Source: Mucilaginibacter aquariorum (GTDB lineage: Bacteria; Bacteroidota; Bacteroidia; Sphingobacteriales; Sphingobacteriaceae). Taken from it: a stretch of DNA of 64,000 nucleotides. Every line of letters begins with the position of its first letter. The stretch's first letter is position 1. Where the stretch lies: contig NZ_JANHOH010000008.1 of NCBI RefSeq assembly GCF_024498135.1, positions 124,001 to 188,000 of the forward strand. Reading direction: 5' to 3'. A program made the position numbers and the translations under genes. Under the pieces are notes generated by a model, which was given only the letters and a program-made list of their open reading frames with translations, was not told the DNA's origin and did no database searches. Below are positions 1-64,000 of the stretch, piece after piece.

Positions 1-1254
1 CTGAGTTTGCCCGATGACGCGCTTGTATGTTCATGCGAAGCGGTAAGCAAGCTTGATATTTGTTGTGCAGTAAACGATGGGGCAACTAACATCGACAGTA
101 TAAAAAAATGCACCAAGGCGGGCACAGGCTGTGGTGGTTGTGTGCCTTTGGTTAAGGATTTGATTACCGGTACGCTAAAAGCTAACGGGCAATATGTTAA
201 AAATGTAATATGCGAGCACTTTGATTATTCGAGACAGGAATTGTATGACCTGGTTAAAATAAACAAGGTTAAAAATTACGACCTGGTGCTTGATCATTTT
301 GGTAAGGGCGATGGCTGCGAAGTGTGTAAGCCAGTAATAGCCGGTATTTTATCCAGCTTGTGGAACGATGTTATTGTTAAACAAGATACTATACAAGATA
401 GTAATGACCGCTATCTGGCTAACATTCAAAAAGGTGGTACCTATTCTGTGGTGCCACGCATTCCCGGCGGAGAAATAACCCCTGATAAACTTATTGTAAT
501 TGGGCAGGTGGCTAAAAAGTACGGGCTTTACACCAAGATAACAGGTGGCCAGCGGATAGATCTTTTTGGCGCGCATGTAAACGACTTGCCGCAGATTTGG
601 GAAGAATTGATAGATGCCGGTTTTGAAAGCGGGCATGCTTATGGCAAAGCTTTGCGTACGGTTAAAAGCTGCGTAGGTAGCACCTGGTGCAGGTTTGGTT
701 TGCACGATAGCGTATCGTTTGCCATTGAAATAGAAGACAGATATAAAGGCATACGTTCCCCTCATAAACTTAAGGGCGGGGTAAGCGGCTGTATCCGCGA
801 ATGTGCCGAAGCGCAGGCAAAAGACTTTGGTGTTATAGCTACAGAAAAAGGCTGGAATTTATATGTATGCGGCAATGGCGGTTCTAAGCCACAGCATGCA
901 CTGTTATTGGCTACTGATATTGATAGCGAAACATGCATCAAATATTTAGATAGGTTCTTGATGTTCTATATAAAAACTGCCGATCCTTTAACCCGTACAG
1001 CAACGTGGCTTAACAAAATGGAGGGTGGCATGAGCTATCTTAAAAATGTAGTTATAAATGATAGTTTGGGTATAGTGGAGCAGCTGGAAGAAGAAATGCA
1101 GCAGTTGATAAACAGTTATCACTGCGAGTGGAAAGAAGTGGTGGACAACCCGGATCTGCGCAGGCGTTTTGCCCACTTTGTAAATGCCCCCGAAGTAAAA
1201 GATCCTAATATAAAATTTGAATCTATGCGCCAGCAGGTTAAGGCGCAGTGGTAA
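1..1254 (+). CDS. nirB: Nitrite reductase [NAD(P)H] large subunit, C-terminal half (partial)
   Basis: The frame is open from the first base, and NirB is normally over 800 residues, so the N-terminal FAD/NAD module lies outside the window. Numbering from the codon at base 7, a BFD-type [2Fe-2S] site is visible as C8-x-C10 with C42-x2-C45. A second, incomplete BFD-like domain has C69, C104 and C107. The nitrite/sulfite reductase half-domain follows, then the siroheme/[4Fe-4S] ligand pattern C222-x5-C228 and C262-x3-C266. The enzyme passes electrons from NAD(P)H through FAD and Fe-S centres to siroheme and reduces nitrite to ammonium in the cytoplasm. nirD follows after 41 bases and probably shares the transcript. 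The TTG at base 7 is an internal codon, not the start. Confidence 0.95.
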   Translation: MSLPDDALVCSCEAVSKLDICCAVNDGATNIDSIKKCTKAGTGCGGCVPLVKDLITGTLKANGQYVKNVICEHFDYSRQELYDLVKINKVKNYDLVLDHFGKGDGCEVCKPVIAGILSSLWNDVIVKQDTIQDSNDRYLANIQKGGTYSVVPRIPGGEITPDKLIVIGQVAKKYGLYTKITGGQRIDLFGAHVNDLPQIWEELIDAGFESGHAYGKALRTVKSCVGSTWCRFGLHDSVSFAIEIEDRYKGIRSPHKLKGGVSGCIRECAEAQAKDFGVIATEKGWNLYVCGNGGSKPQHALLLATDIDSETCIKYLDRFLMFYIKTADPLTRTATWLNKMEGGMSYLKNVVINDSLGIVEQLEEEMQQLINSYHCEWKEVVDNPDLRRRFAHFVNAPEVKDPNIKFESMRQQVKAQW

Positions 1255-1295
1255 TGGTTAGTTAATAATATGGTGTGCTTCTAAACAACAACAAC

Positions 1296-1646
1296 ATGGA
1301 AACAGTAACAGATATTGAATGGATATTAGCTTGTTATACAGATGATGTGCCGGCAAATGGCGGCGCCTGTATAAAACACGGCGATGAGCAGATAGCGATA
1401 TATAACTTTACCCGCCGTAATGAGTGGTATGCTACGCAAAACTTATGTCCGCACAAACAGCAGATGGTATTATCTCGGGGGATGATAGGCAGCACGGGCG
1501 AAGATTGTAACCCAAAAGTGGCCTGCCCTTTTCACAAAAAAACATTTTCGCTTATCAATGGCGAATGTTTAAGCGGGGATGATTACCAGATAAAAACGTA
1601 CCCGATTAAGGTGACTGACGGGCGGGTATATGTTGGGATTGTTTAA
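1296..1646 (+). CDS. nirD: Nitrite reductase small subunit, Rieske-type (NirD)
   Basis: A 116-residue Rieske-fold protein. The cluster-ligand motifs are C51-P-H53 and C77-P-F-H80, followed by the usual beta-strand end (TYPIKVTDGRVYVGIV). NirD partners NirB in assimilatory NADH-nitrite reductase and lies directly downstream of it. The ATG at 1296 was chosen; a GTG at 1275 in the same frame would add seven residues (MLLNNNN) with no family support. The stop is only 10 bases from the convergent end of the FNR-like regulator gene, with no room for a separate terminator. Confidence 0.93.
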   Translation: METVTDIEWILACYTDDVPANGGACIKHGDEQIAIYNFTRRNEWYATQNLCPHKQQMVLSRGMIGSTGEDCNPKVACPFHKKTFSLINGECLSGDDYQIKTYPIKVTDGRVYVGIV

Positions 1647-1656
1647 CAGAATTGAA

Positions 1657-2355
1657 TTACGGGAACATAATATCCTGGGCAAGTACAGAAAGAGCATCAT
1701 GATTATTTATCCTGATGCTTTTTGCTGAAAGGCTGATCAGTCCATCATTTACCAGCTCATTGATCATCCTGAAAACCGTTTCATAAGTTGCCCCCGAGTA
1801 CGATGCCAGGTCCTGCCGGCTTATGGCGATATTTATAAAACCATCCGCATTTATTCCAAATTGTTTTTGCAACGCTACCAGGGCTTCTGCCACGCGGCCT
1901 TTAACCGGCATATGTGCCAGGTTACGCATTTTTCTTTCCGATTCCCGTAGCTCGTCTGCAAAGAACATTAATAACTGGTAGGTAAAGTTGGAGTTTACCT
2001 TCAATGTGGCCTCAAAAAACTCCAGGCTAATGTAGCAGATCACCCCATTTTCCATAGCTGCGGCCGATACCGGATAGGTGCTGTTGTTGCCTAAGCCCCG
2101 GTGGCCAAAAGTTGCGCCTTCCTTTGCAAAACGGATAATTAATTCCTTTTCGGTATCCCATTTTTTGTAAACTTTCACCAAACCGGTATAAACAAAGTAG
2201 ATCCCGGTTACCGGATCGCCTTCTTTAAAGATGACCTCGCCTTTTTTAACCTTCAAATTTGTTTTATTCGCAGCTATGGCAGGATGCCATTCTGGTAGGC
2301 AATTCTTGCACATGAAACAACTTTTGGTATCGCAAGTGTTGGCTTTTTGTATCAT
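1657..2355 (-). CDS. Crp/Fnr-family regulator with N-terminal cysteine cluster
   Basis: A 232-residue protein with a cyclic-nucleotide-type effector domain (about residues 30-145) and a C-terminal winged helix (about 150-215). The N-terminus carries C8, C13, C16 and C19, and C107 lies in the sensor domain, resembling the four-cysteine [4Fe-4S] arrangement of E. coli FNR. In the recognition helix (GATYETVFR, 188-196) E192 and R196 match the FNR residues that read a TGA half-site; the serine position is Phe. It lies between nirBD and the divergent nitrate operon, so it probably controls one or both. Redox or NO sensing is inference. The start is the ATG at 2355; no strong promoter was seen upstream. 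Confidence 0.85.
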   Translation of the reverse strand: MIQKANTCDTKSCFMCKNCLPEWHPAIAANKTNLKVKKGEVIFKEGDPVTGIYFVYTGLVKVYKKWDTEKELIIRFAKEGATFGHRGLGNNSTYPVSAAAMENGVICYISLEFFEATLKVNSNFTYQLLMFFADELRESERKMRNLAHMPVKGRVAEALVALQKQFGINADGFINIAISRQDLASYSGATYETVFRMINELVNDGLISLSAKSIRINNHDALSVLAQDIMFP

Positions 2356-2669
2356 TTAGTAATAAAATGCTGTTAAAACATTACAAGGATAATACTAAAG
2401 GTTTGCTTTTGGATAAATTGAAGTGATTTTTTATAAAATATATCAATTTTATAGAGATAAATAGCTTGTTTTTATATTAAATGCTATTTATATGATGAAA
2501 TTGACCATTATTTTATCTGTTAAATCAATTGAGTGTTGATTTTTTGGCTAAATATTATTGTCAACTTCATATTTTACCTAATTGTGTGCTATTGATTTTT
2601 ACTTTTTTAATAAAAAACACCTTAAAATATGATTTTAGTCATAAAAATTCATTTATAATGAACTTTTCG

Positions 2670-2700
2670 TTGATATTTTAGATCAAATAGGATATATTTA
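2670..2700 (+). promoter_or_regulatory. Promoter candidate with overlapping TTGAT/ATCAA dyad for the nitrate operon
   Basis: A TTG (2670-2672), a 20-base spacer and TATATTTA (2693-2700) approximate the Bacteroidota -33/-7 consensus (TTG, about 19-20 bases, TAnnTTTG). The -33 element is the left arm of the dyad TTGAT-N7-ATCAA (2670-2686). The arms look like FNR half-sites, but the spacer is 7 rather than the canonical 4. Transcription from here would give a leader of about 150 bases before the porin gene. Regulator binding is inferred. Confidence 0.4.
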
Positions 2701-2781
2701 TAATAATAAAAGGAGTTAATTATTAAAGTTTTAATAAAAAAGAGCCTATGATAATAAAATTATAATTACACCCCAATAAAA

Positions 2782-2816
2782 AGCCCTGCCGGGAGGTCGC
2801 ATTCCCGAACAGGGTT
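2782..2816 (+). promoter_or_regulatory. Structured hairpin in the 5' leader of the nitrate operon
   Basis: The outer stem is CCCTG (2784-2788) with CAGGG (2810-2814), extended by a G-U and an A-U pair. The inner stem is CGGGA (2790-2794) with TCCCG (2803-2807), closing an 8-base loop. It lies 41 bases before the porin start codon. It lacks a clean T-tract, so it could be a leader regulatory structure or a weak attenuator. No riboswitch class was recognised. Confidence 0.5.
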
Positions 2817-2857
2817 AAACAGTTTTCATTGCTTTAACAAATAAAAAACTATCTCAA

Positions 2858-4399
2858 ATGTACAAAAATGTATTAAATCAATACACTATTGCTCTTGGTA
2901 TATCCACAATTATATCTTTCTGCAGCTTAAATGCTAAAGCACAGTTTGTCATTTCGGCACAGTTGCGGGCAAGGGGCGAGTTGAGAGATGGTTACGGAAC
3001 ATTACAAACCACCGGATATAAGGACGCAGCTTTTATTTCACAACGAACGCGTTTAACGCTCGATTACAAATGGAGCAAACTCATTTTTCATACATCTATA
3101 CAGGATGTAAGGTTGTGGGGCCAGGATGCATCAACCATCAGCATTGCAGACGGCAATAAGCTGGGACTTCACGAAGCCTGGGCCGAACTCATCTTATCCA
3201 ACAAAAACGATACTTCTTTTAAAACATCACCCGTAGATTATTTTGCTATTAAAATAGGTCGGCAGGAACTGGTTTACGATGACGAGCGCTTGCTGGGTAA
3301 CTCTGATTGGTTACCACAGGCCCGGCGACACGATGCTGTTGTGCTAAAGCTGCTGCAAAAAGGCTGGCAACTTGATATTGGCGCCGCATTTAACCAAAGC
3401 TCCGAAGCCATTAACTACAATGGCACTTATTATACACCTGCAAATATCCCGGCTACTGTAAAAGACAGTAAAGGTAACCTGGCCAACACCCCGCCCGGGA
3501 TGATACCTTTGATTAATAGCGCCGGTATCAGCGCGAAAAACGGAAGCCCCGCTTTTTTAAATCCGCCCGGTACAAACGCTTTAAATCAGAATTATAAGTC
3601 GCTTCAGTATTTATATGTTGCCAAAAAGTTTAACAAAACTAAAATATCCGGACTTTTTCTGTCTGATCAGTTTGGCAAATACATCCTTGATTCGGTCAAA
3701 AATGTTTCTGGGGCCGATGAAGGTTATATATATGGTAAGCGCTTTAATCAAACAGGAGTAAACACGCGGTACACTACCGGTTTATTGGTTAATCCTGCTT
3801 TTGGGGATAACAATCAGCTGGCCTTAACCGGGGGGTATTACTACCAGGGCGGGCACGATAAGGATGGTTTGGCCCTAAGCGCTTATACCTTTACTACATC
3901 AATAACCTACAAGCCAAACAATTTAAGTTATACAGCCGGTTGGGATTATCTGTCGGGCAACGATGGCTATTCAACCTCGACAACTAATCACCGCTTCGAT
4001 CCATTGTATGGTACACCTCACAAGTTTTGGGGGTACATGGACTACTTTTATGCGGTAAGCGGATCGCCTACTGGCGGCCTAAGTAACCCATACTTAAAGG
4101 CAAGGTTTACATCAGCCAGCAAACGTTTCACCACCGAACTGGCCGGCCATTATTTTATGCTGGCGCAAGATCAAAAAGACATTAGCGGGCAACCGGTTAA
4201 AAAACACCTGGGCACAGAGCTTGACCTTACTACAGGTTACAAACTCAACAAATTTACAGGAATCGACCTCGGCTTATCCTACATGGCTGCTACACGCAGT
4301 ATGGAGTATGCTAAAAATATTGCCCCAGGCACATCAGGCCTGCACCCGTTTTGGGCCTACTTGCAAGTAAATATCAAACCTGAATTTCTTAACAAATAA
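2858..4399 (+). CDS. Alginate-export-family outer-membrane porin (nitrate operon)
   Basis: A 513-residue protein with an N-terminal signal peptide (cleavage near NAKAQ, about residue 29). The body is alternating beta-strand sequence rich in Gly, Tyr and Asn, typical of a large outer-membrane barrel. The pattern LRARGELRDGYG followed by QRTRLTLDYKWSKL resembles the alginate export (AlgE-like) family. No alginate genes lie nearby. It is the first gene of the narK/nitrate reductase operon, 13 bases before narK, so a role in nitrate or nitrite passage across the outer membrane is the better guess. Family assignment is fairly secure; substrate is inference. Confidence 0.8.
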   Translation: MYKNVLNQYTIALGISTIISFCSLNAKAQFVISAQLRARGELRDGYGTLQTTGYKDAAFISQRTRLTLDYKWSKLIFHTSIQDVRLWGQDASTISIADGNKLGLHEAWAELILSNKNDTSFKTSPVDYFAIKIGRQELVYDDERLLGNSDWLPQARRHDAVVLKLLQKGWQLDIGAAFNQSSEAINYNGTYYTPANIPATVKDSKGNLANTPPGMIPLINSAGISAKNGSPAFLNPPGTNALNQNYKSLQYLYVAKKFNKTKISGLFLSDQFGKYILDSVKNVSGADEGYIYGKRFNQTGVNTRYTTGLLVNPAFGDNNQLALTGGYYYQGGHDKDGLALSAYTFTTSITYKPNNLSYTAGWDYLSGNDGYSTSTTNHRFDPLYGTPHKFWGYMDYFYAVSGSPTGGLSNPYLKARFTSASKRFTTELAGHYFMLAQDQKDISGQPVKKHLGTELDLTTGYKLNKFTGIDLGLSYMAATRSMEYAKNIAPGTSGLHPFWAYLQVNIKPEFLNK

Positions 4400-4412
4400 T
4401 AAATACCGCATA

Positions 4413-5711
4413 ATGGAAAAGCAACTTACTAAACTTAATATATTCTCAGTAAAAGGTATACAAATGCGCACCTTTCACATTACCTGGCTTATGTTTTTTG
4501 TATGTTTTTTTGGCTGGTTTGGGTTGGCGCCTTTAATGCCAACCATACGTGCCGAACTGCATTTAACTAAAGGGCAGGTAGGCAATATTATCATAGCATC
4601 GGTGTCTGCAACTATAATTGCGCGCCTTATTATTGGTAAGCTTTGCGATACCTGGGGGCCGCGAAAAACGGCTATAAGGTTATTGCTAATAGGATCGTTA
4701 CCGGTATTTTTTGTAGGCCTGGCGCATGATTATACAACGTTTTTATTATTTAGGCTGGCTATAGGCATTATAGGTGCATCATTTGTAATTACACAGTTCC
4801 ATACTTCTATGATGTTTGCGCCTAATATAAAAGGTACGGCAAACGCGGTTACCGGTGGCTGGGGTAACCTGGGTGGTGGGGTAACCAATATGGTAATGCC
4901 TTTAATATTTGCCGCTATTGTGGGTTTTGGTTATACCAAGGCCGATGCATGGCGCTACGCAATGATAGTACCCGGTGTAATGATGCTTGTTATAGCATTC
5001 ATATATTCAAAATACACTAAAGATACGCCCAATGGCAATTATGACGAGATAGGGTACACTGCCGGTAAATCATCAAAAACTGACTGGAAGATACTTGCCG
5101 ACTGGAGAGTATGGGCTTTAACGCTTGCATATGCCATGTGCTTTGGTATGGAGATCACCTTTGATAATGTGGCTTCGTTGCACTTTGTCGATTCTTTTCA
5201 CCTTTCGCAAAGCCAGGCGGGTTTTTGGGCTGGCATATTTGGGTTCATGAACCTGTTTGCACGCGCTTTGGGTGGTATCGTATCTGATAAAGTTGGTGGC
5301 AAATTTGGTATGCGCGGCAAGGGCTTATTACTTGCCGGCGTATTGCTGCTGGAAGGAATTGGGTTGATATTATTCGCACAATCGGGCACGCTGCTAATCG
5401 CTATTGTTTCCATGCTTTCATTCGCGCTGTTTCTTAAAATGGCTAACGGGGCCACTTATGGTATTGTGCCATTTGTAAACTCGAAAAATGTAGGGATGAT
5501 AAGCGGAATTGTTGGTGCCGGCGGAAACCTTGGAGGGATGATGTTTGGATTCCTTTTCAAATCGGCTACAATTACTTATGTGCAGGCATTTACTTATATA
5601 GGCTACACGGTTATAGCGGTAGCATTAATTGTTTTTGTAACCCGGTTTGTGAAAAACCCGGTAACAGTTGATCAGCCGGAAACACCGGCTATGGCGGGAA
5701 GTATGGCGTAA
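4413..5711 (+). CDS. narK: Nitrate/nitrite MFS transporter (NarK/NasA type)
   Basis: A 432-residue major-facilitator protein with about 12 hydrophobic segments. Both nitrate-signature motifs of the nitrate-nitrite porter family are visible: GWGNLGGG at 149-156 and GAGGNLGG at 368-375. It imports nitrate, and possibly exchanges nitrite, across the inner membrane. It sits between the porin and the nitrate reductase in one tight operon, only 5 bases before the reductase start. This context supports assimilatory uptake rather than respiration; no narGHI-like genes are present. Confidence 0.93.
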   Translation: MEKQLTKLNIFSVKGIQMRTFHITWLMFFVCFFGWFGLAPLMPTIRAELHLTKGQVGNIIIASVSATIIARLIIGKLCDTWGPRKTAIRLLLIGSLPVFFVGLAHDYTTFLLFRLAIGIIGASFVITQFHTSMMFAPNIKGTANAVTGGWGNLGGGVTNMVMPLIFAAIVGFGYTKADAWRYAMIVPGVMMLVIAFIYSKYTKDTPNGNYDEIGYTAGKSSKTDWKILADWRVWALTLAYAMCFGMEITFDNVASLHFVDSFHLSQSQAGFWAGIFGFMNLFARALGGIVSDKVGGKFGMRGKGLLLAGVLLLEGIGLILFAQSGTLLIAIVSMLSFALFLKMANGATYGIVPFVNSKNVGMISGIVGAGGNLGGMMFGFLFKSATITYVQAFTYIGYTVIAVALIVFVTRFVKNPVTVDQPETPAMAGSMA

Positions 5712-5716
5712 TAAAA

Positions 5717-8700
5717 ATGAGTGTAAAGGAATCATCAAATACATCAACAACGGTATGCTGCTATTGTGGTGTTGGCTGCGGCATTGTAGTAAACAAGGAG
5801 AGGAACGGAACAGTTACCGTAGTTGGTGATCAGGAGCATCCTGTAAACAAGGGCATGCTTTGCAGCAAGGGGCTTAACCTGCAATACACGGTTAATGATA
5901 AAAGCGACCGCCTGCTGTATCCGCAAATGCGGTATAATAAAAGTATGCCCATGCAGCAGGTAAGCTGGGACGAAGCCCTTGACCGCACTGCAGCAGTATT
6001 TAAGACTTTTATTGACAAGTACGGGCCGGATTCTGTCGCCTTTTATGCCTCGGGCCAATGTTTAACGGAGGAATATTATGTAGTTAACAAGCTGATGAAG
6101 GGCTTTATCGGCAGCAATAACCTTGATACTAATTCGCGTCTTTGCATGAGTAGTGCGGTAGCGGCATATAAAATAGCCCTGGGTGAAGATAGTGTACCAA
6201 TTTGTTATGATGATATTGAACTGGCCGACTGCTTTTTTATTGCCGGTGGTAACCCTGCCTGGTGCCATCCTATATTATGGCGCCGGGTTGAAGCGCACAA
6301 AGCGGCCAACCCCAATGTGAAGATCATTGTGGTTGATCCACGTATTACGGATACCTGCGCCATTGCTGATTTGCACCTGCCTATAAATCCCGGTACGGAT
6401 ATTACCCTGAACCATGCTATTGGCCGGTTGCTGATAGAAAATGGAGATATTGATATCGACTTTATTACTAACCATGCCGAAGGGTTTGAGCAGTACAGCG
6501 CTATTGTATTTGAACGGACACTTGCCGAATCGGCACAGATCTGCGGGTTAAGCGAAAGCAGCATACAGCAGGCAGCAAAATATATTGGCGATGCAAAAGG
6601 GTTTATTACCATGTGGACGATGGGGCTTAACCAAAGCGCTATCGGTGTGAATAAAAACCTTAGCCTAATAAATCTTAATTTAATTACAGGCCATATCGGT
6701 AAACCCGGTTCCGGGCCTTTTTCGCTTACGGGGCAGCCAAATGCCATGGGCGGCCGGGAGGTCGGAGGATTAGCCAATTTACTTCCGGCCCACCGTGAGC
6801 TCAGCAATCCTGTACATCGCGAAGAGGTTCAGAAGTTTTGGGGCGGCAGTATCATTCAGCCCAAACCGGGTTTAACCGCGACAGAAATGTTTGAGGCATT
6901 AAACGATGGTCGTTTAAAAGGCATATGGATAATGTGTACCAATCCGCTAACCAGTTTGCCAAATGTGCGCCTTGCCGAAGAAGCTTTAAAAAAGGCAAAG
7001 TTTGTGGTGGTCCAGGAAATTAGCAACAAGCCGGAAACATTAGCCTATGCCGATGTGATATTACCTGCCGCTGCCTGGGCCGAAAAAGAAGGCACCATGA
7101 CCAACTCCGAGCGGAGGATCAGTTATCTAAATAAAATAATAGAGCCGCCGGGCGAAGCTTTGCCCGATTCCGAGATCATTTGCCGCTTTGCCCGTAAAAT
7201 GGGGTATAAGGGCTTTGATTTTGAAAACGCCGCTGCTATTTATGCGGAGCATGTCAAACTTACCGCAAAAACCACTATAGATATCAGCGGACTAAGCCAT
7301 GCGGTTATAAAAGAAAACAAAACTGTACAATGGCCCTATAAAAAGAAGGGTCGCCCGGGTGGCACATCGCGATTATTTATAGATAAAGCTTTTTATACCC
7401 CATCAAAAAAAGCCCGGATAAGTGCTGTTCCCGATACATTAACCAGCGAAAGGCCCGATGATGATTACCCGTTCATATTAACCACCGGCCGTATCCGCGA
7501 TCAGTGGCACACCATGAGCAAGACGGGGAAGGTGAACAAGCTTAATCAGCATTACAAGCAGGCATTTGTAGAGATACACCCGGCAGATGCCGCCCGCCTG
7601 CAAATTAACGAAACGGATATAGTAACCATTTCATCAAGAAGGGGTGAGGTGAGGGTGCAGGCAAAATTATCGGCACAAATAAAACGGGGCGTAGTGTTTT
7701 TGCCTATGCACTGGGGCAAAATTTTAAATAACGACCTAAACCGGGCTAATAACATCACCAATGACCTGGTTGACCCCATATCTAAAGAGCCTGATTTTAA
7801 GTACTGTGCTGTAAATGTGAAGAGATATCAGAAGCCTTTTCAACGTGTTGTGGTTATTGGTGCGGGTGCGGGCGCTTATGGTTTTGTTAAATCGTATCGG
7901 GAACTAAATCCAAACGATCAGATCACTATTTTCAGCAAAGAGAACCATCCTTTTTATAACCGTGTAATGCTGCCCGATTATATAAGCGGTGAGCAGAAAT
8001 GGGAACAACTGGTAAAAATGAAGGATGAAGAAGAGCCCGCGTATAACATCAGGCTTTTAAGAGGGGTGAGCGTAGAGAATATTGATCGTGTAAATAAACA
8101 GGTTACCGATTCGCGGGGTGTTAAAACACCGTACGATGTATTGCTGATAGCCACCGGCAGCAGGGCAACCGTCCCTAAAAATGTACCCACTTTGCCGGGT
8201 ATATTCACCATGCGTAACCGTAACGATGCGGATAGTTTTAAGAAGTTTGTGCCGGTAAACGGCCATGTGGTTATTGTTGGCGGCGGCTTGCTAGGTTTGG
8301 AAATGGCTGCTTCGCTGCGCGAGATTGGAATTAAGATAACTATAGTGCAACGGGTATCGCGGTTTTTGAACCGCCAGTTAGATACTTTGGGTAGCCAGTT
8401 GCTGCACGAGGAAATGGTTGACCAGGGTTGCGATATTTATTATGATGATGAGGTGCAACTGTTTTATGGCAGATCAAAACTAACAGGTGTGGTTTTAAAA
8501 AGCGGGCGTAAAATTGATTGTAATGCCATGATCATTGCAGTAGGTACAACCCCCAATTTAGAGCTGGCAAGAGATTGTGGGTTAGATTGCAAGCGGGGGG
8601 TAATTGTAAACGAACGCATGCAAACCAGTGACCCTGATATATATGCTATCGGTGAGATAGCGGAGTTTGAAGGCACCCTATATGGTATTACCGCGGCAGC

Positions 8701-9226
8701 TGAGCAACAAGCCGAAGTGATGGCTAAATATATGAACGGCGATATTGCCAGTTATTACAAAGGCAGCTTGTTCATGAACATCATTAAAATTAATGGTTTC
8801 GACCTTTGCAGTATAGGGTTGCCCGAATGCCCGGATAGTAGCGATTATGAAGAAATAGTATTTATTGATAAGGCCAAACGCTATTATAAAAAATGCATCA
8901 TTCATAACGACAGGCTGGTTGGGGCAATACTTATTGGCGATAAAAGCGAGATGCTGGAGTTTAAAGAACTAATAGCAAATAAAACCGAGCTAAGCGAAAA
9001 GCGCCTTCAATTATTACGTGGAGGTAATAAAGCTGAACCTGTGTTGGGCAAGTTGGTTTGCAGTTGTAACAACGTTGGCAGCCAAAATATTCTCAATAAA
9101 ATAGCAGGTGGTTGTGATAATTTGAAAGACCTGTGTGCAGCAACGGGCGCCGGTACAGGTTGCGGATCGTGCAGGCCCGAGGTAAAGCGCCTGCTGGAAG
9201 AAAGCATAAACAATGTAATGTCTTAA
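5717..9226 (+). CDS. Single-chain assimilatory nitrate reductase: Mo-bisPGD + FAD/NAD + BFD [2Fe-2S] fusion
   Basis: 1169 residues. The N-terminal module is a molybdopterin oxidoreductase: [4Fe-4S] ligands C14, C17, C21 and C49, a probable Mo-ligand C143 (in NSRLCMSS), and a molybdopterin-dinucleotide-binding domain near 580-700. A Rossmann-type FAD/NAD reductase starts near 709 (VVVIGAGAGAYG) with a second nucleotide motif (VVIVGGGLLGLE). The C-terminus is a BFD [2Fe-2S] domain (about 1113-1160; C-S-C and GCGSC). The layout implies NADH to FAD to Fe-S to Mo electron flow in one polypeptide, reducing nitrate to nitrite for NirBD. In Klebsiella-type systems these parts are split between NasA and NasC. 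No signal peptide is present, so it is cytoplasmic. Confidence 0.93.
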   Translation: MSVKESSNTSTTVCCYCGVGCGIVVNKERNGTVTVVGDQEHPVNKGMLCSKGLNLQYTVNDKSDRLLYPQMRYNKSMPMQQVSWDEALDRTAAVFKTFIDKYGPDSVAFYASGQCLTEEYYVVNKLMKGFIGSNNLDTNSRLCMSSAVAAYKIALGEDSVPICYDDIELADCFFIAGGNPAWCHPILWRRVEAHKAANPNVKIIVVDPRITDTCAIADLHLPINPGTDITLNHAIGRLLIENGDIDIDFITNHAEGFEQYSAIVFERTLAESAQICGLSESSIQQAAKYIGDAKGFITMWTMGLNQSAIGVNKNLSLINLNLITGHIGKPGSGPFSLTGQPNAMGGREVGGLANLLPAHRELSNPVHREEVQKFWGGSIIQPKPGLTATEMFEALNDGRLKGIWIMCTNPLTSLPNVRLAEEALKKAKFVVVQEISNKPETLAYADVILPAAAWAEKEGTMTNSERRISYLNKIIEPPGEALPDSEIICRFARKMGYKGFDFENAAAIYAEHVKLTAKTTIDISGLSHAVIKENKTVQWPYKKKGRPGGTSRLFIDKAFYTPSKKARISAVPDTLTSERPDDDYPFILTTGRIRDQWHTMSKTGKVNKLNQHYKQAFVEIHPADAARLQINETDIVTISSRRGEVRVQAKLSAQIKRGVVFLPMHWGKILNNDLNRANNITNDLVDPISKEPDFKYCAVNVKRYQKPFQRVVVIGAGAGAYGFVKSYRELNPNDQITIFSKENHPFYNRVMLPDYISGEQKWEQLVKMKDEEEPAYNIRLLRGVSVENIDRVNKQVTDSRGVKTPYDVLLIATGSRATVPKNVPTLPGIFTMRNRNDADSFKKFVPVNGHVVIVGGGLLGLEMAASLREIGIKITIVQRVSRFLNRQLDTLGSQLLHEEMVDQGCDIYYDDEVQLFYGRSKLTGVVLKSGRKIDCNAMIIAVGTTPNLELARDCGLDCKRGVIVNERMQTSDPDIYAIGEIAEFEGTLYGITAAAEQQAEVMAKYMNGDIASYYKGSLFMNIIKINGFDLCSIGLPECPDSSDYEEIVFIDKAKRYYKKCIIHNDRLVGAILIGDKSEMLEFKELIANKTELSEKRLQLLRGGNKAEPVLGKLVCSCNNVGSQNILNKIAGGCDNLKDLCAATGAGTGCGSCRPEVKRLLEESINNVMS

Positions 9227-9239
9227 TTAAGCCGCTGAT

Positions 9240-10703
9240 ATGAAGTTAGAAGCCAAAAATTGCATCAAAATAAACTTACCGGGAGGTGTGGTATCTGCCG
9301 GTGATATGTACGAGATACTTTTGATTGCCTCAAATGCGGGGGCAAGCACTATAAGCATTGGCAACAGGCAGCAATTGTTTTTTTGTGTTGATGCCGATAG
9401 GCTCGAAGATCTGCAGACCGAGATGATGCAGGCCGAGATCAGGTACGAAATTGATAAAGACGATTTCCCTAATATCCTTAGCTCATATGTAACTGATGCT
9501 ATTTTTAATACCGAGAGCTGGATAAAAGAAGGGGTTTATAAAGATATATTCGATCTGTTTGATTTTACTCCGCGTTTAAAGATAAACCTGGTTGATAGCA
9601 ATCAAACTTTTGTGCCTTTTTTTAGCGGCAATTTAAATTTTATAACTTCGGGTATAAGCAACTACTGGTATTTATACATCCGCTTCCCTAAAACCACGGG
9701 TACTTACTGCTGGCCATCATTGGTATATGCCGATGACATCCCGGTTATAAGCAAGACAGTTGAAAACGTTATATTAAATAACAGGCGTTTGTTTTATGAC
9801 CAAACCGAAATAAAGCACCAGTTGTTTTTTAAGATGGTTATGGCCGGTAGCACTTTTGGTGATCAGCCGGTAACCGAGCCCCTTAAGCTCACTGATTTTT
9901 ACCTGCCGTATTATGAGGGATTTAATAAATATGCCAATAATAAATACTGGCTTGGTATTTACCGCCGCAACGAAGTTTACCCATTAGAGTTTTTAAAAGA
10001 TATATGCGCTTTATGCCTTAAAACCCGGGTAGGTCAATTGTATACCACCCCCTGGAAATCGCTATTAATAAAAGGAATAAACGAACCCGACCGTGCGGAG
10101 TGGGGTGTTATCCTAAATAAATACCAGGTAAATGTAAGGCACGCGGCAAATGAATTGAATTGGCAACTGGAAAATTTGTGCAGCAAAAGCCTGGAGTTGA
10201 AAAAGCAACTGGTAAGGGAGTTTGAAGAGCAGGATCTTAGAACACACCGCCTTTGCTTTGCTATAAAAATGCAGCCTAAAACCGGGCTGCCGGGTTCTGT
10301 TATTATCCGTAAGCAGGAGGGGGAGCTGTTTGATGTATTACATTCCCGGGATTTTAACCCCAACTCAAAAGACCTGATCAGCTATAAGGATAATGTACCC
10401 CAAAGTGAGCTGGCAAAATGTCTGATCGACCTGTGTAATAATTATCACATAACGCTTAGCGAAAACAGTTCGTCTGTTGATACCTACTATGATGAGCCGG
10501 AAGAAAATAATAGTGAGATAACAAAATACATGGTTTACCAGTGCAAATGCTGTTTAACTGTTTACGATAAAGCTTATGGGGATGTAGTTAATGGAATTGC
10601 CGCAAACACAGAATTTGAAACACTTAGCCATTATTCGTGCCCGGTTTGTGACGCCTCAAAAGAAGAGTTTTTACTTGTTGAGCAGATGGTAGCTATATCA
10701 TAA
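9240..10703 (+). CDS. Sulfite/nitrite-reductase-like protein with C-terminal rubredoxin domain
   Basis: 487 residues, 13 bases after the nitrate reductase and last in the operon. The first 90 residues resemble the ferredoxin-like half-domain of nitrite/sulfite reductases (LPGGVVSAGDMYEI then STISIGNRQQ). The C-terminal 55 residues are a rubredoxin: C435-x2-C438, YDxxxGD, then C467-x2-C470, with the usual 28-residue spacing. The siroheme/[4Fe-4S] ligand pattern C-x5-C plus C-x3-C was not found, so independent nitrite reductase activity looks unlikely. An electron-transfer or assembly role for the nitrate reductase is a guess; the precise function is unknown. Confidence 0.75.
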   Translation: MKLEAKNCIKINLPGGVVSAGDMYEILLIASNAGASTISIGNRQQLFFCVDADRLEDLQTEMMQAEIRYEIDKDDFPNILSSYVTDAIFNTESWIKEGVYKDIFDLFDFTPRLKINLVDSNQTFVPFFSGNLNFITSGISNYWYLYIRFPKTTGTYCWPSLVYADDIPVISKTVENVILNNRRLFYDQTEIKHQLFFKMVMAGSTFGDQPVTEPLKLTDFYLPYYEGFNKYANNKYWLGIYRRNEVYPLEFLKDICALCLKTRVGQLYTTPWKSLLIKGINEPDRAEWGVILNKYQVNVRHAANELNWQLENLCSKSLELKKQLVREFEEQDLRTHRLCFAIKMQPKTGLPGSVIIRKQEGELFDVLHSRDFNPNSKDLISYKDNVPQSELAKCLIDLCNNYHITLSENSSSVDTYYDEPEENNSEITKYMVYQCKCCLTVYDKAYGDVVNGIAANTEFETLSHYSCPVCDASKEEFLLVEQMVAIS

Positions 10704-10705
10704 TT

Positions 10706-10741
10706 CCAAAGCCTGTAAATCATCTGGTTTACAGGCTTTGG
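10706..10741. terminator. Bidirectional terminator-like hairpin after the nitrate operon
   Basis: Perfect 14-base arms, CCAAAGCCTGTAAA (10706-10719) and TTTACAGGCTTTGG (10728-10741), with an 8-base loop. It lies between the rubredoxin-protein gene and the convergent FG-GAP lipoprotein gene and could serve both. Confidence 0.8.
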
Positions 10742-10776
10742 TGAATTTTCTTTTGAGATATCAGACCCTAATCCAA

Positions 10777-13700
10777 CTAATTCTTTATCTCTCTTTTCCG
10801 GCCCCTATAATCAGTGATGGTGATTTTCGAGATATTTGGATCGATCTTTATTGCACGCGAAGACTGGGAAAGGTACGTGGAGCCGTAATAGAACTCCATT
10901 CTTCTTTTCTTAGCATCCTTGTAAATAATATCCGCATAAAAATCAGTTGGGGCTAACTGGATCCATTTTGATTGCCCAATCGCAGTTTTCTGGTAAACTT
11001 TCAAACTGTCCTGATTTTGTGTGGCGATAAACAGCTCGTTCCCTTTAGCAGATCGTAGGGATGCCAGTCCTTTAGCATCTCCGCTAATACTTAATCCGCT
11101 CTGGGCCATTGAAACGTCTGTAAATCCACCCTTGCCATTACCTTTTAAATATAGGCCCATAAAAGCATCGTGCCGGCCTGTAAATGGTTCCATCCCAAAG
11201 TCGTTGCCTGCCATGATCAGGTCAAGGTTGCCATCCAGGTCAATGTCTTGGGCTACCATGCCATAAACTGGAGCCATCTGTGTAGATAATGGCATAGGCG
11301 ATATACTAAATTTGCCGCCACCTTTATTTTCAATGAAGCTGGTATTCATATCAGTAGCTTTTAATATAACCGCGTTTTCTTTGTCTTTATCGCTCCAAAG
11401 ATCCTGCATAGCGGCACGGCCAAAGCCGCTGTAGGTGGGGTATTTTTTACGGATAGAGATGACCTGACTGATCAAATCGTCGCGGGTATGCATCGGGAAA
11501 GGCTTTTGTGAACCATCTTCTGCCTTCATATAGCAAAATATCATGGCATCAAATGAACCGTTGCCGTCAACATCTTTGCCCAAAATTGTCATGGGTTGAG
11601 TAGGAGAAGCCTTATAATTTGAATTTTGCCCCAGGTTGCCGGCAATGTAATCTATATTACCATCATTGTTAAAATCACCCGCAACAATACTGTTCCACCA
11701 GCCAACATGCGTGTCTACATCTGTTGCGGTTTTGGTAAAACTGTTGCCAGTATTTTTATAAAAAGTAACCGGCATCCATTCACCTACAACAACCAGATCG
11801 GGCCGGCCATCATTATTAAAGTCGCTCCAAAGCGCATCCGTTATCATGCCTCCATGTATAAGATCAGGGCAGAGCCGGGCGGTTACATCTGTAAATTTCC
11901 CGCCGTCGTTTTGTAAAATATGGCTTATAGGCGATGAAGGATAAGCGCCCGAAACAGAGCGCCCTCCTACAAAAAGATCAAGGTCGCCATCGGCATCAAA
12001 ATCTGCCGCCCGTACGCAAGATCCGTTATCATACTCGACCGGTACTGCCAAATAATCGCGCTCAAAGAAGCCTTTTTTGTTATTTATATAAAGACGGTCC
12101 TGTGCGGAAGTATGCCCTTTGGCAAATTCATAACTGCCACTTACTACATATAGATCAAGAGAGCCATCCCCGTTAGCATCAAACAGAATGGCGCCCATGT
12201 CTTCTTCATCTTTATAATCTTCATGCAAAAAACGCTTATTATCCTGGGTAAAGCCGCCGTTTTTATTCTGCATGTAAAATACGCCTTTCATCCCTGCGGC
12301 GCCGCCCAAATAAAAATCGTCGAAACCGTTGTTATCAATATCGCCAACGGCAATGCATGGCCCATATTGGCTCAACTTGTGCGGCAGAGTAGGCTGTATA
12401 TTATAATCTATCGCATCTTTTTCCTGGTGCAAATACCTGATGCCTAATTGGTCTGCAACAGGCCTGAAAACAGGCGCCACTTTTTCGGGTATGGCTGAAG
12501 GATAACTACCCGAACTATTCTTGTACAGTAGCTTTATTGTTTGGTTGGCTTTTATGTTTGTTAAAAGCTGGGTTTTGCCATCGGGCCACCTGATGCGTAA
12601 CGAATCGACAGTGCTTGCTGCACCCAAGCCAAAATGTGCCAACGCATCTACAGTGCTCATATAACCACGGCAGGGCTGCTGGTCGTAAAATTGCTGCTTA
12701 CCTTTATAGTAGATACGGATGGTTGCCCCAATGCCTCCGGTGTTTTTAGCATCACCTTCCAACTTAGCGTTAAGGTACTGATGGGCGTTATCTACTTTGG
12801 TTTTTGTGTTTAGGGTGTTTTCGTAAACGAAGGCGTTATCATCAATATTGTTGATCACCAGATCCATATCGCCATCATTGTCAAGGTCTGCATAAACACC
12901 GCCGGTTGAAAAAGTAGGCTTAACAATCCCCCATTTTTTCGACTCATCATCAAACATATAACCGCCTTTATTTTTAAAAGCATAACTGGCGGTTTTAACA
13001 ACCGGAAATGAATCTGCGGCAGCAAGGCTTGTGTTTTCTTTTACTGTACGCCCTTGGTCGTTAGTATAAAGGGCGTGGTCCAAATCGGTAACATCACGCG
13101 GGTAACCGTTTGTTATTACCATATCACGAAAGCCATCGTTATCATAATCGGCCACTAACGGGGTCCAACTCCAGTCGGTTTGATATACACCAGACATATA
13201 AGCAATTTCACTAAATTGTGGATGCCCGGAACCTAATTGTCCCTGGTTTAATTGCAGCACGTTGCGGATATATTGGGGCTCGTATTTAAATTTATTGTTG
13301 TTGATATAGGTTATATAATTATCGCCCACCAGCATTGTTTTTTTGCGGACATTCTCTTCGGGCAACATTTCAAGAGATATAAGGTCGGCAAGGCCATCGT
13401 TATTGATATCCACAACATCAGCGCCCATTACCGACCAGCCTGTATGCTTAAAATATTCTGCAGAGCGGTTGGTAAATGTTCCGTTCCTGTTATTGATATA
13501 TAGTATATCGTTCGATATAAAATCGTTACCTACATAAATATCCGGCCAGCCATCATTATTAATATCGTTAACAGCTACCGAGTTGCCAAAGCCTTCTAAT
13601 AAAATGCCTGCTTCTTTGGTTACGTTAGTAAATGTCCCGTTACCATTATTGCGGTAAAGGCGGTCGTTATTTTCAGCGCTGCCGTTTGTTAATTTTGGGC

Positions 13701-14334
13701 GATAGGCTACCGGCGTAGTTTTACCAAGCACATTGGTAAGCAGGTACACATCTAAAAATCCGTCGCGATTGTAGTCAAAAAAGATAGCCTGTGTACTGTA
13801 ACCTGTATCCTGCAATCCGTAAGATTCGGCTGATTCTTTAAATGTAGGTACGCCATCTTTATTAACTCCCTGGTTTATGTATAATAGATTTTTACGCTGC
13901 CCGGCATCTTTTTTAAACGAGGCGCAAACATAAATATCAAGCCAGCCATCATTATTAATATCTATTACTGATACCCCGGTACACCATCTGCCGCCGCCAT
14001 CAACACCGGCTGTAGCGGTAATATCTGAAAATGATAAAGCACCTTTATTCAGATATAATTTACCGGGCACCATATTACCTGCAAAATAAACATCGGGCAA
14101 CCCGTCGTGGTTAAAATCGCCTACGCCTACACCCGCGCCATTATATAAATAGGGATGATTAAGAATATTTAAGCTATCGCTTTCAACTATAGTATTTTTA
14201 AAGTTGATGCCGGTTTCTGATGCATCTAATAACTTAAATAGTGTATCTGTATCCTGTTTTTTTGAGCATGCTGCTGACAAAAAAAGCGCGGTACCCAACA
14301 ACATGATACACAGTTTTTGCATATGGTTAGACAT
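10777..14334 (-). CDS. FG-GAP/VCBS-repeat lipoprotein with ASPIC/UnbV domain (CRTAC1-like)
   Basis: About 1185 residues from the ATG at 14334 (MSNHMQKL). The N-terminus is a lipoprotein signal with lipobox LSAAC. The body has many FG-GAP/VCBS propeller repeats with calcium-binding-like DxNxDGxxD loops (e.g. DFNHDGLPD, DINNDGWLD) in two blocks, separated by an ASPIC/UnbV domain (GGIGATIRIY to LRIRWPDGK). Such proteins are surface-exposed and often lie in polysaccharide loci; a glycan- or protein-binding role is probable but unproven. An upstream in-frame ATG at 14388 would add 18 non-signal-like residues and was not used. An HTCS1-associated motif lies upstream (14471-14503). Confidence 0.85.
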   Translation of the reverse strand: MSNHMQKLCIMLLGTALFLSAACSKKQDTDTLFKLLDASETGINFKNTIVESDSLNILNHPYLYNGAGVGVGDFNHDGLPDVYFAGNMVPGKLYLNKGALSFSDITATAGVDGGGRWCTGVSVIDINNDGWLDIYVCASFKKDAGQRKNLLYINQGVNKDGVPTFKESAESYGLQDTGYSTQAIFFDYNRDGFLDVYLLTNVLGKTTPVAYRPKLTNGSAENNDRLYRNNGNGTFTNVTKEAGILLEGFGNSVAVNDINNDGWPDIYVGNDFISNDILYINNRNGTFTNRSAEYFKHTGWSVMGADVVDINNDGLADLISLEMLPEENVRKKTMLVGDNYITYINNNKFKYEPQYIRNVLQLNQGQLGSGHPQFSEIAYMSGVYQTDWSWTPLVADYDNDGFRDMVITNGYPRDVTDLDHALYTNDQGRTVKENTSLAAADSFPVVKTASYAFKNKGGYMFDDESKKWGIVKPTFSTGGVYADLDNDGDMDLVINNIDDNAFVYENTLNTKTKVDNAHQYLNAKLEGDAKNTGGIGATIRIYYKGKQQFYDQQPCRGYMSTVDALAHFGLGAASTVDSLRIRWPDGKTQLLTNIKANQTIKLLYKNSSGSYPSAIPEKVAPVFRPVADQLGIRYLHQEKDAIDYNIQPTLPHKLSQYGPCIAVGDIDNNGFDDFYLGGAAGMKGVFYMQNKNGGFTQDNKRFLHEDYKDEEDMGAILFDANGDGSLDLYVVSGSYEFAKGHTSAQDRLYINNKKGFFERDYLAVPVEYDNGSCVRAADFDADGDLDLFVGGRSVSGAYPSSPISHILQNDGGKFTDVTARLCPDLIHGGMITDALWSDFNNDGRPDLVVVGEWMPVTFYKNTGNSFTKTATDVDTHVGWWNSIVAGDFNNDGNIDYIAGNLGQNSNYKASPTQPMTILGKDVDGNGSFDAMIFCYMKAEDGSQKPFPMHTRDDLISQVISIRKKYPTYSGFGRAAMQDLWSDKDKENAVILKATDMNTSFIENKGGGKFSISPMPLSTQMAPVYGMVAQDIDLDGNLDLIMAGNDFGMEPFTGRHDAFMGLYLKGNGKGGFTDVSMAQSGLSISGDAKGLASLRSAKGNELFIATQNQDSLKVYQKTAIGQSKWIQLAPTDFYADIIYKDAKKRRMEFYYGSTYLSQSSRAIKIDPNISKITITDYRGRKREIKN

Positions 14335-14470
14335 TTTATAATTGGTAATAAAGTGATGAATACTTATACCGAAGGTAATTTCGGGCATAGGTTTACGCTT
14401 TGGTTAAGCTTTAACGTATCGGCAAATATTCAGTATTATACTTGTAAAGAAAATGTATTTAAAAATAGGC

Positions 14471-14503
14471 AATTCGTCAAATAATATCAAAAGTTAGTCA
14501 AAA
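14471..14503 (-). promoter_or_regulatory. Three-unit 11-bp repeat upstream of the FG-GAP lipoprotein gene
   Basis: Read on the minus strand there are three contiguous 11-mers: TTTTGACTAAC, TTTTGATATTA, TTTGACGAATT. By eye they match 28 of 33 positions of the element upstream of the SusC gene at 20102. The 11-bp periodicity places the units on one helix face. Probably the binding site of HTCS1 (inference). Confidence 0.55.
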
Positions 14504-14548
14504 TGTATCGGGGGTGATAATCATATTTTAAGAACATATATTTACTTA

Positions 14549-14556
14549 TAGTTTTG
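14549..14556 (+). promoter_or_regulatory. Possible -7 element for the haloperoxidase-like gene
   Basis: TAGTTTTG fits the Bacteroidota -7 consensus TAnnTTTG and lies 43 bases before the ATG at 14600. No good TTG -33 box was found at the right distance, so the call is weak. Confidence 0.3.
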
Positions 14557-14599
14557 AGAAGCGACATTCGTTGCCGTTAAACTTGTTTATTGTTGTTTT

Positions 14600-15919
14600 A
14601 TGAAGAAAACGTGCATTGCTGTATTGGCGATATTGTTATTAGCATCTTGCAGGCCAAATAACGATTGGAAAAAAATGGCTGAAAACCCCGGCTTTATCCA
14701 TCGCTCGGTTAGGCAGGTAACGGACGTGATGCTTCATGATATTTATTCGCCCCCGGTGGCCAGTCGTATTTATGCCTACGTAACGGTTGCCGGATATGAA
14801 GCTGCTGTTCACGGCAATAAAAATTACCTGTCGCTTTCCGGCCAACTCAACGGGCTGGACTCTATACCACAGCCTAAAGCTGGTAAACAATATTGCTATA
14901 CTTTGGCTGCCTCGCACGCCATGCTTACCGTTGGCAAGATACTGGTGATGTCGGAAGGGAGAATAGAAAGTTTTCACGATAAAATGATGGTGGAGTTTAA
15001 GGATACCGGTATGCCGGAGGATGTTTACCAAAACTCTATTGAATATGGAAAGCTTATAGCCGATCGGATATTAAAGTGGGCTGGCAGTGATAACTATAAG
15101 CACACACGATCATTAGCCAAATATGATGTGCAGACAGACGATGCTACCTGGAAGCCCACCCCACCCGCCTATATGAAAGGTGTTGAACCGCATTGGAACG
15201 AGATACGGCCATTTCTGTTAGACTCGGCACAACAGTTTAAGCCTGCAAAGGCTGTAGATTTTTCACAGAAGCCCGATAGTTACTTTTACAAGCTGGCCAT
15301 GGCTGTTAGGGATACGGGGATGCGTTTATCGCCCGGGCAAACCTTAATAGCCAATTACTGGGATGATAACCCTTTTAAAGTAAATAACAACGGGCATACT
15401 ATGTTTGCCATTAAAAAGATCTCGCCCGGGGGGCATTGGATAAATATAGCCGGGCACGTGTGCCGTAAGGATAAGGCAGATTTTTTGCGCACAGCCGAAA
15501 CCTATGCATGCCTTGCTGTTGTAATTGCCGACAGCTTTATTAATTGCTGGGACGAGAAATATAAAAGTAAAGTAATAAGGCCCGAGACCTATATTAACGA
15601 ATACATTGATCAAAGCTGGACACCTTTATTACAAACACCACCATTCCCGGAATATACCAGTGGCCACAGTGTGGTATCAAATGCATCTGCTGTGGTATTG
15701 GGCAAAATGTTTGGAGATAATTTTGCCTTTACCGATTCTACCGAAGTGGCGTTTGATTTGCCGGCCCGGCATTTTAATTCATTTAAAGCCGCGGCAGACG
15801 AAGCTTCTATCAGCCGCTTTTATGGTGGCATCCATTATATGCCATCAATAGTTAACGGTGTTGATGAAGGGGAAAGAATTGGCAGGTTTGCGCTAAGCAA
15901 ACTTAAAACGCATAAGTAA
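14600..15919 (+). CDS. Vanadium-dependent haloperoxidase / PAP2-like lipoprotein
   Basis: 439 residues with a lipoprotein signal (ILLLASC, C17). The C-terminal half shows the PAP2/vanadium haloperoxidase active site: EYTSGHSVVSNA with H356, then RFYGGIHY with R406 and H412, where H412 would be the vanadate-ligating or nucleophilic histidine. Length and the all-helical N-terminal half fit the haloperoxidase-like branch rather than short PAP2 lipid phosphatases. It is divergent from the FG-GAP lipoprotein gene and ends one base before the convergent HTCS1 gene. Whether it oxidises halides or removes phosphate cannot be told from sequence. Confidence 0.82.
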   Translation: MKKTCIAVLAILLLASCRPNNDWKKMAENPGFIHRSVRQVTDVMLHDIYSPPVASRIYAYVTVAGYEAAVHGNKNYLSLSGQLNGLDSIPQPKAGKQYCYTLAASHAMLTVGKILVMSEGRIESFHDKMMVEFKDTGMPEDVYQNSIEYGKLIADRILKWAGSDNYKHTRSLAKYDVQTDDATWKPTPPAYMKGVEPHWNEIRPFLLDSAQQFKPAKAVDFSQKPDSYFYKLAMAVRDTGMRLSPGQTLIANYWDDNPFKVNNNGHTMFAIKKISPGGHWINIAGHVCRKDKADFLRTAETYACLAVVIADSFINCWDEKYKSKVIRPETYINEYIDQSWTPLLQTPPFPEYTSGHSVVSNASAVVLGKMFGDNFAFTDSTEVAFDLPARHFNSFKAAADEASISRFYGGIHYMPSIVNGVDEGERIGRFALSKLKTHK

Positions 15920-15920
15920 A

Positions 15921-18900
15921 TTAAAATAATTTAACCTTATTGGCACGTTTGCTTTGCTGGTACTCTGTAGGTGTGGTGCCAAACTGCTTTAAAAAGTTGC
16001 GACCCAGCTGCGATTGGGAGCTATAACCCACCATATTGGCAACTTCGTAGATCTTATAATCGCCCTCCTCAATTAATTTAGCAGCGGCTTTTAAGCGTGT
16101 TATGTTGATCAACTCGTGTATAGTAAGATTTGATATGGCCTTTACCTTACGGTATAAGGTAGGTTTGCTCATGTTCATTAAACTGGCTATAAGCTCCACA
16201 TCAAGATCGGCATCCTGTATATTTTTGTAGATAGCAGCATTCAGTTTATCTAAGAAACTTTCGTCGGGCTTTGAGTAAGCCATTGTTTTAATATGGGCCA
16301 GCGGCGAACTTGCAAAGTAATCTTTTATCTTGTTTCGGTTAATAAGCAGGTTGGCTATTTGTACCTGTAAATGCTCGGGCGAAAAAGGTTTTTCTATATA
16401 AGCATCAGCACCCACTTCCAAACCTTCAATCTTGCTTTGCAGGGTGTTTCTGGCAGTTAGTAATATAATAGGTATATGACTATTGTCGAAGTTAGTTTTA
16501 ACCCGCTTGCAAAACTCAAAGCCATCAATAACAGGCATCATTACATCGCAGATGATCAGATGTACATTCTCTACTTCTATTTTATCAAGGGCTTCCTGTC
16601 CGTTCATTGCTTTAATAACAGCATATTTTTCCGTCAGCTCATTTTCAAGAAAGTCCAGTATCTCCGGATTATCGTCTATCAACAATATTAGGGGTTTCAT
16701 AAAGTCAAAATTATCTTCTCGGTTTACAATGTCAGAATGCTCATAATAATCGGCTGTATTATGTAGGTCAAATTCTTTTTCCTGGTGGATCGGCAATGTA
16801 AGAGTGAAGATATTAAAATTATCGACTGAATCACTTAAAAAAAGTAAACCTTTATGCAGCTCAGTTAACGACCGGGATAATGACAAGCCGATACCTGTGC
16901 CGGTTTGCTTTTCAGATTCTTTCATCCTGAAAAAAGGTTCAAATATCCTGTCACGCAGTTCAATCGGTATCAGGTATCCATCGTTTTTAACAACTATAGT
17001 AAATGAAGCGTCCTGGTCTGTTGATTCCATCAGCTCAATTTCAATAACAGAGGAAGCGTATTTAATAGCATTATTGATAAGGTTGCTGATGATCTTGGTA
17101 AACGCTTCGATATCTATATAGGCATACAAAACTTTGCCCGGGGACTTAAGCTCATAGCGGAGGCTTTTTTGCTCGGCAATGGTTTTAAATTGCGAATAAG
17201 TATCGGTAAGCAGTTCGGTAATATCTGTTTTAACAAAGTTTAAACTAAAGCCGCTGGTTTCGGTCTTCCTAAAATCCAGTAGCTGGTTGGTTAGTTCAAG
17301 CAACCTGTCGGTATTGCGTTCCATTATTCTAAGGTTACCCTGTATCTCCGGAACCTGGGCGGCCCTTTTCATAACCTTTTCCATGGGTGCCTTAATCAAA
17401 GTTAAGGGGGTTCTTATTTCGTGCGCTACATTAGTAAAAAACTCAATTTTGGCATTGTACAGTTCTTTTTCTTTATCACTTTCCAATTGCTGTATCAGGC
17501 GCTCATTGTTTTGCCTTATATTGATATGATAGCGCCTTAGCAGGTAATAAATAATAGCCGCAAGCAGTAAGGTATAAATTATGTAAGCCCATATGCTTTT
17601 CCAAAAAGGTGGTGCTATCTCAATCTCTATGGTAGTTTCTTTATTCGCCCATACCCCGTTATTATTGGCAGCCATTACAGTAAAGGTATAATGCCCGGGC
17701 GATAGCTGCGTGAAGTAAACCTTCCGGTTGGTTTTAAGGGCTGTCCAGCTTTTATCGAGTCCCTTCATTATGTACTTGTACTGTGTCATTTCTGGAGAAG
17801 GGAAACTTAATGCGGCAAAATCAATGCTAAATGACGACTGGTTGTGGTTAAGACTTATCTTTTTGGTGCATATAATAGAGTGCTTAAGTAATGAATCTTT
17901 TCCTTTAACTGAAATTTCGCGGTTATGTACCTGGAAACCGGTGATATATACCGGCGCCACAAATTCGTTTTTTGTGAAAAGTGCAGGGTTAAAGCTGATC
18001 ATGCCTTTAACACATCCAAAGTACATAGTGCCATCTGTATCCTTAAAGGCCGAGTTATAATTAAATTGGTCGCTTAGTAAGCCATTGGCCTTTGTGTAAA
18101 CCTTTATATTATCGTTATCAAGGTTAAGAGAGATAAGCCCGCGGGTGGTACTCACCCATAAGTTTTTGTTATTGTCTTCCAGGATCTTAAAAGTGTAATT
18201 GCTGGGTAGCCCGTTGTTTGAGTCGTAATATTTAAAAGATCTGCGATCCGTATCATAACACCAAAGGCCCAAACCTTCGGTAGCAAACCATAGGTTGTTG
18301 TTGCTATCTTCAAATATGCCATTAACAGAGGAAGTGTTCAATGCATCTTTAACAGGATAAGTATTGGGCAGCTTAATACTGTTATTATTGTTAATATCGT
18401 AACAGTAAATTCCATCCCGAACAGTTCCTAACCATATTTTACCGTTATGATCTTCTATTATCGAATAGTAAAAATCATTGGGCGGTACTTTATCTATCAG
18501 TGTAAAATCTTTCCTGTCAGTGTTGTACCGGTACAATCCGCGGGTAGTTGCCACCAGGATAATGCCTGCGCGGGTTTTAAGGAAGGTGATTATAAAGTTG
18601 CTTTTTAACGCATTTTTGTCGGCACCCGCTATAAATACCTGTTCAACTTTGCCCGTTTTAATATTAAAAATATTAAGGCCACGTTCAAAAGTGCCTATAT
18701 ACAAATAATTGCCATCGGCTAACAAGCCGTGGATATTTGAATTTGATATGCCATTAGATACACCCGGATAGTAATGTGTCCAGGTATTCTTATCCGGCGA
18801 GAGTTTGTTTAGTCCGTTATCTTCGGTACCCAGCCAAAAGTTACCGTACATATCTTTACATATTTCGCGCACTACATTGCCTTGTAAAGTGTTTTTTTCT

Positions 18901-19910
18901 GCCGGGTAATATTTGTTAAATAATGAATGTTGCTTTGGATAATAGTTTACCCCGCCAAAATAAGTGCCTGCCCATATCCCACCCTCAATATCTTTATAAA
19001 GCATATAAATGGCATTGTCTGACAGAGAATAGGGATCGTTATAGTGCTTTTTGATATTGGTAAAAGTTCCTTTATTCATGTTGTAGATAAACACACCCGA
19101 TTCCGTTGCTATCCAATACTCATTATCGTTGTACTTTACAAAATCACGTACGTATACTTCCGTCTTATCGGCATTATAAGTCAGCATGTCGCGGTAAGTG
19201 CCGGTTGTGCAATCAAACTGTTTAAAGCCCTGGGTAGTGGTACCAATAAATATTTTATTGTCGCCCGCGTAAAAGATCTTCTCAATATAGTTTGATGCTA
19301 CCCGAGGGGATTTTTTAAACAGATCGTAGCTGGTGAATGTGCGGCTGGCGGGTTGTAGTTTCTCAATAGTACCAGCTGCGGTTGATATCCAAAGGTTGCC
19401 ATTATTAAAGGCCAGAGATGTAGCATCGAAATGTTGATATGGCCGGTAATCTGTGATCTTTTCTGTTTTTTTATTGTATTTCATTATAGCAGGCCCGGCT
19501 ATAAACCAGCAGTTGTCATAACTATCCTGAATAATACACCTTACGCCCTCTTTCCCGGCTATGTTTAAATGTGTAAAGGTTTCTGTTTTAGGGTCGTAAT
19601 GATCAACACCCTGGTCGGTGCCTATCCATAAGCTGCCATCCTTATCAAGGCTAATGGCGTGCACCATGTTATTCGACAATGTTTTTTTATCGCCCGGATT
19701 ATGCCTGAATACTTTAAAAGTATAGCCATCAAAACGGTTAAGCCCATCTTTTGTGCCCAGCCATAAAAACCCCTTTTTATCCTGCAGGCAGCTGTAAACC
19801 GTGTTATTTGACAAGCCCTGTTCTACCTGGTAGTGCTTAAAATAATACGTTTGCGCACTACACAGCAGCGGCAGCGTTAGCAATAAAAAAAGTAGGTAAA
19901 TAGGTTTCAC
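15921..19910 (-). CDS. Hybrid two-component system regulator (HTCS1)
   Basis: 1329 residues. In order: signal peptide (to about residue 20), a two-component-regulator propeller domain (repeats such as DKKGFLWLGTKDGLNRFDG), a Y_Y_Y domain (about 690-770), a membrane segment near 775-797, HisKA with H830 (VAHEIRTPL), HATPase_c (GTGIGLSLS), a receiver with D1122 (CDVMMP), and an AraC-type HTH (about 1225-1325). This is the one-protein sensor/regulator form used for glycan loci in Bacteroidota: the periplasmic domain senses an oligosaccharide and the HTH activates a nearby PUL. It is divergent from the SusC gene at 20102, its likely target. Confidence 0.95.
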   Translation of the reverse strand: MKPIYLLFLLLTLPLLCSAQTYYFKHYQVEQGLSNNTVYSCLQDKKGFLWLGTKDGLNRFDGYTFKVFRHNPGDKKTLSNNMVHAISLDKDGSLWIGTDQGVDHYDPKTETFTHLNIAGKEGVRCIIQDSYDNCWFIAGPAIMKYNKKTEKITDYRPYQHFDATSLAFNNGNLWISTAAGTIEKLQPASRTFTSYDLFKKSPRVASNYIEKIFYAGDNKIFIGTTTQGFKQFDCTTGTYRDMLTYNADKTEVYVRDFVKYNDNEYWIATESGVFIYNMNKGTFTNIKKHYNDPYSLSDNAIYMLYKDIEGGIWAGTYFGGVNYYPKQHSLFNKYYPAEKNTLQGNVVREICKDMYGNFWLGTEDNGLNKLSPDKNTWTHYYPGVSNGISNSNIHGLLADGNYLYIGTFERGLNIFNIKTGKVEQVFIAGADKNALKSNFIITFLKTRAGIILVATTRGLYRYNTDRKDFTLIDKVPPNDFYYSIIEDHNGKIWLGTVRDGIYCYDINNNNSIKLPNTYPVKDALNTSSVNGIFEDSNNNLWFATEGLGLWCYDTDRRSFKYYDSNNGLPSNYTFKILEDNNKNLWVSTTRGLISLNLDNDNIKVYTKANGLLSDQFNYNSAFKDTDGTMYFGCVKGMISFNPALFTKNEFVAPVYITGFQVHNREISVKGKDSLLKHSIICTKKISLNHNQSSFSIDFAALSFPSPEMTQYKYIMKGLDKSWTALKTNRKVYFTQLSPGHYTFTVMAANNNGVWANKETTIEIEIAPPFWKSIWAYIIYTLLLAAIIYYLLRRYHINIRQNNERLIQQLESDKEKELYNAKIEFFTNVAHEIRTPLTLIKAPMEKVMKRAAQVPEIQGNLRIMERNTDRLLELTNQLLDFRKTETSGFSLNFVKTDITELLTDTYSQFKTIAEQKSLRYELKSPGKVLYAYIDIEAFTKIISNLINNAIKYASSVIEIELMESTDQDASFTIVVKNDGYLIPIELRDRIFEPFFRMKESEKQTGTGIGLSLSRSLTELHKGLLFLSDSVDNFNIFTLTLPIHQEKEFDLHNTADYYEHSDIVNREDNFDFMKPLILLIDDNPEILDFLENELTEKYAVIKAMNGQEALDKIEVENVHLIICDVMMPVIDGFEFCKRVKTNFDNSHIPIILLTARNTLQSKIEGLEVGADAYIEKPFSPEHLQVQIANLLINRNKIKDYFASSPLAHIKTMAYSKPDESFLDKLNAAIYKNIQDADLDVELIASLMNMSKPTLYRKVKAISNLTIHELINITRLKAAAKLIEEGDYKIYEVANMVGYSSQSQLGRNFLKQFGTTPTEYQQSKRANKVKLF

Positions 19911-19977
19911 AATAGTTGGCTTAAAACAAATATACTTAATATGAACAGAGGTTTTCGTTTAAAAACATATTGATACT

Positions 19978-20010
19978 TTTTGACTAATTTTTGATATGAT
20001 TTGGTTAATT
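19978..20010 (+). promoter_or_regulatory. Three-unit 11-bp repeat upstream of SusC (PUL 1), putative HTCS1 site
   Basis: Three contiguous 11-mers, TTTTGACTAAT, TTTTGATATGA and TTTGGTTAATT, end about 91 bases before the SusC ATG. The same element precedes the FG-GAP lipoprotein gene. A small palindrome, AACGGAT with ATCCGTT (20011-20029), follows immediately. It lies in the 191-base region shared with the divergent HTCS1 gene. Confidence 0.6.
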
Positions 20011-20101
20011 AACGGATAATAAATCCGTTTTCTTTACACTATAAATTGATGGGCGCTTCCTCGTGCCTTCAAAACTAATTTAACCAATAATAAATTCATC
20101 T

Positions 20102-23100
20102 ATGAGAAAATCTTTACTGCTCAGACAGGAGGGGGATGTTCGTTCGCACTGGCCGTATGGCTTACGGCACCCTAAATCAGTATTTATTATTTGCTTTGTC
20201 ATCATTTGCATGGCTTTATCAGACAGGGTTTCGGCCCAGGGTCAGGTAAAAGTAAGCGGAACTGTAAGCGATACAACCGGTGCCGCGCTTGCAGGTGTAG
20301 GGGTAAGGGTGCGCGGAACCCAAACAGGTACTGCAACTGATATAAACGGTAAATTTACCGTTACCGTACCCGATGCCAATAGTGTGCTAATATTCAGTTA
20401 CATTGGTTTTACAAGTCAGGAGGTGCCATTAAATGGGCAAACAAACCTCAGTATCAGGCTAAAGGGCAGCAGCTCATCATTACAGGAAGTTGTTGTTACG
20501 GGTTTCGGTACGCAAAAAAGAGAATCAATTACGGGCTCAATTGCCAGTGTAACCAGTAAAGATATTGATAGGGTACACGCGGGTTCTACCGTAAGTACTA
20601 GTTTGGCAGGTAAGATTCCGGGTGTAACATTCAGGCAGTCTGAAGGCCGGCCGGGTGCAACAGCTAATATTCAAATACGTAATATGGGCAGGCCATTGTA
20701 TGTTATTGATGGCGTTCAACAAGATCAAAGTCAATTTAATAACCTGTCGCCTAATGACGTAGAAAGTATCAGCGTTTTAAAGGATGCATCAGCTGCAATA
20801 TATGGTGTGCAGGCGGCAAACGGTGTTGTGGTGGTAACAACCAAAAAAGGCTCGGGCGATGCGCGTATCAGTATTGATGCCTATACCGGGTTTCAAAATT
20901 TCTACAGGTTCCCCAATGTAGCAACCAATGCTTATGATTACATGCGATACCTGGCAGAAGCACAGGTAAACAGTAATGGATCAACCACGATAACCCCTGC
21001 TGAATTAGAAAAATATAAAGCAGGCACAGAACCTGGTTATAAGAGTTTTAACTGGCGCGATTACATCTTAAAAAGTAATAATAATGCGCCGCTTAATTCT
21101 GTAAACGCCAATTTTTCTGGTAGTAACGATAGGGTTAACTACTACGTTTCGGCAACCAATCTTTATCAAAACTCACAGTTGGGTAAGGAGTATGAATTTA
21201 AAAGATCAAACATTCAATCAAACATAGCGGTAAAACTTGCTAACGGTTTAAGGGCTAATGTAAATATTAACGGCCGTATAGAAACTGTTGAAAACCCAGG
21301 CGTCCCCGGGCTTGACGATTACGGTTTAGCGAAATTCGCGGTATTAAGGAACACGCCTTTAGAACGGCCTTATGCAAATGATAACCCCGAATATTTGAAT
21401 GATATAGGCCATACCGAATCAAATTACGCCTTCCTGAACAAAAAACTATCAGGCGTTTTCCACAGCGACAGGCGCGCTTTACAGGCCAACTTTGGCGCGG
21501 AGTACGATATACCTGGTGTTAAGGGTTTAACCTTAAAAGGTTTGTATTCTTATTATGTTGAAGATTATTTATTGAATAACCAGGAGTACACCTACAACGC
21601 GTATACTTACCGCCCGGCTACAGATACATATGATGTAACAGGTGGCAGTACAAACCCCTGGAGAGAGCGTGAACAAGTAAAAGAGTTTAATAAAACAACA
21701 CAGTTACAGTTAAACTACAATAATACGTTTGGTAAACACACCGTGGCAGGTACAATAGTGGCAGAGCGTATCGAGCTGCAGCATTTAAGAAACTGGATCC
21801 ATGCTTCGCCCATATCAAATAACCTGCCTTTGATATATTTCCCTACTGCCGATCAATACCAGGACAGGGACGATAAAGAATCGAGGATAGGTTACATTGC
21901 CCGTATTGATTACAATTACAATAACAAATATTATCTGCAGCTATCCGGCAGGCGCGATGCTTCCTATTTATTCGCCCCGGATAAACGTGTAGGTTATTTC
22001 CCGGGTGTATCAGCAGGTTGGAGGATCACTGAGGAAGGATTTATGAAAAAACTTCTTGGTGATAACAGCTTTATTAATGATTTAAAGATCAGGGGTTCAT
22101 ATGGCGTGCTGGGGGATGCCAGAGATCCTAACAACCCTGCAAATCCTATCATAGCGCCGTACTCGTATTTAACGGGTTACAACTATAACATGGGTACTGC
22201 TATTTTAGATGGAAACGCGATCATAGTTTCGCGTGATAAAGGCATACCGGTAACCCGTATATCATGGTTACGAAGTAAAATTACCAACGTCGGTTTAGAT
22301 TTTACCTTGTTTAATAATAAGCTGACCGGTACAGTTGAATACTTTTATCGAAAACGTACCGGCCTTTTGGGTACCAGGAACGATGTTATTGTACCAATTG
22401 AAATTGGTTACTCGCTGCCTCAGGAAAATGCAAGCAGCGATGCGCAATATGGGCAGGAAATTTCACTTTCATACAATTCAAGCATAGGCGATGTGAGGTA
22501 TAATATAGGCGGTAACTTTTCTTACAGCCGACAAAAAAACTTACAGTCTTATAATCCGCTCTTCTTTAACTCCTGGGATCAGTACCGAAATTCAAATGAA
22601 AACCGGTATGCACATATAGACTGGGGGTACGAGGTTACCGGTCAGTTTACATCGCAGGAACAGATCAATAATTACAGGATAAATAATGATGGTAAAGGTA
22701 ACCGTACACTAATACCGGGCGATTTGATGTATAAAGATCAGAACGGCGATGGTAAAATAGACCAATATGACGAGCGCCCTTTAGGCTTTGGATACGGAAC
22801 CCAGCCTAACATTAACTTTGGTTTTTCTATAGGTGCCGCTTATAAAGGGTTTGATTTCCATGCTGATTTCTCTGGTGGTGCAGGTTTTACCTGGTTCCAG
22901 AATTGGGAAACGAGATGGGCATTCCAGAATAATGGTAACTTCAATACCATTTTCGCAGACAGGTGGCACCGTGCCGATCCGTATGATGTTAATAGCCAAT
23001 GGATACAGGGTAAATATCCGGCAAACAGGGTAAATCCGCAATTTAGTCATAGCGATTACGAACTTAACGGCCAACGTAATTCAAGCTTCTGGCTGCACAA

Positions 23101-23326
23101 TGTAAAATACTTAAGGGCCCGGACTATTGAAATTGGTTATACTTTACCGGCTAAGTTATTAGCAAGGGCAAAAATAAAGAGGGCGAGATTTTATGTGAAT
23201 GGATATAACCTATTCTCGTTTGATAACCTGAAGCAATATGCTGTTGACCCGGAAACTACCGATGATAACGGCCTGCAGGTGCCTCAAAGTAAAGTGATTA
23301 ACCTGGGAGTTAATTTGTCCTTTTAA
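20102..23326 (+). CDS. SusC/RagA-family TonB-linked outer-membrane transporter (PUL 1)
   Basis: 1074 residues. A long N-terminal extension leads into a signal peptide ending near DRVSAQ (about 46). A carboxypeptidase-regulatory-like domain follows (about 49-120), then the plug domain (VVTGFGTQKRES; PLYVIDG; SISVLKDASAAIYG; VVVVTTKKG) and a barrel ending in the terminal Phe typical of outer-membrane proteins. It imports glycan fragments across the outer membrane together with the SusD lipoprotein 22 bases downstream. The substrate is not readable from sequence; the GH2 and GH127 partners point to a galactose- or arabinose-containing plant glycan. Confidence 0.95.
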   Translation: MRKSLLLRQEGDVRSHWPYGLRHPKSVFIICFVIICMALSDRVSAQGQVKVSGTVSDTTGAALAGVGVRVRGTQTGTATDINGKFTVTVPDANSVLIFSYIGFTSQEVPLNGQTNLSIRLKGSSSSLQEVVVTGFGTQKRESITGSIASVTSKDIDRVHAGSTVSTSLAGKIPGVTFRQSEGRPGATANIQIRNMGRPLYVIDGVQQDQSQFNNLSPNDVESISVLKDASAAIYGVQAANGVVVVTTKKGSGDARISIDAYTGFQNFYRFPNVATNAYDYMRYLAEAQVNSNGSTTITPAELEKYKAGTEPGYKSFNWRDYILKSNNNAPLNSVNANFSGSNDRVNYYVSATNLYQNSQLGKEYEFKRSNIQSNIAVKLANGLRANVNINGRIETVENPGVPGLDDYGLAKFAVLRNTPLERPYANDNPEYLNDIGHTESNYAFLNKKLSGVFHSDRRALQANFGAEYDIPGVKGLTLKGLYSYYVEDYLLNNQEYTYNAYTYRPATDTYDVTGGSTNPWREREQVKEFNKTTQLQLNYNNTFGKHTVAGTIVAERIELQHLRNWIHASPISNNLPLIYFPTADQYQDRDDKESRIGYIARIDYNYNNKYYLQLSGRRDASYLFAPDKRVGYFPGVSAGWRITEEGFMKKLLGDNSFINDLKIRGSYGVLGDARDPNNPANPIIAPYSYLTGYNYNMGTAILDGNAIIVSRDKGIPVTRISWLRSKITNVGLDFTLFNNKLTGTVEYFYRKRTGLLGTRNDVIVPIEIGYSLPQENASSDAQYGQEISLSYNSSIGDVRYNIGGNFSYSRQKNLQSYNPLFFNSWDQYRNSNENRYAHIDWGYEVTGQFTSQEQINNYRINNDGKGNRTLIPGDLMYKDQNGDGKIDQYDERPLGFGYGTQPNINFGFSIGAAYKGFDFHADFSGGAGFTWFQNWETRWAFQNNGNFNTIFADRWHRADPYDVNSQWIQGKYPANRVNPQFSHSDYELNGQRNSSFWLHNVKYLRARTIEIGYTLPAKLLARAKIKRARFYVNGYNLFSFDNLKQYAVDPETTDDNGLQVPQSKVINLGVNLSF

Positions 23327-23348
23327 TTAACCCTTAAGTTTAAATTCT

Positions 23349-25250
23349 ATGAAAAAGATATTTTTAATAACGATAGTTGCCGGTTTGTTTATTACAGAAT
23401 CGTGCAGAAAAGATAGTGATTTTTTAGATGTACCACCAAAACAGGTACTGCCCACAGAGCTTGCATTTTCAGATCCGGCATTGGTGCTTTCCATCTTAGG
23501 GGATCTTTATAACCGAACTGTAGATTTTTCGGGGCTTGATAATGGGTGGGCATCATTTGTTGATTTTAGTGAGGCATTCCCCTCAGAAAACGGAAGCTAC
23601 TTTTTTGTACAAAGAACTGGCTGGGGTTTTGGCGAATGGTCAAGCTGGGATTACACCTACATCCGCGACCTGAATTTATTTATACAGCGCGCTACCGCTG
23701 CTACTAAGCTTGCTGATGCTGATAAGAAACGTTTTATAGCAGAAGCCCGGTTTTTAAGAGCCAATTATTATTTTGAGCTGGTTAAAAGAATGGGTGGTGT
23801 ACCTTTAATTACCGAGCCATTAGAATATGATTATTCGGGTAATGTAACGTCGTTGCAAAAACCACGCGCTAAAGAGTCTGAGATATATGACTTTGTTATC
23901 AGCGAAGCCGAGGCCATTAAAGGCGATCTTCCTAATGATGTCAACACAAAATCAAGGGCAACCACAGGGGCGGCATTAGCCATGGAAGCAAGGGCTGCAT
24001 TATATGCAGGTTCTATTGCTAAATATGGTGTAACCACACCACAGGTATCCTTACCCGGTAACGAGGTTGGTATACCATCGGCCCTTGCTGCGGGTTATTA
24101 TACAAAAGCTTTAACCGCGGCACAGGTTATAATCACTCAAACAGCGGGTAGTTACCAATTGTATAGGGTACTGCCAGATCTGAGCGATAATTTTGCAGCC
24201 GTGTTTTTGGATAAAAGTACCGTAAATCAGGAGGCTATTTTTATTGAAGACTTTAAAGCTAATGCGGGTAAAACACATGGTTTTACTACTAATGATCAAC
24301 CGTTTTCTATATCAGACGAAGGTTTGGATGCAGGGCGTCTTAACCCATCGTTAAACTTAGTTGAAGCGTTTGAAAAACTGGATAATACTTATGCGCCTAT
24401 CCCAACTAAAGATGCATCCGGCAACCCTATTTATTATACCAATCAGCTTGATATATTTGCCGGCAGAGATGCCCGGTTGGCTGGTACGGTGTTGTTACCA
24501 AATGGCTTATTTAAGGGCAAAAGAACCGATGTTTGGGCCGGTTATCAATTAGCAGACGGAAGTATACTTACCAGCAATGATGCCGGAAATTTAAAACCAT
24601 TACCAGGCACAACAACCCCGGTACAGGTAACCGGGAAAGATGGCGTAATTAACGGGCAGGAATTTAGGACACAAACAGGCTTCTATATCCGTAAATACCT
24701 TGATCCAACAGTAGGTTCGGGCCGTAGGGGCAGGGGCAGTGATGTGGCATTTATTCGCTATCGTTATGCAGAGGTATTACTTAATGCAGCAGAAGCAGCC
24801 TTTGAACTTGGGCAAACCGGTATTGCGATTGGGTATATAAACCAGGTGCGTGCACGTGCAGGCCTTGTAACCCCGTTAACCGCAGGAGATTTAACGTTTG
24901 ACAGGATCGTTCATGAACGCCGTGTAGAGCTTGCCTTTGAAGGCCATACTTTATTTGATATGAAACGCTGGAGGCTGGCGCACGTTGTATGGGATGGTAA
25001 TCAAATGTCGGTTACAGATTTAGTTAGCAACATTGGCAACGCCCGCAAAAGAAACACGCAACCTTATGGCTTATGGCCTTATAAATACTATAATCCGGGT
25101 AGTCCTAACAACAACAAGTGGTTATTTAAAGAGGTGTTGCCTTCGCCGGTAACAGGTGCCAACCGTTTCCAGCTGGGCAATTATTATTCGCAAATTGGGA
25201 ACGATATATTATCCGCAAATCCTCTTATTGTAAAACAACCTAATCAATAG
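23349..25250 (+). CDS. SusD/RagB-family surface glycan-binding lipoprotein (PUL 1)
   Basis: 633 residues with lipobox FITESC (C19). The SusD N-terminal helical region is visible (AEARFLRANYYFELVKRMGGVPLI), as is the C-terminal RagB/SusD signature (VAFIRYRYAEVLLNAAEAAFELG then HERRVELAFEGHTLFDMKRW). It is longer than many SusD proteins (about 500-550). It forms the lid of the upstream SusC transporter and captures oligosaccharides at the cell surface. Confidence 0.94.
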   Translation: MKKIFLITIVAGLFITESCRKDSDFLDVPPKQVLPTELAFSDPALVLSILGDLYNRTVDFSGLDNGWASFVDFSEAFPSENGSYFFVQRTGWGFGEWSSWDYTYIRDLNLFIQRATAATKLADADKKRFIAEARFLRANYYFELVKRMGGVPLITEPLEYDYSGNVTSLQKPRAKESEIYDFVISEAEAIKGDLPNDVNTKSRATTGAALAMEARAALYAGSIAKYGVTTPQVSLPGNEVGIPSALAAGYYTKALTAAQVIITQTAGSYQLYRVLPDLSDNFAAVFLDKSTVNQEAIFIEDFKANAGKTHGFTTNDQPFSISDEGLDAGRLNPSLNLVEAFEKLDNTYAPIPTKDASGNPIYYTNQLDIFAGRDARLAGTVLLPNGLFKGKRTDVWAGYQLADGSILTSNDAGNLKPLPGTTTPVQVTGKDGVINGQEFRTQTGFYIRKYLDPTVGSGRRGRGSDVAFIRYRYAEVLLNAAEAAFELGQTGIAIGYINQVRARAGLVTPLTAGDLTFDRIVHERRVELAFEGHTLFDMKRWRLAHVVWDGNQMSVTDLVSNIGNARKRNTQPYGLWPYKYYNPGSPNNNKWLFKEVLPSPVTGANRFQLGNYYSQIGNDILSANPLIVKQPNQ

Positions 25251-25263
25251 TAAAATTTAAAAC

Positions 25264-25968
25264 ATGACCATGAAAATTAAATTTCATCATATAATATTAG
25301 TAATACTACTTGCGGCCACGGGTTGCAAGAAAGATAATTACGATGCCCCGGCTCAAAAGTTTAGCGGGCGGTTAATTTACAATGGCGAAGCTATAAATTT
25401 AGAGTATAACCAGGTGCCGTTTGAGATCTATCAGCCCGGGTTTGGTAAGGTTGGCCCAATTAACGGAACTTTTGACCAGGAGGGTAACTTTTCAACATTG
25501 CTTTTCAACGGCAACTATAAATTTACCATTCCGCCAAATCAGGGGCCTTTCAGATGGAAAGAGATAAGTGCAGGCAAAAGAGATACTTTGGCGGTTACTA
25601 TAAGCGGAGCCCAAAATATGGATATTGAAGTACAGCCATATTATATGCTACGCAACGTATCTATTACGGCCGCTGCTGGTAAAGTAACGGGGGTATTTGA
25701 TATAGAAAAAATAATTACTGATGCTGATGCTAAGAATATCGAAAGAGTAAGCTTATATATCAATAAAACACAATTTGTATCTGGCGCTGATCAAATTGCC
25801 GTAACTGACCTTGCCGGTTCAGCCATTTTAAGCCCTAATAATATTTCTATGTCAGTAGATATCCCTGCAATATCGCCCACGCAAAATTATGTTTTTGCCC
25901 GCGTGGGTATTAAAATAGATGGTGTGGAGGATATGATATTTTCGCCACTAACAAAAATTACTTACTAA
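25264..25968 (+). CDS. DUF3823 domain lipoprotein (PUL accessory)
   Basis: 234 residues with lipobox LAATGC (C21) and a two-part beta-sandwich typical of DUF3823: the first half includes FEIYQPGFGKVG and GTFDQEGNFST, the second is an Ig-like domain. Such genes follow SusCD pairs and are thought to encode surface glycan-binding accessory proteins in the SusE/F position. It starts 13 bases after the SusD stop, in the same operon. Function beyond surface location is inferred. Confidence 0.82.
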   Translation: MTMKIKFHHIILVILLAATGCKKDNYDAPAQKFSGRLIYNGEAINLEYNQVPFEIYQPGFGKVGPINGTFDQEGNFSTLLFNGNYKFTIPPNQGPFRWKEISAGKRDTLAVTISGAQNMDIEVQPYYMLRNVSITAAAGKVTGVFDIEKIITDADAKNIERVSLYINKTQFVSGADQIAVTDLAGSAILSPNNISMSVDIPAISPTQNYVFARVGIKIDGVEDMIFSPLTKITY

Positions 25969-25973
25969 TAACA

Positions 25974-25993
25974 GGGGCCATAACCATGGCCCC
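25974..25993 (+). terminator. Hairpin between the DUF3823 and GH2 genes
   Basis: GGGGCCAT and ATGGCCCC form an 8-base perfect stem with a 4-base loop. There is no strong T-tract, so it may be an mRNA-processing or stability hairpin that lowers expression of the enzyme genes rather than a true terminator. Confidence 0.45.
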
Positions 25994-26018
25994 ATTTCAT
26001 CACTCTTATACGCTATAA

Positions 26019-27857
26019 ATGAAAAGACTTAGTTTAGGCCTTTCCCTATTGTTTTTTGCCCTAACCGTAAATGCACAGCAAAGCGATTGGCATTTAATAA
26101 AAACCAGAATTACCACCCCCTGGGCCGAAAAAATTAACCCTAAAGCTCCGCTGCCCGAATACCCGCGCCCACAAATGGTTAGGGGTAACTGGCAAAATTT
26201 AAATGGTTTATGGAATTACGCCATAGTTCCGAAAGAACAGAAGGAACCGGCTACTTATACGGGAAAGATATTAGTGCCCTTCGCTGTTGAATCGGCCATT
26301 TCTGGTGTGGGTAAAACCGTAGGGAAGGACAGTCTGTTGTTTTATAAAACTACTATCAGCCTAAATAAAGACCTTAAAGGAAAGGATGTATTGTTACATT
26401 TTGGCGCTGTAGACTGGCGTGCCGAAGTTTTTGTGAACGGTAAAAGCGCCGGTATACACGAAGGTGGGTTTGATCCTTTTTCGTTCAATATCACCCCTTA
26501 TTTAAAAAGCGGAAGTAAACAAGAAATTAAAGTAAGCGTTTGGGACCCAACAGATGACGGCCCTCAGCCACGCGGTAAGCAGGTTAAGAAGCCTGAAGGC
26601 ATATGGTATACGCCTGTAACCGGCATATGGCAAACGGTTTGGTTGGAAGGTGTAGCTAAAACCCATATCCAGGCCACTAAACAAACGCCTAATATTGACG
26701 ATAAAACACTTACTATATCGGCAGAGGTTGCCAACGGCCAACCCGGCGACAAATTAAAAATAACTGCATTTGATGGCAAAACGGTTGTTGATGAAAAAAT
26801 TGTTGACGCAAATGCTACGGCAGTATTAAATATTAAAGATCAAAAACTGTGGTCCACTACCGATCCTTTTCTATACGATTTAAAGGTGGCCGTTATCCGC
26901 AACAATAAAACGGTTGACGAGGTAAAAAGCTATTTTGCTATGCGCAAGATATCACTTGGGCCTGATGCTCATGGCATTCAGCGCATGCTGCTTAATGATA
27001 AGTTTGTATTCCAATATGGCCCGCTTGATCAGGGTTGGTGGCCCGATGGTTTGTACACCCCGCCAACCGAAGAGGCAATGATCTATGATATTGATCAGTT
27101 AAAAGCGATGGGTTTTAATATGATCCGCAAGCACATCAAAGTTGAATCGGCACGTTATTATACTTACTGTGATAAAATGGGCATGTTGCTTTGGCAGGAT
27201 ATGCCGAGTGGCGACCTAGGTAACGGTTGGGAGAACCGCCCTGGTGTGTTAGACAGGGCAACAGATAAGGCCCGTACGCCCGAATCTGAGGGTTATTACC
27301 GTAAAGAATGGAGTGCTATCATGAAAGCATTGCACAACTATCCCTGCATTGTGGTTTGGACGCCATTTAACGAAGCATGGGGCCAGTTTAAAACGGTAGA
27401 GATCTCTGAATGGACCATGAAGAATGACCCATCGCGATTGGTTAATAGTGCCAGCGGAGGTAACTTTTATACAACCGGCCATATTGTAGACCTGCACAAT
27501 TATCCAAACCCCGCTATGCCCCGCCCGGATCTTTTTGGTAAGAACACAGCGGTAGTATTGGGCGAGTTTGGTGGCTTGGGCTGGCCGGTTGAAGGCCATA
27601 ACTGGCAGTCCAATAAAAATTGGGGTTATCAAAATTTTAAAAATGGCGACGATATCCTTAAAAAATATATCACTTTTACCAACAGGTTGCAGGAGCTGAT
27701 CAGGGAGGGCCTTTCGGCGGCTGTTTATACACAAACTACCGATGTGGAAGGTGAGGTAAATGGCTTTATAACCTACGACCGAAAGTTTATAAAGATGCCT
27801 GTAGATAAATTACATCAGGAACACATAAAATTGTATGATCCGGCGTTAGCAAAATAA
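26019..27857 (+). CDS. Glycoside hydrolase family 2 protein
   Basis: 612 residues with a signal peptide ending near TVNAQ (residue 20). Domains in order: GH2 sugar-binding jelly roll (about 50-210, with HEGGFDPFSFNITPYL), Ig-like domain (about 215-315) and TIM barrel (about 320-605). Candidate catalytic residues are acid/base E452 (FNEAWG) and nucleophile E516 (VVLGEFGG). GH2 enzymes are exo-acting beta-galactosidases, beta-mannosidases, beta-glucuronidases or relatives; the specificity is not decided here. It is a short GH2 without the C-terminal domains of LacZ. It lies 11 bases before the GH127 gene. Confidence 0.88.
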   Translation: MKRLSLGLSLLFFALTVNAQQSDWHLIKTRITTPWAEKINPKAPLPEYPRPQMVRGNWQNLNGLWNYAIVPKEQKEPATYTGKILVPFAVESAISGVGKTVGKDSLLFYKTTISLNKDLKGKDVLLHFGAVDWRAEVFVNGKSAGIHEGGFDPFSFNITPYLKSGSKQEIKVSVWDPTDDGPQPRGKQVKKPEGIWYTPVTGIWQTVWLEGVAKTHIQATKQTPNIDDKTLTISAEVANGQPGDKLKITAFDGKTVVDEKIVDANATAVLNIKDQKLWSTTDPFLYDLKVAVIRNNKTVDEVKSYFAMRKISLGPDAHGIQRMLLNDKFVFQYGPLDQGWWPDGLYTPPTEEAMIYDIDQLKAMGFNMIRKHIKVESARYYTYCDKMGMLLWQDMPSGDLGNGWENRPGVLDRATDKARTPESEGYYRKEWSAIMKALHNYPCIVVWTPFNEAWGQFKTVEISEWTMKNDPSRLVNSASGGNFYTTGHIVDLHNYPNPAMPRPDLFGKNTAVVLGEFGGLGWPVEGHNWQSNKNWGYQNFKNGDDILKKYITFTNRLQELIREGLSAAVYTQTTDVEGEVNGFITYDRKFIKMPVDKLHQEHIKLYDPALAK

Positions 27858-27868
27858 AACACTATTGA

Positions 27869-29932
27869 ATGAAATACTTAAATAGCATTGGCAAACTTGT
27901 TTGTTTATCAATCATACTAAACTGGGCCGGGATGGAAGCATCGTCGGCCCAGGCAATTAAAGCCACGGTGCTTAAAAAGATAGATAATGGTCAAATAAAT
28001 GCCCATTATGTAAGTAACCGTGCACCCCTGCAAAAAGCATACTTTGTTAAATTGCCCGTGGGTAGTATTAAAGCGGGCGGGTGGTTGAAAAAAGCATTAG
28101 AACTACAGCGCGATGGCCTTACAGGCAACCTTGGGGAAATTAGTATCTGGCTATCAAAAACTAACAACTCCTGGCTTAATAAAGAGGGCAAAGGCGAATA
28201 TGGTTGGGAAGAGCTGCCTTACTGGCTTAAGGGATATGCCAACATTGGCTATATGCTTGGCGATAAAAAGATGATCGGCGAGGCAAAGTTTTGGATCGAC
28301 GCCGTGCTAAATAATCAGCGGGATAACGGCGACTTTGGCCCTGCTGTTGAACGTAAAGGCAACCGCGACCTTTGGACTAATATGCCAATGCTTTGGTGCT
28401 TGCAGTCGTACTACGAGTACAGTAAAGATCCGCGTGTAATTCCATTCATGACAAAATACTTCAGGTACCAGCTATCGCTGCCCGATAATAAACTATTGGA
28501 AGATTATTGGGAGAATAGCCGTGGCGGCGACAATATCGCAAGTGTTTATTGGCTTTATAATCGTACCGGTGATAAGTTTTTGCTTGAACTGGCTACCAAG
28601 CTGGACCAAAACACCGCCAACTGGCGCCAGGGCAATAATCTGCCCAACTGGCATAATGTAAACGTTGCACAGTGCTTTAGAGAACCGGCCACCTTTTATC
28701 TGCAAAGTCATAAACCGCAGGACCTGGCTGCAACGTATAACGATTTTGAGTTGATCCGTAACGTTTATGGGCAGGTGCCCGGTGGCATGTTTGGGGCTGA
28801 TGAAAATGCCCGTAAAGGGTATGATGACCCTCGCCAGGCGGTAGAAACTTGTGGCATGGTAGAACAAATGACATCAAACCAGATGTTGCTTGGCATTACC
28901 GGCGACCGCTTTTGGGCAGAGAATTGCGAGGATGTGGCCTTCAATACGTTTTCTGCGGCCTTTATGCCCGATTATAGGTCGTTACGTTATTTAACAGCAC
29001 CAAATATGGTTATCAGCGATGGCAAAAATCATAACCCGGGCATTGATAACAGCGGGCCATTTTTAATGATGAACCCTTTTAGCAGTCGTTGCTGCCAGCA
29101 TAACCACGCCGCTGGTTGGGTTTATTATGCAGAGAATAGCTGGATGGGCACACCGGATAATGGTTTAGTAGCACAGCTTTATACCGAAGGGCAGGTTAAC
29201 GCCAAGGTTGGCAGTGGTACAAAAGTTACCATAACCGAAACCACTAAATATCCCTTTAAAGATCAGGTAAATTTTACGGTGAATGCTGCTAAATCAGTTT
29301 CGTTTCCACTATATCTGCGCATACCGGCGTGGTGCAAAAATGCATCTGTCAAAATAAACGGTGTTCCGGTAAAGGTGAACAGTTCAACCGGCGAATATAT
29401 ACGACTGACCAAAACCTGGAAAAATGGCGACAAGGTGACGTTGCATTTACCTATGCAATTAAAGGTTAGGCAGTGGGCGAAAAATAAAAACAGTGTGAGC
29501 GTAAATTATGGCCCTTTAACTTATTCTTTAAAGATCGACGAAAGATATATTAAGGAAGATAGTAAGAAAACGGCTATCGGCGATTCCCGCTGGCAGGCCG
29601 GTGCTGATCCGGAAAAATGGCCGTCGTATGAGATACATCCTGCATCGGCCTGGAATTATGGGTTGATCGTAGATGAAAAACATCCCGAAAACTCCTTCAA
29701 GATCATACACCGCGAATGGCCTAAGGATGATAATCCTTTCACTAATAACGGCGCACCGATACATCTGATCGCCAAAGGCAAAGCGATTCCCGGATGGACG
29801 GTAGACCAGTACGGTTTGTGCAGTGTATTACCACAAAGCCCGGTTAAAAATACCGAGCCGGTAAAACAGCTAACATTGGTGCCAATGGGCGGTGCAAGAT
29901 TAAGGATCTCATCGTTCCCGGTAATACAATAA
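27869..29932 (+). CDS. GH127-type beta-L-arabinofuranosidase
   Basis: 687 residues with an N-terminal signal (cleavage near SSAQ, about residue 28). An (alpha/alpha)6 barrel is followed by beta domains. The zinc/cysteine active site known from Bifidobacterium HypBA1 is reproduced: E326-x-C328 (VETCGM) and C408-C409 (SRCCQHN), with C408 expected to be the cysteine nucleophile. It should release beta-L-arabinofuranose or a related sugar from plant glycans or glycoproteins in the periplasm. The C-terminus (GGARLRISSFPVIQ) looks like a natural family end. The same frame stays open for 34 sense codons after the stop. Confidence 0.88.
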   Translation: MKYLNSIGKLVCLSIILNWAGMEASSAQAIKATVLKKIDNGQINAHYVSNRAPLQKAYFVKLPVGSIKAGGWLKKALELQRDGLTGNLGEISIWLSKTNNSWLNKEGKGEYGWEELPYWLKGYANIGYMLGDKKMIGEAKFWIDAVLNNQRDNGDFGPAVERKGNRDLWTNMPMLWCLQSYYEYSKDPRVIPFMTKYFRYQLSLPDNKLLEDYWENSRGGDNIASVYWLYNRTGDKFLLELATKLDQNTANWRQGNNLPNWHNVNVAQCFREPATFYLQSHKPQDLAATYNDFELIRNVYGQVPGGMFGADENARKGYDDPRQAVETCGMVEQMTSNQMLLGITGDRFWAENCEDVAFNTFSAAFMPDYRSLRYLTAPNMVISDGKNHNPGIDNSGPFLMMNPFSSRCCQHNHAAGWVYYAENSWMGTPDNGLVAQLYTEGQVNAKVGSGTKVTITETTKYPFKDQVNFTVNAAKSVSFPLYLRIPAWCKNASVKINGVPVKVNSSTGEYIRLTKTWKNGDKVTLHLPMQLKVRQWAKNKNSVSVNYGPLTYSLKIDERYIKEDSKKTAIGDSRWQAGADPEKWPSYEIHPASAWNYGLIVDEKHPENSFKIIHREWPKDDNPFTNNGAPIHLIAKGKAIPGWTVDQYGLCSVLPQSPVKNTEPVKQLTLVPMGGARLRISSFPVIQ

Positions 29933-30037
29933 AGATCAACATCTATCCATGCTGTGGAACTGGAATTTGATGGCAATACATTGCTTTGCGACCGCGACAA
30001 ACCTTTTAATTTCTATTTAAAAACCGATCAATGGTGA
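29933..30037 (+). pseudogene. Short coding-like tail in frame after the GH127 stop
   Basis: After the TAA at 29930-29932 the same frame runs on for 34 sense codons to a TGA. The codons read like protein, e.g. HAVELEFDGNTLLCDRD and PFNFYL, with local codon usage. No start codon or separate reading makes it a gene. It could be a remnant of a lost neighbour or an old C-terminal extension. Its last codons form the left arm of the terminator-like hairpin at 30021-30067. The parent gene was not recognised. Confidence 0.3.
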
Positions 30038-30067
30038 TGCGTAAAGGGCATTGTCATTGATCGGTTT
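30021..30067 (+). terminator. Long terminator-like hairpin ending the SusCD1-GH127 operon
   Basis: Perfect 13-base arms AAACCGATCAATG (30021-30033) and CATTGATCGGTTT (30055-30067), with a nested ATGC/GCAT stem inside the loop. It separates the first PUL operon from the epimerase operon. The rest of the 29933-30249 gap holds the coding-like tail and the 21-bp-spaced repeat. Confidence 0.65.
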
Positions 30068-30107
30068 CATGTGTCTATCTTCATCTCAATAATAGCCAAT
30101 TCTGGCT

Positions 30108-30140
30108 ATTAACATTTGTGCTATAAACTTTAACATCTGT
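30108..30140 (+). promoter_or_regulatory. Direct-repeat element upstream of the epimerase operon, putative HTCS2 site
   Basis: Two 12-mers, ATTAACATTTGT (30108) and TTTAACATCTGT (30129), begin exactly 21 bases apart and are separated by a stretch ending ATAAAC. By eye, 27 of 33 positions match the element at 41357. A -7-like TAGATTTA lies at 30167-30174. The element ends 109 bases before the ATG. Confidence 0.6.
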
Positions 30141-30249
30141 GGTATAATGGCTGGTAGGTCAATTAATAGATTTACCAGATTGTGTTAAACCAATAACCCT
30201 AAGTGTTTCTTCTGATTTTTTAATTAAAGACCTGTTAGTTGAACCGGTC

Positions 30250-31926
30250 ATGATCAAACCTATGACGAACTATTTTATTTTGTATTTGAACCGGATAAAT
30301 AGATATGACAACTTGTATTTGGCCAGGTTGTATCAATGGTTAAAGATATTGTCTATTACCAGCGTGCCACTTGCGCTATGCAATCCTAATTTAGCTTATG
30401 CACAGGGCCGGTTAAAAATTGCCAGCCAAATGCAAGCGTCAATGACCGATAAACTTTTAAAGCAATGGTACCCGCGTTCGATAGATAGTGTGGATGGTGG
30501 TTTCTTAAGTGCGTTCAGTTACGATTTTAAACCGGTTGGCAATCAGGATAAGATGATTGTTACCCAGGCCCGGCATGTATGGAGCAACGCTAAAGCTGCG
30601 CAGCTTTTTCCGGATGTTAAATATTACGCCGATGGTGCCAGACAAGGGTATTTGTTTTTGAAGAATGTTTTATGGGATAAGCAATACGGCGGCTTTTATA
30701 CCTATACCGATAGGCAGGGTAATGTAAAGAAGAGCAACTTTGCACCAAAGGAAGCTTACGGCAATTCATTTGCCTTATATGCTATGGCAGCTTACTACCA
30801 GCAATCGGGCGATACAAGTGCTTTAAACCTTGCTAAGCAGGAATTTGCGTGGCTGGAACATCATAGCCACGACCCGGTTAATAAAGGATACTTTCAGCAT
30901 ATGGAGCGCGATGGCACACCTATAAAAAGGCCAGCAGGTATGAGCGTCAATGCGGAGCTGGGGTACAAAGATCAAAATACTTCCATCCACTTATTAGAAG
31001 CCTTTACCGAACTGTACCAGGTTTGGCCGGATGAGCTTTTGAAAACCCGTTTGCAGGAAATGCTGACCTTACTTACCAATACTATTATCAACAAAAAAGG
31101 GTACCTGCAGTTGTTCTTTCAGCCGGATTGGACGCCGGTATCTTTAAGGGACTCTTCAGAAATTGCAATAAATAAATATAAAAGTATCGACCACGTCTCT
31201 TTCGGGCACGATGTGGAAACGGCTTATCTGATGCTGGAAGCATCTAATGTGCTTGGCGTGAAAGATAACACGGCTATTTTAAAGCTTGGTAAAAAAATGG
31301 TAGATCATGCGCTGGATAATGGCTGGGATAACCAGGTTGGAGGCTTTTACGACGAAGGGTTTTATTATAAAGATAAACCTGGCATCAGCATTTTGACCGA
31401 TACCAAAAACTGGTGGGCACAAGCGGAGGGATTAAATACACTGCTGATCATGAGCCATTATTACCCAAATGACCGGCACAAATATTACGGCAAGTTTTTA
31501 AAGTTGTGGAGCTATGTTCAAACTTATCTGATAGATGAGGAACACGGCGATTGGTACCAGGGCGGCCTTGATAAGCAGCCACAATATAAAACGGCGTTAA
31601 AAGGGCAGATCTGGAAAGGTACTTACCATACTTTACGGGCATTTATAAATTGTATAGCTCAGTTAGATCCCGATAAAATGCCACCGACTATACCCAAAAA
31701 CCTCAAAAGAAAAACTGAACAGGGTATAATTACGCTGAGCTGGAACAAATCAACCGACAATAACAAGATACTGGGATATAATATCTACAATGGCAATAAA
31801 CGAGTAGCCTTTACGCCGCTATCTCAAATAGAGATCAAAGTATCAGACCTGAGATCAATTTCAAATTTATCCCTGGATGTTGTAGATCTGCAGGGTAACA
31901 GATCGGCAAGGGGCCGGTTTAATTAG
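30250..31926 (+). CDS. Secreted AGE-family epimerase/isomerase with Fn3-like C-terminal domain
   Basis: 558 residues. The N-terminus has a late hydrophobic signal ending near NLAYAQ (about residue 52 from this ATG). An N-acylglucosamine-2-epimerase (alpha/alpha)6 barrel spans about 60-470 (YGNSFALYAMAAYYQ; SFGHDVETAYLML; NWWAQAEGLNTLL). A fibronectin-type-III-like domain follows from about 473 (ITLSWNKSTDNNKILGYNIYNG). In mannan degraders, AGE proteins act as mannobiose 2-epimerases, and GH26 lies two genes downstream, so that activity is the best guess. Such epimerases are normally cytoplasmic; export and the Fn3 tail are unusual. The start codon is uncertain. Confidence 0.85.
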   Translation: MIKPMTNYFILYLNRINRYDNLYLARLYQWLKILSITSVPLALCNPNLAYAQGRLKIASQMQASMTDKLLKQWYPRSIDSVDGGFLSAFSYDFKPVGNQDKMIVTQARHVWSNAKAAQLFPDVKYYADGARQGYLFLKNVLWDKQYGGFYTYTDRQGNVKKSNFAPKEAYGNSFALYAMAAYYQQSGDTSALNLAKQEFAWLEHHSHDPVNKGYFQHMERDGTPIKRPAGMSVNAELGYKDQNTSIHLLEAFTELYQVWPDELLKTRLQEMLTLLTNTIINKKGYLQLFFQPDWTPVSLRDSSEIAINKYKSIDHVSFGHDVETAYLMLEASNVLGVKDNTAILKLGKKMVDHALDNGWDNQVGGFYDEGFYYKDKPGISILTDTKNWWAQAEGLNTLLIMSHYYPNDRHKYYGKFLKLWSYVQTYLIDEEHGDWYQGGLDKQPQYKTALKGQIWKGTYHTLRAFINCIAQLDPDKMPPTIPKNLKRKTEQGIITLSWNKSTDNNKILGYNIYNGNKRVAFTPLSQIEIKVSDLRSISNLSLDVVDLQGNRSARGRFN

Positions 31927-31950
31927 GTCACACGTTTTTAATAGATAACC

Positions 31951-34470
31951 ATGATAAACATGTACAATAAAAAGGTATTAGTAGTTGCCTGCTTTTTAAT
32001 GGCGGCAATGGCTGCAAATGTTACAGTAGTTAAAGCTCAGACTAAGAAAGCTGCCGGGCAAATGATTCTGAACAAACTGGAATACCTGGAATATCAAGGC
32101 GTAAACGTAATGCTTGCGCACGATTTTTATCCAGAGGGGCACCAAGGTGGTGTGGGGATTATTCAAAACGGGCAGCGTGTGGCTACCAATGGTGATCTTA
32201 GATTGGAACCAACCCCGGGGCAATGGTCGCCTATCCCTAAAGTGGGGAAACGGGTTATTGATAAAGCCAAAAGCGAGGTAAGTGTCCGTATGGAATACCC
32301 TAACCCCGAGATGGATCGCAAAGGGTTCAATCCAATAATTTATCCAGATCTTAAATTTGCCTATAACATCCGCGTGCTGCCGGTAGGTAAATCCTTTAAA
32401 ATAATTATTGACCTTGATAAGCCTTTACCCGACGAGTGGATAGGGAGGGTAGGGTTTAATATCGAACTTTTCCCGGGCATACTCTATGGTAAATCCTATT
32501 ACATGGATAAGCAGTTTGGCATATTTACGCCACAAGCCAATGGGCAAATGTATAAAAGCCCTTATGGTGAAAATGAAGTAATGCCATTGGCTACAGGTAA
32601 AAAATTGACTGTAGCGCCCGAAGCCGACGGACAGCGGATGATCATTGAGAATTTAAAAGACAGTAATCTGCAACTGCTGGATGGTCGGGCTAAGCATAAC
32701 AACGGCTGGTTTGTGGTGCGCTCTTTAATTGCAAAAGGCGCCACAAAAAACGCGATAGAGTGGCTGGTTACGCCATATGCCATTGAAGGTTGGCAGTCGG
32801 CCCCTGTAGTACAAGTATCACAGGTAGGTTATCACCCCGCGCAACAAAAAATTGCCGTTATAGAACTTGATCGTAACGACAAAAGGCGGCTGTCCGTTTC
32901 ATTAATGCGTGTAGCTGAAAACGGCGGGTTAGAGACGGCTTTAAGAGCAGCCCCAACCGAATGGGGCGATTTTTTAAGATATCATTACCTGCAACTCGAT
33001 TTTACAAAGATCACAAAACCGGGCATGTATGTGGTAAAATACGGCGCTTATCAAACCGAGCCATTTCAGATAAGTAAAGATGTTTTTAAGAACGATGTTT
33101 GGCAGCCAACGTTAGAATATTTTATGCCTGCCCAAATGTGCCATATGCGTATCAACGATAAATACCGGGTATGGCATGGCTTATGTCACATGGACGATGC
33201 CCGTATGGCGCCTATTGATTCTAATCACTTTGATGGTTACATATCGGGGCATGATACGTTTACTAAGTTCAAACCCGGCGATAATGTCCCTTTTTTAAAC
33301 CGCGGTGCCTGGCATGATGCAGGCGATTTTGACTTGCGGGTAGAATCGCAGGCCGAGACGGTGCACGGGCTAACATTAGCTTACGAACAATTTGGCTCTA
33401 AGTATGATAACACTACTATCGATCAAAAAAGTCACCTGGTAGAGATCCAACAACCGGATGGGAAGCCCGATCTGTTGCAGCAGATAGAACATGGCTTATT
33501 GTCGATAACAGGAGGCTACCAGGCCATGGGCAGGTTTTACCGCGGCGTAATTGAACCAACTATAAGGCAGTATGTGCTATTAGGCGATGCCGCGAACATT
33601 ACCGATAATAAACCTTTTGTTACCAACGCGGTTAATACCGACCCGATATTAAACCAGCCCGCCCCGGCAGATGATCGTTGGGTATTTACGGAGGATAACC
33701 CGTCGCGCAGTTTGCAAACGGCTGCTGCTTTAGCTGCCGCCAGCCGCGTAATGAAGGGCTATAACGATACCCTTTCGGCACAGTGTCTGCAAATTGCTAA
33801 ACAGGTATGGCAAAATAATAAGGATTTTAAACCCATGCAGAAGGTGGCCTTAGCTACAGAGTTATTTATCACCACGAAAGATAAGGAATATGCAGATTTT
33901 TTAGTTGCCAATACAGCAGGAATTGCAGCAGGCATTGAATACAATGGCTGGCTGGTTAGCCGTACAATGGGTTTAATAGATAATAAAGAATACAAGGATA
34001 AAATTACCGATGCGGTTAAAAAGCTTTACGTGAAAATACAACAGCAAGGCAGTAAAACACCTTATGGCGTACCCTACGAGCCAAGTATTTGGGGCGCCGG
34101 TTGGGGGATACAAAATTTTGGTTACAGGCAGTACTTTTTATATGCCAACTTCCCCGATATTTTTACTGATGATTATATGCTCCATGCCATCAATTTTGTG
34201 TTGGGCTGTCATCCGGGGTCTAATACATCATCCTTTGCATCGGGTGTTGGTGCCAGATCAATGACCACGGCTTACGGCTTTAACCGGGCCGATCTGTCAT
34301 ACATTCCCGGTGGTATCACATCCGGTACAGCTTTGATCCGGCCAGATTTTCCGGAACTTCTAAACTGGCCATACTTGTGGCAACAGGGCGAATACGTGCT
34401 GGGGGGCGGTACATCAGATTACCTTTTCCTGGTAATGGCGGCCGACCATGTGTTAAATAAAAAGAACTAA
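31951..34470 (+). CDS. Glycoside hydrolase family 9 with N-terminal extension and Ig-like domain
   Basis: 839 residues, signal peptide ending near VVKAQ (about 30). Residues about 35-270 form a beta-rich module I do not recognise. The CelD-type Ig-like domain follows (about 273-365, VSQVGYHPAQQKIAVIE) and then the GH9 barrel. Catalytic-site signatures are HDAGDFD with D456 and D459, and a candidate acid E814 near the C-terminus (QQGEYVLGGG); the conserved GCHPGSNTSSFASGVG stretch is present. GH9 enzymes cut beta-1,4-glucan backbones of cellulose, xyloglucan or mixed glucans. It lies in the epimerase-GH26 operon, 18 bases before GH26. Confidence 0.88.
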   Translation: MINMYNKKVLVVACFLMAAMAANVTVVKAQTKKAAGQMILNKLEYLEYQGVNVMLAHDFYPEGHQGGVGIIQNGQRVATNGDLRLEPTPGQWSPIPKVGKRVIDKAKSEVSVRMEYPNPEMDRKGFNPIIYPDLKFAYNIRVLPVGKSFKIIIDLDKPLPDEWIGRVGFNIELFPGILYGKSYYMDKQFGIFTPQANGQMYKSPYGENEVMPLATGKKLTVAPEADGQRMIIENLKDSNLQLLDGRAKHNNGWFVVRSLIAKGATKNAIEWLVTPYAIEGWQSAPVVQVSQVGYHPAQQKIAVIELDRNDKRRLSVSLMRVAENGGLETALRAAPTEWGDFLRYHYLQLDFTKITKPGMYVVKYGAYQTEPFQISKDVFKNDVWQPTLEYFMPAQMCHMRINDKYRVWHGLCHMDDARMAPIDSNHFDGYISGHDTFTKFKPGDNVPFLNRGAWHDAGDFDLRVESQAETVHGLTLAYEQFGSKYDNTTIDQKSHLVEIQQPDGKPDLLQQIEHGLLSITGGYQAMGRFYRGVIEPTIRQYVLLGDAANITDNKPFVTNAVNTDPILNQPAPADDRWVFTEDNPSRSLQTAAALAAASRVMKGYNDTLSAQCLQIAKQVWQNNKDFKPMQKVALATELFITTKDKEYADFLVANTAGIAAGIEYNGWLVSRTMGLIDNKEYKDKITDAVKKLYVKIQQQGSKTPYGVPYEPSIWGAGWGIQNFGYRQYFLYANFPDIFTDDYMLHAINFVLGCHPGSNTSSFASGVGARSMTTAYGFNRADLSYIPGGITSGTALIRPDFPELLNWPYLWQQGEYVLGGGTSDYLFLVMAADHVLNKKN

Positions 34471-34488
34471 CCAGATAAACATAAACTT

Positions 34489-35481
34489 ATGAGACTTTAT
34501 ATCCTATTGGTTTTTATGCTGTTTAGCATTTGCGGCTATTCACAGCAACAGTTTGCCCCTGTAAATCCAAATACATCGGCAGAAGCAAGTCAGCTACTGT
34601 CCTACATCTACAGTATCAAAGGCAAACAGATCATTTCGGGTCAGCATAGTTATCCTTATCAACCTAACAGGCATATAGATAGCGTGAAAGCTATCACCGG
34701 TAAAGAGCCGGCGCTTTGGGGGAATGATTTTATCTGGAGCGGCACGCAGGATAAAGGACAAGACATTGTAAATGAAGCGATAAAAAAATATAAAGAGGGT
34801 AGTATTATTTGCCTGATGTGGCACCAGGGAAGACCGATTGACAACCCGCCCTATGGTTGGAAAGAGAGCGTACAGGCAAAACTAACCGATGAGCAATGGA
34901 ACGAATTGGTAACGCCAAACACCGAACTAAATAAAAGGTGGCTTAAACAGATCGATCAGGTAGCTGTGTGGTTAAAGCAATTGCAGGATGCAAAAGTGCC
35001 CGTGTTGTGGCGGCCATATCATGAAATGAACGGCGTTTGGTTTTGGTGGGGAAATAAAAGGGGCAAAAATGGTTTATCAAAATTATGGAGGATGATGTAT
35101 GATCGTTATACCAATTACCATAAACTAAATAACTTGATATGGGTTTGGGGAGCCAACGGTCCGCGGGATTTGCCAGAGGACGAAGCTTTCGCCTATAAAT
35201 ATTTTTACCCGGGCGCTAACTATGTTGATATTTTAGGTACCGATATATATAATGCCGATTACGAACAGAAAGACTATAACGAGTTATTGGCTTTAGCCAA
35301 AGGTAAACCCATTGCATTGACCGAAGTTGGAGAATTACCTAAGCCGGTTATCTTAAAATATCAGCCGGAATGGGTGTGGTTTATGGTTTGGGGCGATTGG
35401 CTGTGGACGCATAACCCGCGTAGTTTGGTGAAAGAAATATATGCACGGCCCGAAACCATCAACCTTGGCGATAAAAAGTAA
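34489..35481 (+). CDS. GH26 endo-beta-1,4-mannanase
   Basis: 330 residues with a signal peptide ending near CGYSQ (residue 19). GH26 catalytic residues are clear: acid/base E179 in RPYHEMNGVWFWWG and nucleophile E279 in ALTEVGELP. Length suits a single catalytic domain without carbohydrate-binding modules. It should hydrolyse beta-1,4-mannan or glucomannan to mannobiose and short oligosaccharides, supplying the epimerase two genes upstream and the MFS transporter downstream. That trio resembles the Bacteroides fragilis mannan pathway, although no GH130 phosphorylase is seen in this window. Confidence 0.92.
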   Translation: MRLYILLVFMLFSICGYSQQQFAPVNPNTSAEASQLLSYIYSIKGKQIISGQHSYPYQPNRHIDSVKAITGKEPALWGNDFIWSGTQDKGQDIVNEAIKKYKEGSIICLMWHQGRPIDNPPYGWKESVQAKLTDEQWNELVTPNTELNKRWLKQIDQVAVWLKQLQDAKVPVLWRPYHEMNGVWFWWGNKRGKNGLSKLWRMMYDRYTNYHKLNNLIWVWGANGPRDLPEDEAFAYKYFYPGANYVDILGTDIYNADYEQKDYNELLALAKGKPIALTEVGELPKPVILKYQPEWVWFMVWGDWLWTHNPRSLVKEIYARPETINLGDKK

Positions 35482-35611
35482 TTGTGGCTGATGAGTATTT
35501 ATTAATGAACTTATTGACAATTAATATATTGCCAAATATTATTAGTTTTAGAAAACCAATTTAGGTAGCCTGCTGCCTTGCTAAATTATAAACCCTTTAA
35601 CCTGATTAATT

Positions 35612-36865
35612 ATGATCACTATTGAACGTAACAAACTTTTTTGGGCAAGCTGCCTGGCTTTGATGGTAACCGCACTATCATTTGGCATTAGGGCCGGTAT
35701 AATGAATAAGTTAGGCACCAACTTTAATTTAACAACCGAACAGTTGGGCGTTATTACAGCGGCTGCGTTTTGGGGATTCCCGCTGGCTATTATTGTTGGC
35801 GGTTTTATAGTGGATATTATCGGCATGAAAAAACTGCTTGTAATGGCATTTGTATTTCATTTGGCCGGTATATGCCTAACCGTTTTTGCCACAGGTTACT
35901 GGACGTTGTTTATCTCCACTTTGCTTATAGGTATCGCAAATGGCACCGTCGAGGCGGCATGTAACCCCTTGGTAGCATCTTTATTTACTGATAATAAAAC
36001 CACCAAACTAAACCATTTCCACCTGTGGTTTCCTGGCGGGATAGTAATTGGAACTTTGCTGGTGCTGGCATTAAATTATATTAATATTGGATGGCAGGTA
36101 CAAGTTGCGGTAATGATAATACCCACACTTATCTATGGTTACTTATTTTACATTTTAGATTTCCCGGTTACCGAACGTGTTGCATCCGGTTATTCAGCCG
36201 GCGATATGTATAAGGCAACATTATCTCCTTTATTTGTTTTTATGTTCATCTGTATGTTTGGTACAGCGGTTACCGAGCTGTTTACCGGGCAATGGATAGA
36301 TGTGCTTTTAAAGAATGTAACCACTAACCCCATATTAATTTTAACACTCACAACCGGCGTTATGGTAATTGGGCGGGGTTTTGCAGGCCCTATAGTTCAC
36401 CGATTTTCCCCACAGGGAGTTTTGTTGATGTCGGCAGTAGTTGCTGCAATAGGGTTATACTTGTTAAGTACTTTAACCGGTAATTCCATATTTTTTGCAG
36501 CGTTGGTTTTTGGGGTGGGGGTATGTTATTTTTGGCCTACCATGATAGGTTTTGTTGCAGAATACATACCCAAATCTGGCGCGCTTGGGTTAAATCTTAT
36601 AGGTGGCGCGGGTATGTTTGCCGTTTCGGTTTACAGTATTTTTATGGGTAAACATTACGATGAATTAGTGTTAAAATATTTACCTGCCGGTAACCAGGCA
36701 TCAGATGAAGCGCTTAACAGTGCCAAAAGTTTGGCCGGGCCGGAAGTACTGCGGCTAACTTTAATTATACCAATTGTCTTAATCGTAGCCTTTACCGGGC
36801 TTAATATATACATCCGCTCAAAAAAAAGAAAACAAGCGCCTAATGTTAATATGGGGACTGTGTAA
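35612..36865 (+). CDS. Sugar MFS transporter (fucose/glucose permease-like)
   Basis: 417 residues with 12 predicted membrane segments. The N-terminal pattern (EQLGVITAAAFWGFPLAIIVGGFIVD as two adjoining segments) and GTVEAACNPLVASLF with HLWFPGGIVIG resemble the FHS sugar-permease branch of the MFS. It probably imports a mono- or disaccharide released by GH26 or the epimerase; mannobiose or its epimer is the guess. It is 130 bases from GH26, so it may have its own promoter or be read through. A strong terminator follows it. Confidence 0.85.
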   Translation: MITIERNKLFWASCLALMVTALSFGIRAGIMNKLGTNFNLTTEQLGVITAAAFWGFPLAIIVGGFIVDIIGMKKLLVMAFVFHLAGICLTVFATGYWTLFISTLLIGIANGTVEAACNPLVASLFTDNKTTKLNHFHLWFPGGIVIGTLLVLALNYINIGWQVQVAVMIIPTLIYGYLFYILDFPVTERVASGYSAGDMYKATLSPLFVFMFICMFGTAVTELFTGQWIDVLLKNVTTNPILILTLTTGVMVIGRGFAGPIVHRFSPQGVLLMSAVVAAIGLYLLSTLTGNSIFFAALVFGVGVCYFWPTMIGFVAEYIPKSGALGLNLIGGAGMFAVSVYSIFMGKHYDELVLKYLPAGNQASDEALNSAKSLAGPEVLRLTLIIPIVLIVAFTGLNIYIRSKKRKQAPNVNMGTV

Positions 36866-36906
36866 ATAGCTTTATTACAGTTTATTAATCGTTGTTGATG
36901 GTTTAA

Positions 36907-36941
36907 AAAGATAGCGCTCTCTGCAAAGAGGCGCTATCTTT
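36907..36941 (+). terminator. Rho-independent terminator after the MFS gene
   Basis: AAAGATAGCGC (36907-36917) pairs perfectly with GCGCTATCTTT (36931-36941), extended inward by CTCT/AGAG, and is followed by TATTTTT. Confidence 0.85.
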
Positions 36942-36989
36942 ATTTTTAGTTATTTAGTGTAGTAATTACATTTATTATTACCTTTAGTT

Positions 36990-37020
36990 AACAGTCGATA
37001 GCTCCCTATAGTTGACTGTT
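36990..37020 (+). promoter_or_regulatory. Inverted repeat just upstream of HTCS2
   Basis: AACAGTC (36990-36996) and GACTGTT (37014-37020) form an inverted repeat 14 bases before the HTCS2 ATG. It could be an autoregulatory site or a leader hairpin over the ribosome-binding region. Confidence 0.3.
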
Positions 37021-37034
37021 GACCAATTATAACT

Positions 37035-40000
37035 ATGCGTATAAAAATATATATATTATGTATATGGGCTTTTGCCATGCCTGCATATTTGCATGCGCAA
37101 AACAATAGTTATCAATTTTCTCATTTAGATATCACCAACGGCCTTTCTGATAACCAGGTTAACTGTATTTATAAGGATGAAAAAGGTTTTATGTGGTTTG
37201 GTACCACATCGGGCTTAAACCGGTACGATGGTAATAAGTTTAAAGTATTTAAACGCGATGTTAAAGACCCCAATTCACTTGCCGAGAACCACGTTATGCG
37301 TATTGCCGAAGGGCCGGGCAAAAAGTTATGGATCTTTACCCACAGTGATATTAGTATATATGACCCAACGGTAGAACGGTTTTCAAACAATATCGCTGCG
37401 GAGCTGTCGCATTATAAAATACCCGCCAACCCCATTACCCGTATTGAGAAGGATAAGCAGGGCGAATTTTGGTTTGCAACAAATAAAAAAGGCCTTTACC
37501 GCTATAGCCCTCAAACAGGCGGAACGGTTTTTTATAATGATTCGGGAAAATCGCCCGCAGTGCTGCATTCAAACCATGTAATAGATATGGTGGCTTCGCA
37601 GCCCAATTGTTTATGGCTTATTTACAATGATGGCATTATAGAGCAATTAGATACCAAGGCTAATAAAGTTTTGAAAAGGTATGATGGACTGGCTAAAGCC
37701 CTTGATACCAAACCCCGAAATTTTATCATGATAATGGATAACAAACAAAACCTGTGGGTATGTTCTGATGCCGGAACAATCGGAGTTTATTGTTATAAAA
37801 CGTTAGATAATAAGCTTGTTCATTACAGCAAGGATACTCCTGAGGGCAGGCTCAATTCAAATGTGATAACCAGTATTATCCAAACAGATGATGACAAAAT
37901 TTGGGTTGGATCAGATCATGGCGGCATTAATGTTATCGACCCTGTCACTAACAAGGTGTATTATATATTAAATAGAGCTGACGATGCCAAATCGTTAAGC
38001 GGTAACAGCATTTACCTTTACAAAGATAATACCGGAATTATTTGGGCGGGTACATTTAAGCAGGGGCTAAATTATTATCATCGGGGTATAATGCAGTTCC
38101 CACTTTATAAGCACCTTACCACCGATCCTAAAAGTTTGCCTTTTGAGGATATAAACAGCTTTGAAGAAGATGATAAGCAAAACTTATGGATAGGTACAAA
38201 CGGTAACGGCCTTATTTATTTTAACAGGGCTACGAACGCCTATACCCAGTTTAAACATGATCCATCAAACCCCAACAGCATTACCAGTGATATAATTGTA
38301 AGATTATATATCGACAAGAAAAAACGACTTTGGATAGGTACCTATTTTGGTGGCTTAGATTGCTACGATGGCAAAACATTTACACACTATCGTCACAACA
38401 AGAAAGATCCGGGCAGTTTGACGGATGACCGTGTATATACCATCATGGAGGATGCCGCGGGCGAACTTTGGGTAGGCACATTTGCGGGCGGGTTTAACGT
38501 TTTCGATCCAAAAACAAATTCTTTCCGGCACCCTAAATATCCCGGTAATTCTGATTATACCTCTGTTATTTACGAGGACAGGCAGCAGAATAAGTGGGTA
38601 GGTAGAGACCGGGGAATAGATGTTATCCTAAAAGGATCAAATAAGGTGAAGCATTACTTATCAATACCTAAAAATGTTAACAGCCTTGTAGGTAACGATG
38701 TAAATACTATTACCCAGGATAGAAAGGGGCTAATATGGATAGGTACAAAAGATGGTTTAAGCATATTAAATACCAAAACAAATAGCTTCTTAAATATTGA
38801 AGAAGGGGTGAATTTGCCCGCAAATAATGTATCAAACATTATTGAGGATAATGCCGGCCGGATGTGGGTAAGTACCACTAACGGGCTTGCAAGTATAATG
38901 CTTACCGAAGCCGGAGGTAAGTACAAAGTGGATATAAATAATTATAATGAATTGGACGGGTTGCAGGGCAGGGCATTCAATTTATATGCCGCCAAACGGC
39001 TAAAAAGTGGCGAATTAGTGTTCGGTGGTATACATGGCTTTAATTTGTTCGACCCCATTGTATTAAACACATTTAAGCCTAAGCCCAGCCTTGTGTTTAC
39101 CGATCTTAACTTATTTAACAAAAGCGTTGCAGTGGGCGATACCCTAAATGGCAAGGTAATTTTGACTAAAGCTCTTTCAGAAACTAAAGAAATTACCCTA
39201 CAACACAACCAAAATGTCTTTGATATCGAGTTTGCTGCTTTCGACTATTTTAACCCCAATAAAATAAAATTTGAGTATAAACTTGAAGGATTTGATAAAG
39301 GCTGGATCACTGCAACAGGCAATAATCGTAAGGCTACTTATACCAACCTTGATGGTGGCGATTACACTTTTAAGGTACGCGCCCAGGGAACCAATAATGA
39401 AGGTGAAATTTCACTGAATATTAAAGTGCTGCCCCCATTTTTCAAGTCAACCTTTGCCTATATCAGTTATTTTGTATTGCTGCTTAGCGGGTTGTTCTAT
39501 ATACGCCACCGCGGTATCCAAAAGCTAAAACGCCAGTTTGAAAGCGCGCAGGCAAGCATTGAAGCCGAACGCAAAATAGCACAGGAGCGCGAGGAAGCGC
39601 GTAGGATGCACCAGCTCGACCTGATGAAGATAAAGTTCTTTACCAATGTAAGCCACGAGTTTCGTACACCGCTATCACTTATTTTATCGCCTATTGATAG
39701 TCTTATTAAAACCGTTGATAAGGCCGATCAGCAAAGCCAGCTTGCCACTATTAAAAGAAATGGCAAAAGGCTTTTAAACCTGGTAAACCAACTGCTCGAT
39801 TTTAGAAAGATGGAGTATAATGAGTTAAAACTTAGTTTAAAGCAAGGTGATATAGTAAAGTTTATAAAAGAAGTTTCAGCATCGTTTATGGATGTTGCTC
39901 ATCAAAAAAAGATCGAATTTTTGATAGAAAGCGAGGTGTATTCTTATGTTACTAATTTCGATCATGATAAAATAGAGCGGATATTATTTAACCTGCTTTC

Positions 40001-41207
40001 TAATGCATTCAAATTTACCCCCTCAGGCGGGCAAATAAGTGTGATGTTAAATTTATATCGTTGCGGTATAAATGAGGAAAAAAATAATCTCGAGATAAAG
40101 GTAATTGATACCGGTATTGGCATCGCGACAGAAAATCAGGGCAAAATATTTGACCGGTTTTTTCAGGATGATATGCCCGAAAGTCTTTTAAACCAGGGAA
40201 GCGGGATAGGCCTGTCTATAACCAAGGAGTTTGTTAAAATGCAGGGCGGTTCAATTGAACTGGAGAGTGAACTTAATTATGGAAGCTGTTTTACGGTAAT
40301 ATTACCGGTTGAGCAGCAGTGCGAGAAAAAAGAACTTGAGGTGATTGCAGAAACGGGCGCTGAGGCCCTTGTGCCTGCTACATCTAAAATGAACCCGGGC
40401 CTGGCAGGTGCAGGTAAAAAGGCTACTATTTTATTGATAGAAGATAATGATGACCTGCGGTTTTATTTGAAGGATAATTTAAAAAACAGTTTTCACATCA
40501 TTGAGGCTGTTAATGGTAAGGATGGATGGCAAAAAGCGCTCTCGATGCATCCAAAACTTATAGTTAGCGATATAAGCATGCCCGAAATGAATGGGATAGA
40601 GCTGTGTAAAAAGATAAAATCGGATGCACGTACGGCCCAGATCCCGGTGATATTGTTAACCGCGCTTACTACCGAGGAAGACCAACTGGCCGGATTAGAA
40701 AGCGGAGCGAACGATTACATATTAAAACCGTTTAACTTCGAGATCCTGCTTTCTAAGATCCATAACTCCTTACAAATGCACCAAACCCTTAAAACTACTT
40801 ATCAAAAGCAGATTGAGGTAAAGGCAGAGGATATTCATATTGTATCTGAGGATGAAAAGTTTTTAAAGAATGCATTTGAGTACATAGAACTTAATATAAC
40901 CAAAATTAATTTCTCTGTTGAGGAACTAAGCAAACAACTTAACCTGAGCAGAGTATCGTTATACAAAAAACTACTCACACTTACAGGCAAAACCCCGGTA
41001 GATTGCATCCGAACAGTAAGATTAAAAAGAGCGGTGCAGTTGTTAGAAAAGAGCCAGTTAAGCATTGCCAATGTTGCTTACGAAGTTGGCTTTAATAACC
41101 CCACCTATTTTTCAAAAGTTTTTAAGGAAGAGTACGGTATACTGCCTTCTGAATATGTAAACCAACATCGCAAAAATAAAAAGGAGCCGTTAGAAACCAT
41201 CCTTTAA
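37035..41207 (+). CDS. Hybrid two-component system regulator (HTCS2)
   Basis: 1390 residues with the same architecture as HTCS1: signal peptide (ends near LHAQ, about 22), propeller repeats (KGFMWFGTTSGLNRYDG and many more), Y_Y_Y domain (about 715-795), membrane segment near 800-825, a coiled linker, HisKA with H874 (VSHEFRTPL), HATPase_c (GSGIGLSIT), receiver with D1179 (SDISMP) and AraC-type HTH (about 1285-1380). It lies in the same direction as, and directly before, SusC/SusD/GH31, and after the mannanase genes. The 21-bp-spaced repeats at 30108 and 41357 are its likely targets. Confidence 0.95.
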   Translation: MRIKIYILCIWAFAMPAYLHAQNNSYQFSHLDITNGLSDNQVNCIYKDEKGFMWFGTTSGLNRYDGNKFKVFKRDVKDPNSLAENHVMRIAEGPGKKLWIFTHSDISIYDPTVERFSNNIAAELSHYKIPANPITRIEKDKQGEFWFATNKKGLYRYSPQTGGTVFYNDSGKSPAVLHSNHVIDMVASQPNCLWLIYNDGIIEQLDTKANKVLKRYDGLAKALDTKPRNFIMIMDNKQNLWVCSDAGTIGVYCYKTLDNKLVHYSKDTPEGRLNSNVITSIIQTDDDKIWVGSDHGGINVIDPVTNKVYYILNRADDAKSLSGNSIYLYKDNTGIIWAGTFKQGLNYYHRGIMQFPLYKHLTTDPKSLPFEDINSFEEDDKQNLWIGTNGNGLIYFNRATNAYTQFKHDPSNPNSITSDIIVRLYIDKKKRLWIGTYFGGLDCYDGKTFTHYRHNKKDPGSLTDDRVYTIMEDAAGELWVGTFAGGFNVFDPKTNSFRHPKYPGNSDYTSVIYEDRQQNKWVGRDRGIDVILKGSNKVKHYLSIPKNVNSLVGNDVNTITQDRKGLIWIGTKDGLSILNTKTNSFLNIEEGVNLPANNVSNIIEDNAGRMWVSTTNGLASIMLTEAGGKYKVDINNYNELDGLQGRAFNLYAAKRLKSGELVFGGIHGFNLFDPIVLNTFKPKPSLVFTDLNLFNKSVAVGDTLNGKVILTKALSETKEITLQHNQNVFDIEFAAFDYFNPNKIKFEYKLEGFDKGWITATGNNRKATYTNLDGGDYTFKVRAQGTNNEGEISLNIKVLPPFFKSTFAYISYFVLLLSGLFYIRHRGIQKLKRQFESAQASIEAERKIAQEREEARRMHQLDLMKIKFFTNVSHEFRTPLSLILSPIDSLIKTVDKADQQSQLATIKRNGKRLLNLVNQLLDFRKMEYNELKLSLKQGDIVKFIKEVSASFMDVAHQKKIEFLIESEVYSYVTNFDHDKIERILFNLLSNAFKFTPSGGQISVMLNLYRCGINEEKNNLEIKVIDTGIGIATENQGKIFDRFFQDDMPESLLNQGSGIGLSITKEFVKMQGGSIELESELNYGSCFTVILPVEQQCEKKELEVIAETGAEALVPATSKMNPGLAGAGKKATILLIEDNDDLRFYLKDNLKNSFHIIEAVNGKDGWQKALSMHPKLIVSDISMPEMNGIELCKKIKSDARTAQIPVILLTALTTEEDQLAGLESGANDYILKPFNFEILLSKIHNSLQMHQTLKTTYQKQIEVKAEDIHIVSEDEKFLKNAFEYIELNITKINFSVEELSKQLNLSRVSLYKKLLTLTGKTPVDCIRTVRLKRAVQLLEKSQLSIANVAYEVGFNNPTYFSKVFKEEYGILPSEYVNQHRKNKKEPLETIL

Positions 41208-41356
41208 TTACTGCCAATTTATCCAATTTGCACCTCACTACAGGGTGCCTCCATCACTGCAAATAAGCTGTCTCCTATCACCATAAAAAATTAATAGTTT
41301 TTAAAGATGTTTTTCATTCTAATTATAATTATCTGAAAATAAGGCACTTATAACAG

Positions 41357-41389
41357 GTTAACATTTGTTACATAAACGTTAACATTTGT
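41357..41389 (+). promoter_or_regulatory. Direct-repeat element upstream of SusC (PUL 2), putative HTCS2 site
   Basis: GTTAACATTTGT occurs identically at 41357 and 41378, 21 bases apart (two helical turns), and both copies are followed within the element by a related spacer. A -7-like TATATTTT lies at 41413-41420. The element ends 105 bases before the SusC ATG, almost the same geometry as the copy at 30108. Confidence 0.62.
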
Positions 41390-41494
41390 GGCATCCCTTC
41401 TAATTATACTCTTATATTTTTAGTTCGCATTAATCAGCAGATCCAAAACGGATAGATCTGATAGATAGCAAACCAATTAAAACTAATATAAAGT

Positions 41495-44400
41495 ATGATG
41501 AGAAAACTACAAATTAAACATTTTGTGGCACTTATCGGATTAAGCTTATCGCTGTTGATAAGTATGTCCGGTTATGCCCAAAACCGACAGATCACCGGAA
41601 CGGTTACATCCGCCGAAGGAGTTGTTCCGGGAGCTTCAGTTGCCGTAAAGGGGACTACCATAGGTGTTATGACCGATGCTAATGGAGCTTTCAGATTAGC
41701 AGTTCCGGAAAATGCAACCCTGGTTATAAGTATGATCGGATACAATACCCAGGAAATGGCCATAGGGGCAAGCAACTCTTATAATATAAAATTGACAGCC
41801 AATGTAAGCGCCCTAAATGAGGTTGTTGTAGTGGGTTACGGTACTTCCAGGCGTAAAGATCTTACAGGTTCTGTAAGCTCTGTTACCGCAGACCAGGTAG
41901 CAAAGGTACCTGTTACCGCATTAGATCAGGCTTTACAAGGCCGTTCATCGGGCGTGCAGGTAACTAATAATGATGGTGCCCCGGGCAGCGGCGTTACGGT
42001 ATTGATACGTGGCGTTGGTAGTTTGGGTAGTAACGATCCCTTGTATGTAGTTGATGGTTACCCAATAACCGGCGGCCTTAACAATATTAACCCCAACGAT
42101 ATTGCATCAATGGATATATTGAAGGATGCATCGGCCACTGCCATATATGGTGTGCGTGCATCAAACGGTGTTGTTATTATTACCACCAAAAAGGGAAGAA
42201 AAGATGGTGTTGAGGTATCTCTTGATGCTTACACATCTGTACAATCTGAACCAAAAAAATACAAGGTATTAAATGCTGAGCAGTGGGCCACACTTGCAAA
42301 CCAAACCCCGGGGTTTGATCGTTTGCCTGAATGGGCCAATCCCTCAGCCCTGCAAAATGTAAACTGGCAGGACGAAGTTTATCGTACTGGCTTAAGGCAA
42401 AATTACAACTTAGCTGTCCGCGGTGGAAGCGAAAAAGTACAGGCAGCATTTTCTGCAGGCTACTTCGATCAAAAGGGTGTAGTGTTGGGTTCTTATTTTA
42501 AAAGAATTAACATGGGGTTGAATCTTGATTACACAGCTACAAAATGGCTTAAATCATCATCAAGCGCCAAATACTCACGTCAAAACAGTAACAACCCATT
42601 TGGTACAGGTGCTTTGGCTACCTTAAGCGAGCTAATACCAACTATAGGTGGTAACAAGCTTACCAATAAAGCTAAAGATGAAAACGGTAATTATGGTTTC
42701 TATGATCCGGTAAATACTTATGTTAAAAGCTGGAATAATCCACTATACACTATCGAAACCCAGGATGCAAAAAATTTAACTAATTACTTTTTGGGCACTA
42801 CCTCATTAGAGGCCACTTTGATAGATGGATTAAAGATCAAAACAAATTTAGGGGTTAATACCACCGATTATTCGGGTTACTTTTTTACACCTTCGGATAC
42901 CCGTTCTTTAGATCAATATGGTGTTGCAAGCCCTAACCTTCAAAACACTTACTCGCAAAGTGCAAACAACACATTCGAGTGGTTATGGGAGAACACTATA
43001 TCTTACTCTAAAACTTTTGGCGACCATGCAATTGATTTTGTGGGCGGTGTTTCTCAACAGGAAAACACTTTCCGCCAGGTGGGTGGTAGTGGCAGAAATA
43101 TGATTAGTGATGCCGTAAGGGACTTAGGACAAGTTGAAAATCTGATTGCATTTGGCAACAAGCAAACGTTTACGCTTGCTTCGCAGTTTGGAAGATTAAA
43201 CTACAAGTTTAAAGATAAATACCTTCTTACAGCGACAGTAAGGCGCGATGGTTCATCAAAGTTTTATAAAGGCAATCAATATGGTGTGTTTCCTTCGGGT
43301 TCAATCGCCTGGAGAGCAAAGGAAGAATCATTTTTAAAAGAGGTTAACTTTCTTTCCGATTTAAAATTCAGGGCCAGTTATGGTGAAGTGGGTAACCAGG
43401 CCGGTATCAGGCCATTCCAATACCTTGCCAGGTATAGTTCTGGCGGGCCGGCCACATCAGGTACAAACGTAGGCTATCCGTTTGGCGATACTTACCAAAA
43501 TGGTTTGGCTTATGTAAATCTTGATAATCAGGGTTTAACTTGGGAAACTTCAAGGCAAACAGACATTGGTTTAGACGCGGCATTTTTAAATGGCGACCTT
43601 ACCTTAACGCTTGATTATTACAGAAAAGATTCTAAAGACTTTTTGTTACAGATTCCAACAGCATCACAATCAGGTGTAACACAATCGGCCCAAAACGCGG
43701 GTAGTATCAGAAACCAGGGATTCGAGATCTCTATAAACTACAGGCATGCTATAAACGACTTTAGATATGGCTTAGGTTTAAACCTTACTACGGTTAACAA
43801 TGAACTGTTGAGCATTACTAAAAATACAAGATTTATAGGCAACCTTGTAAACTTAACTACCCCGGCAAATGGATGGCAGCAGTTTAGCCAAACTAATATT
43901 GGCCAGCCTGTAGGTGAATTTTACGGTTACAAAAGCGTAGGTATATTCCAATCGCAGCCCGAGATTAATGCACTGGATACAAAAGCACCTGATGGGCACT
44001 ATCAGGGTAATGCAGCCCAACCAACCCAGCCCGGCGATCGTAAATTTGCAGACATTAATGGTGATGGGCAGATCACTGCTGATGACCGTACAAGCTTAGG
44101 AAGCCCTATTCCTAAATTTTATGGTGGTTTTAATCTTGATCTTGCTTACAAGGCATTTGATTTTAACGCGTTCTTTTACGGTAGCTATGGTAACAAAATA
44201 TTTAATTACCAGGCGCGTAACTTAGAGAGTTTCCAGGCACCGGGCTTTGTTGGTATACAAAACGTGAGTGTTGATTATTATCAAAACCACTGGTCTCCAA
44301 CCAACCCGTCTAACCGCTATGCACGCGTTAATTATAATGATGATGTAAGCGCTAACAACGTAGCATCAAGTATATATGTTGAAAATGGCAGTTACCTGCG

Positions 44401-44665
44401 TTTACGTAACGTTACATTAGGGTATACCCTTCCATCTAACATTGCAAAGAAACTTACCTTAAACAGGGTTAGGTTATATATTGCCGCACAAAACCTGTTC
44501 ACTATTACTAAATACAGTGGTCTTGATCCGGAAATTGGTCAGCCAACCGGTACAGATCCTAATAATAATAATAGTTCTGCAAATAACCCTACAGCATCGG
44601 GTGTTGATGTAGGTACTTATCCGTCATCGAAGTTCTACACGGTGGGTTTAAATGTGACATTTTAG
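41495..44665 (+). CDS. SusC/RagA-family TonB-linked outer-membrane transporter (PUL 2)
   Basis: 1056 residues: signal peptide ending near SGYAQ (about 29), carboxypeptidase-regulatory-like domain (about 32-105), plug (VVVVGYGTSRRKDLTGS; PLYVVDGYP; DILKDASATAIYG; VVIITTKKG) and a barrel ending in VGLNVTF. It forms the import complex with the SusD encoded 27 bases downstream. The low-complexity NNNNSSANN stretch near the C-terminus is an extracellular loop, not damage. Substrate is inferred to be a hemicellulose fragment from the GH31, GH9 and GH26 neighbours. Confidence 0.95.
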   Translation: MMRKLQIKHFVALIGLSLSLLISMSGYAQNRQITGTVTSAEGVVPGASVAVKGTTIGVMTDANGAFRLAVPENATLVISMIGYNTQEMAIGASNSYNIKLTANVSALNEVVVVGYGTSRRKDLTGSVSSVTADQVAKVPVTALDQALQGRSSGVQVTNNDGAPGSGVTVLIRGVGSLGSNDPLYVVDGYPITGGLNNINPNDIASMDILKDASATAIYGVRASNGVVIITTKKGRKDGVEVSLDAYTSVQSEPKKYKVLNAEQWATLANQTPGFDRLPEWANPSALQNVNWQDEVYRTGLRQNYNLAVRGGSEKVQAAFSAGYFDQKGVVLGSYFKRINMGLNLDYTATKWLKSSSSAKYSRQNSNNPFGTGALATLSELIPTIGGNKLTNKAKDENGNYGFYDPVNTYVKSWNNPLYTIETQDAKNLTNYFLGTTSLEATLIDGLKIKTNLGVNTTDYSGYFFTPSDTRSLDQYGVASPNLQNTYSQSANNTFEWLWENTISYSKTFGDHAIDFVGGVSQQENTFRQVGGSGRNMISDAVRDLGQVENLIAFGNKQTFTLASQFGRLNYKFKDKYLLTATVRRDGSSKFYKGNQYGVFPSGSIAWRAKEESFLKEVNFLSDLKFRASYGEVGNQAGIRPFQYLARYSSGGPATSGTNVGYPFGDTYQNGLAYVNLDNQGLTWETSRQTDIGLDAAFLNGDLTLTLDYYRKDSKDFLLQIPTASQSGVTQSAQNAGSIRNQGFEISINYRHAINDFRYGLGLNLTTVNNELLSITKNTRFIGNLVNLTTPANGWQQFSQTNIGQPVGEFYGYKSVGIFQSQPEINALDTKAPDGHYQGNAAQPTQPGDRKFADINGDGQITADDRTSLGSPIPKFYGGFNLDLAYKAFDFNAFFYGSYGNKIFNYQARNLESFQAPGFVGIQNVSVDYYQNHWSPTNPSNRYARVNYNDDVSANNVASSIYVENGSYLRLRNVTLGYTLPSNIAKKLTLNRVRLYIAAQNLFTITKYSGLDPEIGQPTGTDPNNNNSSANNPTASGVDVGTYPSSKFYTVGLNVTF

Positions 44666-44692
44666 ATGATATTAAAGTAACAGAAACGAATA

Positions 44693-46309
44693 ATGAAAAA
44701 GAAAATATATTTATATATACTAACAGTAGGACTGATAGTATTGATTCCCTTCAGTTGTAAAAAAGGGTTTCTGAATCAAATAGATTCATCTAACCCAACA
44801 GAGCAAGTCTTATTTAACAAGCCTTCGGATGGTATTGCACTTGTTAACGCCATATACGATACCTACCAAAATGCCGACCTGTTAAAAAAGTCGCTTTGGT
44901 ATTATGCCAATTTCCAGTCGCACGATTTTTTTAACTGGGGTAACGACAGGTTTTATAATACATATGCTATACCATCTACATTTGGCGGTATACAGGTGTT
45001 TTGGCAGCGTGCCTATATTGGCATTGCCAGGGCAAACTCGGCTATTGAAATATTGAAAACAATGAAGGACAAAGGCGTACTTACCGAGGCGCTGGCTAAC
45101 CGATTAACAGGTGAAGTGTACTTTCTGCGCGGAATGACCTATTACTATCTTGCAGCGAGCTTTGGTGGTGTACCGTTAGAGCTAAAAAGCGGCGCAAATG
45201 ATGGTTTAAAGCCCAGGAGCACACAGGATGAGGTATTTGCACAAGTGGAATCTGACTTAAAAACTGCAGCAGACTTGCTACCCTGGAAAGAGGAGTATGA
45301 TGCCAAAGAACTTGGTCGCGCTACAAAAGGGGCGGCGCTTGGATATTTGGGGTCGGCACAAATGTGGCTAAAAAAATATCCTGAGGCTTTGGCTAATTTT
45401 AATTTGCTTAATGGCAAATACAGCCTGATGTCTGATTTTATGCAGATACATGAATACAAAAATAAAAATAAGGAGGAAGCGCTTTTTGAAATACAGTTTA
45501 TTGTTGCCGGAACACAGAGCTGGGGCCCAAGTAATGAAGTCGCATGGATAGGTACTTTTGGCATGCCGGAAGAGGTGTCTAACTTTGGATATGATTACGG
45601 TAATAAAGGTTTATATGATGGCTTTCAGACCGGCGACTTACGAAAAGCGGCAACCATTATAGGCCCTGGTGATATTAACCCAAGCCCGGCTATAATTGCC
45701 AGAGGAGGTATAAAATCTTATCCGTTAGTAATTGCAGGTTTTGCAAGCAGCGATGCTGCTGTTAAAGCCAAATATACAGGCGACGATGGCAAGATCATTA
45801 ATACATGCGGTACTGTTACACGCCCGTGGGTAGGCTCTGATAATACTATCCCAAGAAGCGGTTATTACTGCGAAAAAATGTGGCGCGATCCAACACTGGA
45901 TGGGAACTCCGGTAACGGCAATATTTTTGGCGCGCAAAATCAGATCCTGTTGCGCTACGGAGAAATTCTGTTAAGTAAAGCAGAATGCCAAGCCAGAACG
46001 GGTGATAACGCAGGTGCCTTAGCTACACTAAAAATTCTTCGTGACAGGGCTTTTGGCGGCAGCGCGCCAGCGGTGTATATAAGTGAAGGTAAAGTGATAA
46101 CCGATCCGTTGCAAATGATATATCACGAATACAGGCACGAGCTTACGGGCGAATATTCAACATTCTATAATTTGCGTAGGGCAGGAGTTGCAACATCCTT
46201 TATTAAGGAAGTTTACGATATTGACATTCCTGCGGGTCATGAACTATACCCTATCCCTCAATACGAGATAGGGCTTAATCCAAACCTGGCGCAAAATCCT
46301 GGTTACTAA
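44693..46309 (+). CDS. SusD/RagB-family surface glycan-binding lipoprotein (PUL 2)
   Basis: 538 residues with lipobox IPFSC (C22), a typical SusD length. SusD features: the TPR-like N-terminal region (EVYFLRGMTYYYLAASFGGVPLEL) and the C-terminal region (NQILLRYGEILLSKAECQARTG; YHEYRHELTGEYSTFYNLRRAG). It binds glycan at the cell surface as the lid of the upstream SusC. A terminator-like hairpin follows, so the GH31 gene may depend on read-through or its own promoter. Confidence 0.94.
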   Translation: MKKKIYLYILTVGLIVLIPFSCKKGFLNQIDSSNPTEQVLFNKPSDGIALVNAIYDTYQNADLLKKSLWYYANFQSHDFFNWGNDRFYNTYAIPSTFGGIQVFWQRAYIGIARANSAIEILKTMKDKGVLTEALANRLTGEVYFLRGMTYYYLAASFGGVPLELKSGANDGLKPRSTQDEVFAQVESDLKTAADLLPWKEEYDAKELGRATKGAALGYLGSAQMWLKKYPEALANFNLLNGKYSLMSDFMQIHEYKNKNKEEALFEIQFIVAGTQSWGPSNEVAWIGTFGMPEEVSNFGYDYGNKGLYDGFQTGDLRKAATIIGPGDINPSPAIIARGGIKSYPLVIAGFASSDAAVKAKYTGDDGKIINTCGTVTRPWVGSDNTIPRSGYYCEKMWRDPTLDGNSGNGNIFGAQNQILLRYGEILLSKAECQARTGDNAGALATLKILRDRAFGGSAPAVYISEGKVITDPLQMIYHEYRHELTGEYSTFYNLRRAGVATSFIKEVYDIDIPAGHELYPIPQYEIGLNPNLAQNPGY

Positions 46310-46331
46310 TATTTGATTGGTTATATTTAGT

Positions 46332-46366
46332 AAAGGCCCTCTCTGTAATGGAGGGGCCTTTTTTTT
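46332..46366 (+). terminator. Terminator after SusD (PUL 2)
   Basis: AAAGGCCCTC and GAGGGGCCTTT form a GC-rich stem with one bulge around an 8-9-base loop, followed by a run of eight or more T. It separates SusCD from GH31. Confidence 0.8.
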
Positions 46367-46425
46367 CTCATTTTTTATTGCATCGCTCAATACCTTACAT
46401 GAAGTGCTGAGCATATATAACAAAC

Positions 46426-49284
46426 ATGGTTATAAAAAGACTTACTTTATTAGCACTATTTTTTGCCGGAGCTTTCCATTCCTTATGTAATGGGCAAAGC
46501 CAAAACGCCCCTTTTAAGCAAGATGAAAGCGGCATTACTGTAACCCTTAAAAATGCACCGAATGGTGTAAATATGATAAGGTTGAAGCCCATAAATGCGA
46601 AAATTATCCGCGTTACAGCAACACCCACCAATTTTTTTGTAGAAAAACCAAGTTTAATGGCAGTAACGCCTAATAATTCGGCTATTAAACATACAGTTAA
46701 CTATACAGATGATAAAATGATCGTGCTAACAGATTCTGTAAAAGTTACCGTTTCGACAATAACAGGACTGGTGGAGTTTTATGACTCGAAAGGTAATTTG
46801 TTAGTTAAGCAAAGCAAATTTGCACATGAGCCGGCATTTGTAAATGCGATGTATGACGGAGAAAGCAGTTATCGCGTCAGCCAGTATTTTGATTCGCAAG
46901 CCGATGAAGCCTACTATGGCCTGGGGCAGCATCAGCAGGGTGTAGTTAACTATAAGGGCAGGCATGTAGATCTGATTCAAAACAATACCGAGGTAGCGGT
47001 GCCCTTTGTAGTTTCCAGCAAAAATTATGGCATCCTGTGGGATAATAATGCCATAACCACAGCCGGAGATATTAGACCGCTTGAACCCTTACATGCTTTA
47101 AAACTATACAATAAAAATAACGAGGCAGGTTGGTTAACCGTCAGCTATAGCCTAAAACAAGATCCAACACGCACAGTTTATGAGCAGGCAGTATCCGATA
47201 TCGATCTTAATTGGCTATCAGATGTGAAACGTTTTCCGGATAGTGTGAAAATGGCTGATGCCATAGTTACTTATGAAGGGGCAATTGAAGGCGACCAAAC
47301 CGGTTTATACCAATTGCAAATCAAATACGGGGGCTATATAAAACTATGGGTAGATGGCAAACAGCTGCTTGATTACTGGCGCCAGTCATGGAACCCCGCC
47401 ACGGCACTGGTAGACCTTAACCTACAGGCAGGGAAAAGCTACCACCTGAAAATGCAATGGATCCCAAGCGGGAGCGAGTCTTATTTAGGCGTTAACGTTT
47501 TATTACCGGCACCAGAAAACGTTAAGAACACCTTCGCCTTTACTTCAGAAGCTGGCAGCACTATTGACTATTACCTTGTATACGGACAGAACGCCGATAG
47601 TATAATTAGTGGTTACCGCACAATAACAGGTAAAGCGGTTATGCTGCCCAAATGGGCCATGGGGCTTTGGCAAAGCCGCGAACGCTATAAAACACAGGAC
47701 GAAATACTGGCGGTAGTTAAAGAGTTTCGCGACCGAAAGATCCCTTTAGATAATATTGTGCTGGACTGGTCGTACTGGAAGCAGGACCAGTGGGGGAGCC
47801 AGGAGTTTGATCCTGCACGTTTTGCTGACCCGGATGGTATGATCAAACAGTTGCATGGGCAGCATATAAATTTCATGATCTCGGTTTGGCCAAAGTTTTA
47901 TGAAGGCACCGATGCGTATAACGCATTTAACAAAAACAATTTTTTATATAAAAGAAATATTGCCAACCGCCAGCGCGATTGGATAGCCAAAGGGTATATA
48001 TCTACGTTTTATGATGCCTTTAACCCCGATGCACGCAAGGCATTCTGGGAGCTAATTAGCAAAAAATTATATACTAAAGGTATTGATGCCTGGTGGCTGG
48101 ATGCTACCGAACCCGATATCTTATCGAATGCATCAGTAGCCGACCGGAAATTATTGATGACACCAACGTACTTGGGCTCTTCTACAAAATATTTTAACGC
48201 ATTCCCACTGCAAAATGCCAAAGGTGTTTATGAGGGGCAGCGTGCCGTTAATCCCAATAACAGGGTGTTTATTTTAACAAGATCCGCTTTTGGGGGTCTG
48301 CAGCGTTACGGAGCAGCTACCTGGAGTGGTGATATTGCCTCGCGTTGGGAAGATATGAAATCGCAAATTGGCGCGGGTATCAACTTTTCTTTATCCGGCA
48401 TGCCATACTGGACCATGGATATTGGCGGCTTTGCCGTTGAGCCACGATATGAAAATGCCAAACGGCAAGATCTGGATGAGTGGCGCGAGTCTATGACCCG
48501 CTGGTACCAGTTTGGGGCTTTTGTGCCTTTGTTTAGGGTGCATGGGCAGTTTCCCTTCCGCGAAATTTATAACGTGGCGCCCAAGGGCCATCCGGCTTAT
48601 CAAAGCATGTTGTATTATGACAAGCTGCGTTATCGCTTAATGCCATACATATATTCACTGGCGGGTAAAATATACCATCAGGATTATACTATAATGCGTG
48701 GGTTGATAATGGATTTTGCGGCTGATAAAAATGTGGAAGGCATTAATGACCAGTATATGTTTGGCCCGTCGTTATTAATTAACCCGGTGTATAAATATGA
48801 GGCACATAACCGTGATGTTTATTTGCCAAAGGGCAACGGTTGGTACGATCTGTACAGCGGAAAATATTTCAAGGGTGGCAATACCCTAAAAGCGGATGCC
48901 CCTTATAACCGTATTCCGGTATTTGTAAAGGCAGGTTCCATTATTCCTTTTGGTCCCGAAATTCAATATACCAATGAAAAACCGGCCGACCCTATTACTT
49001 TATATGTGTATACCGGCGCAAATGCAACCTTTACGTTATACGAAGATGAGGGGAGCAATTACAATTACGAAAAGGGCGACTTTAGCCAGATAGCAATTAC
49101 TTACAATGAGGGAAGCCACACGTTAACCATCGGCGACCGCAACGGCAAGTTTAACGGCATGATAGGTGACAGGACGTTCCGGATCGTAACCATTACATCA
49201 AATGCTGCCAAAGCATTGAATTTTGATCAAAAACCGAATAAAACTATTAGCTATAACGGGAAAAATGTAAGCATCAAATTATAA
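46426..49284 (+). CDS. GH31 enzyme with PA14 insertion (alpha-xylosidase-like)
   Basis: 952 residues with a signal peptide (ends near SLCNGQ, about 24). Domains: N-terminal beta-sandwich (about 30-215), a PA14 domain inserted at about 220-365 (AIVTYEGAIEGDQTGLYQL; IKLWVDGKQLLDYWRQSW), the GH31 barrel with nucleophile D559 (WWLDATEPD) and acid/base D636 (WSGDIASRW), and C-terminal beta domains with a DUF5110-like end. PA14-bearing GH31 enzymes in Bacteroidota include the xyloglucan alpha-xylosidase of Bacteroides ovatus, so release of alpha-xylose from xyloglucan fragments is the best guess; alpha-glucosidase is the alternative. Confidence 0.88.
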   Translation: MVIKRLTLLALFFAGAFHSLCNGQSQNAPFKQDESGITVTLKNAPNGVNMIRLKPINAKIIRVTATPTNFFVEKPSLMAVTPNNSAIKHTVNYTDDKMIVLTDSVKVTVSTITGLVEFYDSKGNLLVKQSKFAHEPAFVNAMYDGESSYRVSQYFDSQADEAYYGLGQHQQGVVNYKGRHVDLIQNNTEVAVPFVVSSKNYGILWDNNAITTAGDIRPLEPLHALKLYNKNNEAGWLTVSYSLKQDPTRTVYEQAVSDIDLNWLSDVKRFPDSVKMADAIVTYEGAIEGDQTGLYQLQIKYGGYIKLWVDGKQLLDYWRQSWNPATALVDLNLQAGKSYHLKMQWIPSGSESYLGVNVLLPAPENVKNTFAFTSEAGSTIDYYLVYGQNADSIISGYRTITGKAVMLPKWAMGLWQSRERYKTQDEILAVVKEFRDRKIPLDNIVLDWSYWKQDQWGSQEFDPARFADPDGMIKQLHGQHINFMISVWPKFYEGTDAYNAFNKNNFLYKRNIANRQRDWIAKGYISTFYDAFNPDARKAFWELISKKLYTKGIDAWWLDATEPDILSNASVADRKLLMTPTYLGSSTKYFNAFPLQNAKGVYEGQRAVNPNNRVFILTRSAFGGLQRYGAATWSGDIASRWEDMKSQIGAGINFSLSGMPYWTMDIGGFAVEPRYENAKRQDLDEWRESMTRWYQFGAFVPLFRVHGQFPFREIYNVAPKGHPAYQSMLYYDKLRYRLMPYIYSLAGKIYHQDYTIMRGLIMDFAADKNVEGINDQYMFGPSLLINPVYKYEAHNRDVYLPKGNGWYDLYSGKYFKGGNTLKADAPYNRIPVFVKAGSIIPFGPEIQYTNEKPADPITLYVYTGANATFTLYEDEGSNYNYEKGDFSQIAITYNEGSHTLTIGDRNGKFNGMIGDRTFRIVTITSNAAKALNFDQKPNKTISYNGKNVSIKL

Positions 49285-49305
49285 TTGATACTGCTCTCTT
49301 GTTTG

Positions 49306-49337
49306 AAAGGGTCACGATTTTATTTGTGACCCTTTTT
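49306..49337 (+). terminator. Terminator after GH31
   Basis: AAAGGGTCAC (49306-49315) pairs perfectly with GTGACCCTTT (49325-49334), followed by TTTT. It closes the second glycan locus. Confidence 0.88.
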
Positions 49338-49557
49338 TGCATTCATTTTGATAAAACCTTTATTAAAACTACCGAACATTTTAGCTGAAAATGGCTATTA
49401 CTAATCATTTTTTGCCAGCAAAATTTTGTCGTATTTAGTGTTAAGAAAAGGGATATCTCATTCCTCTGAGTATCTGCTTGCGGGCTTAATACAGGGTGCT
49501 ATTTTATATTCAGATATAAGCATCTTCCTATACTCATCCAATACTTATCCAAACAAA

Positions 49558-50181
49558 ATGAAAAATGTTATCACGACTATCATTATTGTTTTTGGCGCAT
49601 TTACCGCAACTTTTGCGCAACAACAAAAGGGAAATGTAGAATTCGGTATAAATACAGGGTTCAGCGTATCTTCGTTATCCTATGGCCTGGAAGACTTCAG
49701 TACTTTTAGAAAGTCGATCCACTTCGGTGTTTCATCTAACTATTATTTTTCAGACAGATGGAGCATTCTTGGTAAGTTAATTTACGATCCCAAGGGCAGC
49801 AATGGATTGTTTTTTATTAATCAGGATTTCAGCAATTCGTTTAGCGACCCAAGGCTAAACTACTTAACTGTTCCGATAACGGCTAACTGGCATTTCGGCA
49901 AAAAGCGGAACTGGTATTTAAACGCTGGTCCCTACGCAGGGTTTTTAATGAGTGCCAAAGAACGAGGTTCTGACAATGATATAAAAGACGCTTTTAAAAG
50001 TACAGATTTTGGAGTTTCGTTGGGAATTGGCGTAAAATTGCCGTTGTCGGAAGCGGTGAAAGCAATGATTGAATACGACCTTCAGTTCGGGGCCATAAAT
50101 GCCTTTAAAAATAATTCTGGTATTAGTGCCCACAACGAAAGGGCAAGTTTAGATTTGGGCTTATGCTTTATGCTTAAATAG
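49558..50181 (+). CDS. Small outer-membrane beta-barrel (porin-family) protein
   Basis: 207 residues from the ATG at 49558, where a signal peptide begins (MKNVITTIIIVFGAF, cleaved near TFAQ). An in-frame TTG at 49426 would add 44 residues ahead of the signal and was rejected. The body alternates polar and aromatic residues in eight or so strands (GNVEFGINTGFSVSSLSYG; NWYLNAGPYAGFLM; AMIEYDLQFGAINAF), typical of Bacteroidota PorT/OmpA-like barrel proteins. Function unknown. It stands alone between the GH31 terminator and a convergent membrane-protein gene. Confidence 0.8.
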   Translation: MKNVITTIIIVFGAFTATFAQQQKGNVEFGINTGFSVSSLSYGLEDFSTFRKSIHFGVSSNYYFSDRWSILGKLIYDPKGSNGLFFINQDFSNSFSDPRLNYLTVPITANWHFGKKRNWYLNAGPYAGFLMSAKERGSDNDIKDAFKSTDFGVSLGIGVKLPLSEAVKAMIEYDLQFGAINAFKNNSGISAHNERASLDLGLCFMLK

Positions 50182-50241
50182 GTGGTTGACTTGTACTTAC
50201 TGTTCGAGGTTATCCAGCAAGTTTTTGTTATTTAAAGTACA

Positions 50242-50697
50242 TTACCTTTTTAAGAAAAGGTAACTGATTGTTTCCTTTCTTTTCACGCTAATACTAATGT
50301 TACCTATTAACATTAGTACGCAGCTGGCGAGCCATAACCAGTATCCTAATCGATAGCCTGATATTTCATGCAGACTGCCACCTTCATCGACGATTATAAA
50401 TTTATTGAACATAAAAGACAAGGAGATTAGGAACGCTAATAAACTTAAAAATAACGACCGTTTGTTCGATTGCGATTTAAAAGAGAACCATGAAAGAATT
50501 AATAATGGATTAGCAAACCATGATATACCCGCAATACTGACGCAAAGCCAGCCCGTTAATACTAAAGCATAACCAGGGCCATTATCAACCTGGCCGTTGT
50601 CGGTTGAAAATCCACTTTGCGTAAGCGACGCTATGTATAAGGTAATACTGCAGACTAAGGTTATTATCTTAGTAATATTTTTCATTTCGAATTTCAT
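50242..50697 (-). CDS. Hypothetical four-helix membrane protein
   Basis: About 151 residues from the ATG at 50697; an ATG at 50685 is an equal alternative, and a TTG further upstream was rejected. Four hydrophobic stretches are visible (ITLVCSITLYIASL; YALVLTGWLCVSIAGISWF; SLLALLISLSF-like segment; LGYWLWLASCVLMLIGNISIS). No family recognised. It is convergent with the barrel gene upstream and not in an operon. Confidence 0.6.
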   Translation of the reverse strand: MKFEMKNITKIITLVCSITLYIASLTQSGFSTDNGQVDNGPGYALVLTGWLCVSIAGISWFANPLLILSWFSFKSQSNKRSLFLSLLAFLISLSFMFNKFIIVDEGGSLHEISGYRLGYWLWLASCVLMLIGNISISVKRKETISYLFLKR

Positions 50698-50911
50698 TAC
50701 AGGTTGAGCTAAAACTAAACAATTGTTCAAGCTTTTCGTCAAATCTATTTTCTAAATCCGCTGTGTAATACCGTTCAAAAGCGCTAGTAAATCAAAGGTC
50801 TAAGTTTCACCTGAGTTCGATTGCTTATATTCTGTGATTGCAGTTTACGCACATTTAACCGTTTGTGCAAACATCTACAAATATTTCAATGGACTTGAAG
50901 CACCTAACAAC

Positions 50912-50943
50912 AAAAAAGCCCTTAGAACTTAATCTAAAGGCTT
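50912..50943 (-). terminator. Terminator after tRNA-Val
   Basis: Read on the minus strand, AAGCCTTTAGA and TCTAAGGGCTT form a stem with one mismatch and a 6-base loop, followed by a run of T. It lies 10 bases beyond the 3' end of the tRNA gene. Confidence 0.75.
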
Positions 50944-50952
50944 CCATTTAAG

Positions 50953-51027
50953 TGGGAGTTACTGGGTTCGAACCAGTGACCCTCTGCTTGTAAGGCAGAT
51001 GCTCTGAACCAGCTGAGCTAAACTCCC
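50953..51027 (-). tRNA. tRNA-Val (anticodon TAC)
   Basis: A cloverleaf can be drawn by hand: acceptor GGGAGTT with AACTCCC, D-arm AGCTC...GAGC, anticodon stem CTGCC/GGCAG with loop CTTACAA (TAC, valine), T-arm ACTGGTTCGAACCAGT and discriminator A. CCA is not encoded. A consensus promoter lies about 50 bases upstream. Confidence 0.95.
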
Positions 51028-51077
51028 TTTTGGTTCTCCTTTCAACGTTGGGCAAGCGCCTGTTCGTTTTGGGACTG

Positions 51078-51111
51078 CAAATATAGGGTTTGCGTTCAAT
51101 TCTTCAAAAAA
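51078..51111 (-). promoter_or_regulatory. Consensus Bacteroidota promoter for tRNA-Val
   Basis: On the minus strand, TTTTTTG (51111-51105), a 19-base spacer and TATATTTG (51085-51078) match the TTG-N19-TAnnTTTG consensus exactly. The predicted transcript starts about 45 bases before the mature tRNA. Confidence 0.75.
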
Positions 51112-51159
51112 TAATTTAAAATATTTATAACTGATAGATATACAGGTAATTGAATTTTA

Positions 51160-51471
51160 TCACATGGCAATATTTTGGCTTCCGCGAGGATCTTCGGGTA
51201 ATATTTCCATTTCCGGGCACTCAATATAGTCGGCGTACCACTGTATGGCCCCAACCACATCAAGGGCATCATCGGCAATAATATTAATGGTTTCAAAAGC
51301 GTATAGCTTGTTATGGGCGTATCCATACAATTGAATTTCGCTGTCATTTGGGCTAAACCGATCCTCATTAAGGCAAAAAACCCTAATCTTTAAACCGGTA
51401 TCCCTTGAGTGTATTACATCCCGGCAGGGGTTGTTGGGATCAGTCGCCAATAAATACACGTTGTAATCCAT
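51160..51471 (-). CDS. Hypothetical small acidic protein
   Basis: 103 residues with a clean ATG at 51471 (MDYNVYLLATDPNNPC). It has no signal peptide or membrane segment, is acidic, and reads as a compact alpha/beta cytoplasmic protein (LKIRVFCLNEDRFSPND; ADDALDVVGAIQWYADYIE). No family recognised. An overlapping frame at 51096-51368 gives a less protein-like translation and was rejected. It is upstream of, and in the same direction as, tRNA-Val, with the tRNA promoter in between. Confidence 0.6.
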   Translation of the reverse strand: MDYNVYLLATDPNNPCRDVIHSRDTGLKIRVFCLNEDRFSPNDSEIQLYGYAHNKLYAFETINIIADDALDVVGAIQWYADYIECPEMEILPEDPRGSQNIAM

Positions 51472-51635
51472 ACTTACTGTAACATTGTTACTTTCAATAA
51501 GTTTCCGATAAATTATTATACTTCGCTAAAAGAGGTACAGCGCTGATGGTTAAGAAATTGTGCGCAAGGGTTTTTTTTCTACAGTGTGAGAACCTATTTC
51601 TACAAAAGAAAATCATTGTGTTTTATAAATGTGCT

Positions 51636-51766
51636 TAATTTTACTGGAATGGCCCTTTTGTAAATAGGCATTGCGTTTGTATATAGCTTATTAGCCCTTC
51701 TCAAAGGGAGTTTTTCATAGGTAGATGTAGAGGCCGAAATACTGCGAGAGTTTTTCGGCCTTTTTT
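51636..51766 (+). ncRNA. Candidate small RNA with intrinsic terminator
   Basis: A -7-like TAATTTTA (51636-51643) with a TTG 17 bases upstream could start a transcript near 51650. It would contain the hairpin CCCTT-ctca-AAGGG and end at the terminator at 51731-51766, about 115 bases in all. No upstream gene on this strand needs that terminator. No known RNA family recognised. Confidence 0.3.
51731..51766 (+). terminator. Orphan terminator in the intergenic region
   Basis: AGGCCGAAA and TTTTCGGCCT pair around a loop of about 12 bases and are followed by TTTTT. No gene ends on the plus strand within 1.5 kb upstream. Confidence 0.75.
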
Positions 51767-51892
51767 ATGTCCCAAAAAATTCCCACTCCAATTTGCTATA
51801 AACGATAGTTTTTAAAATCTGTGTTAAGTTTTTGTGCGTACATGCGGTTATAACCATACGTTAACTTATTTACTAAACAAAACATCTAACTT

Positions 51893-52567
51893 ATGAAAAC
51901 AGAAATTAACCCAATCACAGGTGGGGCAAGCATGGCCAGGCGGTCGTTTTTGCGCTATGCAGGGGCAAGCGCCGCGGCCGTAGCCGTTATGGGTGCTGCA
52001 GCATCATGTAAAAAAGACCGGGTTTCCGTTAATTCGGGTACTGATATTGGCTCGGGTGATATTGGCGTACTTAACTTTGCCTATGCGCTGGAGCAATTAG
52101 AAGCCGCTTTTTATTTGCAGGTAGTGGCTACCCCTTACAGCGGTATCAGCTCGCTCGAAACCGCTTATCTTACAGATATTCGGGACCATGAAGTGTTGCA
52201 CCGCGATTTTTTTAAAGCAGCCATAGGCAGCAAGGCTATTATGGCCTTAACTCCCGATTTTAGCAAGATCAATTTCAGCGATCGCACAAGTGTGTTAGCT
52301 GCGGCCAAATTATTTGAAGACACAGGCGTACAGGCTTATGATGGCGCCGGTTATTTAATTAAAGACCCTGGTTACTTAACCATTGCCGGTAAGATTGTAT
52401 CGGTAGAAGCAAGGCATGCCGCTTTGATATCAAACTTAATTACCCCCGGAAGCTTTGCCAGTGATCAGGTTGATTCAAACGGATTAAACAAGTCCGCTTC
52501 AATTAAAGAGATCCTTACAGCGGCTAATGGTTTTCTAAAAACCAAGGTAACAGCAAACAACTTTTAG
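51893..52567 (+). CDS. Ferritin-like domain protein with Tat-type lipoprotein signal
   Basis: 224 residues. The N-terminus has a twin-arginine motif (ARRSFLRY, R16-R17), an Ala-rich hydrophobic stretch and a lipobox-like AAASC (C39), so a Tat-exported lipoprotein is likely. A four-helix ferritin-like domain follows (about 55-215), with metal-ligand-type residues E70, E100-x2-H103, E142 and E172-x2-H175. A di-iron (or Mn) site and an oxidative or desiccation-stress role are inferred from the family. It starts a two-gene operon with a second ferritin-like gene 25 bases downstream. Confidence 0.85.
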   Translation: MKTEINPITGGASMARRSFLRYAGASAAAVAVMGAAASCKKDRVSVNSGTDIGSGDIGVLNFAYALEQLEAAFYLQVVATPYSGISSLETAYLTDIRDHEVLHRDFFKAAIGSKAIMALTPDFSKINFSDRTSVLAAAKLFEDTGVQAYDGAGYLIKDPGYLTIAGKIVSVEARHAALISNLITPGSFASDQVDSNGLNKSASIKEILTAANGFLKTKVTANNF

Positions 52568-52592
52568 TTATAAACCATAATTACACATCGCC

Positions 52593-53435
52593 ATGAATTT
52601 ATTTAATATAATAGATGAGATAGAAAATGTTGACCCGGAGATACACGACAGGTTGAACCCGCGCCGTGCCGCAGTCAAAAATATAACCAGCTTTGGTTCA
52701 AAAGTAGCGGTTGCTGCTATGCCATTTGCTTTAGGTAGCCTGTTTAAAAAGGCATATAGTGCAACACCACCATCATCGGTTGTTGAAGTATTGAATTTTG
52801 CATTAACATTAGAGTATCTGGAAGCCGAGTTTTATAACCAGGCAACTGCAGCAAACGTTATTCCTTCTGCTAATAGAGCCTATATTGCCCCAATTACCAG
52901 GGATGAGAACGCGCACGTTGCATTCCTGAAAACCGTAATTACATCATTAAGCGGCACACCTGTATCTAAACCTAATATCGATTTATCGGGTGGCAATGGG
53001 AGTGGAAACGGGCCTTTTAAAGCGGCTTTAACTGATTTCCGTACATTCCTTACAGTTGCCCAGGTTTTTGAAGATACCGGTGTTCGTGCTTATAAAGGGC
53101 AGGCCCCTAACTTAATTGGTAACCAGGTAGTTTTAACAGCCGCCTTATCTATACATGCTGTTGAGGCCCGGCATGCGGCAGCTATCCGCCAGTTGCGATG
53201 CAGCCTTGGCCAAAGCTCAACCATAAGGCCTTACATTGAAAGTACAGCTACATTAGGTAACGATACCGGGGATGCGAGGGTTAACGGCAATTATGCAGGT
53301 GAGGAAAATACGGTGCAAGGTGGTGTTGATTTAACAACACTTACCAGTGTAAGAATAGCTACCGGTGCTTTTGACGAACCTTTAGAAAAACAAGCTGTTC
53401 TGGATCTTTTGGTTGGATCATTTATAATTGGTTAA
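52593..53435 (+). CDS. Second ferritin-like domain protein, exported
   Basis: 280 residues. The N-terminus is long and acidic, then RRAAVKNITSFGSKVAVAA forms a Tat-like or weak export signal without a lipobox. The ferritin-like domain runs from about 62 to 205 with E77, E105-x2-H108, E160 and E191-x2-H194, aligning with the ligand set of the upstream protein. A Gly/Asn-rich loop (SGGNGSGNG) and a 75-residue C-terminal extension are extra. It is probably a partner of the upstream gene product in the periplasm or at the membrane. Confidence 0.83.
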   Translation: MNLFNIIDEIENVDPEIHDRLNPRRAAVKNITSFGSKVAVAAMPFALGSLFKKAYSATPPSSVVEVLNFALTLEYLEAEFYNQATAANVIPSANRAYIAPITRDENAHVAFLKTVITSLSGTPVSKPNIDLSGGNGSGNGPFKAALTDFRTFLTVAQVFEDTGVRAYKGQAPNLIGNQVVLTAALSIHAVEARHAAAIRQLRCSLGQSSTIRPYIESTATLGNDTGDARVNGNYAGEENTVQGGVDLTTLTSVRIATGAFDEPLEKQAVLDLLVGSFIIG

Positions 53436-53461
53436 TACTTAATACTGACCTTATAAATAAA

Positions 53462-53492
53462 AAGAGCGCCAGTTATCCGGGCGCTCTTTTTT
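53462..53492. terminator. Terminator after the ferritin-like pair
   Basis: AAGAGCGCC and GGCGCTCTT form a GC-rich stem with a loop of about 8 bases, followed by TTTT. It lies between convergent genes and may serve both. Confidence 0.85.
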
Positions 53493-53504
53493 GTGGAATA
53501 TAAA

Positions 53505-55247
53505 TTATGGACGAGTAGGCCGATGTGACGGCTCTGCTTGTTTTTGTTGGCGTTGCTGCTCTTGCTGCTGGCGTGCCTGCTGCCTTTGCTGCTCCGCCTG
53601 TTGTTGGCGTTGTTGCTCGCGGGCTTGCTGCTGTTGCTCTTGCTGCTGGCGCGCCTGCTGTTTTTGCTGCTCGGCCTGTTGTTGTCTTTGCTGCTCGCGG
53701 GCTTGCTCTTGTTGCTGGCGTACTTGCTGCGCTTGCTGTTGTTTTTGCTCAGCCTGTTGTTGTCTTTGCTGTTCGCGCGCTTGCTCTTGTTGCTGGCTTA
53801 CTTGCTGCCTACGCTGTTCAACCTGTTGTTGACGTTGTTGTTCGCGGGCTTGCTCTTGCTGCTGGCGTACCTGTTGCGCTTGCTGTTGTTTTTGCTCGGC
53901 CTGTTGTTGGCGTTGCTGTTCCTGCTGTTCTAAAACCCTTTGGCGTTGTTGCGCCTGGCCATCATCAGTAACTGCAGGCCTGCTTGCGCGTTGCGGGCGT
54001 GTTGGCTGTTGCGGGTTTTGCTCGCGCTGTTGTTTTTGCTGCTCTAATTGCTGCTGGCGTGCCTGCTGTTGTTGCGCACGTTGCTGCTCTAACTGCTGTT
54101 TTTGCTGTTCAGTTTGTTGTTGGGTAGCCTCAGATTGTGCTTTTTCCCTTCGTTCGCGTATTTGCTGTTGGCGCACAGCACCCTGCTGTTTGTCTATGGT
54201 GCGTTGCTGTTGTTGGGCATCGCCTGTAACCGCTGGTCTGTTTGTACGACCGGGCTGGTTTGCATTGCCCGGGGTTATAGCACCTGGCCTTGCAGGTTTT
54301 ACATTATCCCTGTCATCATTCCTGTTAACACGTACAACTCTTGTATCAGGAGTGCTGGCTTTAGCAGCCTGAGCCAGTCTGGCCGCGTTTGCCGCATTGT
54401 AAACAGTACCCCTGCTACGATCCCTGCTACCTATACGCTGTGTTGGGTTTTGCTGTTTATAAGCATTACCATCTACCACCCTTGCAGGGCGTGCGTTGGT
54501 ATTTTGCCTAACCGCAGGCCTGTATATGTTAATGTTATTATTATTAACGGTAATGCGCGATGGCCTGTTTACGTTATTTATGTTATAAACACGTACCGGG
54601 CGATGGCTGTAACGCTGTATCTCTTCGCGGCGCGGGCCGGCATTGTAAACACGGTTATTATAATTATAGCGGTTTCGTAGCCAGTTTGTATTACGTATAA
54701 TGGTCCTTGTCCTGTAATACGGTACATAATAGTTATAAACGTTGGTGTAGTTGATGTACGCGTATGGTGCAAAAACCCAGTAATTATCTGGCACGGAATA
54801 ATCGTCACTATATGATGCATCTATGCTTATGCCGGGTTCCATTGGTGCCCAGCCATAATAACCGCCACCATTTCTCCAGCTAACCCATGCAGGCGCCCAT
54901 TCATTTCCCGGAACCCATTCCCATCCGTAGTAATTATCAAAATGCCACCTGCCATAGTGGAAGGTAGCCCATCCCCATGGATAGTCTGATACCCAGGTGT
55001 TGCCGTAAGATGTCATAGCCCAATATCCGCGTGTAGCGTAGGGCCTAAAATCTTCCTCCACATCCGGGATCCAAACATTACCGTATTGCGGGTCATAGAT
55101 CCAGGTGCCGTAAGGCTGTAGTTCATCGTAAAACTCCTGGTCTGATATATATTCGCCCTCTTGCTGGGCCATGCTGGTATGCGGGGCAGATAGGATCAGC
55201 GTAAACGCTAATAAAGTTATACCCCATATTTTATTTAAAACTTTCAT
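53505..55247 (-). CDS. DUF6600-type protein with Gln/Arg-rich repetitive tail
   Basis: 580 residues with a signal peptide ending near TSMAQ (about 28). Residues about 33-165 are rich in Trp and Tyr with repeated G-x-W units (WGWATFHYGRWHFDNYYGWEW; WAPAWVSW), fitting DUF6600. An Asn/Arg/Tyr-rich middle (170-290) follows. From about 320 the sequence is almost only Gln, Arg, Ala, Glu and Lys, arranged as imperfect repeats of about 23-28 residues around EQAREQQRQQQAEQ, probably a long charged helix or disordered tail. Envelope location is likely; function is unknown. Repeat-rich DNA here could vary in length between strains. Confidence 0.8.
   Translation of the reverse strand: MKVLNKIWGITLLAFTLILSAPHTSMAQQEGEYISDQEFYDELQPYGTWIYDPQYGNVWIPDVEEDFRPYATRGYWAMTSYGNTWVSDYPWGWATFHYGRWHFDNYYGWEWVPGNEWAPAWVSWRNGGGYYGWAPMEPGISIDASYSDDYSVPDNYWVFAPYAYINYTNVYNYYVPYYRTRTIIRNTNWLRNRYNYNNRVYNAGPRREEIQRYSHRPVRVYNINNVNRPSRITVNNNNINIYRPAVRQNTNARPARVVDGNAYKQQNPTQRIGSRDRSRGTVYNAANAARLAQAAKASTPDTRVVRVNRNDDRDNVKPARPGAITPGNANQPGRTNRPAVTGDAQQQQRTIDKQQGAVRQQQIRERREKAQSEATQQQTEQQKQQLEQQRAQQQQARQQQLEQQKQQREQNPQQPTRPQRASRPAVTDDGQAQQRQRVLEQQEQQRQQQAEQKQQQAQQVRQQQEQAREQQRQQQVEQRRQQVSQQQEQAREQQRQQQAEQKQQQAQQVRQQQEQAREQQRQQQAEQQKQQARQQQEQQQQAREQQRQQQAEQQRQQARQQQEQQRQQKQAEPSHRPTRP
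53535..53935 (-). repeat. Imperfect tandem repeat encoding the Gln/Arg tail
   Basis: Low-complexity DNA built from CTGCTG/TTGTTG-type units with longer imperfect periods of about 70-85 bases that encode EQAREQQRQQQ blocks. It leaves several long open frames on the opposite strand that are not genes. Confidence 0.7.
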
Positions 55248-55425
55248 ATCGCGAGAATATTAATATAACTGGTATATTGTATTGACTTACTTTAACTTGA
55301 AACGTTTAAAGTAGTAATTGTTTTAAAGCCATTGTCATAAAAAAATTACACAGTTATTATATTATTTATCATCCTGGACATATCTCCGCTTTTTTTAAAT
55401 AATTTTGGCCTTTAATATTGAAACT

Positions 55426-56388
55426 ATGAGTACAGTAAACATCCCTCGTCTCGATCTTGATACGTACATAAACGGTACTGCCGATGAGCGCAAAGCTTTT
55501 TCGGACAGCATTGGTAAAGCTTTTAACGAAACCGGCTTTGTAACCATCACCAACCACGGCCTTAGCAAAGAACTAATTGATAAGCTTTACACCCAGGTAA
55601 AAGCGCTTTTTGCTTTGCCCGAGGAGGTGAAGATGAAATATGAGATCCCCGGTTTGGCTGGCCAGCGCGGTTATACCGGCAAAAACAAGGAAACAGCCAA
55701 AGGGTTTAAAGTGCCCGATCTGAAAGAATTTTGGCAGATAGGCCAAACGGTTAGTGACGATGCACCCGAGAAGGCTTTTTACCCTGATAACGTGGTGGTA
55801 GAGGAGCAACCCGAATTTAATACCACCACTTTAGAGGTTTATAAAAAGCTGGAGGCGGCGGGTATCCATTTGCTACGTGCCATTGCCGTTTACCTAAACC
55901 TGCCCGAAAACTATTTTGATGATAAAGTGCATAACGGGAATTCGATACTGCGTACCCTGCATTATTTCCCGATAGAAAACCCTGATGCTTTGCCTGACGA
56001 TGCAGTACGCGCAGGTGCACACGAAGACATTAACCTGATAACGTTATTAATTGGTGCCAGTGCCGATGGCCTGGAACTGCTTACCCGCGAGAATAAATGG
56101 TTCCCGGTTAAAGCGTTTGGCGAAGACCTGGTAGTTAACGTAGGTGATATGCTGCAGCGTTTAACCAATAACAAACTAAAATCTACCACGCACAGGGTTG
56201 TTAACCCACCGCGCGAAGAAATGAAGAACTCGCGGTTTTCGGTGCCCTTCTTTTTACATCCAAAATCAACTATGGACCTAACCAGCCTGCCATCAACCAT
56301 TGATGAACAGCACCCTAAGCTTTATACAGATATTACCGCCGGCGAATATCTGGATGAACGACTAAGAGAAATTGGATTGAAAAAATAG
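55426..56388 (+). CDS. 2-oxoglutarate/Fe(II)-dependent oxygenase, isopenicillin-N-synthase family
   Basis: 320 residues from the ATG at 55426 (MSTVNIPRLDLD). An in-frame TTG at 55405 was rejected because a -7-like TAATTTTG (55400-55407) overlaps it. The DIOX_N domain spans about 5-120 and the 2OG-Fe(II) domain about 165-280. Iron ligands are H199-x-D201 (AHEDINLITLL) and H256 (TTHRVVNP); the co-substrate R-x-S motif is RFSVPFF. Such bacterial proteins oxidise small molecules; this one has no biosynthetic neighbours, so the substrate is unknown. A terminator follows. Confidence 0.9.
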   Translation: MSTVNIPRLDLDTYINGTADERKAFSDSIGKAFNETGFVTITNHGLSKELIDKLYTQVKALFALPEEVKMKYEIPGLAGQRGYTGKNKETAKGFKVPDLKEFWQIGQTVSDDAPEKAFYPDNVVVEEQPEFNTTTLEVYKKLEAAGIHLLRAIAVYLNLPENYFDDKVHNGNSILRTLHYFPIENPDALPDDAVRAGAHEDINLITLLIGASADGLELLTRENKWFPVKAFGEDLVVNVGDMLQRLTNNKLKSTTHRVVNPPREEMKNSRFSVPFFLHPKSTMDLTSLPSTIDEQHPKLYTDITAGEYLDERLREIGLKK

Positions 56389-56393
56389 ATATG

Positions 56394-56416
56394 AAAGCCC
56401 CGGTTATCCGGGGTTT
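56394..56416 (+). terminator. Terminator after the oxygenase gene
   Basis: AAGCCCCGG and CCGGGGTTT pair with a 4-5-base loop, followed by a T-run. Confidence 0.85.
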
Positions 56417-56576
56417 TTTGTTTTTAAAGCCTTCGGTTACCCGTGTAATCACCCCCCGGAATGCCGTGCAATCACCCAAAATGAAATATACCTACAAGTA
56501 AGTATTGCTTGCATAATAGGGTGCGGGCATCTTTGTAAAAGAAACCCAAACCTCATATTAAACACAATATTTGCGT

Positions 56577-57362
56577 ATGAAATACCTAAAACTTATCACA
56601 ATCTTTTCAATTTTACTTGTCGTTTTATTTACAGTTTCCTGCCAGAAAGAATCAATGGATGATGATGACGGCGAGGATACCGAAGAACCAGACGGCACAG
56701 GTGGCACCGCTTCGTTAGAAGCAACCTGGGCCCGCAACGATGGACAAGGAAATGCATACTTAAAACTTAACGGCACTACGGCCATAGCCTGCAGTAATGG
56801 AACTGCAACTACAGGTACCTATAATTCGGGCGCATCTACCATGACGTTTGCTGTAGGTGGTCAAATTATCGTTTTCCCGTTAAAAATGAAAAACGGGAAA
56901 TTAATTGTTGGCGTTCCTGCACAGGGAACGGCTAATAACCAGGAGACCGAATATGTAAAAAGCGAGACCTGGCCATGCGGATTCGGTGGTGGCACCGGAA
57001 CAGGCGGCGGTGGCACGGGTACAGGAAATGGTGGCGGTACCACGCCCCCACCGGCAAAAGGAAGCATTATAGTATGGACCAACCAGACAGAATACGGCTG
57101 GAAACCACAGGGTATAAATGTGATGTATGTAGACGTAGTTGGTATTTCAAATACGAACGCCATTTTCGGGGGGCATTACACATCTGCACCATCGTGCGGG
57201 GCGTTGTATTGTTATACTGTAGTTGTGCCGCCGGGGCAATATACTGTGAAAGGAAGAGTATACTTCCTGAAAGGCTTAGATGGAGTTACCCCGCCAACCT
57301 ACAGCACCAGCCAAAATGTACAAGTACTATCCGGCCAATGCGCTAATGTTATGCTGAAGTAA
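56577..57362 (+). CDS. Hypothetical lipoprotein with Gly/Thr-rich linker
   Basis: 261 residues from the ATG at 56577; a TTG two codons upstream was rejected. Lipobox FTVSC (about C22) is followed by an acidic spacer (DDDDGEDTEEPDGTGG). A small beta domain (about 45-125) resembles lipocalin-like fragments (ATWARNDGQGNAYLKLNG). A Gly/Thr/Pro linker (about 135-163) leads to a second beta domain with two cysteine pairs (SCGALYCYTVVVPPGQY and SGQCANVML). No family recognised with confidence. Probably surface-anchored. Confidence 0.7.
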   Translation: MKYLKLITIFSILLVVLFTVSCQKESMDDDDGEDTEEPDGTGGTASLEATWARNDGQGNAYLKLNGTTAIACSNGTATTGTYNSGASTMTFAVGGQIIVFPLKMKNGKLIVGVPAQGTANNQETEYVKSETWPCGFGGGTGTGGGGTGTGNGGGTTPPPAKGSIIVWTNQTEYGWKPQGINVMYVDVVGISNTNAIFGGHYTSAPSCGALYCYTVVVPPGQYTVKGRVYFLKGLDGVTPPTYSTSQNVQVLSGQCANVMLK

Positions 57363-57384
57363 AAACGTGATTGTGGTTATAAAA

Positions 57385-57415
57385 AGAAAGCCCGCGCAAG
57401 CGGGTTTTCTTTTTA
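57385..57415. terminator. Bidirectional terminator between convergent genes
   Basis: AAAGAAA-g-CCCGC and GCGGG-tt-TTCTTT flank a 4-base loop. A-run on one side and T-run on the other suit both the lipoprotein gene and the convergent metallo-hydrolase gene. Confidence 0.85.
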
Positions 57416-57432
57416 TATTTTTAATTGATGAC

Positions 57433-58836
57433 TTATTCTAATACAACTTTTTCGTGCTGGTAGGGTATCTCTACATCAGCAAAGCCTTTTTCTCTTAGCT
57501 TATCGGCAAAGTGTTGCTGCACCTCGTATTCGCCATGCACCAGGAATAGTTTTTTTATAAGTTTTGGATCCTGGCAGGATATAAAATGCAGCAGGTCCTC
57601 GTAATCGCCATGGGCGCTCATGCTTTTGATCGATTGGACTTCGGCATTTACCTGGTATTGCTCGCCAAAAATATACACCTCTTTCTCGCCACGGGCAAGT
57701 TTGCCGCCTAACGAGTTTGGTTCGGCGTAACCAACCATCAGTATGGTGTTTTTTTGATTGTTAATGTTGTTCTTGATATGATGCTTCACCCTGCCGGCCT
57801 CGGCCATGCCCGATGACGATATGATAACGCAAGGCCTTACATCATCGTTCAAAGCAATTGATTCGGCGGTAGATTGGATAAACTTTAAACCCTTAAAACC
57901 AAACGGGTCGGCATCTGTCTTCATCACCTTTTTCACATCCTTGTTATATACTTCGGGATGATCTTTTAATACCTGTGTAGCTTTTTCAGATAAAGGGCTG
58001 TCAACATAATAAGGCACATCTGGCAATACACCTCTTAGTTCCAGCGCATTTAGGGCATATAGCAGTTCCTGCGTGCGGCCAACGCTAAAGGCAGGTATGA
58101 TCACCTTTCCTTTCTTTATCTCGCAGGTTTGTTTAATTACCTCCAGCAAGGCATCTTCAATAGGGCCAATATCTTTGTGCAGGCTATCGCCATAGGTAGA
58201 TTCCAGCAAAATGTAATCTGCTTGCGGGAAGGGTTGTGGATTTTTAAGCAACAGATCGCCGTAACGGCCAACATCACCGCTAAATGTGATAACTGTTTCT
58301 TTGCCATCCTCTAAAACGGTGATATGTACTGCAGCACTGCCCAGCACGTGCCCGGCATCGGTAAACTTAAATTTTAAGCGGGGGGTTATCGCGTATTCCT
58401 CATGGTAATCTACGATCTTGAATAAACGCATGGCTTCCATGGCAGCATCTTCGGTGTAAAGGGCATTCAGCAGGGGCAGGCCTTTTCGGGCACGATGCTT
58501 ATTGCTATATTCCACATCCTGCATCTGTATTTTTGCCGAGTCCATTAAAAGGATGCGCGCCAGGTCCATAGTAGGGGCGGTGCAAAATATCTGGCCCTCA
58601 AACCCCTCAGCTACCAAACGGGGTATTAACCCGCAATGATCTATATGCGCGTGCGATAAAATAAGGTAGTCGATCTTCTGTGGGTTAAAACCAAAGTGCT
58701 CGTTCATGTCTTCGGTTTGGTCGCCAAATCCCTGGAACATGCCGCAATCTAATAATACACTTGTGCCATCCTGTAAACGTAATAAGTGCTTGCTGCCGGT
58801 TACATTACGGGCGGCTCCGTGAAAGGTGATATCCAT
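57433..58836 (-). CDS. Beta-CASP metallo-beta-lactamase-fold hydrolase (RNA-processing type)
   Basis: 467 residues, cytoplasmic. The metal-binding motif H62-x-H64-x-D66-H67 (SHAHIDHCGL) is present, with later metal ligands in TDAGHVLGSAAVH and FSGDVGRYGD. The beta-CASP domain (about 240-360; IPAFSVGRTQELLY, YYVDSPL) and the C-terminal RNA-specificity part (SSSGMAEAGRVKHHI; SMSAHGDYEDLL) match the CPSF/YSH1-like exonuclease family found in bacteria. Ribonuclease activity is inferred from the family. Confidence 0.9.
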   Translation of the reverse strand: MDITFHGAARNVTGSKHLLRLQDGTSVLLDCGMFQGFGDQTEDMNEHFGFNPQKIDYLILSHAHIDHCGLIPRLVAEGFEGQIFCTAPTMDLARILLMDSAKIQMQDVEYSNKHRARKGLPLLNALYTEDAAMEAMRLFKIVDYHEEYAITPRLKFKFTDAGHVLGSAAVHITVLEDGKETVITFSGDVGRYGDLLLKNPQPFPQADYILLESTYGDSLHKDIGPIEDALLEVIKQTCEIKKGKVIIPAFSVGRTQELLYALNALELRGVLPDVPYYVDSPLSEKATQVLKDHPEVYNKDVKKVMKTDADPFGFKGLKFIQSTAESIALNDDVRPCVIISSSGMAEAGRVKHHIKNNINNQKNTILMVGYAEPNSLGGKLARGEKEVYIFGEQYQVNAEVQSIKSMSAHGDYEDLLHFISCQDPKLIKKLFLVHGEYEVQQHFADKLREKGFADVEIPYQHEKVVLE

Positions 58837-58931
58837 TTATAAATTTGATTGTGTTGTAGAACCAAATAGACAAATAAAAGTTTAAATTAAAATAAACTAA
58901 ACATTTAGTTGTTATATTGATTTATATGATA

Positions 58932-58949
58932 TACCTTAGTATTAAGGTA
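58932..58949. promoter_or_regulatory. Probable BlaI-type operator
   Basis: A perfect dyad TACCTTA-GTAT-TAAGGTA centred 23 bases before the start of the BlaI-family gene. Position suits autorepression of the repressor/M56 operon. Confidence 0.5.
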
Positions 58950-58963
58950 CTATTAGTTATTTA

Positions 58964-59341
58964 ATGAAAATGGAAATAAAGGATTTAACCCGCGCCGAAG
59001 AGCAAATTATGCAGGTGTTGTGGACTTTGGAAAAGGGCTTTGTAAAAGATGTTTTAGATGTTTTACCCGAGCCAAAACCGGCATATAATACCGTATCAAC
59101 AATTATAAGGATACTGGAAACCAAAGGCTTTGTTGATCATAATGCCTTTGGCAAAAGCCACGAGTATTACCCGGTAGTAAGTAAAGAAGAGTACAAAAAT
59201 TTTGCTGCCGATAAATTACTTAGCGGCTATTTCGATAATTCGGTGAACAGGATCTTATCCTTTTTTGTGAATAAGGAAAAAATTAATCTGAAAGAGGCCG
59301 ATGAGATCATGAAACTGATTGAAAAACTTAAAGATAAATAG
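58964..59341 (+). CDS. BlaI/MecI/CopY-family transcriptional repressor
   Basis: 125 residues. A winged helix spans residues about 5-75 (TRAEEQIMQVLWTLEKGFVKDV; PAYNTVSTIIRILETKGFVDH), with a helical dimerisation tail. In beta-lactam systems such repressors are cleaved or released when the M56 partner senses signal; the adjacent gene, 2 bases downstream, encodes an M56 protein. No beta-lactamase gene is nearby, so the signal is probably an envelope stress. A perfect dyad lies just upstream. Confidence 0.92.
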   Translation: MKMEIKDLTRAEEQIMQVLWTLEKGFVKDVLDVLPEPKPAYNTVSTIIRILETKGFVDHNAFGKSHEYYPVVSKEEYKNFAADKLLSGYFDNSVNRILSFFVNKEKINLKEADEIMKLIEKLKDK

Positions 59342-59343
59342 TT

Positions 59344-61326
59344 ATGAACTGGTGGCATTATTTATTGCTGGTAAATATTTACCTCACCTTGTTTTTCGGG
59401 TTCTATTCTTTATTGCTTCGCCGGGAAACATTTTTTCAGCTTAACCGCATTTATTTGGTGGGCACGGCTATCCTGTCGTTTTTTATACCGCTTATACAAA
59501 GCGATTGGGTAAAAAACCTGTTTATTACGCAGCAGGTGCAGTACACCATATACGGCAGCAACATAAGTATAACCGATTTAGCGCCTATAAAAGATAACCC
59601 GGTTACCATTGGCCAGGTATTAGTAGTGCTTTATACGGCAGGGGTAATATTTTTAGCAATGAAGCTAATGCTGCAATTGATACTGTTAAGGCGGATAATT
59701 AAAGACCCATCGCCAAAAACATCATACTCCTTTTTTAATAAGGTAAAGGTAAGCGAGGGGATAGATGGTAAGGATGTGATAGAAAGCCACGAATTAGTGC
59801 ACGCCCGCCAGTTCCACTCTGCCGATGTGCTGATCATAGAGGCGGTAATGATCATCAACTGGTTTAATCCTATAGTTTACCTGTACCGCTTTGCTATAAA
59901 ACATGTGCACGAATATATCGCTGATAAGCACACACTTGATGCCGGCACCAATAAGGCCGACTATGCCATGTTGTTATTAAGCCAAACTTTTGAAGCCCCG
60001 GCACATCATTTAGTTAACCCGTTTTTTAATCACAGTTTATTAAAAAAGCGCATTATAATGCTACAGAAGAATAAATCGCAGCGCATAAAGCTTATTAAAT
60101 ACGGGTTATCTGCACCATTATTTATCTTGATGCTGGTATTATCATCGGCAACAATAAGCAATAGCCAGGCAGTAAATACTATTCATGAAAAAGCGGAAGC
60201 TGTATTTGAGGCACCTGCAAAAGCAGTATTGGCAGACACCACGTATAAAACAACTATAGTAACCTACGACCCCAAAAAGGATAAGTTACCCGTAGCACCG
60301 AATGATACTATACCAGAACAAAACAAAACACAGGTGTTTACACAGGTAGAGCAGCCACCAAGTTTCCCTGGCGGGGATGGAGGTTTTGGCCGTTACATTG
60401 CTAAAAGCATAAAATATCCCGCCGAAGCCAGAAAGAATAAAGTACAAGGCCGCATAGTGTTAACTTTTGTAGTAGAGAAAAATGGTTCGCTGTCAGATAT
60501 TAAAGTATTAAAATCACTGGGCAGTGGTACCGATGAGGAGGCCATAAGGGTTATAAAAAACTCACCAAAATGGAAGCCTGGTGTACAAAATGGCAGGCTG
60601 GTACGTGTTCAGTATTCTGTGCCTATTAATTTTTCGCTGGGTAATAAAGTAGCAGCGGTTCAAACCAACGATGGCGACAGTAACCCGGTTTTTACTGCTG
60701 TTGAGCATGCGCCAAATTTCCCGGGTGGGGATAAAGCATTTTCAGCATTTTTAGGTACAAATATAAGATATCCCAAAGCTGCAAGAGACGCCGGCCTGCA
60801 AGGCAGAGTTATAGCAAGCTTTATAGTTGAAAGAGATGGGTCGCTATCTAACGTTAAAATTGTGCGTGGCCTTGGCATGGGGACTGATGAGGAAGCAGTA
60901 AGGGTGCTGCAACTATCACCAGACTGGGAACCCGGTATGCAAAATGGCAAGCCTGTAAGGGTAACCTACGCCGTGCCCATAAACTTCGCGCTTGCAGATG
61001 ATACAAAGGATAACAAAACCGGAAGCGTGCCGGCAGGTAATGTTAAAGATGTAACAGTTATGGGGTATGCAACGCCTCAATTAATGGATAGCGATGCTTA
61101 TAAAACCAAAATTTGGCCCAATAGTATATCCGACCCGCTATACGTACTGGATGGGAAAGTCATAAAAAAAGATGTGATGACCTATTTAGATCCTAAAAAT
61201 ATTGAAAGTATATCGGTGCTTAAGGATGCAAGTGCAAAAACTTTATATGGCAGTGCAGGGGCTAACGGTGTTGTACTTATAACAACAAAAAAGAAAACGA
61301 GTAAATATAATTTTTTGAATAAATAA
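59344..61326 (+). CDS. M56 (BlaR1-type) peptidase fused to two TonB C-terminal domains and a plug-like tail
   Basis: 660 residues. Membrane segments are near 3-23, 37-53, 87-115 and 255-275. The zinc-peptidase motif is H149-E150-L-V-H153. After the last membrane segment come two TonB_C domains (beginning FPGGDGGFGRY at 341 and FPGGDKAFSAF at 459; each with YPxxAR, QGR and DEEA-RV motifs). The last 80 residues match the SusC plug signature (VMGYATPQ; DPLYVLDG; SISVLKDASAKTLYGSAGANG; VVLITTKKK). Translationally tied to the BlaI gene. Likely couples signal sensing to TonB-type envelope functions; the role of the plug tail is unknown. Confidence 0.9.
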   Translation: MNWWHYLLLVNIYLTLFFGFYSLLLRRETFFQLNRIYLVGTAILSFFIPLIQSDWVKNLFITQQVQYTIYGSNISITDLAPIKDNPVTIGQVLVVLYTAGVIFLAMKLMLQLILLRRIIKDPSPKTSYSFFNKVKVSEGIDGKDVIESHELVHARQFHSADVLIIEAVMIINWFNPIVYLYRFAIKHVHEYIADKHTLDAGTNKADYAMLLLSQTFEAPAHHLVNPFFNHSLLKKRIIMLQKNKSQRIKLIKYGLSAPLFILMLVLSSATISNSQAVNTIHEKAEAVFEAPAKAVLADTTYKTTIVTYDPKKDKLPVAPNDTIPEQNKTQVFTQVEQPPSFPGGDGGFGRYIAKSIKYPAEARKNKVQGRIVLTFVVEKNGSLSDIKVLKSLGSGTDEEAIRVIKNSPKWKPGVQNGRLVRVQYSVPINFSLGNKVAAVQTNDGDSNPVFTAVEHAPNFPGGDKAFSAFLGTNIRYPKAARDAGLQGRVIASFIVERDGSLSNVKIVRGLGMGTDEEAVRVLQLSPDWEPGMQNGKPVRVTYAVPINFALADDTKDNKTGSVPAGNVKDVTVMGYATPQLMDSDAYKTKIWPNSISDPLYVLDGKVIKKDVMTYLDPKNIESISVLKDASAKTLYGSAGANGVVLITTKKKTSKYNFLNK

Positions 61327-61372
61327 AGGTATAACATAAACCGGTTGATCTAAACGGCTTGCTGTTTATCTA

Positions 61373-62065
61373 TTAAAGCTCGGGCCCCTTATCTTCTGCT
61401 TCCTGTTGCTCGTGCAGGTTACGCATTATTTTGGTAAAGCCACGGTGCTTCCCTTCCTCGTCATATAAAGGAAAAACCAATCCGGTCCCCCAAAAGCGCG
61501 ATCTATCCTTGCGCACATGGTAGCGTTCGTCAATGGCGCGGCCATATTGCAATGCGGTTTCAAGCTCCATTTCGGGTGCTCCCTTTGCAATATCCTCTGG
61601 TGTGAAAAATATGTGTGCACTCCTGCCTATTATCTCGGGCTCGGTGTAACCTAAAACCTTTTCAGCGCCAGAGTTCCAACTGTTAATATCCCCATTCTTA
61701 TCGGTAGTGATCACGGCATAGTCTTCCAGGCTATCCAAAACCTGTCTGAAAAAGTCCTCGCTCATACGGAAGTAGCTGTCCTCAAATATATCGTTGCCGG
61801 TTATCTGCGGATTAATAGTATCATAATCAACTTCAATAACAACTCCCTCCAGGCCGCAGGCAAGCTGCATAGGTTCGCGGGTTATTTTGTAAAAAGTGTT
61901 GAACCCATCCGGCAAATTAATCAGTTTGGGTTTTTCTCTAAGAGGTTTTAAAACAAGGGTAGATGATTCTGCCAGTTCGGAGTTGGCAGGGGTACTTGCC
62001 AAAACATAGGTATATCCTTTCTCTATAAGGTCGCCGAGCAGTTGAGGTGTAAACGGAATCTTCAT
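61373..62065 (-). CDS. PAS-domain protein without output domain
   Basis: 230 residues, no membrane segment. A PAS domain occupies about 100-220 (QVLDSLEDYAVITTDKNGDINSWNSGAEKVLGY; IIGRSAHIFFTPED; ERYHVRKDRSRFWGTGLVFPL; GFTKIMRN). The N-terminal 95 residues are not a recognised domain. There is no histidine kinase, GGDEF or HTH module, so it probably signals by protein-protein contact or is a stand-alone sensor. It is followed upstream by a small membrane protein gene on the same strand. Confidence 0.82.
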   Translation of the reverse strand: MKIPFTPQLLGDLIEKGYTYVLASTPANSELAESSTLVLKPLREKPKLINLPDGFNTFYKITREPMQLACGLEGVVIEVDYDTINPQITGNDIFEDSYFRMSEDFFRQVLDSLEDYAVITTDKNGDINSWNSGAEKVLGYTEPEIIGRSAHIFFTPEDIAKGAPEMELETALQYGRAIDERYHVRKDRSRFWGTGLVFPLYDEEGKHRGFTKIMRNLHEQQEAEDKGPEL

Positions 62066-62114
62066 GATGGGTTATAACTTATTAAGCTGGAGATATATTA
62101 AAAGCAGCTGTATT

Positions 62115-62270
62115 TATAAGGCGGTTGGCCTGCGTATTACACCCAGTAACAATGCAATAACGGCAATTACTAATAACACATGTATAAGGCTGCCCACAGT
62201 GGTAAAAAAGAAGGCAACAGCCCAGCCAATTACAAGTATAACGGCAATTACATACAGTAATGAATTCATG
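62115..62270 (-). CDS. 51-residue lmo0937-like membrane protein
   Basis: Found by reading the minus strand: ATG at 62270, stop TAA at 62117-62115. The protein begins MNSLLYVIAVILVIGWAV, has two hydrophobic helices with a short turn (FFTTVGSLIH) and ends in a basic RRP tail. This matches the small lmo0937/DUF5670 family, common near stress genes in Bacteroidota. It lies 49 bases before the PAS gene on the same strand, possibly co-transcribed. Function unknown. Confidence 0.8.
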
Positions 62271-62373
62271 ATCAATGTGTTTTAATGTTTTTCAATGGTT
62301 ATACTATAATAATAAATGGCTGTAAAATGTTTTAGGATTTTGTTTTGATCGCAGGCGGGTGGGCTGAACCACA

Positions 62374-62481
62374 AGCCTCACCTAAACGGCGAAGCCCTCA
62401 TGAAATAATCCTCTCCAAAGGAGAGGACTTTAAAATAGAAACGCTGACTCCCTCTCCTTTGGAGAGGGCCGGGGTGAGGCT
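62374..62481. repeat. Nested palindromic intergenic repeat
   Basis: Outer inverted arms are AGCCTCACC (62374-62382) and GGTGAGGCT (62473-62481). Inside are two hairpins, CCTCTCCAAAGGAGAGG (62410-62426) and its reverse complement within 62450-62468, so the whole unit folds as a cruciform. It resembles the REP/MITE-like intergenic repeats of Sphingobacteriaceae. Only one copy is in this window. Confidence 0.65.
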
Positions 62482-62487
62482 AACAAA

Positions 62488-62519
62488 AAGCCCCCTATCC
62501 GTTTCCGGATAGAGGGCTT
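62488..62519 (-). terminator. Terminator after the M61 peptidase gene
   Basis: AAGCCC...CTATCCG (62488-62501) pairs with CGGATAG...GGGCTT (62506-62519) with a small internal mismatch and a 4-base loop. On the minus strand a run of T follows. Confidence 0.82.
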
Positions 62520-62537
62520 ATAATGAGGTCTGAAAAA

Positions 62538-64000
62538 TTACAACTTCAACCATTTTTTACGCACAGCCAGTTGTTGTGGTGTAGCGTTTGGTATTTCGGT
62601 AATGGTATATTTAAAGGTATTGTTACGTTGTAAGGTAACCGGTATTTTAAACGCCTGCGCATCGCGGGTAACGGTTACAACAATTTTATCGCCTACTTTT
62701 TTGCCTTTAATTACGGCGTTCAAATCAGTCACCGGGGTATCATCAATGGCAGTGATCTGGTCGCCAACGTTAAGGCCGTCAACCCAGCCTGCTCCATCGC
62801 GTACTACAGTAGTAATAATGTTACGCTGATTGGTAAACACACCTAAGGTAGGCTCGCTGGTTGATGCAAGTTCATCAGATAATTTGTAACCTGCATAACC
62901 CAGATATTTATCATAATTAATGGCATCTAAGCCGTTAATGTATTTAGCATAAAAATCGTCCAGTTTTTTACCAGCGAATTTTTCAAAGCCGGCTTTAAAC
63001 TCGGCATCGGTATAACCACGTTTTAAACCTTTGTAATAAGTATTGTACATATACTTCATTACATCATTAAGGCTGCTTTTGCCATTGGTGCTGTTAATTA
63101 TTTCCAGGTCTAAAAGCATGCCTATAACGGCACCTTTATCATAATAAGAGATACCGGTGTTGTACGAGTTTTCGTTAGGGCGGTAACTTTTTATCCAGGC
63201 ATCAAAGCTCGATTCAGACAGTGGCTGTACCTTTGCGCCGGGTTGGTTTTCAACCGTGTTAATATCACCGGCCATATCACCTAAAAAGGTTTCGGTATTT
63301 GAGAGGTCGGCGTAACGAAGAATAATGTTTTGGTAATAAGCCGTAAAACCTTCGGCTATCCACAAGTTGGTAGTATAATTCTCGTTATCATAATCAAACG
63401 GGCCTAAAGCAATTGGGCGTAGGCGCTTCACGTTCCACAGGTGGAAATGCTCGTGGGCAACCAGGCTTAAAAAGCCATGGTAAGTACGTTCGTTGGTGTA
63501 ACCCTCTCTTGATGCACCTAAAACAGTAGAGCTTAAATGCTCTAAACCGCCGCCGTTACGTGCTTTGTTATGAACTATAAAAGTGTAATGTTTATTTGGG
63601 TTCTCGCCAAAAACAGCTGTTTCTGCTTCTATAATTTTGGCCATATCTACTTTCAGGCGTTCTTTATCATAGTTACCGCCACCGTACATGGCTACTTCAT
63701 AATTAACACCTGCAGCATCAAACGTAAATACATCTTGTGTGCCAATTTCTAAAGGCGAATCGTACAAAATATCGTAGTTGGGTGCGGTGCGGGTAAACAC
63801 ATCGCCTTTAACCATTTCTAAACTGGTAGATACCTTATTCCAATCTTTATAAGGTTTTATGGTGATAGTTGATGGCTGGTTTAACATCCCTTTTGGGAAT
63901 AAAAATATGCCTGTGGTTGACAGGAACGCGTGCGATACATCGATAAAACTGGTACGTACCGAAAGCTCGAAAGCGTAAACTTTATACTTAACCGTTACCG
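62538..64000 (-). CDS. M61-family peptidase with PDZ domain (partial, start outside window)
   Basis: The frame is open to the right edge, and residues before the internal Met at 63887 (VKYKVYAFELSVRTSF) fit the M61 N-terminal domain, so the gene begins beyond base 64000. The zinc motif is HEHFH (in SLVAHEHFHLWNVKRLRP) with the downstream glutamate in LWIAEGFTAYYQ. A C-terminal PDZ domain (GWVDGLNVGDQITAIDD) precedes the end. M61 enzymes are periplasmic or cytoplasmic glycyl-aminopeptidase relatives; the location cannot be told without the N-terminus. Confidence 0.93.
   Translation of the reverse strand, partial: VTVKYKVYAFELSVRTSFIDVSHAFLSTTGIFLFPKGMLNQPSTITIKPYKDWNKVSTSLEMVKGDVFTRTAPNYDILYDSPLEIGTQDVFTFDAAGVNYEVAMYGGGNYDKERLKVDMAKIIEAETAVFGENPNKHYTFIVHNKARNGGGLEHLSSTVLGASREGYTNERTYHGFLSLVAHEHFHLWNVKRLRPIALGPFDYDNENYTTNLWIAEGFTAYYQNIILRYADLSNTETFLGDMAGDINTVENQPGAKVQPLSESSFDAWIKSYRPNENSYNTGISYYDKGAVIGMLLDLEIINSTNGKSSLNDVMKYMYNTYYKGLKRGYTDAEFKAGFEKFAGKKLDDFYAKYINGLDAINYDKYLGYAGYKLSDELASTSEPTLGVFTNQRNIITTVVRDGAGWVDGLNVGDQITAIDDTPVTDLNAVIKGKKVGDKIVVTVTRDAQAFKIPVTLQRNNTFKYTITEIPNATPQQLAVRKKWLKL

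Follow-up and report, generated by a model that had tools for sequence, protein, structure and literature searches.

The locus of Mucilaginibacter aquariorum analysed here raises the question of whether one glycan sensor, the hybrid two-component system HTCS2, controls the transcripts on both sides of its own gene. An original prediction held that it does, with the epimerase-GH9-GH26 operon and SusCD2 as its targets, and that PUL 1 answers to HTCS1. We refer to the whole 64,000-nucleotide stretch of DNA that was analysed as the window; its relevant genes and candidate regulatory features are collected in Table 1.

Table 1. Coordinates of genes and predicted regulatory features in the window
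Feature	Position	Strand	Remarks
HTCS1	15921..19910	-	divergent from susC1
PUL1 tandem site, TTGATAC..TTTGACTAATT / TTGATAT..TTTGGTTAATT	19970..20010	+	21-bp period; predicted HTCS1 target
Tandem HTCS2 site 1 (predicted)	30109..30146	+	5' of epimerase operon; two ~17-base units; copies 30109-30119/30130-30140, start-to-start 21 bp
-7-like box TAGATTTA, epimerase promoter (predicted)	30167-30174	+	starts 59 bases into repeat
GlcNAc/cellobiose 2-epimerase-family protein	30250..31926	+	signal-peptide-like N-end (by eye)
GH9 glycosidase with CelD_N Ig-like domain	31951..34470	+	
GH26	34489..35481	+	closest solved relative GH26A (6q75)
MFS transporter	35612..36865	+	130-bp gap before gene
HTCS2	37035..41207	+	Reg_prop propeller, Y_Y_Y, HisKA, HATPase, receiver, AraC-type HTH
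Tandem HTCS2 site 2 (predicted)	41358..41395	+	5' of susC2; 21-bp period; copies 41358-41368/41379-41389, start-to-start 21 bp
-7-like box TATTTTTA, susC2 promoter (predicted)	41415-41422	+	starts 58 bases into repeat
SusC2	41495..44665	+	
SusD2	44693..46309	+	

Genes and candidate operators

With a SusC/SusD pair, glycosidases and a regulator, the locus is a polysaccharide utilization locus (PUL), and HTCS2 joins sensor, HisKA, HATPase, receiver and AraC-type HTH in one chain, the composition of a hybrid two-component system. Its residues H874 and D1179, which we take to be the phospho-sites, are invariant over 9 sequences. The epimerase carries an extra C-terminal domain that matches a chitinase A1 domain, PDB entry 6q75 is presumably GH26A of the Muricauda sp. 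MAR_2010_75 beta-mannan PUL, and the MFS transporter is perhaps the last gene of the epimerase operon.

Both target genes had been noted to follow a pair of TTAACAT(T/C)TGT copies at an exact 21-base period, and coordinates and shuffled sequences confirm this: the repeats end 109 bases before the epimerase ATG and 105 bases before that of susC2. The unit in site 1 spans about 17 bases (TTAACAT(T/C)TGTknTAT). When up to three mismatches were allowed, TTAACATYTGT-N10-TTAACATYTGT had two matches in the window, both perfect, compared with a mean of 0.02 in shuffled windows (n=100), where two were never reached. Period-21 self-identity of the best 17-mer was 15 in each of the two upstream gaps, a value that 0 of 2000 shuffles matched, and it was at most 11 in both gaps at the other periods from 17 to 30. 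The likeness claimed between the two repeats, about 27 of 33 bases, was reproduced exactly on recount (30108-30140 versus 41357-41389). A direct repeat of about 21-bp period 5' of PUL operons characterizes HTCS target motifs, and both window sites have this form. The 21-bp period corresponds to two helical turns.

The -7-like boxes do lie at similar distances from the two repeats, as had been proposed (59 versus 58 bases from repeat start). The -7 box of the Bacteroidota primary sigma factor is defined as TAnnTTTG (PMC7366714), and at 40 of the 41 sites in HTCS2-orthologue loci a TAnnTTT[AG] box, mostly ending in TTTA, begins at repeat base 57-59; the same test at random positions was positive in 28 of 6400 cases. 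The sole exception (L159, 17750) carries TATAATTTCA at the box position. The repeat stands a fixed distance of about 26 bp upstream of the -7 box. Promoters of this class also have a TTTG near -33; in this region the only conserved TTTG falls within the second unit, at columns 28-31, and precedes the TA of the -7 box by 26 bases. General scans stayed at background, both for sigma-70 promoter-like sequences (60 found, 56.1 expected) and for terminator-like sequences (20 found, 20.2 expected).

This layout bears on whether the repeats might instead be a repressor site, an mRNA-leader feature or a similarity inherited when the upstream regions were duplicated. Both repeats lie less than 150 bp from start codons and the two upstream regions are alike at 31 of 37 bases, as such explanations would have it. 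However, in an alignment of 43 sites conservation ends with the repeat units and returns at the -7 box, the 18 intervening columns carrying near-zero information, and the same spacing is kept whichever gene family follows. Since the units are located 5' of the -7 box, they are probably not transcribed. We therefore consider explanations of this sort highly improbable.

Conservation with the regulator

The closest relatives of the locus are in Mucilaginibacter. Among loci that encode an HTCS2 orthologue, 28 of 32 carry the repeat, with 41 sites in total, each on the HTCS2 strand (0 with a reversed-pattern control); where the HTCS is more distant, 6 of 48 loci carry it (6 sites; 2 with the control). 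The remaining four orthologue loci (L161, L164, L165 and L180) have no site within the stretch examined. The orthologue cut of 58.5% identity was set after inspection of the data, and the tree agrees with it: of its 83 rows, the 33 for HTCS2 are split from the other 50 by a branch with support 100, and a site is labelled in 29 of the 33 (the window row by assignment) versus 7 of the 50.

Conservation extends to the targets. In orthologue loci, susC2 homologues of at least 50% identity have a site scoring at least 18/22 upstream in 18 of 19 cases, the single one without it being in L172 (16/22), and those GH26 and GH31 genes that have no site before them score 11-15. An epimerase adjoining HTCS2 was found in four relatives, all with the repeat before it (22/22 in L157, 21 in L160 and a weaker 18 in L072); in the fourth, G006, the repeat stands at a contig end after GH127, so that its link to the epimerase crosses a contig break. 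Few relatives keep the two transcripts together; in the others the repeat stands before different glycosidases, and the glycan may therefore vary from species to species.

Across 61 genomes, a site of at most one mismatch is found in 14 of 22 genomes with an HTCS2 orthologue among the matches listed versus 1 of 39 without (Fisher p 1.8e-7); 8 of the 22 lack such a site, and G019 has one with no HTCS2 among the matches listed. Apart from these misses, genomes that have the orthologous regulator keep the site upstream of orthologous targets, as is characteristic of HTCS motifs. Autoregulation of HTCS2 was not seen in the window, because the best upstream score is only 13/22, with 13 before the MFS gene as well. 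In five relatives (L159, L173, L204, L208 and L210) a site lies 221-241 bases before HTCS2.

Alternatively, a separate one-component AraC-type activator may read the repeats. A gene for a 295-aa AraC-type protein lies beside HTCS2 in 9 of the 32 orthologue loci, a site stands 55-70 bases before a gene of this size in L163, L166, L168 and L204, and contig C6 of the same genome encodes a 67% relative. Yet the window has no such gene, the HTH of HTCS2 being the only match, and for 20 of the 28 site-bearing loci there is none in the stretch examined. The C6 gene is separated from HTCS4 by about 7 kb, and the best score upstream of it is just 14/22. A separate activator thus seems very unlikely.

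Paralogous regulators and PUL 1

The assignment of PUL 1 to HTCS1 is likewise supported by sequence comparison, as PUL 1 has its own distinct 21-bp repeat, conserved with HTCS1. This repeat is weak against shuffles when taken alone (67 of 2000 equal it), so its case rests on conservation: it is kept in 15 of 16 HTCS1 relatives. The HTH of HTCS1 is also very different from that of HTCS2.

Beyond the window pair, the 6.0-Mb genome contains one site with one mismatch and three with three mismatches. The first of these is found on contig C9 in the locus of HTCS3, a paralogue 53% identical to HTCS2 with a xyloglucan-type PUL, and stands 83 bases before an arabinofuranosidase-GH43 pair. We considered this site as a trans target of HTCS2, which now seems doubtful: no pair of at least 17/22 was found in the stretches examined near the other 17 matches of that enzyme, the flanking ACCC resembles HTCS4-like sites, and HTCS3 is encoded in the same locus.

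The presence of so good a site in the HTCS3 locus could also mean that HTCS2 and HTCS3 share sites, with both transcripts answering either signal. HTCS3-like loci (L058, L059, L060 and L066) keep the first unit as TTAACATTTG[GT], with the half-site TTAACATTTGK, and their regulators share the first HTH core RVSLYK with HTCS2. Their second unit differs, however (TTATCAA), and the double site is rare with more distant HTCSs. In the genome itself, HTCS3 carries RGSLYN and NTPKYFTKL versus RVSLYK and NNPTYFSKV in HTCS2, and upstream of susC3 there is no clear 21-bp repeat of the HTCS2 kind but a weak half-site, seen by eye. Shared control is therefore unlikely.

The units differ among paralogues: a double TTAACATTTGT with HTCS2, TTATCAA with HTCS3-like regulators, and ATCCACAAC with HTCS4-like ones, where base 49 marks the -7 box. 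One tentative reading, which we hold to be rather unlikely, is that in this branch of regulators one unit (TTRACATTTGK) is near-constant while the other, and in one group also the spacing to the -7 box, varies by paralogue, so that PUL specificity would reside mainly in one operator half and partial cross-talk between PULs would therefore be possible. HTCS2 might then also drive the arabinofuranosidase-GH43 genes of the xyloglucan-type locus.

Proposed regulation and its implications

Taken together, conservation of the site with the regulator, with susC2, with the epimerase and with the -7 spacing supports the prediction that HTCS2 controls both epimerase-GH9-GH26 and SusCD2. Very probably, the repeats are HTCS2 operator-promoter modules that activate both flanking transcripts, and HTCS1 reads a separate repeat at PUL 1. 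HTCS2, encoded between the two transcripts, would sense an oligosaccharide in the periplasm and become phosphorylated; its AraC-type HTH domains, dimerized via the kinase, may then occupy the two units in head-to-tail order next to the promoter. The bound protein would recruit RNA polymerase, switching on the epimerase-GH9-GH26(-MFS) and susC2-susD2 transcripts together. The inducing glycan, the least certain step, is perhaps beta-1,4-mannan or glucomannan.

Such modules would tie separated transcripts to one sensor, and they specify closely the operator predicted for one group of environmental Bacteroidota glycan sensors. The spacing rule allows direct target prediction and reporter design, and the paralogues form a natural series in which the divergence of HTCS operator specificity can be followed.

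Comparison with known systems

The window sites resemble araI1-I2 of AraC, where 17-bp tandem units at a 21-bp period, beside the promoter, are read by AraC-type HTH dimers: they too have tandem units, of about 17 bp, with a 21-bp period next to a predicted promoter. AraC is a soluble one-component regulator, whereas HTCS2 is a membrane sensor kinase fusion. Mucilaginibacter had no mention among the best-matching literature; most subscription papers fell outside this scope, and the motif may still be published. One match for HTCS and direct repeats (PMC12125979) concerns a Vibrio XylR-type regulator, and the accessible part of a review (PMC10766802) held nothing further on motifs.

In gene content, the window resembles the beta-mannan PUL of Muricauda sp. 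MAR_2010_75, which also has GH26 enzymes, an epimerase, SusCD and an HTCS (PMC9860051). The GH26A of that PUL acted on diatom-bloom mannan but not on commercial beta-mannan (PMC9860051). Unlike the window, that PUL also includes GH130, GH5 and GH27 (PMC9860051), none of which was seen among the genes at 30250-49284. A beta-mannan PUL is marked by a GH26 mannanase together with a 2-epimerase and a GH130 phosphorylase; GH130 was absent from the 18 window genes scanned with Pfam, among which GH26 and the epimerase were present.

For regulators of this architecture, receiver-DBD proteins of BT4663 and BT4124, hybrid sensor kinase-regulators like HTCS2, bind susC promoters that contain predicted sites, and phosphorylation strengthens this binding (PMC11253607). 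These are heparin and rhamnogalacturonan systems, in contrast to the window, and the accessible part of that study does not dissect single repeat units.

The predicted HTCS motifs of B. thetaiotaomicron are all direct repeats, a mean of 21 bp apart (Ravcheev et al. 2013, PMC3878776), with 16-bp sites and a 5-bp spacer or 14-bp sites and a 6-bp spacer among the examples; related HTCSs have related motifs, and one HTCS may serve several operons (PMC3878776). As in those regulons, the repeats here precede susCD and linked operons of the HTCS-encoding locus. Our case differs in its Mucilaginibacter relatives, its motif (TTAACATTTGTknTAya, compared by layout, not letters) and a distance to the -7 box measured in the present analysis. 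Because this kind of motif was already predicted in Bacteroides in 2013, the window sites add a new case to an established type of control.

Paired repeats and their association with HTCS2

The two tandem TTAACAT(T/C)TGT repeats of the original prediction, with their 21-base spacing, are exact as given, with 27 of 33 bases alike between the pairs and gaps of 109 and 105 bases to the start codons of the epimerase and susC2. The sole outstanding period in either intergenic region is 21 (15/17 identical; next best 10 and 11), a self-identity reached by none of 2000 shuffles, and at up to three mismatches the pattern occurs in the window only at these two places (0.02 expected). The 6.0-Mb genome holds six matches at that threshold: the two window sites, which are perfect, one with a single mismatch on contig C9, and three with three mismatches. 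PUL1, with HTCS1, susC1, susD1, DUF3823, GH2 and GH127, is followed by the epimerase, GH9, GH26, MFS and HTCS2 genes, then susC2, susD2 and GH31.

Positions in the window of the repeats and of genes discussed in the text
Feature	Position	Strand	Remarks
PUL1 HTCS1	15921-19910	-	
PUL1 repeat	19970-20010		21-bp direct repeat upstream of susC1
Epimerase-side pair	starts 30109 and 30130	+	TTAACATTTGT and TTAACATCTGT, 21 bases apart
Epimerase	30250-31926		start 30250
GH9	31951-34470		839 aa
GH26	start 34489		
MFS	start 35612		
HTCS2	37035-41207		complete HTCS domain order
susC2-side pair	starts 41358 and 41379	+	TTAACATTTGT twice, 21 bases apart

Occurrence of the site follows HTCS2 across relatives, mostly Mucilaginibacter. 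The 80 loci compared divide into 32 whose HTCS shares at least 58.5% identity with HTCS2 and 48 whose HTCS is more distant; pairs scoring at least 18/22 (matched bases over both copies) were present in 28 of the former (41 sites, each on HTCS2's strand; none with a reversed-pattern control) versus six of the latter (six sites; control two). The orthologue loci L161, L164, L165 and L180 had no site in the stretch scanned. In an 83-row tree, the 33 HTCS2 rows, the window among them, are set apart from the other 50 by a branch whose support is 100; 29 of the 33 carry a site versus 7 of the 50. One of those seven is the HTCS3 locus of the genome itself, which counts through a 9+9 match within its coding sequence. 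In a comparison of 61 Mucilaginibacter genomes, a site with one mismatch or none occurred in 14 of 22 with an HTCS2 orthologue among the matches listed (two known from partial genes; a fragment might be missed) versus 1 of 39 without. Residues H874 and D1179 of HTCS2, by position the kinase histidine and receiver aspartate, were invariant in the nine sequences compared.

Both predicted targets recur. In the 32 orthologue loci, 19 genes are susC2 homologues with 50% identity or more, and 18 of these have a pair of at least 18/22 within ~330 bases upstream, the sole exception (L172) scoring 16. An epimerase adjoining HTCS2 was found in four relatives: the pair before it scores 22/22 in L157, 21 in L160 and a weaker 18 in L072, while in the fourth (L156, genome G006) one contig starts inside the epimerase and another ends with GH127 and then, 85 bases from the contig end, the window's epimerase site in unchanged form. 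Elsewhere the site precedes HTCS2 itself or a GH31, GH26 or AraC-type gene; in those relatives the regulon is thus broader and may serve other glycans. A 295-aa AraC-type gene adjoins HTCS2 in 9 of the 32 loci (e.g., L168, 8509-9396), and in four a site immediately precedes a gene this long; its relative in this genome (C6:160327-161190) is near HTCS4 rather than HTCS2.

PUL1 had been assigned to HTCS1 instead. Its own 21-bp repeat is weak when taken alone (reached by 67 of 2000 shuffles), yet a pair of at least 28/34 against a template drawn from it adjoins 15 of 16 HTCS1 relatives and HTCS1 itself (16/17 loci; the miss is L130), and a template-free scan recovered it in most HTCS1 relatives. 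A T-rich run around bases 60-66 is conserved among these sites. Since this conserved repeat is separate and the HTH regions of HTCS1 and HTCS2 differ greatly, sequence comparison supports the proposed division between the two regulators.

Promoter geometry and paralogous regulators

When the 41 sites and the window's two, picked by repeat alone, were stacked without gaps, two conserved ~17-base units (TTAACATTTGTkdTAya) were followed by 18 near-information-free columns (39-56) and then TAnnTTTA. A TAnnTTT[AG] box begins at repeat base 57-59 in 40 of 41 sites (37 at exactly 58), compared with 28 of 6400 positions drawn at random from the loci of these sites; the window's boxes, already noted as lying at similar distances, start at base 59 (epimerase) and 58 (susC2). 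The aligned box agrees with the Bacteroides -7 consensus, TAnnTTTG (PMC7366714), except that most sites end in A. If transcription starts shortly after this box, the midpoints of the units would lie at about -43 and -64, a placement from which an activator could touch RNA polymerase. The 21-bp period places both units on one helix face.

The single-mismatch site (C9:89805-89836; 1501-1532 of L003) stops 83 bases upstream of an alpha-L-arabinofuranosidase gene, with GH43 next after it. This pair converges on a xyloglucan-type PUL that has two GH5, a GH2 and an SGBP-B xyloglucan-binding domain and carries HTCS3, 53% identical to HTCS2. No such site was found in the stretches scanned around 17 other arabinofuranosidase matches. 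Four loci with HTCS3-like regulators (L058, L059, L060 and L066) have TTAACATTTG[GT]-10-TTATCAA. Among the 48 more distant loci, 17 have a TTRACATTTGK half-site together with both a -7 box and a large gene, the box starting at base 49 in all 17, nine bases closer than at HTCS2 sites; 15 of them (e.g., L185, L186, L197 and L201), and likewise the genome's own HTCS4 locus (L011), read TTGACATTTGT-10-A[TG]CCACAAC, the form of HTCS4-like promoters. Across these putative operators one unit is nearly constant and the other variable, a pattern that would allow cross-talk and also a specificity code confined to one operator half. That PULs are distinguished by such a code, with partial cross-talk, is nevertheless doubtful; against it, no clear repeat of this kind was found upstream of the genome's own susC3.

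Glycan substrate and comparison with known systems

The epimerase matches cellobiose 2-epimerases, which to our knowledge are cytoplasmic. Its N-terminus is signal-peptide-like by eye and its C-terminal domain matches chitinase A1 chain 1k85, an FnIII domain; together these features suggest export. GH9 is only a distant match to the xyloglucanase BoGH9A and to known endoglucanases, is weakly similar to solved members of its family, and has no Pfam match over its N-terminal ~280 residues. GH26 is nearest to GH26A (6q75; E 9e-130), which we take to be the Muricauda enzyme of a beta-mannan PUL. That Muricauda GH26A is described as inactive on commercial mannans and active on diatom-bloom mannan (PMC9860051). 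The likeliest substrate is beta-mannan or glucomannan, with low to moderate confidence.

For 16 of the 36 HTCSs of B. thetaiotaomicron, Ravcheev et al. (2013; PMC3878776) predicted a motif, in every case a direct repeat, with an average of 21 bp; they described regulons spanning several operons, and HTCSs that are related had related motifs. Two HTCSs were later shown to bind promoters of this sort (PMC11253607). Control through the HTCS2 sites would thus be of a known type, and the predicted sites are a clean addition to the known HTCS direct-repeat motifs, in another Bacteroidota family.
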